From Ascidia mentula (Eukaryota; Chordata; Ascidiacea; Phlebobranchia; Ascidiidae): 64,000 nucleotides of DNA. The stretch is taken from the NCBI GenBank assembly GCA_947561715.1, contig OX387199.1, positions 7,569,001 to 7,633,000 on the forward strand. Direction: 5' to 3'. The position numbers were made by a program, and so were the translations under genes. Numbering within the stretch: the first letter of the stretch is position 1; each line of letters opens with the position of its first letter. A model generated the notes under the pieces. The model made no database searches, was not told where the DNA came from, and saw only the letters and a program-made list of their open reading frames with translations. Below, in pieces: positions 1 to 64,000 of the stretch.

Positions 1-3000
1 AAAATCAAATATATTGTCAACTGCACCTGCTGGAGTGTAAGAGCAAGATGGAAGACTTCCATTTCTTTTAACTACGTCATGTTTTTCCAGGGAGCACAAT
101 TCCTCTTGGTTTCGATTTGCAATCTTCAAAATTATAAAAAATAAACTTGGTATATAAATTTAGGCATATATACTATACTGGGCAAAATTAATCACTGACC
201 AGTTTACTTTTCTGTAATATTTCTGTTTCCCCCACAGCCTGGTTTTCATTCAACGATCTATAAATTGTATGTTGTTGGTTTTTCTTTCCTTCCATTTCGC
301 TCAATTCTTTCCTCAATGAATCGAGAATTGTTTCAATGATGAATATTTTTGTTTCCGAGTCATTTTGAAGATCTTGATTTTTGAAACTGTCAATGGAGTC
401 TGAAGCTTCGAGTAGAGGTTCAAGCAACTCTTGAAATTCCGAATACTTAGGCGATGATAATTCTTCCGACGAATTGAAAGACGATGCAGAGCTCATTTTA
501 AAATAAGGAATAGAGTCATTTTCTGATGACGAGATATTCTTTGACTCCTTAGTCACATTTTCGATGCTTGAAGAAGCCTCGTTGTGCAATTGTGCCAAGT
601 CCATTTGTTTTGAGACACAAGATCCTGAAATTTAATGAAATGATTAAATATGTGAAATAAATTTTTATTTATTGCAATTCAGCACCGTTGCTAGAGATTA
701 CATTTGGTACTTCGACATCATCAAAGACCGGTGGTAAAATTTGATCATCTAAACAAAACAGCAAAATTTGTTTTTAAATTATCGTTGAAAGATTAAAGAA
801 CGTAATTTGTTTACTGAAAACACGGTTTAATCTCGCATCGAAGTGGCCACACCGCACTTTAAAACAATTAAGTTTCCTGATTTTAAGTAAAATCGTCGCA
901 AAAATACGCTTGATTTATTTGTAAAAAATTAACGTGAATGTAACATGCATCATGCTTCTCCTAACTCGGGGTAAATGCCAGTTTTTCCGAGACCATTGTA
1001 CACGTAGGGGATATTCATCATGTTTTGGGAAATTACTTCACCAAGGAATTTTGTTAGCACGTTGTGCGTGTTATAAGTAGTGTGGATTTGAAACGTAATT
1101 TTGTCGTAAATCTGTTATGCAACGTAACTAAAAAAAACGTTTTTTTCCAAAAATGTCGTTTTTTTTGTGATATAGTCCATATATGATTTCATGCAAATTG
1201 CATCAATAATTTATGTTGTTGTTTAACTTAGCACTGTGTTCAAGTTTGTTGCACTTTATCGATGATTTCCCTTTTAGCATAGCAATATTCCACACATGTA
1301 AACGTCAACAAATTATTTGGTACACCTGCAAAATTACCTCTTGTATTTGTGAAATTTGTTCGGGACTTTATGTCTTTTAGCTTCTGCTTGTCAGTATTCT
1401 TCAGTTGCTACAAACAGTTCAACAAATTAATATTTACAGTTGGAAAATTAGGACCATATAACAAGTTACCTCAAATATTGCTTTGTTCTCTTTTTTTTCG
1501 TCCACCGACTGTAGCACAGCAATCTCTTTTGTGTCGACTGCGGGTTTTGGCTGATAAAATAGTATAATATCGTTTGTTTCACACTTTCAACAACGCCTTA
1601 GTAATTACAAGGTGATTAAGACTTACCTTTCCATTATCCCCACTAGAAGATGTACCGGGAACTTCTGCGTCAGCAGTAGCCCGGTCTGAAGATTTCTTTT
1701 TCTTACCGAAAATTCTATTCTTAAACCATTTCAACAAACCTCCAGTTTTTTTGTTGATCGGTTTTACTCTTTTGCGATTTAGGCGTTCTGGAGAAAATAT
1801 TGGTTTACAAAAAATCAGATTTAAACCTAAATCAAACTACACCACATAAACTGACCTGGGTGGACATACTCTGTTTGGTGAATACTTTCAAAACTTTCAT
1901 TGGACTCATTAATACAAACGGTTGCCGGTATTTTTGTATGGCCGTTTTCAAGCCTTAAATGAGTCTCTTCGAGCTTCAGATTCTCTAATTTGACGGCTTT
2001 TAAAGGCTTTGTGGTTTGTCCTGAAAGGGTAGCAGATTTTACGTGATTTAATAACACACATTCGAGCAAATTGCCATAAAATTAATATTTAATGGCGGAT
2101 ATTTTACCTGGGAGTATTTTTCTTATTATTTTCTCCTTCTTCTGCCGCTTTCCAAAATCGTCGACAATTTTGCGACTGCTTTCATATGGAATGAGGGAGT
2201 CTCCTGTTTTCTTGAGATTCGGAGTAGGAGAAGATTCTCGAGACAAATCCGAAGAAGAAACGTTACCAGGTTTATCCGTTGCACCACCTACAAAATGCAA
2301 AGTGGGAGGTTAAAGGAAATTAAATAACTAAATTATCCCATTCACCATTTGGAATGTATGCGGAACAAAATGGAAGTTTTTCAATTATTTCAGCCTTCTT
2401 GCATTTCTCCACTTCTCCAAATTGGTGTTGGTTTTGATCTGGAATCTTCGATATAAAAACAAACATAAGTTTATGGCTTTGTGGTAAATTATTGAGTAGA
2501 ATTTAATTACTGACCAGTTTGTGTTTCTTTATTATTTCAGTGTCCATTGTTATAACACTATTGTTATTCGCATCCACTACAAGTGGAATTACAAGGACAT
2601 CTTCTGGTGTTATACTGCATTTTCCAAAATGGGACAAAACCATACAGTTGCCATCCTCATTTACTTTGGATGTAGAATTTGAACTGATGTTGTCAGGAAA
2701 ACCAACAGCTGTAACCCACTCTTGCTCAGGACGAGCAATATTAAAACTTAATGGCCAGCTTTGGTTTGCGTCTAAATCAACTGTATTACAAAGTTGGACG
2801 CATTTTTCGATGCTGGCTATTGGCGGCAAATTGTCATCTCGGATTTTTTGCCATACTTGTAAAAGAGGTAATTCGTCGAGGGTTTGCGTAACTTTCGGCA
2901 TCCCAAGAGTTGCTTCTTCATCGCCACTTGCTAAGATCGGCGAAAAACCAAGTGAAGTATTTTCGTCGTTCTCAATTTCTTTACAGCCAACTTCCTTGGG

Positions 3001-4451
3001 ATAGGTTGTAAACCGCCATATCTCGTACACACTTGTACCATTTGTATCTTGACGAGGCAGGCGTATTTGAATACCAAACTCGTCAGCAGTGTGATGACCA
3101 GGGATTGCTTTGTTTTTTAAGAACACACGACGCTCTTTAATCAGATCTCTTCTCTGGAGGAGATAGTTTGAGACGTAATTCGATTGATATTTGTACACTG
3201 CGAACCAAAAAACAACATTACAATGTCTCCATATTTTAATAACTTTGTAAAACTTACATGGATTTTCTCCAATTGCCTTCAGTTCACTGCGTAACAGTGG
3301 CTGAAAATGATAATGGGGTTTAAATACATTAATGTCGTTGATTGCGATAAACTGTTGACAAAGATACTTACATATCTCGGAACACAGAAAGAAGTTAAAT
3401 CCAAACCCATCATAAAAATTCCAAAAAGTAAAATTCCACTAAACGATAAACTATAGTTAATGGACTGAAAAAAGTTTTTGCAATGAGACGACTTACATTG
3501 ACCAAAGATCTGCAAAGATAGCGTTGTATCCGCGAATTTTCATTAGTACCTCCGGAGCCATGTATGGTGCTGTGCCACATTGGTTAGTAGGCTCAGTTAA
3601 CATGGCCAGGAGCTTTTTTTGAACATTTTTGTTGCTGTTTGGATCCAACATTGGAATCTCAGTGGCATAGCCAAAGTCTCCCAATTTTACCTCTTCGTCC
3701 TCCGATACAAAAATGTTTTCTAGCTTTAAATCCCTTTGGAGTGAATGTTATTTTGTATTAAAAAATGTTTGATTATTTGTTCGCAAATTTAAATCCTACC
3801 GATGAGCGATGTTGTTTTCGTGCAACTTCTGCACTCCACATATCAGTTTTTTAAAGTAAAATTTGGCAGTTGTTTCTAACAAATACGGCACACTTCTGTT
3901 CTTATGAGCCAAAGAATGCAAAACCTGCTTCAAATTGCCTTTTGCGGCATATTCCGTGACCAGATAAATCCTCTTGTCAGAGACAAAAACATCCAGTAAC
4001 ATTATCTAAAAATAATTTATTAAAATACCACAGCAGTTTATCAGTAACGACAAAAGATACGTACAATGTTGGGATGTCCAAACACTTTGTTCAAAATGCT
4101 GATTTCGTTGGGTACGCACTCGGCCAACTTACTCAGTCTTGCAGCACCAAGATCAGCATAAATAATCTTAATTGCAACCTAGTACAATATTGAAAAGCAT
4201 TAAAGAAAATGCCAATGATAATGAGCTAATATTGTACAACATATTTGTTTAACCTTTAGTTGCTTCCCAGTTTCACTGATAGCTCTCATTTTTTCCTTGT
4301 TGGCAATTGTGTCTGCCATCACATCTGCCGAGAATACCCGGCCAACTGCCCCACCACCAAGAAACTTGCTCTCTGCCATGTCATAGCCCTTACTATGACA
4401 CGCAGCTTTTTCCTTCTTCAACAATCGACTTTGGAAACGACGATCCATTGT
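1..4451 (-). CDS. Kinase-family paralogue A, C-lobe deleted (3' end just past window edge)
   Basis: Spliced minus-strand gene, about 90% or more alike by eye to copy B at 27783-32251. ATG at 4451 opens MDRRFQSRLLKK; the glycine loop reads LGGGAVGRVF and later exons give HRDLK, DFG (GDFGYATE) and APE (APYMAPEVL), so the N-lobe and catalytic loop are intact. The exon that follows (about 3374-3439) goes from the start of helix F (IGILLFG) straight to MMGLDLTSF, skipping some 240 bp present in copy B. The frame is kept, but kinase subdomains IX to XI are missing. The tail exons (3198-2503, about 2300-2100, 2069-1850, 1790-1630, 1560-1470, 604-188 and 125-1) match copy B one by one. The last codons (DNIFDF) run to base 1, and copy B has its stop a few bases further on. 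Probably transcribed but catalytically dead, or a young pseudogene. Confidence 0.8.
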
Positions 4452-4878
4452 TTTCTGTTGTATACAGATGAGATTTTGCAACAATTTGTAATGTACAACC
4501 GCACACTAGAATGCAAAACGAGGGTAATATATATATTTTTTCACACAGCAACCATCAACTTGGCTTCCCAAGATACGTTTCTGACGTCATAATGCTATTG
4601 TTTTAATTTGGTTGAGGTTTTTTGCAATGGTTGGGTATATTTTGATTGGACATTCTTTAAAAACATTACATATTTATAAGTGAGTGTGTATTTATGCAAG
4701 AAATGGTTTATTAAAATTAAAACAACACGATTATATCTGTCAGTTTGAGTTGAAAGTTGTATTTTCTAATAACACATGACTAAACCTAACCAAAAAATAC
4801 TAAAAACATAGAATATAAAATATTTTCGTGACGCATGAGTAGCACTTGGCGCAAAATGAAAAATGCATTGACTTAAAT
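4452..4878 (-). promoter_or_regulatory. Upstream region of kinase copy A with perfect CRE palindrome
   Basis: The 427 bases upstream of the copy A ATG hold the palindrome TGACGTCA at 4582-4589, about 130 bp before the ATG. The same octamer stands about 134 bp before the copy B ATG. CREB/CREM/ATF proteins bind this sequence, and CREM drives many testis kinases in vertebrates; that this kinase is controlled that way is inference. The region ends at the transposon target duplication 4870-4878 and its ancestral continuation resumes at 16008. Confidence 0.55.
4870..4878. repeat. 9-bp target-site duplication, left copy
   Basis: GACTTAAAT directly precedes the left inverted-repeat terminus GGAAATTATACTAACG. 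The identical nonamer follows the right terminus at 15999-16007. Confidence 0.9.
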
Positions 4879-5036
4879 GGAAATTATACTAACGTACACT
4901 CGGATTTTTCAGGTAACTATCACTCCTTAGTTTCCCCCGTATCATTTGTATTGGTTTCGATGCGGACTGGGGAATGTAAGGAAAAATAGCGGGAGACAAC
5001 TTCGTACGTACCTTGTGAAACCTGTTGTACGTCAGT

Positions 5037-8000
5037 TTCAGAAATTCATTGCGTTCAACGTCCACTCTGATTTTCGTGTACAGTTGCAAGGGCTTTAAGT
5101 TAGAAAATCATTGCGTTAAACGTACAACGCTGGTTTTTGTGTACAGTTGCAAGGGCTTTAAGAAATCCATTGTGTTTCACGACAACTGCATTATTTGTGG
5201 ACAATGGTATGTGCTTTCAGTCCAGAAACGCATTAGGATTAACTTCTGCTGTAATATAGGTGTACAGTTGCAATGGTTTTAAGTTAGAAATTCATTGCGT
5301 TCAACGTCCACTCTGGTTTTTGTGTAAAGTTGCAAGCGCTTTAAGTTAGAAAATCATTGCATTCAACGTCCACTCTGGTTTTTGTGTACAGTTGCAAGGG
5401 CTTTAAGTTAAGAAATTCATTGCGTTCAACGTCCACTCTGGTTTTTGTATACAGTTGCAAGGGATTTGATTTAAGAAATTCATTGCGTTCAACGTCCACT
5501 CTGGTTTTTGTGTACAGTTGCAAGCGCTTTAAGTTAGAAAATCATCGCGTTCAACGTCCACTCTGGTTTTTGTGTAAAGTTGCAAGGGCTTTAAGTTAGA
5601 AAATCATTGCGTTCAACGTCCACTCTGGTTTTTGTGTACAGTTGCAAGCGCTTTAAGTCAGAAAATCATTGCGTTCAACGTCCACTCTGGATTTTGTGTA
5701 CAGTTGCAAGCGCTTTAAGTTAGAAAATCATTGCGTTCAACGTCCACTCTAGTTTTTGTATACAGTTGCAAGCGCTTTAAGTTAGAAAATCATTGCGTTC
5801 AACGTCCACTCTGGTTTTTGTGTAAAGTTGCAAGGTCTTTTAGAAATCCATTGTGTTTGACGACAACTGCATTATTTGTGGACAATGCTATGTTCTTTTA
5901 ATCCAGAAACGCATTAGGATTAACTTCTGCTGTAATATAGGTGTACAGTTACAATGGTTTTATTTAGAAAATCATTGCGTTCAACGTCCACTATGGTTTT
6001 TGTGTACAGTTGCAATGGTTTTAAGTTAGAATATTATTGCGTTCAACGTCCACTCTGGTTTTTGTGTAAAGTTGCAAGGGCTTTAAGTTAGAAATTCATT
6101 GCGTTCAACGTCCACTCTGGTTTTTGTATACAGTTGCAATGGTTTTAAGTTAGAAATTCATTGCGTTCAACGTCCACTCTGGTTTTTGTATACAGTTACA
6201 AGGGCTTTGATTTAAGAAATTCATTGCGTTCAACGTCCACTCTGGTTTTTGTGTACAGTTGCAAGCGCTTTAAGTTAGAAAATCATTGCGTTCAACGTCC
6301 ACTCTGGTTTTTGTGTACAGTTGCATGGTCTTTAAGTTAGAAAATCATTGCGTTCAACGTCCACTCTGGTTTTTGTGTACAGTTGCAAGGGCTTTAAGTT
6401 AGAAAATCATTGCGTTCAACGTCCATTCTGGTTTTTGTGTACAGTTGCAAGGGCTTTAAGTTAGAAAATCATTGCGTTCAACGTCCACTCTGGTTTTTGT
6501 GTACAGTTGCAAGGGCTTTAAGTTAGAAAATCATTGCGTTCAACGTCCACTCTGGTTTTTGTGTACAGTTGCAAGGGCTTTAAGTTAGAAAATCATTGCG
6601 TTCAACGTCCACTCTGGTTTTTGTGTACAGTTGCAAGGGCTTTAAGTTAGAAAATCATTGCATTCAATGTCCACTCTGGTTTTTGTGTATAGTTGCAAGG
6701 TCTTTTAGAAATCCATTGTGTTTGACGCAAACTGCATTATTTGTGGACAATGCTATGTGCTTTTAATCCAGAAACGCATTAGGATTAACTTCTGCTGTAA
6801 TATAGGTGTACAGTTACAATGGTTTTATTTAGAAAATCATTGCGTTCAACGTCCACTATGGTTTTTGTGTACAGTTGCAATGGTTTTAAGTTAGAAATTT
6901 ATTGCGTTCAACGTCCACTCTGGTTTTTGTGTAAAGTTGCAAGGGCTTTAAGTTAGAAATTCATTGCGTTCAACGTCCACTCTGGTTTTTGTGTAAAGTT
7001 GCAAGGGCTTTAAGTTAGAAATTCATTGCGTTCAACGTCCACTCTGGTTTTTGTGTACAGTTGCAAGGGCTTTAAGTTAGAAAATCATTGCGTTCAACGT
7101 CCACTCTGGTTTTTGTGTAAAGTTGCAAGGGCTTTAAGTTAGAAATTCATTGCGTTCAACGTCCACTCTGGTTTTTGTGTACAGTTGCAAGGGCTTTAAG
7201 TTAGAAAATCATTGCGTTCAACGTCCACTCTGGTTTTTGTGTACAGTTGCAAGGGCTTTAAGTTAGAAAATCATTGCGTTCAACGTCCACTCTGGTTTTT
7301 GTGTACAGTTGCAAGGGCTTTAAGTTAGAAAATCATTGCATTCAATGTCCACTCTGGTTTTTGTGTATAGTTGCAAGGTCTTTTAGAAATCCATTGTGTT
7401 TGACGCAAACTGCATTATTTGTGGACAATGCTATGTGCTTTTAATCCAGAAACGCATTAGGATTAACTTCTGCTGTAATATAGGTGTACAGTTACAATGG
7501 TTTTATTTAGAAAATCATTGCGTTCAACGTCCACTATGGTTTTTGTGTACAGTTGCAATGGTTTTAAGTTAGAAATTTATTGCGTTCAACGTCCACTCTG
7601 GTTTTTGTGTAAAGTTGCAAGGGCTTTAAGTTAGAAATTCATTGCGTTCAACGTCCACTCTGGTTTTTGTGTAAAGTTGCAAGGGCTTTAAGTTACAAAT
7701 TCATTGCGTTCAACGTCCACTCTGGTTTTTGTATACAGTTGCAATGGTTTTAAGTTAGAAATTCATTGCGTTCAACGTCCACTCTGGTTTTTGTATACAG
7801 TTGCAAGGGATTTGATTTAAGAAATTCATTGCGTTCAACGTCCACTCTGGTTTTTGTGTACAGTTGCAAGCGCTTTAAGTTAGAAAATCATCGCGTTCAA
7901 CGTCCACTCTGGTTTTTGTGTAAAGTTGCAAGCGCTTCAAGTTAGAAAATCATTGCGTTCAACGTCCACTCTGGTTTTTGTGTAAAGTTGCAAGGGCTTC

Positions 8001-8220
8001 AAGTTAGAAAATCATTGCATTCAATGTCCACTCTGGTTTTTGTGTAAAGTTGCAAGGTCTTTTAGAAATCCATTGCGTTTGACGACAACTGCATTATTTG
8101 TGGACAATGCTATGTGCTTTTAGTCCAGAAACGCATTAGGATTAACTTCTGCTGTAATATAGGTGTACAGTTGCAATGGTTTTAAGTTAGAAAATCATTG
8201 CGTTCAACGTCCACTCTGGT
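5037..8220. repeat. Left-arm minisatellite, ~62-bp unit with ~680-bp higher-order repeat
   Basis: About 50 head-to-tail units of about 62 bp, each containing GTTCAACGTCCACTCTGG and GTACAGTTGCAAGGGC. A divergent segment with AAATCCATTGTGTTT and GCATTAGGATTAACTTC recurs at 5163, 5844, 6709, 7387 and 8066. The spacings are 681, 865, 678 and 679, so roughly eleven units form a higher-order repeat and one interval has about three extra units. Open frames across it are by-products of the repeat. Confidence 0.95.
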
Positions 8221-9347
8221 TTTTTTATTGTTGTTGTTCCACTTCTAAGAAATGGAAGATAAATATGTAAATTTGTTTGTAGATTTAATTTGGACAATTT
8301 TTTAGCAACCAGTCAAGACATAACTATGTAATTCAAGACATATTTGCCAAATGTTGATGTTTTAAATACTTTGTTGACAATTGCCAAAAAAATATGACAT
8401 GTAAAACAGGTTTATTGTATTTTTGGTTCATGAATAAAAAGGTTTAGTAGAAAGGTTGTCAAAAATGAGCTTGTTGAAAAATTTTTACTTTTTGGTGGGT
8501 TTTTTTGATGACCGAGAGTTACGTCATTGCCGAACTTGCATACCTGTGCCAAGGTCCCTTTGGGTGGAAGGCATAGGCCCAATAAGGTAACATTGCACAG
8601 AACTTTTGTGAATTTTTGTAATTATACTTTTTTTCAGCTGCAAACCTTTGGTTCAAGTGGACTTTTCAAGTTCAAACACTGTGATAAGGGTGCGTAACGA
8701 AACAGTGCTTCTCAAAATATCCTACCAGCTACATTACTTTGCTTTTTTGTATTTTCCTGTAGTGGTTTCAGTTCAAACAGGAAGCAAACAATTTCATTCA
8801 GCAATTTGCAAGTTCGTTATCACTTGGTTGGAAAGACTGTTTGGATAAAATTTTTGGTAAATCCTGTGGTCAAACAGTAAACATATATAATTTTTGCAGT
8901 TTCATAATATAAACACATGATTTCATTTTGTTTAAATGTATAAATCTTGTTTGTCATGTTCATTTAGTCAACACTTACATGTTGAAGTTCTTCTATTCAG
9001 ACAAAAACTAGCAAATTTATGAATAAATGTGGGCAACATTATCTAATTTTAATTTAAAAAGTATTTTTGTTGTTGTATGCAGACCTAAGGAAAATACAAG
9101 TCCATTGGACACACGACTCTGGCATTCCATATGTTATTATTCATGCAAAGTATAAGATATCATTTTGGATCAAGGACAAAACTTGCACTGAAAGTGAATG
9201 CCAATACGAAGCTACTATATATGATGTATTGTTCTGTCCACAATACAAAAATGTGGTATTTCTATCCTCATACAAACAGTTTGCCTGTCCTTAGGCTGTT
9301 ATCCTATTATTATCCATTGTCTGTAGAATAAAAGTTCAAGTTCCCAA
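8221..9347 (+). other. Transposon core, possible 5' exons of the CARF-like gene
   Basis: No full gene is visible. The stretch 9085-9290, after an acceptor-like TTGTATGCAG, encodes a segment with IQVHWTHDSGIPYVII. This resembles IHWDQSTLIPFII in the recognised exon at about 9955, so it may be an extra or alternative exon copy. A second stretch, 8640-8847, is open but unrecognised. The first 350 bases after the satellite look non-coding. Confidence 0.3.
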
Positions 9348-10816
9348 ATGCGAACAGCAAACAATGTAATAAGAAAAAGACTTGAAAGCAACGATACATG
9401 CCTAACAAAGGAAACAGCATTTTTTGTGAAAATTTTTAAAAGGGAGTTCAAAGGGGCAACAGGTTTAATTAAAAAGGTTTGTGATTTTGTTTAATGTGTA
9501 CATATACACATGCATGTTGGCACTTAACATATGTACAGACGTTTGCACCAATCCATATGTAAAAACAAGAAAAAAATTTACAAGTAGGTGACTGTTTAAG
9601 GTTCAATACATAATAATACTTACTAAACAAACAAACATTTCTGCAGTGGGTTTATTCATTTGATCAAGCACGACAAGTGGTTCAACATTTTGAAGTTTCC
9701 ACACTTACAAAGTTCATCGTGAGAAAGATGGAAACATTTGGCATGTTTATAACAACATAGTATTTAAAGTACTTTTAGCAGTAAATGTGATTATGTGTGC
9801 AACATTTCTGATTGAAGGACTCACCATAAAGTCATTTTGTTCATATTCACATTTGCACAGTTTTTGTTCGTATTAAGTTGTTGTGAAAATGAACCTGTAA
9901 TGTACCACTATGGAGGTTGGGAATAGTTTTGTGTTTGTTGTAGATGTTTCCAAAAGTCGAATACACTGGGATCAAAGTACTCTAATTCCATTCATTATTT
10001 TAAAAAGTTTGTTTTTGGAATGCCACCAAGGCACTGATCGAAATAAGGGTTATAATGAAAGTCGCAAAGTACCCATTATAAAACAGGTATGAAATTTGAA
10101 CTGTATTAAGAAAGATAAGGAGCAACACATTTTAACAATGTTTTTCTTAGTTGCAAGATCACCCAAACCCTTGCAAAAAGCGACTTTATGTCCAGGGGAC
10201 CAAAAAAAGAAACTGTAAAGCAAAAATTTTTATTCAAGAAATCATGAAATTTCCACAGTTTCAAGTGAATCCTCAGTTGTGGTGTGATGTTCTTAAACTA
10301 TTGAACATATTATGTTTCAGGTATCAATAAAACGTTGGTCTGTTATGACAAAGTCAAGTATCATCATTAAAGATATGTTAAAAACTAATGATGAACACCT
10401 GATAAAGCAGTTTGCCTGCAGTATTTGCCTTCCCGAAAAAGACGCTCATACAGGTCATGTTTTGGGAGAGGCAAGTGTTTTGTCATTTGCACAATTATTT
10501 GCAGAAACACATGTTTAACCATATTAACTTCTAAAAGGCGGCAGGATTTCTTCAACCTGTGGATCAAAGGTTAATAGCCAGAATTGATGAATTGGTGGAC
10601 AATGGTGTCCACAGTGTTGAGGAAATTTTACGAAGTCTGAAGCATTATGTTACCCATGAATTGTTTAAAAATGAAGAGGCGCCATCCCTTTTCAACAGAA
10701 GGTTTTATCCAACCAAAAAGGACATCCAAAGCCATTACTATCGGTCATTTTCAAAGCATAAGCTTGCAAAGATTGATCAGACAAACGTTCAGTGTTTGGT
10801 GGATGAATGGACATGA
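9348..10816 (+). CDS. CARF/ALS2CR8-like spliced gene of the transposon
   Basis: Exons read as 9348-9476, 9647-about 9735, about 9954-10086, 10151-10264, 10321-10470 and 10538-10816. Most have clean GT-AG borders and the frame is continuous; the intron after 10470 starts GC. The protein contains FDQARQVVQHFEVST then KFIVRKM, next IPFIILKSLFLECHQGTDR, then KKRLYVQGTKKRNCKAKIF. The C-terminal part has FYPTKKDIQSHYYR and ends near LVDEW. This order (DUxxA-type N-terminal strand, ECxxG cysteine-histidine segment, KKxxC, then YPTxxDIxxH followed by K.DQxN) is what I know from calcium-responsive transcription factor-like (ALS2CR8 domain) proteins of many invertebrates. Such proteins bind DNA; here it may be the element's DNA-binding or transposase-related protein. 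The exon joint near 9735/9954 is not settled, and the gene may start upstream or continue past 10816. Confidence 0.6.
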
Positions 10817-11002
10817 ATGGATCTTACCCAAAGGGTGTAAACCGTACCTCTTAGGTTTCGACCTGATTGGTGTAACACTCACAAGAGTGATGGTAGAAAT
10901 TACCCGAAGGGTGTAAACCATACTATTTGTTTAACATTGGGGCCTTGAAAAAAATTATTGTATATTATTTTTAAAATTGGATGTGAATAAACCCAGTTTC
11001 AT

Positions 11003-11140
11003 ATGGCTACTGGCGAAGCGTCTGGGTCATCAAAAATGCCAACGACCACAAAGAAAAGTTTTACAGACTTTTTTGTTGCTACACACCATTCAAGGCTTCA
11101 ACATGTGTATGATCATCAACAAGACCTACGATCTCAGTAA
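11003..11140 (+). CDS. Possible small ORF or first exon in the transposon core
   Basis: ATG at 11003 opens MATGEASGSSKMPTTTKKSF followed by TDFFVATHHSRLQHVYDH, running to a GTAACA donor-like site near 11137. Nothing in it is recognised. It could be the first exon of a second plus-strand gene. No continuation was found with confidence; 11250-11560 is open in places but has no support. Confidence 0.25.
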   Translation: MATGEASGSSKMPTTTKKSFTDFFVATHHSRLQHVYDHQQDLRSQ

Positions 11141-11764
11141 CATTTGTCCAAGAACCGGCGACAAAGTCTTTGGATGTTTGTGAGGCCAAATGGCCTTATA
11201 TGACGCGAGCATCTATAACCATTCAAAAAATGATTTTACCGAGAATTAGATGATTTTTATTGTATTTCGATTTTACCTTTTGCTAATTACTTCCATTTTT
11301 AGTCGCATTCATTGCTCCTGGTACACTCGTTTGTGCTTCAGGTTTTTTCCTTATCTCCGCTACCACCTACTAGGTTCGCTACCACACTGTAGTTCACAGT
11401 TTGAGCTTCGTAAAGAGAGACTTCCAGTTGCAGCAGTGTTTTGTGTACATTTTATTGCTTTCATAAATGTAATTTTTGCAGAAACTAACGATGCTTATAG
11501 TAACCTACATCAAAGGCTCGTTGCTTCATTATATACAGGACCTACGATGGTTTAAATTATGCCATCGCTTTCACCTAAGTTGAAGCCTTTATGCCAATAC
11601 TTGGTGTTTATACTGTATTATTGTGATGTATGTATTAATACAGAAAACAAAACTAACTCTTTGGGAAAATTGCACAACAGTGGCAAATGAAAGAAATTCT
11701 TTTATTGTGCGACAATCTAAACAAATTGTTGTTGGTTAAAACTATGTATGTTGGCAAACACAAC

Positions 11765-14325
11765 AAAACTTACATCACACACTCCTCGCCTATAAAATAA
11801 AAGCAAAAATTATTTCTATTGCAAAACAATACCCAAAAATGTTAGGAAACTTACTCATTATTAGCTGGCCTTAAGGCCGCATCTCTCAATTAAATCCTAA
11901 AAATTGAGTTTTAGAAGTCATTTGTTATTGTGCACCTGGTTACAGTTTCAATTGCCGGGTCTGATGACTCATGAAGGGGGACTACTATTGCTGAACAGAA
12001 AAAAAATTGATTGCAGCTGCATTAAGACAGCACATTGGGGGGTTTTGCAAAGGCTAACTGCTAAATTGTCAGTCCTAGGGGGTGTACAAACAGCCCCGGT
12101 GGGGCCCCAAGACAATTACAAGACATCTAATTCTTCATGAATTGTGTAGAGGAGGGTTGGTGGCTTCACTTAATCGCAAATGGAGGTAACTTTCTGTGAT
12201 TCATTTTTTCACAAAACAAACCTACACTTTTTTCTGCTTTTTTGACCAAAATAATGGCCAACAGAGGGTCAAAATGTCCCCGGGGGAGCAGTTTAAGTAG
12301 TTATTTCCATCATAAATTTGGCCACAATTCCTTGCCAAGGGTCGGCACTAACAGAAAATCACAAATTGAACATACTTTCTGTGATTCATTTTTTCACAAA
12401 ATCAACCTCAATATTTGGGTAGTTTTTCAGCTACATGTACAACAGCACCCTCTACCAATTTACTGCCTGACTAATAACCCTGAAAACCAAAGTAAAACTG
12501 CCCCAAACACGCTGAAAATCGCCCTGGCAACAGCCTGTTCATCTGCGCTCATTCAACCAAAACACTGGCGCCCATGCATGACCCATTGCATTGTTACACA
12601 CAATTTTACTCTGTTACGCAGGAGTTCGAGAAGGGCAATTCCCAACCGGGAAAGTCTTTTCCATAGAAATACAGAGATGCGGCCTAAATGAGATTAGTTT
12701 TGGTTTAAAGTAATGCTTGAAGCACTTACATTATGAATGTTCTGACCTTCCTGTGGCTGTAAAACAATGTAAAAATGAGATTAGTTTTGGTTATGAAAAT
12801 TTAGCATGTTATTTATATTATAAATGTAATATTAGCATGTTAATTAATGTGGTATGCTACTTCATTATAAAGAGTTTTGGTAAATACATAGTAGTTTTAA
12901 ATCCCTGATATAATGCAAGGGGCTTATAAAATTAAAAACTAAGTTCTACCTGTGGTAAGTAAATAAAAACTGGATCAAAAAACCAAAGGCCCCTGGCAGG
13001 CTGTCGATCGCACACCGTATCAATAATAATGTATTAAAATCCCAACACAGCGATCTTTAGACAGCTCAGATCGATTTATTAAGAGAAAAATATATTTCGC
13101 CTAAAACGGCATCATCAGTTTCTCCATTAACCAAAACTTACATTAAGTTCTACCTGAAATGAAATCATTGAAAATAGTACAAAAGCACATACACAAAACT
13201 GCCCATGCTTTGAAATAAGGTTTTGTGTTTTTTATATATTGAAAGCACTTACATTGCTTTGTTGATGCCTTCTTGGCTGTTAGAAGCATGTAAAAAGAAG
13301 GGATTAGGTAAAAATGAAAAGTTTTACTATGGTGTAAATGTACTTACAACATGATTGCGCAAGGGACCTCTCCTGAAATGAAATTGGTTTAGTTTTTTTG
13401 CAATTTCAACAAAATATAAGTCAGTTGAAAAAATCAGGAAAAGATAAGGCTGAATAAGATTAGTTACAAACCATATACAGCTATTGTATAGAGATTGTTA
13501 AGTTTACAGACTTCACAGCCTAAGTTCCTGACAAGTGGAAGCGAAACGAGTTACGATATTTACTATCATTTGGCAGCGTGACCATTATCTAATACGTCAG
13601 ACACCTCTGTCATGTAATCATAACCAGAATTAGACGAAGTTTTGTTTGTTAAGAAAAGCATCTTAGTGTTTGCTTGTTACTGTAAACATGCTTGTTAAAG
13701 AGTTGCAAAAACAAGTTGCTAAGTTTAAAGGTGTCGACAAGAATAAATGTTAGATACCAGCAATGATATACAGTTTAGAGTGGAAAATCAGGAAATTTCT
13801 CCCAAAAAATTTGACCCAGAGCTTTCAAATATCCTGGATACGCCTATGACTACATATAATTAGTATGGAAATTTACCCTTTCAAAAAATTGTTGCCTTGG
13901 CAGCCACCTACAAAATAAAGACTTGGTTGGCATTACAACATTTTGGATGGCTCACATCAGGAAACACAATATACTTACACAGCGGCCTGTGGATTTTTGT
14001 TTTGTCTAAACAAGAAAAAAATATAGCATTTTAATCAGTTCTCAACCCGAATCAATCTTAATTATTTCATAATCAGCCCACTTACCGCTGTAGGTCCTCA
14101 AAAACATGACAAGGCAGCCATCTGCAACAAAACGCAATGGATAAAAATTATTCTAAAACAAATATAAGAAAACCCACATTTTTTGTTCTTGTCCTTGGAG
14201 CTGAAAGTAAAAAAAAAAAACGTTAAAGTAGAAGTAATAAAACGTTAAAATTCTGACATTACCCACGGGATGGGCGGCACATCGCCGTTGAAGTATTGCA
14301 CATTAAAGTTGCAGTTTATCTCCAT
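11765..14325 (-). CDS. Putative micro-exon gene inside the transposon
   Basis: Read on the minus strand, ATG at about 14322 opens MEINCNFNVQYFNGDVPPIP then W, spliced at GTAATG. A series of very short exons bounded by CAG/TAG acceptors and mostly GTAAGT donors follows, near 14171-14193, 14088-14123, 13990-14016, 13879-13909, 13348-13372 and 13245-13268; each is 23-36 bp. Joined in order the frame stays open through all seven, giving segments such as IWLPCHVFEDLQR, VWLPRQQFFER and SLAQSCSKKASTKQ. It reaches a stop a few codons into the next exon near 13144-13156. Further exon-like blocks with the same signals lie near 12724-12752 and 11771-11788. The WLP motif occurs twice, suggesting exon duplication. 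No family is recognised. It runs opposite to the CARF-like gene. Confidence 0.5.
11871..12687. mobile_element. MITE-like element with GGCCGCATCTCT inverted ends
   Basis: Starts TTAAGGCCGCATCTCT and ends with the inverse AGAGATGCGGCCTAAA, 817 bp apart. A shorter relative with the same ends and shared inner sequence (AATTGAGTTTTAGA, CCAATTTACTGCCTGACTAA) lies at 24855-25271. No coding capacity is seen and no clear target duplication was found. It is nested in the 11-kb transposon, just after a micro-exon donor. Confidence 0.6.
12953..13143 (-). mobile_element. ~190-bp retroposed-like insertion carrying a hammerhead motif
   Basis: TAAGTTCTACCTG occurs at 12940-12952 and again at 13144-13156, a 13-bp direct duplication flanking the 191-bp insert. 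Variable TSDs of this length are typical of target-primed retroposition. The insert has no ORF and contains a hammerhead-ribozyme-like motif at 13083-13125 on the minus strand. Penelope-like elements and small retrozymes are known to carry such motifs; assignment to either is inference. Confidence 0.6.
13083..13125 (-). ncRNA. Hammerhead ribozyme-like motif (type I layout, very short stem III)
   Basis: On the minus strand the order is GGAGAAA, CTGATGA, GCC-GTTTTA-GGC, GAAA, TATATTT, TTCTC. Both invariant core boxes (CUGAUGA and GAAA) are exact. GAGAAA can pair with UUUCUC as stem I, GCC with GGC as stem II, and the AUAUAU palindrome is a minimal stem III. Minimal palindromic stem III is known from hammerheads in Penelope-like elements, which act as dimers. 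Cleavage is not demonstrated. Confidence 0.55.
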
Positions 14326-14329
14326 TTTT

Positions 14330-15840
14330 AACTTTAAACCCTTGCAACTGTACACAAAAACCAGAGTGTATGTTAAAGGCAATGAATTTCTTAACTTAAA
14401 GCCCTTGCAACTGTACACAAAAACCAGAGTGTATGTTAAAGGCAATGAATTTCTTAACTTAAAGCCCTTGCAACTGTACACAAAAACCAGAGTGTATGTT
14501 AAAGGCAATGAATTTCTTAACTTAAAGCCCTTGCAACTGTACACAAAAACCAGAGTGCATGTTTAACGCAATGAATTTCTTAACTTAAAGCCCTTGCAAC
14601 TGTACACAAAAACCAGAGTGTATATTGAACGCAATGAATTTCTTAACTCCAAGCCCTTGCAACTGTACACAAAAACCAGAGTGTATATTGAACGCAATGA
14701 ATTTCTTAACTTGAAGCCCTTGCAACTGTACACAAAAACCAGAGTGTATGTTGAACGCAATGAATTTCTTAACTTAAAGCCCTTGCAACTGTACACAAAA
14801 ACCAGAGTGCATGTTTAACGCAATGAATTTCTTAACTAAAAGCCCTTGCAACTGTACACAAAAACCAGAGTGTATATTGAACGCAATGAATTTCTTAACT
14901 CCAAGCTCTTGCAACTGTACACAAAAACCAGAGTGTATATTGAACGCAATGAATTTCTTAACTCCAAGCCCTTGCAACTGTACACAAAAACCAGAGTGGA
15001 CGTTGAACGCAATGAATTTCTTAACTCCAAGCCCTTGCAACTGTACACAAAAACCAGAGTGTATATTGAACGCAATGAATTTCTTAACTCCAAGCCCTTG
15101 CAACTGTACACAAAAACCAGAGTGTATATTGAACGCAATGAATTTCTTAACTAGAAGCCCTTGCAACTGTACACAAAAACCAGAGTGTATGTTGAATGCA
15201 ATGAATTTCTTAACTTAAAGCCCTTGCAACTGTACACAAAAAACAGAGTGTATGTTGAACGCAATGAATTTCTTAAAATTAAAGCCCTTGCAACTTTACA
15301 CAAAAACCAGAGTGTATATTGAACGCAATGAATTTCTTAACTCCAAGCCCTTGCAACTGTACACAAAAACCAGAGTGTATGTTAAACGCAATGAATTTCT
15401 TAACTTAAAGCCCTTGCAACTGTACACAAAAACCAGAGTGTATGTTGAACGCAATGAATTTCTAACTTAAAGCCCTTGCAACAGTACACAAAAACCAGAG
15501 TGTATGTTGAACGCAGTGAATTTCTTAACTTAAAGCCCTTGCAACAGTACACAAAAACCAGAGTGTACGTTAAACGTAATGCATTTCTAACTTAAAGCCC
15601 TTGCAACAGTACACAAAAACCAGAGTGTACGTTGAACGCAATGAATTTCTAACTTAAAGCCCTTGCAACAGTACACAAAAAACAGAGTGTATGTTGAACG
15701 CAATGAATTTCTTAACTTAAAGCCCTTGCAACTGTACACAAAAACCAGAGTGTATGTTGAACGCAATGAATTTCTAACTTAAAGCCCTTGTAACAGTACA
15801 CAAAAACCAGAGTGTACGTTAAACGTAATGCATTTCTTAA
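14330..15840. repeat. Right-arm minisatellite, inverted relative to the left arm
   Basis: About 24 units of about 63 bp with CCCTTGCAACTGTACAC, AAAAACCAGAGTGTAT and GAACGCAATGAATTTC, the reverse complement of the left-arm unit. Units are more homogeneous here, and the divergent higher-order segment of the left arm is absent. The arm is less than half as long as the left one. Confidence 0.95.
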
Positions 15841-15998
15841 ACTAACGTACAACAGGTTTCACAGTATACGTTGGAAGTTGTCCCCCGCTCTTTTTCGTAC
15901 GATTCCCAAGTCCGCATCGAAACCAATACAAATGATACGGGGGAAACTAAGGAGTGATAGTTACCTGAAAAATCCGAGTGTACGTTAGTATAATTTCC

Positions 15999-16007
15999 GA
16001 CTTAAAT
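15999..16007. repeat. 9-bp target-site duplication, right copy
   Basis: GACTTAAAT follows the right terminus and matches 4870-4878 exactly. Confidence 0.9.
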
Positions 16008-17000
16008 ACAGTTTTGTCGTTTTTCAGCGAGGCTAAACTCTATGTATTGGTTTAAATGTAATATCAGTAGTTTTGTCCAAAATATTTTTATATATTGGGA
16101 TGGTTTTAAATATATCGCGGTATAATATACTTTTTTACCGTGTGTTACAAGTCACCTTACTGACTGAAGTTAATACTTCATCGCGTCAACCTGAAAGATG
16201 ACGTAACATGTGTAATTACGTCATTCCAATGATGACATAGTATTTTAGATTTGCATATGTGCTTAAAAGGCAATCATGGGATTCATAAACCTAATATATG
16301 AAAAAAACGTTCATACTCGGAGATGACATGTTTGCCTCATCATTGATGGGATTTGGGTATGTATTAAAATCTTTCATACTTTTGTGTTACTCCTGTTATT
16401 GTAAAGACAAGTTGGGCAGATTGTGCAGTACTTGAAGTAGTTTTTGCCCAGATTGCCAGAAGTCAAATAGAATAGGGTCAAATTTTGGTGCTTTTTTGAA
16501 AAATTGAATTTACTTTTCCATGTTTAAGGCAAATATATATTAAATAGTAAATAAATGTTAGTAATTATTTGAAAAACTTGGTATGTGTCATTTTTTATAT
16601 TTCTTTGGTTCTGATGATTCATGCCACATATGAGACAAAGCTCTGTGGATAGCACCTGCTTTTGTTGTAGCAATATTATTCTCCATACATTGTTCCCACA
16701 CATCACTGATTGGTTGCATGTTGGCTTTTTTGTTTAAAAGTTTGGCCTTAAGTGTGGATTACCGTAGTCCGATATCCCTGAAAAGATAATTTGAAGGAAA
16801 TTATTTTTGTCTATTGCACACATAACAGAAGTATATTTTTTACTCTTATCATAACACTTGGTTAAATGCTCATGACACAGTTGAAAATATGTAATATTTT
16901 GTTGAACTAAACACAATTGCCTTTTATTTAAACCGAATTGGACCTTATTATATTAAAAATAATCTTTTTCACCTGTCATTTTTTTCTTCGCAGATCAGCA
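16008..17000 (-). promoter_or_regulatory. Duplicated upstream region with paired CRE-like half sites (copy 1)
   Basis: Matches 23105-24140 over most of its length. Both copies keep TGACGTAA and TTACGTCA 17 bp apart (16199 and 16216 here). Before the transposon landed, this block lay a few hundred bases upstream of the kinase A ATG. The promoter role is inferred from position and conservation of the pair. Short open frames here are not supported as genes. Confidence 0.45.
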
Positions 17001-17900
17001 ACAATTAAAACACAAGTGAAAGTCAAACATCTGCATAGAACATGACAAAAACACTTAATTTTCTCCAAATCGATATGTTTAATTCCAAATATATACTCTC
17101 CAAACATTTTTCCAACCAATGAGTTCGCTTGCTGCATTCTCATTCTTACTCCAAGTTTATGTTTAGCCCAGTATGTTCAGATAGTTTGTGCCACAGCAGT
17201 TATTGGTGCGGTCCTATATATATACAGTGATGTATATTCTTGGACCTGCAACACAGTGGTTTCCAACTATTATAAAGCGTCAACACTATTCCTTAAAAAC
17301 AAAGATTTTGACGGTGGTTTAGTTAATGTAAGCCTCATATTTGTATTTCTATTGAACAAAGTTTTGCTGGTGGTGATGCAGAGTGTTTACCATTATGAAT
17401 GAAAGGATGAACTGCTAATCGTACAGTCATGAATTGTGGTTTTATGTAAGCTAAGGTCCATCTCTCCTCTAAGTAACGGCCTTGAACTTATATGCTGAAT
17501 AATGTCGAAGCGGCACCCGGGGCTGTTCATGTTTTTGACTTCCTGTTTGGAAATATTCTGTAATAATATCTACATGCTGTTTTTTCGGTTGCATCATGGC
17601 ACAAAAATTTTCGGCACGTTGAATGTTTTACCAGCGTCAAGCAGACGGTGATTTTTTATGTATTGCATTATAATACATGATATAAACCAAATTTTTATTT
17701 AATGCAAACAGATTTCAACAGTTTCACTGAGAATTACTAAACCTTCTTCTCGCTGATTATTTTTGATCGCAATATTTGCGAAATCTTCTTACATATTGAA
17801 TAAATTCTTCCCTTCTCTGTCACTTAGGTCTTTTCTTGCTTCCTCCAGCAATGTATTAAGGATATTTATTTTTACACCTAGTACATAGTTATCAAGATCA
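17001..17900. other. Duplicated non-coding stretch between upstream region and tail exons
   Basis: The segment around 17400-17700 (GCTAATCGTACAG, TGAATTGTGGTTTTATGTAA) matches 26160-26450, so it belongs to the same tandem duplication. 17000-17400 is replaced in the other copy by about 2 kb at 24160-26130. No gene is seen. Confidence 0.5.
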
Positions 17901-17934
17901 TCTTCCTCAAAATAGGCTTTTAAAGAATGCGAAG

Positions 17935-19112
17935 AGTCAATACTGTTTACTGCACATAAGTTGTCTTTTTTGCCATCGTGATGATTTTGTAATGACTCTT
18001 TCTCGGTTGCGAAAGGAAGTTTGTGAAAATACTGAAGAAGATTTCCTATTTTTCACATCCAAGTTTTTTTGACGCCGTATTGGGTGAGGAGCGAAAGTGA
18101 AATTGTTCGCTATCACATCTTGTTTGCTTCCCAATAGTTGATGCTTCAAGCATGGGAAATTGCCTTTCATCACCTAAACAAAACACAGCAAAGAAAAATG
18201 TCAAAGTTTTCTCATTTGTTTAGTTGGAAGCTTACTTTTTCACTTTTTAGTTATTTTGAGACAGTCAAGGTGACATTTATTCATAAAGAAATGCATTTGT
18301 AGGATTTTCTACAGGTTAATTTGGAGGCCCAAATCATGGTAATTTTGTTATTAGAAATTATAGTAAAAGTAGAAATGATTCTCCGGAAAATTGTTGTTTT
18401 GTGAAAGATACTCATTATGTATGTGAGATTGGTCCATTTATTGCTTTTGGATACAGCAATAATGGGAAACAATGCAACTAGAGAGTTTTTCATTTAATGA
18501 TGACGAAATTTTAAAAACAGTGCAAAAGACAATTCAGCTATGAAGGAAGTTGTTACCTGGTATTATTTCTTGACTTGAGATTTCGGTATTGCTTTGCTTA
18601 CCAATTTGTTTTGGTGAAGATATTTTCCTTTTTGACACAGCTGACAAATTTATGCACATGTATATGTCGAAAAGCCTTTGTCAGAGAAATATAAATATTA
18701 CCTTTTATTTTTGTGAAATCCAGTCGGTATTTCAAGTTTTTAATCTTCTGCATGTCATTGGAGTATTGTTGCCAAAAACAGTTTAAACAATCAAAAATGA
18801 CAAAACAACTTGACAAACTAACTTGAAATATTGTTCAGTCTTTATCGCATTCCTCCGACCTCAGCAAATTGTCATTTGATTGGGCTGCTAAAATTGGTGA
18901 TAATTTTATTAAATATTCTTTTTTCTCCCCTTCGTTTAAGACTTACTTGTTCATAATTCTCGGTACAAGCAGATGCATCATGAACTTCTGAACAACTGTC
19001 TTGTCAGAAGATTTTCCTTTTTTCCGAAACAATTTTTTTTTGAATCATTTCAACAGCTGTCGTATTTTTTTTTGGCCTTTTGCCGGTTTAACCTTCTTCC
19101 TTATCGGAAGTT
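17935..19112 (-). pseudogene. Decayed partial tail copy of the kinase family (module X, copy C)
   Basis: Parallels the exons at 26725-27679. An exon ending near 19112 starts LPIRKKVKPAKGQKK, like LLIKKKDKPAKTKK in the better copy, but reads a stop where the family has the tryptophan of LLKWFK. The downstream exon near 18173-17937 starts GDERQFPMLEASTIGKQ and ends in a stop. Sequence between is shifted relative to the paralogue. Looks like a dying duplicate of the tail's basic and acidic exons. Confidence 0.5.
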
Positions 19113-19319
19113 CTGCAAATAAATATCTTTTAATTGAATACATCACAATCTCACATAAATCAAAATACACGACCTTTAAACAGACCTAGTAAAACATACT
19201 CTTTCTGATAAATACTGTTAAATCTTTCTAACGCCTAACTAATGCAAACAGGCTCTGGTATTTTAGTAAGGCCATTGCTAGGCCAAAAGAGAATCTTTTA
19301 ATATTTCTTGGCAGTTTTG

Positions 19320-22300
19320 GGTAAATATATTGTCAACTGCACCTGCTGGAGTATAAGTGGAGCGAGATGGTAGGCTTCCATTTCTTTCAACCACCTCATG
19401 TTCCTTCAGTTCACACAATTCTTCTCGGTTTCGATTTGAAATCTTTAAAATTATTAAAACAAACTTGGTACATGAATTTGGGACATATTAAATGGGTAAA
19501 ATTATTCATTGACCTGTTTTCATTTTTTCAAAATTTGTGCTTCCCCCACAGCCTTTCCTTCTTTTTCGTTCAATTCTTTTCTCAATGAATCCAGCATTGT
19601 TTCAATGACAACTATTTTTACTGCATGGTCATTTTCTTGATTCTTTAAACTAGCTTTCGGAGAATGCAAAGACTCATTACTCTTAACACCCAATAGGCCA
19701 CATTTTTCCAATTGTTTATTTTGTTTTGGTTCTTTGTAGGTTGCAAATGTAAGTTTGCAAAGAACTGGTGTAGATTTTGTGTTTTTCACGTCTACATTGA
19801 TCAGCGTAGAGGGAAAATGAAATTCTGGATCATCTTCCTTCGCTGTTCTCTTAATAGTGGCTGAGTCAATCGAGTCTGACACTTGGAGTAGGGGTTCAAG
19901 CAACTCAAGAAAATCCGAATAATTTGGTGATAATAACTTTGCAGACAAATGGTAGGCGGGGTAGAGCTCATGTTTAATCAAGAAGCACTTTGAGAGATTG
20001 AAAATAATGAGGCCTTTTCTGGGATAGACACATTCTTCGACTACTTGGTCAAATATTAGTGTAAGCTTGAATTGTAATTTTGTCAAATTGAAAATATATT
20101 GAAAAGAAAAATTGTTTTTGCGAAAAAAATGTTTTTGTGTTGGAAAAATAAGTTCATATTTTATTTTTAGTCCTTACTATAGCCTTCAGATCTGAGATTG
20201 GTCCATATATGATTTCATGCAAATAGAATAAATATTTTTTGTTTCTTTGGGCTCGGCGAAGAGATTTTTCAAAATGATTGTGTGAGCTTGAAAAACCTTA
20301 TGAATTGTAAGTAATTAATCATTTACTTCAGTTCAGGACTTGCAATTTCAGTACTGTTGTGCAAATTTTCACTGTGTTTGACTTTGATACACTTTATGGA
20401 TGACTTCCCAATCAACAGACCTAGCAATATTCCACACATGTACGTCGAAAAAACATTTGTTAAACCTGCAATATTACCTCTTATATTTGTGAAATCCAGT
20501 CGGGACTTGACTTCTTTTTTTCTTCTTCATGTCACTGGTTTTCAGTTGCTTCAAACAGTTCAACAAATTATTATTATTTACAGTAGGTATACTAAGTCCA
20601 CACAACGACTTACTTTAAATATTCTTATGTCCTTATCCTTTTTGACCTTCGACTGTAGCACATTGTCTTTTGTTTCGACTGCAGGTTTGGCCTGGTAACA
20701 TAGTAGTATTGTTTGTTTGACACTTTCAACGCTTTAGTATTTACAAGGTGAATTAGACTTACTTTTCCCATATCCATGCTACTAGCAGATGTAAGATGAT
20801 CTTCGTAATCAGCTGTGTAAGTGGCTCAGTCGAGTCTGACGCTTGGAGTAGCGGTTCAAGCAACTCGAGAAAATCCGAATAATTTGGTGATGATAAATTT
20901 GCCGAAGAATGGGAAGACGATGCTGAACTCATTTTCAAAAATGATACACTTTGAGAGATTGAAAATAATGAGGCCTTTTCTGGGATAGACACATTCTTCG
21001 ACTACTTGGTCAAATATTAGTGTAAGCTTGAATTGTAATTTTGTCACAAATCTGTTATTTGACGTATTGAAAAGAAGAAATGTTTTTCCGAAAAATATGT
21101 TTTTGTGTTGGAAAAATAAGTTCATATTTTATTTTCAGTCCTTACTATAGCCTTCAGATCCGAGATTGGTCCATATATGATTTCATGCAAATAGAATAAA
21201 TATTTTTTGTTTCTTTGGGCTCGGCGAAGAGATTTTTCAAAATGATTGTGTGAGCTTGAAAAACCTTATGAATTTTAAGTAATTAATCATTTACTTCAGT
21301 TCAGGACTTGCAATTTCAGTACTGTTGTGCAAATTTTCACTGTGTTTGACTTTGATACACTTTATGGATGACTTCCCAATCAACAAACCTAGCAATATTC
21401 CACGCATGTACGTCGAAAAAACATTTGTTAAACCAGCAATATTACCTCTTATATTTGTGAAATCCAGTCGGGACTTGACTTCTTTTTTTCTTCTGCATGT
21501 CACTGGTTTTCAGTTGCTTCAAACAGTTCAACAAATTATTATTATTTACAGTAGGTATACTAAGTCCACACAACGACTTACTTTAAATATTCTTATGTCC
21601 TTATCCTTTTTGATCTTCGACTGTAGCACATTGTCTTTTGTTTCGACTGCAGGTTTGGCCTGGTAACATAGTAGTATTGTTTGTTTGACACTTTCAACGC
21701 TTAGTATTTACAAGGTGAATTAGACTTACTTTTCCCATATGCATGCTACTAGCAGATGTAAGATGATCTTCGTAACCAGCTGTGTAAGTGGCTCAGTCGA
21801 GTCTGACGCTTGGAGTAGGGGTTCAAGCATCTCGAGAAACTCCGAATAATTTGGTATTGATAAATTTGCCGAAGAATGGGAAGACGATGCTGAACTGATT
21901 TTCAAAAAAGATACACTTTGAAAGATAAAAAATATTGAGGACTTCGAGCATTGTTTCAATGACAACTATTTTTGCTTCCGAGTCATTTTGAAGATCTTGA
22001 TTCTTCAAACTATCAATGGAGTCTGAAGCTTGGAGTAGAGGTTCAAGCATGTCATGAAAATCCGAATAATTTGGCGATGATAAGTCTTCCGACGAATTGA
22101 AAGACGATGCAAAGCTCATTTTGAAATAAGAGATACTTTGAGAGATGGAAAATGATGAGTCATTTTCTGATAACGAGATATTCTTTGGCTGCTTAGTCAC
22201 ATTTTCGATGCTTAAAGAAGCCTCGTTGTGCAATGGTGCCAAGTCCATTTCTTTTGAGCCACAAGATCCTGGAATTTAATGAAATGATTAAATATGTGAA

Positions 22301-22400
22301 ATAAATTTTTATTGTTTGCAATTCAGCACCGTTGCTAGAGATTACATTTGGTACTTCGACATCATCAAAGACAGGTGGTAAAATTTGCTTTTCATGACCT
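19320..22400 (-). pseudogene. Tail-only paralogue of the kinase family (copy C), kinase domain absent
   Basis: Exons match copy B tail exons: GHEKQILPPVFDDVEVPN (ends near 22399), LAPLHNEASLSIENVTKQ (22248-21970), then two further partial copies of the SASSxxSSxxLSSPNYS...LEPLLQASDS exon near 21900-21780 and 20990-20770. A larger exon at about 20000-19530 ends VVIETMLDSLRKELNEKEG. A terminal exon near 19440-19325 contains CELKEHEVVERNGSLPS and YTPAGAVDNIF. 20340-20760 and 21310-21720 are near-identical to each other, a local duplication of about 970 bp. No kinase exons lie between this tail and its presumed upstream region at 23.1-24.1 kb. It could be a separate transcribed gene or debris. 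Confidence 0.55.
20160..22110. repeat. ~970-bp local tandem duplication within the tail-only paralogue
   Basis: The block starting near 20190 (GGTCCATATATGATTTCATG) recurs from 21168 with only scattered differences through about 21780 (against 20810). The duplication carries one copy of the LEPLLQASDS exon per unit. Very low divergence indicates recent unequal exchange. Confidence 0.7.
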
Positions 22401-22449
22401 AAACAAAACAGCAAAAATTGTTTTAAGTTTTTGTTGAAAGGTTGAATAA

Positions 22450-23104
22450 AGCAATCTGTTTACTAATAATACGGTTCAATCTCGCATCGAAGTGGCCACG
22501 TCGTACTTTACCTAGGGGCGTTTGCAATCGTACGGGGGACACTGGAGACTGAATTGGCGATTAGGGGGCGCTTGGTGACATGGCAAATTTTCTCTTGTAG
22601 CGCAAGTCTGTGTTTCCCAACTGGTGGTAAGCGACCCCCCTCCGTAATTTTCCTAACTCTTAGTTGGTGGAACGTGTGTTCAGCGCATTCACCACTCTTT
22701 TAGATTGAAAAAGAACTAGTCTCAATATTGACAATTACGGAGACTTACGATTGTTTTTGTCCAACATGAAACCCGATATTCAGAAAAAGCACCAAACTCC
22801 CCATCGCATTGACAAGCAACAAATAAGTTTGTTGTGTTGTTTGTCGGTTCTGTTGGGCGTGGTTAAATGACTATGGTGTTTGGGCGGCGGTACAGAAAAA
22901 AGTTTGAGAAACACTGATCTAAACAAATTAGCCAAAAAATTTATTCACTTTTTGTCAAAGGGTTAAATAATATATATAGTGTTTATACCAATTTTGCGTT
23001 ATGTTGCCCTATCTACCTTACGACATATACGATGTTGTTATACATGTTTGTTCAACAGTGACCGGTCTGCAACGAAACACATTGAAGGTTCAGTCCATTG
23101 TTAA
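22450..23104. other. Intergenic, no gene seen
   Basis: A locally GC-richer stretch (22500-22680) breaks the similarity to the other tandem units. No ORF, RNA gene or terminal repeat could be supported. Confidence 0.4.
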
Positions 23105-24140
23105 GTTGTCTATGATGCAATTTAGGCCTTTTTCAGCGGGGTAAAACTGTAAGTTAATGTAACCACATGTATTGGTTTAAATTAAATGATTCAGTGTTGT
23201 CCATAATCTTTTCAAATATGGGGGTGATTTTAAATATATCGCGCTGTAATACACTTTTTTAATCGTGTGTTACAAGTCACCTTACTGACTGAAAAAAATG
23301 TTAATACCTTATGGCGTTAACCTCAAAGATGACGTAAGACATGTAATTACGTCATTCGGGTGATAACATAATATTTTAGATTTGCATTTCTGCCTAAAAA
23401 GCAATCATGGAATTCAGAAACCTTATATTTAAACAAAACAGTCAGACCCTTTTTCAGTCATTATTGGTATTTGGGTATGTATTAAAATGTTTCATACTTT
23501 TGTGTTTCTTCTCTATTTTTGTGAAAATATGTTGGACAGATTGTGCAGTATTACTTGACATAGTTGTTGGCCCAAAATGTCAGATTGTAGCCTTTGGAAG
23601 TTAGATAAGATAGGGCCAAATTTTCCTCCTTTTTTCAAAAATTTTACTTACTTGGTTAACCATATTTTTAAATCATTATGAGCAATTTATATGAGGTAAT
23701 TATGAGCAATTTATACCACATATGAGCCAATCAAATGTGAATAGCACCTGCCTCTGTTGTACCATTAATCTTCTTTATACATTTTTACCCCACATCACTG
23801 AATTTTCTATTGGACTTCATGGTTGTATATTGTCATTTTGGTCCCAAAGTTTGGATTTAAGTGTTGATTATAGTCCAATATCCCTGTAAAGAAAACAGTT
23901 TGAATTTTTGTCATTTTATTTTTATTATGTACTAACTATTGCAAACATAAAAGAAGTAGGGACTATAATTTTTTACTCATATAATAACACTTGGTTAAAT
24001 GCTCATGACACAGTTGAAAATATGTAATATTTTGTTGCACTAAACATAATTGCCTTTTCTTTTAGCCAAATTGGACCTTAATGTATTAAAAATAACCTTT
24101 TCACTAGTAATTTTTTTCTTTTTCGCAGATCAGTTACAAG
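23105..24140 (-). promoter_or_regulatory. Duplicated upstream region with paired CRE-like half sites (copy 2)
   Basis: Same block as 16008-17000. TGACGTAA at 23330-23337 and TTACGTCA at 23347-23354 keep the 17-bp spacing of the other copy. Here it precedes the tail-only paralogue rather than a kinase exon, which suggests the kinase part was lost from this unit. Confidence 0.45.
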
Positions 24141-24159
24141 TGAAACACAACAGAATGTG

Positions 24160-26130
24160 ATGTAGATATGCCTTTATTAAACTGCTTCTGAGCATATTCC
24201 GATGAAACATACCATGTTGAAGGAAAAGATTAAACTTTACAGAATTTGCTTGTAACCAAACACTTTTATGTCAAAATTCCTGTTTTTGCAAAATAAATAT
24301 TTTCAAAACACCTCACTACTGTATGCAGGAATATTGCCCTAGGAAAAAAACATAATTTGTGAAGTAATTGATTTGACATGACAGGCATAGTGGTTGGTTA
24401 TATTACTCGATTTACTTGCACACAGCAAAAGCGCGCAATTATTTGTTCCTATGTTGACCCCAAATGCAGCAGACAGCAAATCGCAGCAAAAAATGATGCA
24501 ACTCAGTTTATTCAAAATCATCCACATATTTCAAAAGCAGAGGTTCCAAACTTCTTGTTTGTTAAAAAAAGTTTTTATTTTTGTTCTATTTAATAGGTTT
24601 TTGAATCCCCTAAATAATAATAATAACGCCAAAATTACAACCCAATGCATTTTCAATTTCGCGTTCCAAGAGTTATTCGTGCGTGACGACGCACTTTCTT
24701 TTCTAATTTCTATGATCTAACTTAACGTGGTCCAACTGCAGGTCCGATGTAACTTTAGATGGCCAGCGAATTGTAACCTGACTTGGAAACACAACTTTGT
24801 AAGATTGTCTTCGCATGGCTACAACCAAAATGTCTGTGGACACAGCCGCTTACGTTAAAGGCCGTAACTCACAATTAAATCCTTAAAATTGAGTTTTAGA
24901 GGTTATTTGCCTTCGTGCACCTGGTAACAGTTTCTCTTGTTTGCCAAAAACAATTTCCGGGTGATTCATTATTCCACAAAATCCACATCAATATTTTGGT
25001 AGTTTTTCAGCTACGTGTTCAACAGCACCCCCTACCAATTTACTGCCTGACTAATAACCCTGAAAACCATAGTAAAACTGCCCCCAAACACGCTGAATAT
25101 CGCCCTGGCGACAGCCTGTTCATTTGCGCTCATTCATCCAAACACTGGCACCCATGCACGACCCATTGCATTGTAACATACAATTAACACTGTTACGCAG
25201 GACAGAGTTCAAGAAGGGTATTTCCCAACCAAGAAACTCTTTTCCACAGAAATACAGAGTTGCGGCCTAAAGAAGCAACTCGACCATAAATGTCACATTA
25301 AATAAACAATATTTTGTGTTATTACACCAGCAAACAACAAGTTTGTATCCAAATAAATTTCTTTCCGTAATTCCGTACATACGTGTAATCAAAATTTCTT
25401 ATAGATAAACTAACAGTTTGTTATGCGCGGCAACAAAATTTAGTTGGACCGCAGCAATGTCTAACCATACAAACGGTGTCAATATGATTCTCAAATGCGC
25501 TTTTCAACAGTTTAGCTATATGTAGTAGAATATATGCTAACGTTAGCAATACAAATTATGCGACACATAGAATTTATGGCAGCAAACAGAGTTTCTACTC
25601 TACGGCTTTAATAATCCTCTTTACATTTTTGACATTATTTTAGCTTAATAATCTGTTTTTCTGGCATATATAAAACGTAACTTTATTCACCGACGTTTCG
25701 ACTGTTATTCAACAAGGCTTCCTCAAGGCAATGAGACAGGTACAGCACACAACTAACGCCAAAAAACGTGCAGCAACAAAAACATTACATATTATTTTAG
25801 GACTACCATATTTTCATCACTGAAAAGGAGGGCACGTGTCGGACCGGGCGAGCTTCAATAACATAGTAGTAGAACGTTTTGAACGAGGTATTACATGACG
25901 TAGTCATTAAATTCTATTTTAGAAAAATTGACTTGTCCTTTTCTGAAAATCTGAACTTTGGTGTGATATTACTACAGTCAGTAGTGATTTACTCTTTAGA
26001 ATTCTCATATTTTCCAAACACTTTTTTTAATCTGGAAACCAGTATTTTGATGCCTGCATCATAATTTTGACCAAATTTGGACTTTATCTAGTTTCGTTAG
26101 GAAAAAGAATGATGTTTTGCAATAAATATC
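24160..26130. other. Insertion absent from the other tandem unit, repeat-rich
   Basis: Lies between parts that are contiguous, or only 400 bp apart, near 17.0-17.4 kb in the other unit. It contains the short MITE at 24855-25271. Around 25690-25740 it has CCGACGTTTCGACTG and GGCTTCCTCAAGG, words common near the ends of animal retroposons. No coding gene is seen. Confidence 0.45.
24855..25271. mobile_element. Short relative of the MITE at 11871-12687
   Basis: Starts TTAAAGGCCGTAACTC and ends GAGTTGCGGCCTAAAG. The shared interior includes AACCCTGAAAACCA and GCCTGTTCAT. About 400 bp shorter than the copy inside the large transposon, with an internal deletion. Non-autonomous; superfamily unknown. 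Confidence 0.55.
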
Positions 26131-26724
26131 CTGCGTAATAGTGACACAGTTTATGTTGGTACGTTTACGAATGAAAAGATGAAGTGCTAATCGTACAGTG
26201 ATGAATTGTGGTTTTATGTAAGGTCCGTATCTCCTCTACATGACACAAACTTGTATGATGAATAATGTCCAAGCGAGACCAAGGGCTGTTAATGTTTTTT
26301 ACTTCCTATTTGGAAATCTTCAGCAATAACATCTGTAATGCATTTTTTTGTTGCATCATATCGCAAAAATTTTCCGCACGTTTAAGGTTTTACCAACGTC
26401 AAACAAACGGTGGATTTTTTTATGTATTGCGCTATAATACAAGATATAAATAAAAGTTACAAAAAATAAAATAAAAAAGCATTTTTCTTGCGGTTTGAGG
26501 TGATGTGCAAAACCGGTCCAAATTGTCTTCACCACTTTCCGGGTTTTCTTCATGACTTTTCACCGACAGTGATAAAATGTCCAGGAACCAATATACTGGG
26601 TAATTTCTATAATGGCCGATGTTTGGCATCTCTTGTCTAAACTTGTTGTTAAGTTGCTTGTCTGTACTCATATTGTTTGCTTCGTCAATACTTTAATTTT
26701 GTTTTTTCTTCCTTTCTCTGTCAC

Positions 26725-27679
26725 TTATTTCATTCTTGCTTCTTCCAGCAATGTATTGAGAATATTTATTTTGACGCCTATTACGTATTTGTCGAGATCG
26801 TCTTCCCCCATATCGGTTTTTATAGAATGCGTAGATTCAACACTCTGTACTGCAGGTAAGTTGTCTTTTTTGCCGATATCATGATGTTGTAATGGCTCTT
26901 TATCGGTTGCTATTGGAAGTTTGCCAAAAGCTTGCGTAGTTTTGCAATTTTCCACATCACCTTTCCTCACGACAAAATTCGATGCTTCATCCTCAACAAC
27001 AGCAAGAGGTGGAATTTGCTCTTCATCACCTGAACAAAACACAATAAAAAAATGTCAAAGTTTTCCCATTTGTTTAGTTGGTTGTTTACATAGAAACTTA
27101 AAAGTAGAATAGGTTTCTCCGGAGACACAGCAATAATGGGTATCAATGCAATTTTCTGTTATATAATGACGAAAGTTCAAAAACACCTGACAAATTTATG
27201 CACATGTGTATATCGAAAAGCCGACAAGAAATAGAAATATTACCGTTTATATTTGTGGAATCCACTCGATATTTCATGTTCTTTGTCTTCTGGGTGTCAT
27301 TGGAATATGATTGCTAGAAAACAGTTTAAACATTCAACAATTACGGAACAACTTGGCATACTAATATATTACAAAAACTAACTTTAAATCTTGTTTGGTC
27401 ATCGTCGCGTTCCTCCAACCCCAGGAAATTGTCATTTGAATGGGTTGCAGGATTTGATTGCTAAAATGGTGATGATTTTATTAAATATTGGTGAGTTTCG
27501 CCTTCGTTCAAGACTTACTTGGTCATATTTCTCAACACAAGATGCATCGAGAACTTCTAAAACAACAGTCTTGTCAGTGCATTCTCTTTTTTTCCGAGAC
27601 CATCTCTTCTTAAACCACTTCAACAGCCCTCCTGTTTTTTTGGTTTTTGCCGGTTTATCCTTCTTTTTTATCAGAAGTT
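26725..27679 (-). CDS. Partial tail-like gene of the kinase family (module X, copy B)
   Basis: Open exons: 27679-27519 with LLIKKKDKPAKTKKTGGLLK then WFKKRWSRKKR, one ending near 27382, 27313-27245 with QKTKNMKYRVDSTNIN, and 27030-26725 starting GDEEQIPPLAVVEDEASN and ending LNTLLEEARMK before a stop. Each has a counterpart in the copy B tail (KKTGGLLKWFKNRIF, KQKLKDVKSRTNFTN, GDEKQTLPPVFDDVE), so this is a partial duplicate. It lies just past the stop of copy B, so it may be an alternative 3' end or a separate fragment. Basic first, acidic and coiled-coil-like last. Function unknown. Confidence 0.5.
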
Positions 27680-27782
27680 CTGCAAAAAGAAATCTATGTT
27701 TAAATAAATCTCAATCTCGCTCAATTCAACTTTGACAATTTTTGTGTCAAAAGTGCAAAAGTGCAAAGCAAATATACCGTAG

Positions 27783-30700
27783 TTATAATAAATCAAATAT
27801 ATCGTCAACTGCACCTGCTGGAGTGTAAGAGCAAGATGGAAGACTTCCATTTCTTTTAACTACGTCATGTTTTTCCAGGGAGCACAATTCCTCTTGGTTT
27901 CGATTTGCAATCTTCAAAATTACAAAAAAAGAAACTTGGTATATAAATTTAGGCATATATAGCCTAGTGGGCAAAATTAGGATCACTGACCAGTTTACTT
28001 TTCTGTAATATTTCTGTTTCCCCCACAACCTGGTTTTCATTCAACGATCTATAAATTGTATGTTGTTGGTTTTTCTTTTCTTCCATTTCGTTCAATTCTT
28101 TCCTCAATGAATCGAGAAATGTTTCAATGATGAATATTTTTGTTTCCGAGTCATTTTGAAGATTTTGATTTTTGAAACTGTCAATGGAGTCTGAAGCTTC
28201 GAGTAGAGGTTCAAGCAACTCTTGAAATTCCGAATACTCAGGCGATGATAATTCTTCCGACGAATTAAAAGACGATGCAGAGCTCATTTTAAAATAAGGA
28301 ATAGAGTCATTTTCTGATGACGAGATATTCTTTGACTCCTTAGTCACATTTTCGATGCTTGAAGAAGCCTCGTTGTGCAATTGTGCCAAGTCCATTTGTT
28401 TTGAGCCACAAGATCCTGAAATTTAATGAAATGATTAAATATGTGAAACAAATTTTTATTGTTTGCAATTCAGTACCCTTGCTAGAGATTACATTTGGTG
28501 CTTCGACATCATCAAAGACCGGTGGTAAAGTTTGCTTTTCATCACCTAAACAAAACAGCAAAAATTGTTTTAAGTTTTTGTTGAAAGGTTGAATAAAGCA
28601 ATCTTTTTACCAAGGAATTTTGTTAGCACGTTGTGCATGCTATAAGTAGTGCGGATTTGAAACGTAATTTTGTCGTAAATCTGTTATTCAACGTAACCAA
28701 AAATGTCGTTTCTTTTTGTGATATAATCCATATATGACTTCATGCAAATTGATTAAATAATTTATGATGTTGTTTAACTCGTCACTGTGTTTAAGTTTGT
28801 TGCACTTTATCGATGATTTTCATTTTAGCATAGCAATATTCCACACATGTAAACGTCAACAAATTATTTGGTACACCTGCAAAATTACCTCTTGTATTAG
28901 TGAAATTTGTTCGGGACTTGACGTCCTTTAGCTTCTGCTTGTCAGTATTCTTCAGTTGCTACAAACATTTCAACAAATTAATATTTGCGGTTGGAATACT
29001 AAGTCCATATAACAAGTTACCTTAAATATTGTTTTGTCCTCATCTTTTTCGTCCGTCGACTGTAGCACAGCAATCTCTTTTGTGTCGACTGCGGGTTTTG
29101 GCTGATAAAATAGTATAATATCGTTTGATTCACAATTTCAACAACGCCTCAGTAATTACAAGGTGATTAAGACTTACCTTTCCATTATCCCTGCAACTAG
29201 TAGATGTACCGGGAACTTCTGCGTCAGCAGTAGCCCGGTCAGAAGATTTCTTTTTCTTACCGAAAATTCTATTCTTAAACCATTTCAACAAACCTCCAGT
29301 TTTTTTGTTGATCGGTTTTACTCTTTTTGGCTTTAGGCGTTCTGGAGAAAATATTGATTCACAAACAATCAGATTTAAGCCTAAATCAAACTACACCACA
29401 TAAACTGACCTGGGTGGACATACTCTGTTTGGTGAATACTTTCAAAACTTTGAATGGACTCATTGATACAAACGGTTGCCGGTATTTTTGTATGGCCGTT
29501 GTCAGGCCTCAAAAGAGTCTTTTCGAGCTTCAGATTCTTTAATTTGACGGCTTTTGAAGGCTTTGTGGTTTGTCCTGAAAGGATAACAGATTTTACGTGA
29601 TTTAATGCCAAAGATTCGAGCAAATTGATAAAAAATTAATATTTAATGGCGGGTATTTTACCTGGGGGTGTTTTTCTCATTATTTTCTCCTTCTTCTGCC
29701 GCTTTCCAAAATCGTCGACAATTTTCCGACTGCCTTCATATGGAATGAGGGAGTCTCCTGTTTTCTTGAGATTCGGAGTAGGAGAAGATTCTCGAGACAA
29801 ATCCGAAGAAGAAACGTTACCAGTTTTTTCCGGTGCACCACCTACAAAATGCAAAGTGGGAGGTTAAAGGAAATTAAACAACTAAATTATTCCATTCACC
29901 ATTTGGAATGTATGCGGAACAAAATGGAAGTTTTTCAATTATTTCAGCCTTCTTGCATTTCTCCACTTCTCCAAATTGGTGTTGGTTTTGATCTGGAATC
30001 TTCGAAATAAAAACAAATATAAGTTTATGGTTCTGTGGTAAATTATTGAGTAAACTTTAATTACTGACCAGTTTGTGTTTCTTTATTATTTCAGTGTCCA
30101 TTGTTATAACACTATTGTTATTCGCATCCACTACAAGTGGAATTGCAAGGACATCTTCGGGTGTTACACTGCATTCTCCAACATGGGACAAATCCATACA
30201 GATGTCATCCTCATTTACTTTGGATGAAGAATTTGAATTGATGTTGTCAGGAAAACCAACAGCTCTAACCCACTCTTGCTCAGGGCGAGGAATATTAAAA
30301 CTTAGTGGCCAGCTTTGGTTTGCGTCTAAATCAACTGTATTACATAGTTGTACGCATTTTTCGATGCTGGCTATTGGCGGCAAATTATCATCTCGGATTT
30401 TTTGCCATACTTGTAAAAGAGGTAACTCGTCGAGGGTTTGCGTAACTTTCGGCATCCCAAGAGTTGCTTCTTCATCGCCACTTGCAAAGATCGGCGAAAA
30501 ACCAAGTGAAGTATTTTCGTCGATCTCAATTTCTTTACAACCAACTTCCTTGGGATAGGTTGTAAAGCGCCATATCTCGTACACACTTGTACCATTTGTA
30601 TCTTGACGAGGAAGGCGTATTTTAATACCAAACTCGTCAGCAGTGTGATGACCAGGGATTGCTTTGCTTTTCAAGAACGCACGACGCTCTTTAATCAGAT

Positions 30701-32251
30701 CTCTTCTCTGGAGGAGATAGTTTGAGACGTAATTCGATTGATATTTGTACACTGCGAACCAAAAAACAACATTACAATGTCTCCGTATTTTAATAACTTT
30801 GTGAAACTTACATGGATTTTCCTCAATTGCCTTCAGTTCACTGCGTAACAGTGGCTGAAAATGATACGGAGTTTAAATACATTAAATATGTTGATTGTGA
30901 TAAGCTGTTGCCAAACATACTTACATATCTCGGAACACAGAAAGAAGTTAAATCCAAACCCATCATCCAGGGATGACGTAATATTGTGCTTACGTCAGGC
31001 CTTTGCCAGGGTTTAATATTAAGTAATTGATGAACCAAATCCTTGCACTCTGTATACAAAAAATACAGAATATTGTTTGCTGAAGAATAAAGACTAACGA
31101 ATGTAACCAACCAAGAGAAACGCATTCACGAAATGGAAGATCTTTATTCTTTGAACTCTCATATTGGTCCAGGACCTCTTCCACGGTTTTCCCGGGAAAC
31201 GGATAAAATCCATTAACCACAACAAAAAGTATAATTCCACTAAACGAGAAGCTATAGTTAATGGACTGAAAAACGTTTATGTTATAAGACGACTTACATT
31301 GACCAGAGATCTGCAAAGATAGCGTTGTATCCGCGAATTTTCATTAATACCTCCGGAGCCATGTATGGTGCTGTACCACATTGGTTAGTAGGCTCAGTTA
31401 ACATGGCCAGGAGCTTTTTTTGAACATTTTTATTGCTGTTTGGATCCAACATTGGAATCTCAGTGGCATAGCCAAAGTCTCCCAATTTTACCTCTTCGTC
31501 CTCCGATACAAAAATGTTTTCTAGCTTCAAATCCCTTTGGAGTGAATGTTATTTTGTATTAAAATATGTTTGCTTATTTATTTGCAAATTTAAATCCTAC
31601 CGATGAGCGATGTTGTTTTCGTGCAACTTCTGCACTCCACATATCAGTTTTTTAAAGTAAAATTTGGCAGTTGTTTCTGACAAATACGGTACACTTTTGT
31701 TCTCATGAGCCAAAGAATGCAAAACCTGCTTCAAATTGCCTTTTGCCGCATATTCCGTGACCAGATAAATCCGCTTGTCAGAGACAAACACGTCCAGTAA
31801 CATTATCTAAAAATAATTTATTAAAATACCACAGCAGTTTATCACTAACGACAAAAGATACGTACAATGTTGGGATGTCCAAACACTTTGTTCAAAATGC
31901 TGATTTCGTTGGGTACGCACTCGGCCAACTTGCTCAGTCTTGCAGCACCAAGATCAGCATAAATAATCTTAATTGCAACCTAGTAAAATATTGAAAAGCA
32001 TTAAAGAAAATGCCAATATTAATAAGCTAATATTGTACAACATATATTTGTTTAACCTTTAGTTGCTTCCCAGTTTCACTGATAGCTCTCAATTTTTCCT
32101 TCTTGGCAATTGTGTCTGCCATCACATTTGCCGAGAATACCCGGCCAACTGCCCCACCACCAAGAAACTTGCTCTCTGACATGTCATAGCCCTTACTATG
32201 ACACGCAGCTTTTTCCTTCTTCAACAATCGACTTTGGAAACGACGATCCAT
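27783..32251 (-). CDS. Serine/threonine protein kinase with long variable tail (copy B, complete)
   Basis: Exons by my reading: 32251-32057, 31979-31866, 31806-31601, 31534-31298, 31239-31112, 31049-30925, 30854-30812, 30751-30065, 29992-29900, 29841-29662, 29574-29410, about 29341-29179, 29106-29020, about 28975-28895, 28545-28480, 28415-27987 and 27919-27783. The kinase domain is complete: GGGAVGRVF loop, VAIKII lysine, HRDLKLEN, DFG, APYMAPEVL, GIILFVVVNGFYPF, and WQRPDVSTIL with HPWM at the end. The fold and motifs are CAMK-like, closest to my memory of TSSK/MARK-type kinases. The tail is unlike anything I know. It has a basic stretch GGLLKWFKNRIFGKKKK, serine-rich SASSFNSSEELSSP, a likely coiled coil ETFLDSLRKELNEMEEKK and a final YTPAGAVDDIFDLL. 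The tandem family makes this the presumptive functional member. Confidence 0.85.
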
Positions 32252-32968
32252 TGTTTTCTGTTGTATACAGATGAGATTTTGCAACTATTTGTAATGTACA
32301 ACCGCACACTAGAATGCAAAACGAGGGTAGTTAATATATTTTCTACCGCAGCAACCAACAACTTGGCTTCCCAAGATACGTTTCTGACGTCATAATGCTA
32401 TTGTTTGAATTTATTTTAAGTTTTTTGTAATGGTTGGGTATAATTTGATTGGATATTCTTGAAAAAATATTACATATTGAAACGTGGTTTGGTGTGTAAT
32501 TATTAAAAACTGGTTTATTAAAAATCAAAAGAACCCCTTCAATAAAATTGTAGAGTTGAAGATTTTGAACGATCTTTTGCCTTTTGCCTAATAATCAACC
32601 AGAACAAAAACTACCTTGTCATTTTCTAAAAAAACAATCGAACTTTGCTGTGGAATCACAGTTGGTTGTGATTTACTCTTAGGCATTCTCGTTGATTTTA
32701 TTCGTGTATATAGTATAGACGAGCGCGTTTTGTAACGAGCGGGACCAGTGTTCAGTCCACCAGGCCTTTTGTAAAGGGCGCTACACATCAATGCCATACA
32801 CTTGTGTTTATTCATGTGGAACGGTTAAAGGAAACCTTTTTTTCAGTTTCGACCAAGTTTGGTTTTTCGTCAGAAATGGCAGTGAAAAGATTTGTCCTGT
32901 TTATAGTTTTGTAAGTGGGTGGGTGATTTTTTGTGCACCAGTTTTTGGTGCAGACCGAAACAAACAAA
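32252..32968. promoter_or_regulatory. Divergent region between kinase B and DENND6, with CRE
   Basis: TGACGTCA at 32385-32392 lies about 134 bp upstream of the kinase B ATG, matching copy A. Similarity to the copy A upstream region fades near 32530. The right part (about 32700-32968) is the 5' side of DENND6; GTATAGACGAGCGCG there is a GC-rich island in AT-rich surroundings. Confidence 0.5.
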
Positions 32969-35900
32969 ATGGAGGTTATAGAAACGGAATCGAGTAGTGG
33001 TACATTATCAGCAGTTTTACCATGGGACCAGTTTTCTGAATGGCTTCACTGTGTTTGTATCGTAACGTTTGACCTTGAGCTTGGCCAGGCCTTGGAGGTA
33101 AATTTTTCAATTGCTAAGGGTTAATTAAAATTGCCAGTTGTTTTGGGTTGAGGGGATTAACTGGTGGAAAAGTTTGCAACTTTGCAACTAACATAGCAAC
33201 GTTGATTGCAGGGATGTTTTACAAATATATAATGCATTTGCTTGTTATATCTGTGTGAATTGCTATAAAAAATGCAACAATTTTTCCATTTCTGGTTAGG
33301 ATTTAGTGATTATCAGATAATACCTTAACTACAACTACAAATTTTTCTGCAGTTTGTCTACCCAAAGCACATTGAGTTGGCAGAAGCAGAAAGAAGCAAT
33401 ATATGTTACCTAGCTTTTCCCGATTCAAATTCTGGATGTATGGGCGACACACAATACTGTTTTCGAATAAGAAAAGGGCGGTTTTGCAAAGGAAACTCAA
33501 CAGAGTCAGACTATCTGCGCTCAAAAGACTGTCCTGTGACATTGCTGGTTGGTTACACTTTCATATAATGTGTTGCCTAATTTTGTGATAATTGGGGCCA
33601 TGATGTTTTTAGGGACAATAAAAATGTGTTTTCTGTTTGCAGAAAGATGACACACATTATTATGGATATGTGTATTTTCGCCAAGTCCGAGATAAGACGC
33701 TCAAAAGAGGCTATTTCCAGAAGTCAGTTGTGCTTTTAAGTTCACTGCCTTATTTCAATTTCTTTAAAGATATTGCAGACATAATTGCACCAGAGTATTT
33801 TGATAATGGTGAGCCATGTCTGGAAGCAGGTAAGCAAAATATGCTGATATTAAGGATTGACATAATTCTGATTTTTTAAATCTCGTCAGCATGTCATGAC
33901 ATTGATCAGTGGCCTAGTCCTATTCCTGGCAAACATCTTACACTGCCACTTATGGGAATGATTCTTCATGTTAGAATTCCAACTAAGCAAGACAAACCTG
34001 GCAGAAAGCTGGTAGAAGCCACAGAAAAAGTGAGTTATTTAATGAGGTTGTATTGCACCTAGTTTTTTTCGCGGCGGTACATTGTTTAAATTGCTTGTTA
34101 AGTTAGTCATTTGCATGTAATATAGCTTGTGTAACCGACGCGTTTATTTTCTCATTTTTAGTATAATCTCAAATAAAACAGTTTGTTATTTTTAGGCTGC
34201 TGCCCTTGCACCCTACACCCTTTCTTCAATAAATCGCATTGATCTGTTTCAAAGTCTGCAAGGCGTTTTACCTCATGTGCACCTTTTGTGGGAACTTGTT
34301 TTGCTTGGAGAGCCAATGGTTGTCATGGCACCATCTCCAACCAGCTGTGCTTCAACTGTCCTTGCACTTGTATCAAGCATTAGTCCTTTAAGGCATGTCT
34401 AACAATGGGATTAAGTTATGAAATTGACTGTATAATGCTTTTGAGTATGGTTTCCAACATCAATACTACAGGAATGTATTTTGAATATTTTGTAACTGTC
34501 TATCCTGCTTGTTTTAGATGCTACTGTGATTATCGTCCCTTTTTCACTATTCATGACAGTGAGTTCAAGGAATATACAACTAGAACACAAGCTCCGTAAG
34601 TAAAGTTTTTATAATTATAATTAAAGTAACCCACATTTTTCAACATAAAGTCACATGTGAGATTGTAGTTCCAGTAAAGATGAAATATTTTCTTAATTAA
34701 CATGGAGCCAATAATATGAATTAAGTGAGCTGCAGACAGATGGCCACTTTGACCTAATAGATCTCATCACTGCAGCTTGATGTGACTTTTGTAGTTGTAG
34801 ACTTACCTTGCCCACAAAACGAGCAAGCAAAGATAAATTATTTAGCAACTAAAAAGTTCACTGTAAATAATGAGATATAAATATGTTTGTTGATATGAAC
34901 ACAATAAGATTTTTTTTTTCTGCTTGCAGGCCACCAGTGATCTTGGGAGTCACCAATCCATTTTTTGCCAAAACTTTTCAGCACTGGCCACATATTGTCA
35001 GAATAGGTGACATTGGGTTTGGAAACTTTAGAGGCTCAAATCCATCTCTTCTTTCCAATGATTCCAAAATAAAAAAGGCTTCGAAACTGAAGGAATTGGA
35101 CTCTAAGACTGGTGTCTACACAAAATACAAACCATTTTTGAAGAAGGACAAAATGTTTCTGAAAACGTTTGCCAAGGTATTTTATATACAATTCCAGTAA
35201 TAGTGATTGTTATTGGCTGAAAACCATAATAAAGGATAACATTCTTCTAATAAAGGATAACAATCCTATCGCATCAAAAATTCATAAAACTCATATATAC
35301 GAGAAAACCCTTTTGTGTATTTTTTATCAATATTTTATTTTCATGAAGGGTCTTGTCGGAAAAAGACCTGGAAGTGCACAATCAACTTTACTGGAAAGAC
35401 ATTTTCTAGAACTGACACAAAGTTTTATAATTCCACTGGAGAGGTATCTTGCCAGTCTAATGCCATTGCAAAAGTGCATTTCTCCCTTGAGGGTAAGTGC
35501 CAAAAGCTGCAATCCAAAGGTTTTACAATACTTTTCTGTGTATTACAGATAGTTATGAATATAGTTTATGCTGTGGTTAATTTAACAAAAAAAACTTGGT
35601 CATGTGTGTTGACCTAAAAAACACACATTTTGCAAAGGCACCCCCATCGCTGAAACCATTTCGGCAAGAAGAGTTTTTCCAAATGGTTGAAAGCAATGGT
35701 CCACAACTTACATCAGGTACAAGGGGTGACTGGTTGGGATTGTACAAGCGTTTTATACGGAGTCCCAACTTTGAACACTGGTTTATTCGAAGGAGAAATG
35801 AGATTGAAGCAAAAATTATGTCACTCCATCTTGTTGCTTTGAGTGAAACTGTAAGCCAAACACATAGTGTACTGTCTAATATAAATATATGTGTATATTT

Positions 35901-36334
35901 AAGTAACAGAAAAACATAATTAATTATTAAAAATATTGTGGAAGTTTGTTTTTCTTGTGTATCAGTTTAGGTATGGCAAGATATTGTTCTGTTTGTTAAA
36001 TTAATTAAAAAATACCATGTTTTTCCTTGTATTTGGCCTAGCTGAAATGTTGATTTTACGAACACAGAGCATTTTCCTATCATAGTGCTCATACTGTCAC
36101 TGCCTATTTGAACAATATATTACGTTTTACCGCAAGGATTTGGAATCGTGGTGTCAAGACAAAAGCGAGGTGGAAGTGGTCGATATGGTGCTACGACTCC
36201 GTCAAAAGGTTGCCATGGCGACGTCGCATAGACTGGAGGTGCCGACAGCCACAGTGGAACGACTCAACACACAGATAGCCTCGATTACCGACTCTCTGCC
36301 CCCGGATTTGCGCGGGATTCTGATAAAAACGTAA
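32969..36334 (+). CDS. DENND6: DENN domain-containing protein 6 (Rab GEF)
   Basis: About ten exons: 32969-33097, 33353-33547, 33643-33829, 33890-34029, 34196-34391, about 34519-34595, about 34930-35175, about 35350-35494, about 35625-35850 and 36137-36334. The protein follows human DENND6A/B closely: [120 protein letters not shown], and an end at DLRGILIKT. Family members are exchange factors for Rab14 and Rab35 on recycling endosomes, influencing cadherin shedding and cell adhesion. The ATG at 32969 ([11 protein letters not shown]) gives the expected short leader. The intron after SISPLR begins with GC rather than GT. Confidence 0.93.
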
Positions 36335-38617
36335 CGCAGCGCCGTGGCAGGGCTTTAACGTGTGAAAATCATGAGTAAAAGGCAATTTAGGTTTTTTCGG
36401 CGCACTTGTCCTCTGGTACCCGGTGGGACGATTCAATTGCACGTTCATAACTGCTGCCCAATCACTCAGAATATGTCCGAAAGCGCGCAACTAGGCCTGC
36501 AAATTCTTTTTAATTCAAAACTTTGCGCTTCAATTATCAGTAGAATATGTGAACTGACAAACGTAGTTTGAGTTTATGTCTAGAGGAAGTTCAAAATCTG
36601 AATTTTGCGACCTGTTTTGCCGAAGTGCAATATGTTCACGGACGCCTTCATGCGTTCTACATAGTCCTGGTTGAACTGTCGGTGCTCACTTTGCGCACAG
36701 TCTTTGTTTGTTTTTAGTCAGTGTTATCAATTCGCATTTATCATCGCATTCGCTTGAAAGAGAGTCGTACAATGTTTGACGTGAACTGCTCTGCCCGCGT
36801 TTATTGTTTTTTTTTCGCATCTTGTGTCTGCGTCCAGCGATGAAAATTTACTGTATTTTACAAATCCTGTCATATAAGATGTTTTTTCAGGTGTGTGAGT
36901 TGATTTGATTACAATGTAACATCTCCTCGCGCACCTAAAAACCGGTAAAACTGCTTCATTTTGTTAAATTTGCATTTTTGGAAACTACTGGTACCGAAGA
37001 ACTTGCGACTATTTAGCGCTATGTCGGAAAGTATTAGAACTAACTGATATCTATAATAGAAATTAAAAAAGGTGTTTTTTGGCCCATCTCCGTTGTTTTC
37101 TGCATAGGTTGTGTTTTATACGTATTTTAAGTTATTTGAAAATGTGCATTTTACCTCTCGTATGGCCTTTATCGCGGTTCCTGCAAACCTGGGTCGGAGT
37201 TTTTTATGGTTTCGCGCTTAAAAGTGAATTACTTGTTGTGTGTTTTGTGATCAACAAACGCAAAATTGTGTGCTTTTTATTCTGTGTCCCGGCTTTAACG
37301 TGCAGCATCCTGCGTCCATTAAACAAGCAGTGTGTAATACCACACTTGCGTTTTGAAATCAACTTGCTTGCTATACTTTTGGACATGCGTTAAGAGTCTC
37401 ACAAGGCAAATAAATGTCAAAATTAACACAATTTAACGAGTTCTTTTAAAAAAATCATGGACAATTTCCTATTTATAATTAGTCTTGGGAGCATTCGGTA
37501 TCATGTCGAGCCAGTTATTTTGAAAATATGTCTAAAATAGCGGAGAATTGGAGAGGCTAGCTCCATCAAAACTGCATATTCCCACACGGGGTCGGCAAGT
37601 TCGGTCCTGCTGCTGTCGCTATTCCACCTGTTCTCGTGTCCATTGGGACCCATCAAATCTCATCGGAACATATGGTAACTGAAAACGCAAAAGAAAAATC
37701 GGTGCAGTTTATTGAATAGTCGGCGAAAAGCATTTTACCAACACATTACACAAAAACGCGGGGTTTGACGACATTCCAAAACATTTTTTCGGTGAAATGC
37801 GTCGTTAAAAAATGCCAAAACGTAGTATACAAGGTGATAAGGACCCAAAGTCATAATCTCGTAAGCGGGCGTTCACAAGGCGAAAACGAATTTCCTGTGC
37901 AAGCGCCTTTGTGAAATTATGTGACGTCATTGCCAACAAACTGTAACTCCTAATTAACGCCTACGGAACAACCTGTGCGAAGCAAGGTGCTTTCATTAAA
38001 CCGATGGCAATTCAGTCTCCACAAAGCTGGCGCAGAACCACACTGGACAAAATACTCCTGGGGCAAAACTGCAGACATCATCAAAACGAGACGTACCGAC
38101 GTGTTGCAAAGTAAGGCTGACCAGTGATCTTATACGGATATCGCCAGAAACACTCTTAGGATTTCCGCATTACATGGATTGTTGTTTTTCGCAACGAGAC
38201 TAAATTAAACAGAGTTACTTGAATGCAAATTAAAAACTTACAACAACGAATTTTGAACATTAATAATAATGCCTTTACTTGTATAAAGCAATAATACTTT
38301 TATTGATATTAGTTGTATTGATAAATCGTACAAAACACTTCAAACCCTGGTCGTTACAAACTCGAAGAGAAATAAGGCAAACGGATTGGATTCAATCAAA
38401 AAGACGGGAGAACCCAACTATTACGCTGTCTTCGCAAGACACGAACAAGTAAAATAAACCCACCTAACCTCTCGTGCGTCACGCATGAGTGGACAGTCTA
38501 CTAATTTCAACATAAAACAGGAAGGCAATGGGCAGCGGCGACACTACGCAACGATGTAACACTGTAGCGCTAAAAAAGATCATGAAAAAAATACGGAAAC
38601 ATTATACAAAAAATGAC
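36335..38617. other. Convergent 3' intergenic region, DENND6 and ARIH2
   Basis: No gene is supported. Short ORFs are sporadic in all frames. It probably includes the 3' untranslated parts of DENND6 (left) and ARIH2 (right). Locally less AT-rich near 37560-38120. Confidence 0.4.
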
Positions 38618-41600
38618 TTAATCTGACACGAAACGAGCAAGCAGTGTCTGTCTCCGCTTTTCGGCCACGTCCATTTGATTCTCGATGTCGCCGCGTTGAT
38701 AATCACCGGCGTGTTCTAATTTCCAGGCCAAACCCTCGATCTCCACCTCAAGCTGGGCCTGCTGGTATTCGAAGAGCGTTTTTTCAGGTCCCGCCTCCGC
38801 GTAGTACACCAACGGGTAGGTGTACTGTAGAGTGTATCGACACTGCGTGTACAAGATAGGGACATGAACGGCGGTGTAACACTGTTGGTCAAATGCTGCT
38901 TTGTATGTAGTTAAAAGGTACATGTTGGCACGGCGACGTGTGTTTTTGGACTGTATATTGATAACATACATTATTTGCAAAATGGTTTACAAAACGCGCC
39001 TACGCTATCATTTGGTTACTGTAAAATCAGGCCAGTTTGGTCTACATTCATGCTACAAAGAAATTTATAAATGGATGGTAATATATCTATGCGCCATCAC
39101 ATGTATAACCGCCATTGAGAAGTTTTGGACAAGATTTGGGTGAACAGGGGGAAATGACAATCATAATGGGATGAGCTACTTAAAAATCGGGTTTAACCAG
39201 AAATGACTATGACCTAATTTCCCCCCGTACTAAGACCAACACGATTAGGGTAACATAATCGTGACAAGTGAGGTAGGCCAGATACAAACAACATCCCACT
39301 TTGCGAAACTAGCACGAAAATTGTGCACATTCACAACGTGGAACCCCTACGTGATGACCATTGTTCTGGCTTGCTTCAATTTACCACTTCTTTCTCTTTG
39401 TGAAAAAATATAATTGGCGCAAGGAACAAACACATTGCTTGTTGGGTTAATCTTGATGTAATTGCCTGTGTTTAGGCTGAAATACAACGCCCCGAGGGCA
39501 TATGCCAACATGTATTAATTAACGAATACAATCACACTATAGTCATATAAATATGTGTATTGTCTTAACATTAACTCAAGACTCGCTCCTTAGCTTATAT
39601 AGCAACCCGATCACAACTTATATAAGACATGTGGGTGGTAAACGCCTGGGTAGCATATTAGCTAAGTGACGTAGTAGATTAAGTTGTTTAATGTTAATTA
39701 TATGGCAAGAGTTGTTTAACCCTGGGTTAAAATTTCATGGATTTTTAGTTTGTTGGTCAACCTAAATTAACGAAACTGGTGAAAATCCAGAGACAGAGTT
39801 CACACTGCCCAACGACAAGCCGACCTAGATTGTTGGTGCCAACTAAATCCAAAGCATCCGTTTCAAGTTAACAAGGTAACTAGGGCGTAAATTGGCCTTT
39901 TGTTAGCGAGATTTGGCAGCGATTTTGTAGCGAAGGTAAATAGTGCATTGCAAAACTAACGAGTTTACCAATACAAGTCATCATTTGCTTAAAAATTGGA
40001 ACGTGATTTACGGCACGTCAATGACCAATCAGTTTACTATCCAAGCGCCACGTCACTATAGTTTCAGTCAAAAAAAATAATTCTACGTACATAAAATCAA
40101 ATTAAGATAGTCAGTCATGCTTTAGGTGAAACGCAGGCCAAGTGTTTCCTAGGATCAACCTTGTCTGTGGGATGCCTATGTGTTTGAAACCCAACAGCTC
40201 AGCGAAACCGAGCTTCCATCAATTATTGACAAATCCCCAAAACAGGAACAACGCATCAGTATTGGGCGTAACCGGCCCCGCCCACAACGTTTCCACATAT
40301 GAACTGACTTACCTTAGCTAGAAGTTCGCCAGCGCGCGTTAGGTATTGCCAGTCGATCCAAGTACCTTGGGACTGATTCACTTTGTCCTCAATTTGCTTC
40401 TGTATTCGTTTACGCGCTTGGGCTTCGAGCAACAGGCTTTGGTTGTGGTTTTCCCACTGTAAAGGGCAGGGTTTTATTGGTTGGTTAGTGTTTTAGTTAA
40501 TGTACTTGTACACACGTTAAAATTATGGAAACGAGTTTATGACAAAAGTTGGGATATCGAGGTAATGTTAAGTGAAGGGTTATCATTATCCTTGGTTCAC
40601 AAACGTAGTATTTATTTCATATTATTCTATACATAGCAACTAAATGTCGATGGTAAGAATCTAAATTTCTTCAAAGATGTCTACTTTGTTTTAGGTGTCA
40701 AAAAACTTCATGAGTTTAAACGTAGTTTAATCAAGAATAGGTAAACATTTAGTAAGTTTACTAACTCACAACTTACCCTCTGAAAGTAAAACAGATATTT
40801 TTTAAGTGCTTCGCGTGCTTGTGTTTGTTGACTCTTCTTGGCAATCTTCGGGTTCTCTTTGTACCGACTGCATTCGTAATATGAGTTCCCATGATTCTTC
40901 CAATCCCCAAGACACATCCAACAAAAATCTATGAAAATTTAATACCCCAGTCATCGCACTGCCAGTATGAACATTTAGTCTATCTCTGGAAACATAGGAA
41001 TGTGTCCCAAACGGATCACATCAAAAGGCTGCTGGTGCAATACTGTGCAAAAGGGTGCAAATGTACTTTGCTGGTGCAAATACTGTGCTTTTTGATAACA
41101 GTACAAACAAACTTTTATGTCAAGTTTAAAAAATAAAAAAAGCAAAATACTCACTGTGTTTGCACTTTGAACATTGCTGCAAAAAAAATTTAACAAAGTA
41201 AGTCAAAATGGTCTGGTCATTTCTATGTGTAAAGTTTAAACAACCGCGTTATTATGTCACAAACATAATAACAATACATTCTAAAGTAATAAAGCAGCGT
41301 GTTTTATGGATGTACTTCCCTTGTTTAGCTGATTTAAAAGTTGCATAATAATTTGGTCTTTGTGAGAAATGTTATGGAGCTAAAATATACATTTGAAATA
41401 TAGAAAAACTTACAATGTGATTACAGCCTCCGTTCTTTTCGATGCAGATATGACACATGGGACACTACAAAAATGAGAAAGGGTTCAGTTTTTATTACTT
41501 GTAAAATTTAAAAAAATGTCATTTGAGTGGAAGAATATTTAATTTTCTTAAAATGGCCAATAGAACTTCTAATCTTACATTTAATCTTTTTGTATGAGAT

Positions 41601-43594
41601 ACATTGATGTTGCCATGAGGTGAAATTAATTGTATTTTCTTCATATTTTTGCACATTTTAACCACTTTTCCAAATGTTTTATATTTTGGTCACAGTATTT
41701 AGTGAGAAATAAACTAATATTTGTGTTCATTTTATGAAGAACAGAATAGTGTTGCAAAATTTCAACCATACATCTTTAGTATTGGCACTGATGTAGTTGG
41801 CAGTCTCTGAATCATCAGCACATTTTGTCAACCATTTTTGAATAGTTGAGCAGTCTGCAGGTGTGTGGTAAGGATGTCCGCATTCAAAACTACAAATAAA
41901 TTTCATCACTGCACAGTTTGAAACTATGTTTTGTGCATAAGGCAGTATATTAATTGATATTTAAAATTACTCACTAACGATGACATACAATCAACTTCAG
42001 ATCAAACTTCTATTATAAAAATCTACATAAATGTCATATTTCCCTAAATGGTATTGCCAGTTTTTCTTTTTATTCCAATAGAATTAAGCATACATACACT
42101 GGTACTGATTTTTCAATATATACATGTTTTTAATTGTTTTTGAAAAAATCCAAACTAGTTAGGTTGACTTCTTTCAGGAAATTAAAACACACTTACCAGC
42201 ACACATTCTGACATTTGGCACACTGCGCTCGTCTCGGTCTCGGTTTCTCAGCAAACAATGTCATGTCACAGTCAGCACCTGGGCAGAATCTTAACTGATA
42301 GTGAGACGTTATCGATATTCTGAGCAGGTGCTTTCTATATTGATTTTCAAGGTCATCTGACATTGTAGAGGTAAAAAATTGTGTGACAAAATCTTCATGG
42401 CAGAGCAGGTTGCAGCTATTTGCCATGCAGGGTACGCCTAAAAGTAAGCATATTTTAGTTTTACCTAATTCGGATAATTGGTTATATTTGTCAACAAAAA
42501 TATAGTAACATCAATTACTGAGGATAATCAGAAAACCTTAACTGATCTAGACACTACTAAATATCAAGTTCATAACTTTTTTAAACTAAAATCTATACAA
42601 CAAGAATAAAAAATGAAACCATGTTGACAATTAGAAAAGAATTTGGAAAACAAAACTTTGTTTATTTCCAACTTACCTGTTGACAGCCCATCTTTTACAA
42701 CAAAGCTAATATGTTGTTTCCAACAACATTCACAAAACAGATGCTGGCATGATAAGGCATGAAGTTGGCCGGATGGAAAACTTTCCAAGCATACCCCACA
42801 ACATGGGCTTTCCCTGGATCTAGTGTTGTGGCTTCTAGGCTTACTAAGAGTTTGAACACCACTCTCCACAAGCAACTTGCCTTTTTCCAGTGGCAAGTTG
42901 GACCTTAAAGGCAATAGGACCTGTTTAGGTATAGGATGACTGCTGAAGGGACATAAGTTAGGTAAATCTGAGGAAAAATCAACTTTGTGACTCCAACTAT
43001 TAAATTTCTTTTAAACTTTGTCATGCAATATGAAGTAGAACGACTCACATTACAGTATCATATTCAACTCTTTCTATAAAAGTGCACACAACCACACAGA
43101 ACAGTGTAAAAAAACAACTGACTTAGTGTTGATTACTGGTAATTTCCACTTTACATGATAGAGAACAATCCTTGCAAGAGAAGGAGATAGGTTGAGTGTG
43201 TTACTGGCACTTTCCATATCATGCAAGAGCTTTGTCTTTACATTTTCCGGTGAGTAAGTTTCATACTCAAAGTGTTCTAGTTCCTGAATCCGCTTTCTAA
43301 AAAGGCACAGAAACTATATCAGGTTTTGTGTTTAAAGATACAAACCACGAAGATTTAAAAACTTGCATAACACATGAAACGTATAGGTCATGGCCAAACT
43401 TATGATCAGTTTAATGAACAAATACCATTTTCTTACTTTATGTTATTATTGTTGGTCACAATCCCTGCTTGTTCATTGTTTCCATCTTCTTGGTTTTCAT
43501 CGCTCTCAATGTAATCATCTTCGTTGTTGTTGTAGTAATCGTTTATGTCTTCGTCGTCGTAACCGTCTGAAAACTCTTCGTCGCTATCGGCCAT
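38618..43594 (-). CDS. ARIH2: Ariadne-2-type RBR E3 ubiquitin ligase
   Basis: ATG at 43594 ([19 protein letters not shown]). Exons with strong ARIH2 similarity: [20 protein letters not shown] (RING1, near 42814-42678), an IBR-type exon (42438-42199) with [40 protein letters not shown] (41890-41770), [16 protein letters not shown] (RING2, near 41470-41415), [20 protein letters not shown] (40917-40776), an Ariadne-domain exon (40458-40314) and the last exon 38842-38618 with [20 protein letters not shown] and [18 protein letters not shown] ligases pass ubiquitin from E2 through a RING2 cysteine, and ARIH2 works with neddylated CRL5. The acidic N-terminus is also typical. A 1.47-kb intron (38843-40313) precedes the last exon. 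Head-to-head with MCM2. Confidence 0.93.
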
Positions 43595-44479
43595 GGTGTC
43601 CACGAAATAAACACTGCTAACCCTTTTTATCGCACTTTTATAAGTATCTAATGTCGGCTTCAGCTGAAAAGCGATTCTCCCTTCTTATGTGCGAAGATGC
43701 AAAGTTCTTAAGTGCGAAACGTGAAGGAATCGTGCAGCCTTTCTAAATATCTCGAAGCAGTCTGGAGTGACAGGCCAGAGGAAAAAACAAACAAATCAAT
43801 CATTCGCGGCCATCCATGACTGATTTTGGCACGTGATGTTTTTTCGCACGTAGAAGCCAAGTTTACATTCTAGATACAGGAACTTTAAAACAAACCTTTG
43901 AAAGTAATCCATCACCATTTTTTATGATGAATAGAATAAGATATAATAGAATAGAATAAAGATTACAGGTCGAAACAGTGCGTGTACACACCCTGTCTGC
44001 AGCTCGAGAATAAAGATGTATTTCCTAAATTTGTTGTTAGTGTTATGTAAAATTCACCGCAATGATATCCCAATATATACACGTTCACAAAAACATAAAA
44101 AAACGCAATAAATAATGACATATTTAATGTAACTTTTTTCTAGTTTTAATTTAACATTATAATTTCTATTTTATCCCAGGTCACGCGTATCATTACGCGG
44201 GAAATTGTTCCCCTTCGCTGATCCTGAAACAGCGTTTTGCGGGAAATTGTGGCTATTGTAATAGGTTTGTCTTCGTTTGTTTAGGAAGAAACTAGCAAAA
44301 CAACTGATTATGGCGGTAAGCTGTTTTAGTGTGTTCCTAAATTGTTTCTCATGCAACAGTTTTTAATTTTTTGCGATAATTTTTTCCAACAATCGTAATT
44401 GTGCAAAGGCCCTGTTGAGCTGTCTCCCACCAAGCCAACTAAACATTTTGTATTCCATCTTCAGGATCGCTCAAGTGAA
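43595..44479. promoter_or_regulatory. Bidirectional ARIH2/MCM2 promoter with two E2F sites
   Basis: GCGGGAAA occurs at 44197-44204 and again at 44239-44246, about 240-280 bp before the MCM2 ATG. This matches the E2F consensus (TTTSGCGC/GCGCSAAA class), and E2F control of MCM genes at G1/S is established. No other gene is seen in the interval. Leader splicing upstream of 44480 is possible. Confidence 0.6.
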
Positions 44480-52458
<7,979 letters not shown>

Positions 52459-52848
52459 AACTGGACCTGTGTACATTACCACCACCTGTAAAGCTACCGT
52501 ATTTTCGTACCATCGTGCTGTTTTGTCGCATTTTTTGTATTGGTTCTGTTAGAATAAAACTGCCAATAAATTTCGGCGAACGTGCAGTTTAGTTTAATAA
52601 TTTTAGCAGTTGAACTATAGTGAAGACACTTGTTAAAGAAGTGAGGCAAAAAGGTTACTGGTATCTCCATTTCATCAAATTAAATCGCTTTACTGAAGAT
52701 CGCCAACGTGAAACACAAGGATTGAGGCCTGAACACCAGACATGCGCGCTGAAATGACAATGTTAGCCAACGAAAAAGCTTGTTTGCCTTCTTGCGACGT
52801 TACCGACTACATACAGCGCGCTTAACCGCAGCAAACCGGACACGTACC
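52459..52848. other. MCM2 3' UTR and ABHD14 upstream region
   Basis: Only 390 bp separate the MCM2 stop from the ABHD14 ATG. AATAAA occurs at about 52552-52570, shortly after the stop (GAATAAAACTGCCAATAAA), and is the likely poly(A) signal. Short spacing on the same strand could allow co-transcription, but separate processing signals are present. Confidence 0.5.
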
Positions 52849-53741
52849 ATGGCTGATTGCAGCAACGTTTCTGTACGAGGTTGCAACCTGTTTTACAGGG
52901 AAAATGGAAAAGGAACTTCCTCATCGAAGGGAACTGTTGTCTTGTTGCATGGAATGCGATTTTCCTCCCAGAATTGGGAAGATATAGGTACCTTGCGGAA
53001 GCTTGCTGAACTCGGCTACAGAACTGTCGCAGTGGACTTACCAGGTGGACATGTGTGATATTAGTTTAGTTTACAATTGGAAACTGTTTTCGGGAATGAT
53101 GTTGTTTGTTCAGGTTTTGGCAAATCCAGCAATGCAGAAGCACCACAAGACAAGGCACAATTTATGACAGAGGTTTTCAATGCCTTGAAAATTCAGCATG
53201 CAATATTGATCAGTCCTTCAATGAGTGGACAATATTCATTGGAGCTGCTTCATAGTAAATAGCTTTTGGGCTTCTTTTTAAATTTGTAAAACGTTTTGGT
53301 GTCATTAAAATCACATTAACTAACTTGCAGTGTAATCTTACTTCAAAAGTGCCACTTACTATGCACACTTTGGTGAAAATCAACAACTTGATTCTAAATT
53401 GTTTCTATAGATTATGGGAATACATTACAAGGATACATCCCCATTGCTCCAATCAACACAGATAAATATACTGCTGATCAATACATGAATATCAAAGTGC
53501 CAACCTTTATTGTTTATGGTAAGTTAAACTTTATGCCATTACATTCACATTAAACAAGTATATGTAAATTACAGGGGAGAATGATAATATAATCGGAGCA
53601 GCATCACTAAAAAACCTGTCTCAAATACCAGGACACAAAATTTTCTTGATGAAAAATGCCGGTCATGCTTGTTACTTAGATCAGCCAGACATGTGGCACC
53701 AATATCTCAAGGACATTCTGCAGCAAATTCCTTCTGGCTGA
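52849..53741 (+). CDS. ABHD14B: Alpha/beta hydrolase ABHD14-type (CIB/lysine deacetylase-like)
   Basis: Four or five exons: from 52849, 53114-53255, 53411-53519 and 53575-53741. The protein parallels human ABHD14[37 protein letters not shown], the nucleophile elbow [21 protein letters not shown], the acid region VYGENDN, and the catalytic histidine in [21 protein letters not shown] in [11 protein letters not shown] fits the usual length of about 210 residues; an in-frame upstream stretch without ATG is not used. ABHD14B is cytosolic/nuclear and reported to remove acetyl from lysines and transfer it to CoA. Whether this is ABHD14A or ABHD14B cannot be settled, since the single gene may predate the split. 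Confidence 0.9.
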
Positions 53742-54259
53742 ATGAAATCAGTTTTGCCCTTACTAGCATTTTTTTAATTTTCAACATATGTTAAAAATAA
53801 TTTTGTGCAATGTTCCAAGTCACTTCCAGAGCTAGCTACTAATATTTAAGTGAAGATTTCCGAATGCTGTATTTTCGACATAAAAGGTTGCTGGAGTTGC
53901 ACTTTCCATTCCACATTTATAAATCCAGTGTGTGAAACCAAAAATTGGCTAAAATTAAAATATAATAAAGTTTCTAAATCAATCTGTGTACAACTTGACA
54001 TATCTCCATTGACACAAAACTACAGGCATTATGTTGCTGCCATACATATTATATTTTAATAACCTGTCCTTCTGGCACAAATAAACATTACTTTTATTTA
54101 CCAACATTTTACCTTCTATTGAGCTAGGTTTCCTCAGGGTAAAAAAAATACAATATATCATGATATACTTTTCAAGAATATAAATCAGTTAGTATTAATT
54201 GTATTTACAAAGGAAGATAAAAATTTAAAATAAATTAAATACACCACCAGTGGTATTGC
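53742..54259. other. Convergent 3' region, ABHD14 and GCNA
   Basis: AT-rich non-coding sequence with possible AATAAA signals on both strands (for example AATAAA near 54081 on plus). No gene is seen. Confidence 0.45.
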
Positions 54260-56140
54260 TCAAGATAAAGATGCAGACTTAAATTGTTCACTCAGGGACT
54301 TCATAATGTCCCTGTGTGATACAGGAAGACCATTACTCTCAATTCTTGATCTGGTTATCTTATAGTTGTCCTTGACAAAGTTTGCAAAAGGATTTGCCCT
54401 TCTTGGTTTTGCTGGAGTTCCATCATGATTAGTTTTTGGGCACAGCTCAAGTTTACCATGGCAACGACCGCAAACTTTTCTGGTGGTGTCAAGGGATTTA
54501 GAATGTCGCCCTATTTCGGTTTTGCATCTGGAACAAAATATACATAAAACAAACAAACATTGTCATGTTACATCTAACAGAATTTGTAGCGAAGCACAAG
54601 AGAAAGGCACTAACCTGGTGCATTGATAAACATATTTATATTGTATATCATAGTTATGGCATCTTTCCACTAGTGGTAACTCAGGGTGGACACATCTAGC
54701 TTTAGCAGCCCAAGACTTCCAAAATGGCCCATGGCTTTCACTGGCATTGTTAACAAGCCAAACAGCAGCATGACACATTTCATGAACAAGTGTATCCCTT
54801 AGTCTACATGCAGAGTCTATAACTTTGTCAGAAAGTGATATAGATGCCTCATACTGCCTTGATATGATAAAATCCCCATCAGTATGTTGTTTTCTTTGGG
54901 TTATTCTCCTGCATGTTGTGATACCCGCAGTCTTGGTCAGTCTTTTTGCCCAATTTACCTTCATGTTTTGGGGAAGCAAGTTTTCAAAAACAGAGCTGTT
55001 AAACAGTTTAAAAAGCTTCTCAGTCAATTGAATTTTATTGCGCTGAAATCCTTTCCCAGCATTTTGTTGGTTCATTAAATCCAGTGAAGTCAGAAAGCAA
55101 CCTTTAATTGAGCAATGCATTCTGGTTTTGTTTACTTTTTCTGTATACGCATGCTTCTTTAATGGTTTTCGTTCAGGAGTTCGGTAAGTACTGAAGGAAT
55201 CTCCTCTTGGATGTAGTATTTTCAGCTTACTCGAATTAGGTTCAATGTTCAGCTTGTAGTTTTCCAGCTCACCAGCCAAGCTTTTAAAACTGCTCGAGTT
55301 GTTTGTCTTGTAATTATTTTTGTCTGGGACTGATTTGGAATTTAAACGTTCTGCGAGAGATGGAGGCTCATCATTGTCATCTTCACTTGAAGAAATTAGT
55401 ATCATTTTAGGTTTTTCAGGCGCGACTTTAAAGTCGCATTCATTTTCAGAGTCAGAAAACCTTAATGGGGTTTTGGGATACTCCAGTCCTGCAGTGCTAC
55501 AATGAAACACGTCATCCTCGCTGTCAGATGAGAATACAACCTTGCGAATTGGGGTCGTAACAGATTTGTGGGGCCTGGTTAAAAGCTTGTTGGGAGTAAA
55601 GTGGTTGCTTGCTTTTGTTAGAAGTTTAACTCTTTCATTTTTTAAAGTTGGTTTCTTGTTCATATCCTTGGGTTGCAAAACTGGAATAATGTGTGTTTTG
55701 TTATGTTGTTCGTCACTCATAGAGTTCCGGTCAGATTTTAAGTCATTCTTGGTGGTTGTGGCACATAAATCATCGGCATCTTCGACAGATGTCAAGGAGA
55801 GTGCACTATTTTCATCATGAAAATTTTGGTTTCGAATTTTGCTGTTTCCATCAGACAGTTCATTTTCCTTTTCACTACAACTTGATGAACAAGAGCTTAT
55901 AGTGTCTATTCGAAAGACAGGTCCTTCCAATCGATCTTTTTCAAAAAGATCAGATAAAGTTGTCTTCGGTTTTTCCAATGGATCGGCTTCCTCATCACTC
56001 GTATTTACGATAAAGTCAGATACACTCCCTGATGAATAACGGTAACGACCACCTTTTGGTGTTTTTATGTTGTTAAGGAAAGCCTCGAAATTGTCACTTC
56101 CAGACGAATCTGACGTATCAGTATTTTTCATTATGTACAT
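54260..56140 (-). CDS. GCNA: Germ cell nuclear acidic peptidase (SprT-like, GCNA/ACRC)
   Basis: Two exons, 56140-54615 and 54537-54260, joined by a 77-bp intron through CTRCKTEIGRHSK. The N-terminal about 300 residues are disordered, with acidic serine motifs (SSGSDNFEAF, SSDSEDDVF, SSSEDDNDEPP) resembling SUMO-interacting stretches. Then comes a SprT domain with the metalloprotease motif HEMCHAAVW (HExxH) and a third-ligand region SHGPFWKSWAAKA. The zinc ribbon has YQCTRCKTEIGRH and CGRCHGKLELCP. The C-terminus, PANPFANFVKDNYK-like, matches the HMG-type end of GCNA. The family repairs DNA-protein crosslinks and guards germline genomes, related to SPRTN. A second ATG lies three codons on. Head-to-head with COPS6. 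Confidence 0.93.
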
Positions 56141-56920
56141 AAATGTAGCCAGCTTTCTAGAAACAAAAAATGGTTGAAAAATAACATAGCGTAATATGCA
56201 AAAACAAAAAACTAACTACATTTCTTCATGGGAAAACACGAATTTCAAAATCAAGAAAAGCGTTCGTACTTTCGCGCCACTTATCTGATAGAAATCATTT
56301 TTGCGTTAAATGTGCCTACTACAGGGTTTGTTGCAAAGTAGTAGAAAGAACAGTATTTTTCTTGATAAATATTTGTTCACAGTATTTCAGAAATATTTGT
56401 TTTACAAAGAAGACCAGTAGTATGACAAAAAAATAATTTGATGATGTGCATCAAAGCCAAACATTCCTAACTTCTATCATAGAATGCTTCCATACGAAAA
56501 AATGATTTTTTGAAGATAAATTTATTGAGTTTGCGGCAATCTGACTATTTACATTTACTATTTTTATTTGTTTACAAAAATTATGGATGAATAAAAAAAA
56601 TTCCCCTGGTAACATTACGTTGAAGAAATCACTAATCAGGCGTGCCGACCAAAATGTTAATTTTGACTGTGTTATATCATAAATTTGTGGAATTTATCAC
56701 AATGTTTTTTTACATCCTTATTCTGATATACATTATATGTAGTTGTCATTATGTGATGTGTCTTGTGTCTATAATGTACTTTGATAAAGGCCTAACTATT
56801 TTTCATTTGCTTGTGTTTTATTTCAAGCATAAAAATAAATTGATAATGGGAACATAATCTAGAATATGTTTAAATTTTTACATGCAAATTTTCTTTAGTT
56901 GAGAACCACACTGTGCTACC
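56141..56920. promoter_or_regulatory. Bidirectional GCNA/COPS6 region with E2F-like site
   Basis: TTTCGCGCC at 56270-56278 resembles an E2F site, about 130 bp upstream of the GCNA ATG and about 640 bp upstream of COPS6. The remainder is AT-rich and non-coding. Confidence 0.4.
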
Positions 56921-59183
56921 ATGACATCCACAAGCACCTCTGGTAGTATTTCTGTAAAGCTTCATCCACTTGTGATCATGAATGTATCTGACCATTGGAC
57001 AAGAGTTAGAGCACAGGAAGGAAGGAGTAAACAGGGTTTGTCCTCCCAACATTTATTGACGATCACTGCATTATTCTATTTTCATTTGCAAACTGATTTT
57101 AATAAATTACAGTATATGGAGCTTTGATTGGAAAGCAGAGTGGTCGTTCACTGGAAGTTTTTAATTCATTTGAGCTTCATTACATGGAAATTGAAGGGGA
57201 TGTAGTGATTGACAGAGAATATTACTACACAAAAGAGGAGCAGTGTAAGCTATGTTTATTATAAAAATCACAATGCACACAAACCTAGCACTTTATATGC
57301 TGTTTAGTTAAACAGGTTTTCAAAGACCTGGACTTCCTTGGTTGGTATACAACTGGTGGTGCACCCACTGAAAGTGATGTGAAGATTCACAAGCAAATTT
57401 GTGGAATAAATGAGAGTCCAATATTTCTAAAACTCAACCCCCAAGTTTCATCGACAGATGTAAGTGATTTTTATTTTTTGATTGGAAACGATGGAGATTT
57501 GATCAAAATTTTACGGCACTAATTTGTTTTTAATTGATGAATTGTATCTTCCAGTAGCTTGGAGTTGCAACTAATTTAACAAAAAAAAAACAACATGTAA
57601 CAAAGATTTAACAAAAAAAATAGCAAAATGAATGTCAAATGACTTGTGCTAATCACTTTACTTTGCTCTGTTTTGTACATTTAATTGTTATTTGTTCACA
57701 AATATTTAAAAACCTTTTGTTGTCCAAAATTTTAGTTACCCTTGTCAGTATATGAGTCAGTAATAGATGTGGCTGATGGGAATGCTGTAACAAGACTGGT
57801 TGCATTAAACTATACGCTGGCCACTGAGGAAGCTGAAAGAATTGGCGTGGATCATATCGCTAGAGTCTCAAACCTTGAATCCGGCACAGTATCATCTGGT
57901 ATGTATCTTTCATATTTCTGTTGAAAAAAAAGAAAACCTTTTACTACAAAAACTACGAATAACGTGCGAATTGTGCTGTATAAACATTGAGCATGCAGAT
58001 GTTGCAAAAGCGTTTGTTATTCCTGTCTGTCTTAATAACAAATAACTGCATACAAAATTTAAATTATTGATAGCCCACATAAAATTTTACCATGACACAA
58101 TTTTCCTTGTTATATATTCCATTCTTAAGTGTAGTAGTATTTTTCTGTACTGCATTAAAATCCTCTGAAGAAGTCTTTCCAAAACGTTTTTTCTGGCAAG
58201 GTTGTTTTACGTTGGCGTGGAATCTCCAAGACTTAAATCACCTAGAAAACTTACAAATTTTTCACCAAATGGTTGTGATTTTGTGTAATTTGCCTTGTTC
58301 TGTGTGTAAACGTTTGGCCATGTTCTCGTGTGAGGGACAAGTTCAACAGGTTTTGCTCAAAAAAGATGGTAGCACAGAAGCATAAAACCATGACTTATAT
58401 ATATATTTTTCTTGTCTAGCATCAGAACACCTACATAGCCAACACAACGCAATATCAATGCTCCACGCACGAATTCAGCTTATATTGGAGTATGTACAGG
58501 CAGTAAAAAACAATGAACTTCCCCGCAACCATGAGATACTTCGGGCTGCGCACGCCCTCTGCCGTCGTCTGCCCGTACTTGGTTCGGAATATTTGACGGA
58601 AGACCTCCAAGACGTAAGTTCACACAACAACATAACTTGCAGTTGTGGTTTATAAAGTACAATATACTTCAGCAAAGATATATATATATAGTATAGTATG
58701 GTATTGTGTGTTGGTTTAAATTGGTATCAAAAATTTCATTTTTACGTTTATACAGAAACTATTTCGGCCATTAGTAGCGTAACCTAAAAGTTTCGTACCG
58801 GGAATATGCAGGCCAGGACACCAAATATGGCACACGGACGTCTGTCTTTTTTAAATAGGGTCTCTACTTCTTTTATTGACCCCTCACAAAAATTTCATTT
58901 GCACGGGGATGAACTGTTCACTTGGTTAAGACTGAGGGCGACCCGTCGTCTAATATAGTTGCTTTTCTTTTACCTGACTGTACTAAAAGTTGCACTCTGC
59001 CTGTTGCACACATTACATCAACCAAACCACTCTCCTTTACAGCAATACAGCGACGTGACGCTTATGATGTACCTTGGTGTTATGAGCAAGGGAAGTCAGA
59101 CCATGAACCAATTCATTTCGAAATTCAACGTTTTGTTCGACCGACATGGGGCGAGCCGCAGGATGCGAGGATTGTTTTTGTGA
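56921..59183 (+). CDS. COPS6: COP9 signalosome subunit 6
   Basis: ATG 56921 ([20 protein letters not shown]). Exons: 56921-57036, 57112-57243, about 57314-57460, 57735-57900, 58421-58614 and 59042-59183. Matches human CSN6: ISDHW-type [102 protein letters not shown], and the end [16 protein letters not shown] with [11 protein letters not shown] domain without JAMM metal ligands, as expected of CSN6, which pairs with CSN5 for cullin deneddylation. Notable neighbour: ARIH2 acts with neddylated CRL5, but mere proximity proves nothing. Confidence 0.95.
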
Positions 59184-60128
59184 CAAAACAGTATTTCTAT
59201 CGTATATTGTTTTTTTTTACATAAATTGCCTGCAAGCCGAACCTGTGGTAAAGTTGCCGTTTTCTAGAAAAAAATTCTAACTAATGTCTTGTGTTGACAT
59301 GCGTCAGTTCAAATGTTGTGTGCTTAAAAGTGGCTGCTGAATTTTTCTTCCCATTTTACACGACTTGATCAATGGCCGCAGGTAACTCATTCAACATTGA
59401 AGTTTGAGATTTTATTTGCGACATTTCAATCATTCAAAAACTGAAATCGTTTGATGAAATTATTTATTTATGTGGATCTTTATCACTATTTCCTGCAGCA
59501 ATATTTAGACGCAAATTGACAGTATCTTTCAAAGTAAACGTCCATTTTGCATGTTGATTTGTTGGCAATCGAATCGACGTGGCATACCAAGATTTCAATG
59601 TCAATACCAATCAGTATATCTCCTATCATAAACCAATCGTTTTTACGATGCACGACCGCCAACAGCCTCCGTCTTGCGGTATAACACGACAACACGAATC
59701 TAAATCAAACAATTGATGCTGTTTTTGCAATCTCTCCATCAGGGCGTAAACCTGTCGTAGAAGACGACATAAACGCAATCTGCCCTTGTCCCTGTGTACA
59801 CGGCCGTTTACTGGTCGTTATGTCATCTCAGTAATGACAGCAATGCATTTTATTGCCGGATTGAGCATCGGCCTTAAACGAAGGTGCGACATACCTCTGG
59901 GCATAACTGCGCCGGTGCAGCCGTGATAACAGGCAAACTTCGGGTGATGCGCCTTAAAACAAGCCGAAATAGGAAGTGCTTTAGGTTTATGACATATAAC
60001 GGTGGTTATTACGAAATCTGTCAGTTGTAAGTTTTACGCAGTTGAAAAACGTACTGAAGAAGATAGTTAGTGTAGTATGAACTGAAAACTGAATCGTCTT
60101 CTATTGTCAAATATCCACGCCTCCCAAG
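59184..60128. other. Intergenic between COPS6 and the lectin gene
   Basis: No coding or RNA gene supported. Somewhat less AT-rich around 59740-59960. The last 100 bases upstream of 60129 presumably contain the lectin gene promoter. Confidence 0.4.
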
Positions 60129-63100
60129 ATGCCCAGCCTTCGCGTTTTTGTCAGCACATCATTCTTTTGCATCTTAACAGTGTCCTGGTTGTCTAATGGT
60201 TCCAGCATACTTCCAGATGCAGAAGGTATTGTTTAGGCCGCATTGTACGTATACGTGTGGATAATGCATTTTTGTCATGTCTATCTGTGCAGGCGGACCG
60301 AAACCGATGGTGTGCAAGCGAGTGGAAGATATCCCACCCCTGGAACCACGTAAGTGCATCTTTGGTTGTGTGTTTATGCTTGGTGTATGTTTCATGTAGA
60401 CTTTTTGTAGAAGTCTTTCTTAACCAGCTGACCGTGCCTAGTCCACACCGAGTTTATTGTGATTGGAACAGGGGTCAAGTGTGCAACACTGAGGAGTTTG
60501 AACGTAATAACGGTGCCATTTATTTGGGACAGGTGTGTCGTCGAGCTTAAAACTGTTTTTTTGTCATAGCATTTTAGATGATTATGCAACCGTTTTGTTA
60601 AAAGTATAAAGACAAATTTAAAACCTGAGTATATCAAAACTTTTGATGACGAAGCGAGCATTTTAATTGACTTATTTCATCCTTTTTTCGCACAGGACAT
60701 GGATTTGGGCGAAGAAAGTTTCAGCATTTTTGCTCACATTCGCTTGCGCCCGCGAGACGGCCTGGACAATTGGGGCGGACGAATTTTGAGCAAACGCACT
60801 TCCTACAAAACAGGATGGCAGTTTGTGGTCCCGAGCTTTTACACTCGTAAGTTTTGTGCGAGTTGTGGAGAAATAACGTCTATTTAACAATGAAACCACG
60901 ACCACAGGAGGAATCTCGATGTACATGAATGACGATCCAGGCCATATAACGTTTGGCGAGTCCACGATTCCCGACCTAACGTGGGTAACTGTCGGTGTGA
61001 CTGTCGACCGTGATACTTTCAGGTGGGTGTGTAACAGTAAATCATGATCTATACGAATAATGAAGTCATAACCGTCGCAGTAGCGTCCCTTCGCATTTAA
61101 ATTAAGAAGTAGCTCACGAAACCCATCATATTTTTATGGCATCCTTAGTGTTTCCGTCGAACCTACTTTGGGAGTCGTTGGTTAAGCCTAGAAAACTTTG
61201 ACGTGCTGCTTTCTGTGTTTTCTTTATGTCCATTCAGTTGTATGTCTTATATCTCATTCATTTAAGTACTGATAATGAACGCAGTTCGTTTTCGAAACGT
61301 CTACTTAACTTACGATGATTAGCAGCATGTTAGTTTTGGCGTTCATATACCTAGAAAACAGATGCATACACTTTTCTATACTGAAGCCGAATGATCCAGC
61401 TGGACAGGTCTTGACTTGGCCAATTCAGCCGACACCACAATTAATTATATATATATATATTTTTTTTTTGAACAGAAAACAGAACCTAGCAACTGTACAA
61501 GCTTATTACAATGGTCAGCCAGACGGAACCCCTTACATTCTCTTCATGAACACCACTTTGTCTTCAGACGCACCACTAACTATAGGTATAATGACAATAC
61601 TCAACAGATTTGAGTTGCCACCCTGTGCACAAATTAAACACTAATGACGGGGAGACATTTTACAAATCTATACTGGGAACCCACAATTGAATACGACTGG
61701 AATTGACGATGCCAAATAAAAGATCATAATGACGCTGATCGCCTGTCATTCTTTTTTTAGTTAACGCAGAAGTAATACCACGCTTTCGCATAGCAAGGCA
61801 GGATCGCCCCACTGCGCAGGCCCTTTATATTTGGCGATCACAGCTCTAATATTCTGATCATAAGGTTCAGGCTTCGTAGCCAAGGCATTGCTGATCCAGC
61901 TTGGCTGCGAAGCCTGTGAATCTTTTTTTAGTTTTTGTGTATTCGGTACAATTGACTTTATCGTTGAAGGTCATTGGATGTACGAAGACAACACTTTACA
62001 CAGTGGCAGAAAAGATTGGCGAAGCCCAAAGCGGAGACGCCACGTGCATAGATTCTATGGGGATATTCAAGACCTCACCGTGTGGAAGGAGGCGATCTCT
62101 GCAAGTCACATGTTACGTTACTCTGATGCCACTGTCTCAAAATGGATCGGTAGGTTGGTTGCGAATTTGATTTCGTGAAAATTTGCTTGTAAACTTTTTG
62201 ATCCAATTTGTTAACTAATTGTTACAGATTAAAGTCAGCTAGTTTATTAAAATAAGTTTGAAGTCGATGTTGCTCGCATTGGCACATTTGTTTCTGTCTA
62301 GCTGACTTCAATCTGATTCATTTCTTAATAAATTGTTGTTTGTATAAAAACAATGCACAGTCGAGGGATACATTCTGTCACAATTAAAGAACCAGTCCCC
62401 TTGACTAAATACTTCATTTAATAAATTGGTAGAGACAAACTTTTTTTTATACACCAACTTTGTATTGACAAAAAGTATCACTGTTTGCGATTTGCTGTAC
62501 TGTTATGTCATGTTAGATTTCGTGTCTGTAAAAATTACTTTCAATTTATCACAGGCAACATTCAGCCGTGTGCACCAACCTGGCGATCATTCGGTTGTAA
62601 ATGCTACAAGGTGTTTCCCACCCCACTTAACTTTAACAACGCGTGGGCAAACTGTGAGGAAGAGGGTGGCCGCTTGGTGGTGATAGACGAGATCCCAATC
62701 CAACAGTTCGTGTGGACGCTTGTAGTGACGTCATCCGACCAGGATTATTGGATAGGTAGCTAGATTCCATTAGTGGTTAATTTGGGATAAATATTTTCGT
62801 ATATCCTTCCATTTTCCTTTGGTAAATTGTATTATTTTGACGTGAAATTTGAAACATTTTTTTAGAACGTTTTCAAAAAGCCTATATAATGTTGCATATA
62901 CGATAATGCTGTTTCGCAACAATGTCCAAAAAATTTCGTATTTATTAGCGCACAAGTTTGTCCAACCGCACTCACTATTGTATATATGGGTAGAATATCC
63001 GTCATTTCCTCCTAAAACTTTATTGAGGTTAATTTTGGCATTTGCATCCGATCTGCATGAGCCGGTCGCTGCTTAAGCCGTTGTATGTTACCATATGGAC

Positions 63101-63658
63101 CGAACCAAAAGTGAAACCTAAGTCAAATTTCGCCAGTAGCGACTTTCATTAAAAATGTTTTAGAAACTAAAACTGTTGGCTTCCTAGGGTTGAACGATAC
63201 TATGAACGAAAACGTCTGGAAATTTTCATCTGGTTCTGAACTCAACTACTTTATCGGACAGTGGAACAATTTTCCTGACAAGTAGGCTTAATTTATTAAG
63301 TAAAATAACACATTCGTGCCTTTGTTACAAAGTTATTCCATTAAATTCAAATGACTTCGTAATCTCGTGGCGATTCGCTTGTTTCTTTAAACACCTTGTT
63401 TACCTTAAACTTGAGTCGTTTGCCAATTACCGACATTGCTATACAATTCCATAACCCTGTCATTAAACTTCACATAGCTCTTTTTCGTTGCTGCTGTTCA
63501 GCTTTTTGACGCTATGTATTTTCAGATTCCCCGACAAGGAATACAAAACCGATGACTGCGCCGAACTGCGCAAGTTGTATGCTGGAAAATGGAACGACGC
63601 TAATTGTAACAAGTATAACTCATACATCTGCGAAAGGGACTCGACCATCTGTGCTTGA
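60129..63658 (+). CDS. Secreted LamG/pentraxin-like plus C-type lectin protein
   Basis: ATG 60129 opens a signal peptide (MPSLRVFVSTSFFCILTVSW). Exons near 60129-60225, 60292-60350, 60404-60532, 60697-60845, 60907-61022, 61476-61585, 61966-62145, 62554-62756, 63189-63282 and 63526-63658. The middle part is a concanavalin-A-like LamG domain (CDWNRGQVCNTEEFERNNGA, FSIFAHIRLRPRDG, GFYGDIQDL-type RFYGDIQDLTVWKEAIS). The end is a C-type lectin domain: FGCKCYKVFPTPLNFNNAWA, CEEEGGRLVVIDE, DYWIGLNDT, and WNDANCNKYNSYICER. The WND calcium motif is kept; no EPN or QPD sugar motif is present, so ligand choice is unclear. Likely extracellular recognition or immunity. Orthologue not named. Confidence 0.8.
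61868..61915. repeat. Near-perfect 17-bp stem hairpin in a lectin-gene intron
   Basis: CAGGCTTCGTAGCCAAG and CTTGGCTGCGAAGCCTG pair with one mismatch around a 14-nt loop. CTTCGCAGCCAAGGCATTGC also occurs in the SINE-like block at 49766, so this is a small dispersed repeat, not a gene-specific element. Confidence 0.6.
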
Positions 63659-64000
63659 ATTACACATTCACTCTGTCAGAAATTGATTTTTTGTATTATT
63701 TATGTTCATGTGGGGATGGCCATGCACTCTTTCGTGCCAATAAATCGCTTGAAATTGTGGTCTGGCATTGTTTTATTAAGCTTTACTTTATACCATTCAA
63801 ATTTCTTGTTGCGTTTATGACGACTTGCTTGCAACATGATACGACATTATAGTGAGCATATTATTGCCACATAATTGTGCTTTGTGTTAAATGTTGTCGG
63901 TATTCGAAAACTCAACCTTCCCAATATATAGAAATCTAACCAATGGCAACACAAGGTAGCTACGCTAAACATTTAACACCAAAATGTATGGAAGTTGATG
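63659..64000. other. 3' UTR and flank of the lectin gene
   Basis: AATAAA at about 63739-63744 follows the stop by roughly 80 bp and is the likely poly(A) signal. No further gene is seen up to the window end. Confidence 0.5.

Follow-up and report, generated by a model that had tools for sequence, protein, structure and literature searches.

A MULE family of this tunicate probably carries, besides its transposase gene, a second, protein-coding gene made of micro-exons, which converges on the transposase gene, grows by tandem exon duplication and would encode an accessory protein, placed as mudrB is in maize. At the level of sequence, this reading draws on the transposon itself, its convergent layout, conserved splice junctions, coding-type change that falls largely in the joined frame, and tandem copies of micro-exons. 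Beyond that, we infer that the gene is transcribed from the right end and spliced in vivo, and that its product has an accessory function. One member of the family, copy A, lies in the window, that is, the whole stretch of 64,000 nucleotides that was analysed (C52:7569001-7633000; other copies are placed by the same contig labels).

The transposon in the window

Copy A occupies positions 4879-15998 of the window (11,120 bp), with both ends read directly. It is flanked by a target site duplication (GACTTAAAT), read at the element boundary at 4870-4878 and present as an exact copy at 15999-16007, and it ends in terminal inverted repeats at 4879-5032 (plus strand) and 15845-15998 (minus strand), which pair with each other at 92% over 154 bp. 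The duplication, 9 bp and exact in copy A and 8/9 in copy B, a complete element with terminal inverted repeats at both ends, lies within the MULE range of 8-11 bp, and terminal inverted repeats, often long ones, are likewise typical of MULEs. The sequence-only reading had placed the gene inside a DNA transposon, and these boundaries bear it out.

The transposase gene of copy A is a remnant with an internal deletion. Its open stretch on the plus strand (10535-10813) matches ALS2CR8 (CARF-like; Pfam PF15299, E=4.2e-12). Approximately 2.2 kb that follow the CARF stretch in copy C are missing from copy A, and with them a SWIM zinc finger (PF04434, E=6.9e-07 in Pfam), which many MULEs have. Relatives of the CARF region were found at 10 places with 69-72% identity among 40 scored of 239 candidates, and a PF10551 (MULE) match lies about 175 bp downstream on the same strand in 10/10 of the relatives listed. 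The catalytic MULE-type DDE domain had no Pfam match in the fragments of copies C and D that were searched, and its region is deleted in A. We accordingly class the element as a MULE whose catalytic part appears to be lost in copy A; the window copy is a decayed, non-autonomous member of its family.

Inside the terminal repeats lie two subterminal tandem arrays, which are one minisatellite in inverted orientation, with a 62-bp unit on the left (5040-8224, 51.6 copies) and a 63-bp unit on the right (14324-15840, 24.1 copies). Elsewhere in the genome, the terminal repeat (15845-16000) is matched 17 times, and several of these matches are on contigs C1, C2, C70 and C71. The places on these four contigs have no listed match to exon 1 of the micro-exon gene, and are perhaps elements that lack it.

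Several other repeats are found within the element. A dispersed repeat of about 380 bp (11132-11510) has matches on at least seven contigs; copies A and B both have it at this site, and most of it is gapped in copy C. A MITE-like dispersed repeat (11870-12691, ends approximate) also recurs regularly, every 1887 bp or so, at C52:10.73-10.89 Mb, where it belongs to a tandem satellite, and a 190-bp dispersed repeat lies at 12951-13140. A block of about 70 bp (10985-11060) is 87-99% identical at 39 other places (40 scored of 49 candidates). Several of these places belong to related MULEs, where the block follows the CARF part at a distance of 3-4 kb; in the CARF part itself, the identity of those MULEs is only about 70%. 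This block is unusually conserved, and may be coding or cis-acting. Outside the element, very similar ORFs at 2503-3438 and 30057-30872 (311 and 271 aa) suggest by eye a local gene duplication, and three further ORFs, at 19520, 21823 and 27964, look related to one another, also by eye.

Predicted structure of the micro-exon gene

Eight short exons with consensus splice sites lie on the minus strand of copy A, from 14325 to 12730. Exon 1 (14263-14325, 63 nt; MEINCNFNVQYFNGDVPPIPW) begins where the right array ends, and keeps its ATG and its length in all six copies. Exon 2 (14178-14200, 23 nt), exon 3 (14086-14121, 36 nt), exon 4 (13979-14005, 27 nt) and exon 5 (13877-13907, 31 nt) follow across introns of 56-80 nt, and further inward are exon 6 (13348-13372, 25 nt), exon 7 (13253-13276, 24 nt) and exon 8 (12730-12756, 27 nt). 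The 190-bp repeat lies in the intron between exons 7 and 8. The sequence-only reading had described seven exons in one open frame, six of them 23-36 bp long and two with a WLP motif. We take these to be exons 1-7, which do join in an open frame in copy A, and the motif is found in exons 3 and 5. Exon 6 is 27 nt long in copies B and C; the joined frame of copy A is shifted from this exon on, and meets a stop in exon 8. The frame of exon 1 is also open into the array in copy A, and runs there for just 31-34 aa in copies D and C.

A candidate last exon, which we place at 11717-11789 (minus strand), is open to a TAG in one frame and ends 10 nt before an AATAAA hexamer resembling a poly(A) signal (11701-11706, minus strand), which is kept in copies A, B and C. 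The MITE-like repeat separates it from exon 8 in copy A. Alternatively, the exon at this site has just 16 nt (11789-11774) and is followed by a GTAAGT donor. Another possible last exon, at about 11051-10990 on the minus strand, falls in the block shared with 39 other scored places, where the changes in copy D favour by eye neither strand as coding. A 12-nt exon at 13153-13142 was rejected, as its donor in copy A lies at the end of the inserted 190-bp repeat and, by eye, copies B and C have no such donor.

The second gene would thus start beside the right subterminal array, presumed to be its promoter side, and run inward toward the transposase gene. In copy A, it extends from 14325 to about 11717 on the minus strand and the transposase remnant on the plus strand ends at 10813, so that the two genes converge without overlap. 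The layout of copy C is of the same kind, with transposase-type ORFs on the plus strand at 7390-9572 and micro-exons on the minus strand at 13741-10752 (coordinates of the copy C stretch). Of the antisense position claimed earlier, the opposite strand therefore stands, whereas the overlap with the transposase gene was rejected.

Copies in the genome and the origin of the gene

The exon 1 peptide was found at six places in the genome, with no internal stop in any of them: in copy A and in copies B (C52:9428690), C (C52:14134260), D (C52:9556013), E (C52:17653656) and F (C71:12854742). A single chromosome, C52, holds five of these six. Flanking matches show that five places are copies of the same element, and that F, which is truncated after exon 1, is a truncated relative. 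Matches to the later exons fall in copies A, B and C and in two relics of exon 8 at C72:5016439 and C72:5004869, the first of which has exon-8-like units, one with a decayed acceptor; in the stretch of copy D, none of the later exons were seen.

Only in copy C do the exons, 13 in number, join to a single long open chain (371 nt). Beyond the last unit of this chain, by eye, there is either an immediate stop or, via a weaker donor, about 22 further codons. In each of the other five copies, the frame is shifted, exons or junctions have been lost, or the copy is truncated. Copy B, for example, is without exon 5 and meets a stop in the last of its exon-8 units, and in copy E three junctions are lost, as is one base of exon 4.

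MULEs that carry non-transposase coding sequence are named Pack-MULEs, and in the same style an ancestral MULE might have captured a host micro-exon gene, or part of one, the conservation then coming from past or present use in the host. We consider this unlikely, though worth weighing. MULEs tend to acquire fragments of host genes (PMC6446971, accessible text), and the exon 1 peptide was found only in this subfamily, though related MULEs are many. However, no host copy was seen: the six exon 1 places are the five element copies and the truncated relative, and the later exons match just three of these copies and the two relics. The element is therefore like Pack-MULEs in carrying non-transposase coding cargo, and differs from them in that no parent host gene for exon 1 was found in this genome. 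A host gene that has diverged or been lost may still be the source.

Tandem duplication of micro-exons

That the gene grows by exon duplication had been suggested from the WLP motif shared by exons 3 and 5. Copies B and C now display tandem copies of micro-exons directly. Copy C has three 21-nt exons (encoding GRGGQRR, GRGRQRR and GLGGQSR), 145 bp apart, and three exon-8 units (27, 27 and 23 nt), 98 bp apart, two of which fall in the interval that is filled by the MITE-like repeat in copy A. Copy B has one 21-nt exon of the GRG type versus the three in C, and in addition an exon of 21 nt that encodes SRSPSYN and a second, 24-nt exon resembling exon 7. In copy C, as judged by eye, the acceptor of the SRSPSYN-type exon seems to be gone, and there is no second exon-7-like exon. 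A short match on C1 covers the intron beside the third GRG-type unit of copy C, and not the exon.

The repeat units include intron sequence, which indicates tandem duplications that carried whole exons, and because the copies differ in the number of units, growth by exon duplication can be observed directly. All of these exons in B and C are multiples of three in length, except the last exon-8 unit. Comparisons among the GRG-type exons themselves are too few to tell frames apart. Most of the distal exons in copy C, with 21, 24 or 27 nt and in phase 0, would have been multiplied as exon plus intron. With exons of this kind, the protein could lengthen, and exons could be skipped, while the frame is kept.

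Conservation of junctions and frame

The splice junctions are well preserved between the copies. Over six copies, GT/AG is kept by eye at 43 of the 46 junctions of exons 1-5, and all three losses are in copy E. The splice flanks, defined as the eight bases beside the exons, were compared with deep introns in four of the ten copy pairs. They differ at 1/70 sites versus 22/243 in deep introns between A and C, and at 1/70 versus 21/245 between A and D, with a weaker contrast for A-E (5/65 versus 27/187) and D-E (6/65 versus 25/189). Among copies A, C and D, exons 1-5 have no gapped positions, versus 4-6 in the introns.

Changes within the exons point to a reading frame that follows the predicted junctions. 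For six of the ten pairs among copies A to E, we counted the changed codons that keep their residue and placed the same base changes at random (4000 draws each). In the joined frame, residues are kept at 11/22 changed codons for A-E, 14/23 for B-E, 10/17 for B-D, 8/19 for A-C and 7/15 for A-D (P 0.0043 or less in each, the pairs of copies not being independent in these tests), and at 4/8 for C-D (P 0.08). The two wrong frames keep 0-3 residues in each of the six pairs. A different statistic gave P 0.0175 or less for A-D, A-C, B-E, D-E, C-E and A-E. When exon 1 was left out, five of the six tested pairs had P < 0.05, and A-D had 0.052. Exons 6-8, compared between B and C, keep 6/12 versus 1/12 in either wrong frame (P 0.055), and exon 1 alone gave weaker values (P 0.03-0.09 in four pairs; 0.014-0.39 in eight pairs by the other statistic). 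Where defined, dN/dS was 0.10-0.46 for the joined exons (9/10 pairs) and 0-0.32 for exon 1 (14/15 pairs). Spliced coding exons would leave a frame-specific pattern of this kind, and the result hinges on the junctions as predicted.

The exons are not slower than the introns. They differ more than the introns in 10/10 copy pairs, and, with the flanks set apart, at 10.7-22.3% versus 8.6-14.4% in four pairs (each Fisher P 0.08-0.48). The constraint is thus visible only in the pattern of change. Base composition is no simple explanation for the exon excess, which is found at both G/C and A/T sites in A-C and only at A/T sites in A-D.

Conserved exons could also belong to a spliced regulatory RNA of the element, non-coding or antisense, which might for instance silence the transposase. 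This alternative would agree with the junction flanks being the most conserved sites, and with transcription from the right end, which would converge on the transposase gene. We nevertheless regard it as improbable, since changes that keep residues fall mostly in the joined frame, even when exon 1 is left out, and since the start codon and length of exon 1 are invariant in the six copies. The protein-coding reading is the one we follow here. Random decay in the other copies would, in the sequence-only reading, have spoken against the gene; for the splice sites and frame of exons 1-5 it was not found, the junctions being mostly kept and the changes frame-specific. Real decay is present as well, however, in five of the six copies, all except C. 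In our reading, the gene would have been constrained during the active time of the family, and most copies of it are now decaying.

The predicted product

The chain of copy C encodes a predicted protein of 124 residues (the last one across the next junction), with a calculated pI of 10.4. It is rich in Q, R, N, G and P, and has repeats such as GRGGQRR, RSP and RRHQQ. The joined peptides had no match in Pfam (E up to 10; copies C and A) or in the PDB (E up to 1; copy C), so a proposed function rests on position and composition. The basic, Q/R/N-rich tail perhaps binds nucleic acid or the transposition complex, and the product would be an accessory protein of the element, positioned as mudrB is in maize. 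A Ulp1-like piece in copy C, noticed by eye through what we take to be the motif of that family, was rejected, as Pfam gave it no support.

The gene had also been likened to the micro-exon genes of schistosomes, which encode secreted variable proteins, and a gene of that very kind, now residing in a tunicate element, would share the architecture of short, largely symmetric and duplicated exons. The predicted product of copy C, basic and rich in Q, R and N, does not sustain this likeness. It has no hydrophobic leader, the best 11-residue hydropathy window at its N-terminus being -0.19 (Kyte-Doolittle), while in the accessible text on the schistosome genes all products have a signal peptide and the genes are apparently restricted to platyhelminths (PMC4350168). 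We therefore judge a secreted protein of this kind to be very improbable.

Chance as a source of the exon chain

Loose short exons were counted as an acceptor with a pyrimidine tract and a donor close to GTRAGT, 9-42 nt apart. Copy A has 10 such pairs on the gene strand in 2640 bp versus 1 on the other strand, three of the 10 being alternative ends of one exon; its shuffles have a mean of 1.9. Across the copies, the gene strand holds 10 (A), 13 (B), 16 (C), 4 (D) and 2 (E) pairs, some of which are alternative ends of the same exon, and the other strand 0 or 1. The observed count was reached by none of 300 shuffles in A, B and C, by one in D and by 17 in E. The same loose scoring yields 8 pairs in another 2.56 kb stretch of the window (plus strand, about 19.0-21.6 kb), versus 9 at the micro-exon gene; those 8 mostly have weaker donors and come in part from a local duplication. 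Given such a rival stretch, the pair count is by itself not decisive. Likewise, the probability of an open frame (product of open frames/3) is 0.30 for copy A and 0.039 for copy C, so that in copy A an open chain alone is not improbable and says little. The case, as we read it, rests on conservation across copies and not on the pair count. Chance splice-like signals in AT-rich transposon DNA, for which the easily open frame of copy A, the rival stretch and the shuffles of copy E would speak, are a highly improbable explanation, largely refuted by the shuffles of copies A to D, the conserved junctions, the frame-specific change and the in-frame tandem exon copies.

Comparison with known systems

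Among MULEs, the element may belong near Phantom. Phantom MULEs include tunicate elements, and the animal members are described with target duplications of 8-10 bp, terminal inverted repeats of 18-613 bp and one ORF or two; SWIM, FLYWCH or a minisatellite is found in some of them; the accessible part of this description does not mention a micro-exon gene (PMC6446971). In a word search, the available text of a 2026 arthropod MULE survey had no 'accessory', 'additional ORF', 'second ORF' or 'intron' (PMC13359780). Among the listed titles and starts of abstracts, largely outside subscription journals, we found no published report of a micro-exon gene in a transposable element.

In architecture, the gene works like the micro-exon genes (MEGs) of schistosomes. 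The available portions of the literature describe very short, mostly symmetric exons that could be skipped in frame, and one exon duplication in MEG-3 (PMC8293314, PMC4350168). Here, 12 of the 13 exons of copy C are at most 36 nt long, exon 1 having 63, and all exons from exon 1 to the last listed unit, these two apart, are symmetric in that their length is a multiple of 3, except exons 2 and 5 (9/11). Introns of 0.1-5 kb in MEGs (PMC10526429, accessible part) compare with 56-995 nt in the chain of copy C. In contrast to the schistosome genes, this one is carried by a DNA transposon, in a tunicate, and has no hydrophobic leader. It is not filed as a MEG, because in the same partial sources MEG products are described with a signal peptide and the genes appear restricted to platyhelminths (PMC4350168, PMC8293314, PMC10526429).

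Tentatively, we propose as a possibility that a DNA transposon has evolved a micro-exon gene of its own, for a modular accessory protein whose length and repeats change fast by tandem in-frame exon duplication and could vary further by exon skipping. If this is true, the element perhaps varies a protein that meets its own ends or the silencing by its host, and micro-exon genes arose independently of flatworm parasitism, within a selfish element. So far, they have been tied to host-parasite variation in flatworms, to which they are apparently restricted (PMC4350168, accessible text). The same architecture would now be found in a transposon of a free-living chordate, whose copies differ in the number of tandem units.

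The gene would also be an animal counterpart, in layout, to maize mudrB. In the maize element MuDR, mudrA and mudrB are convergently transcribed from promoters in the terminal inverted repeats (PMC3440606), and mudrB, a protein of unknown function, is apparently required for integration (PMC6446971), according to the accessible parts of both sources. Those parts place the promoters in or just inside the terminal repeats, and they make no mention of micro-exons or tandem exon duplication for mudrB (PMC3440606, PMC6446971). The hosts differ as well, maize in one case and an animal in the other. Likened by layout alone, both are the second gene of a Mutator-superfamily element, start near the end opposite to the transposase gene, and converge on it.
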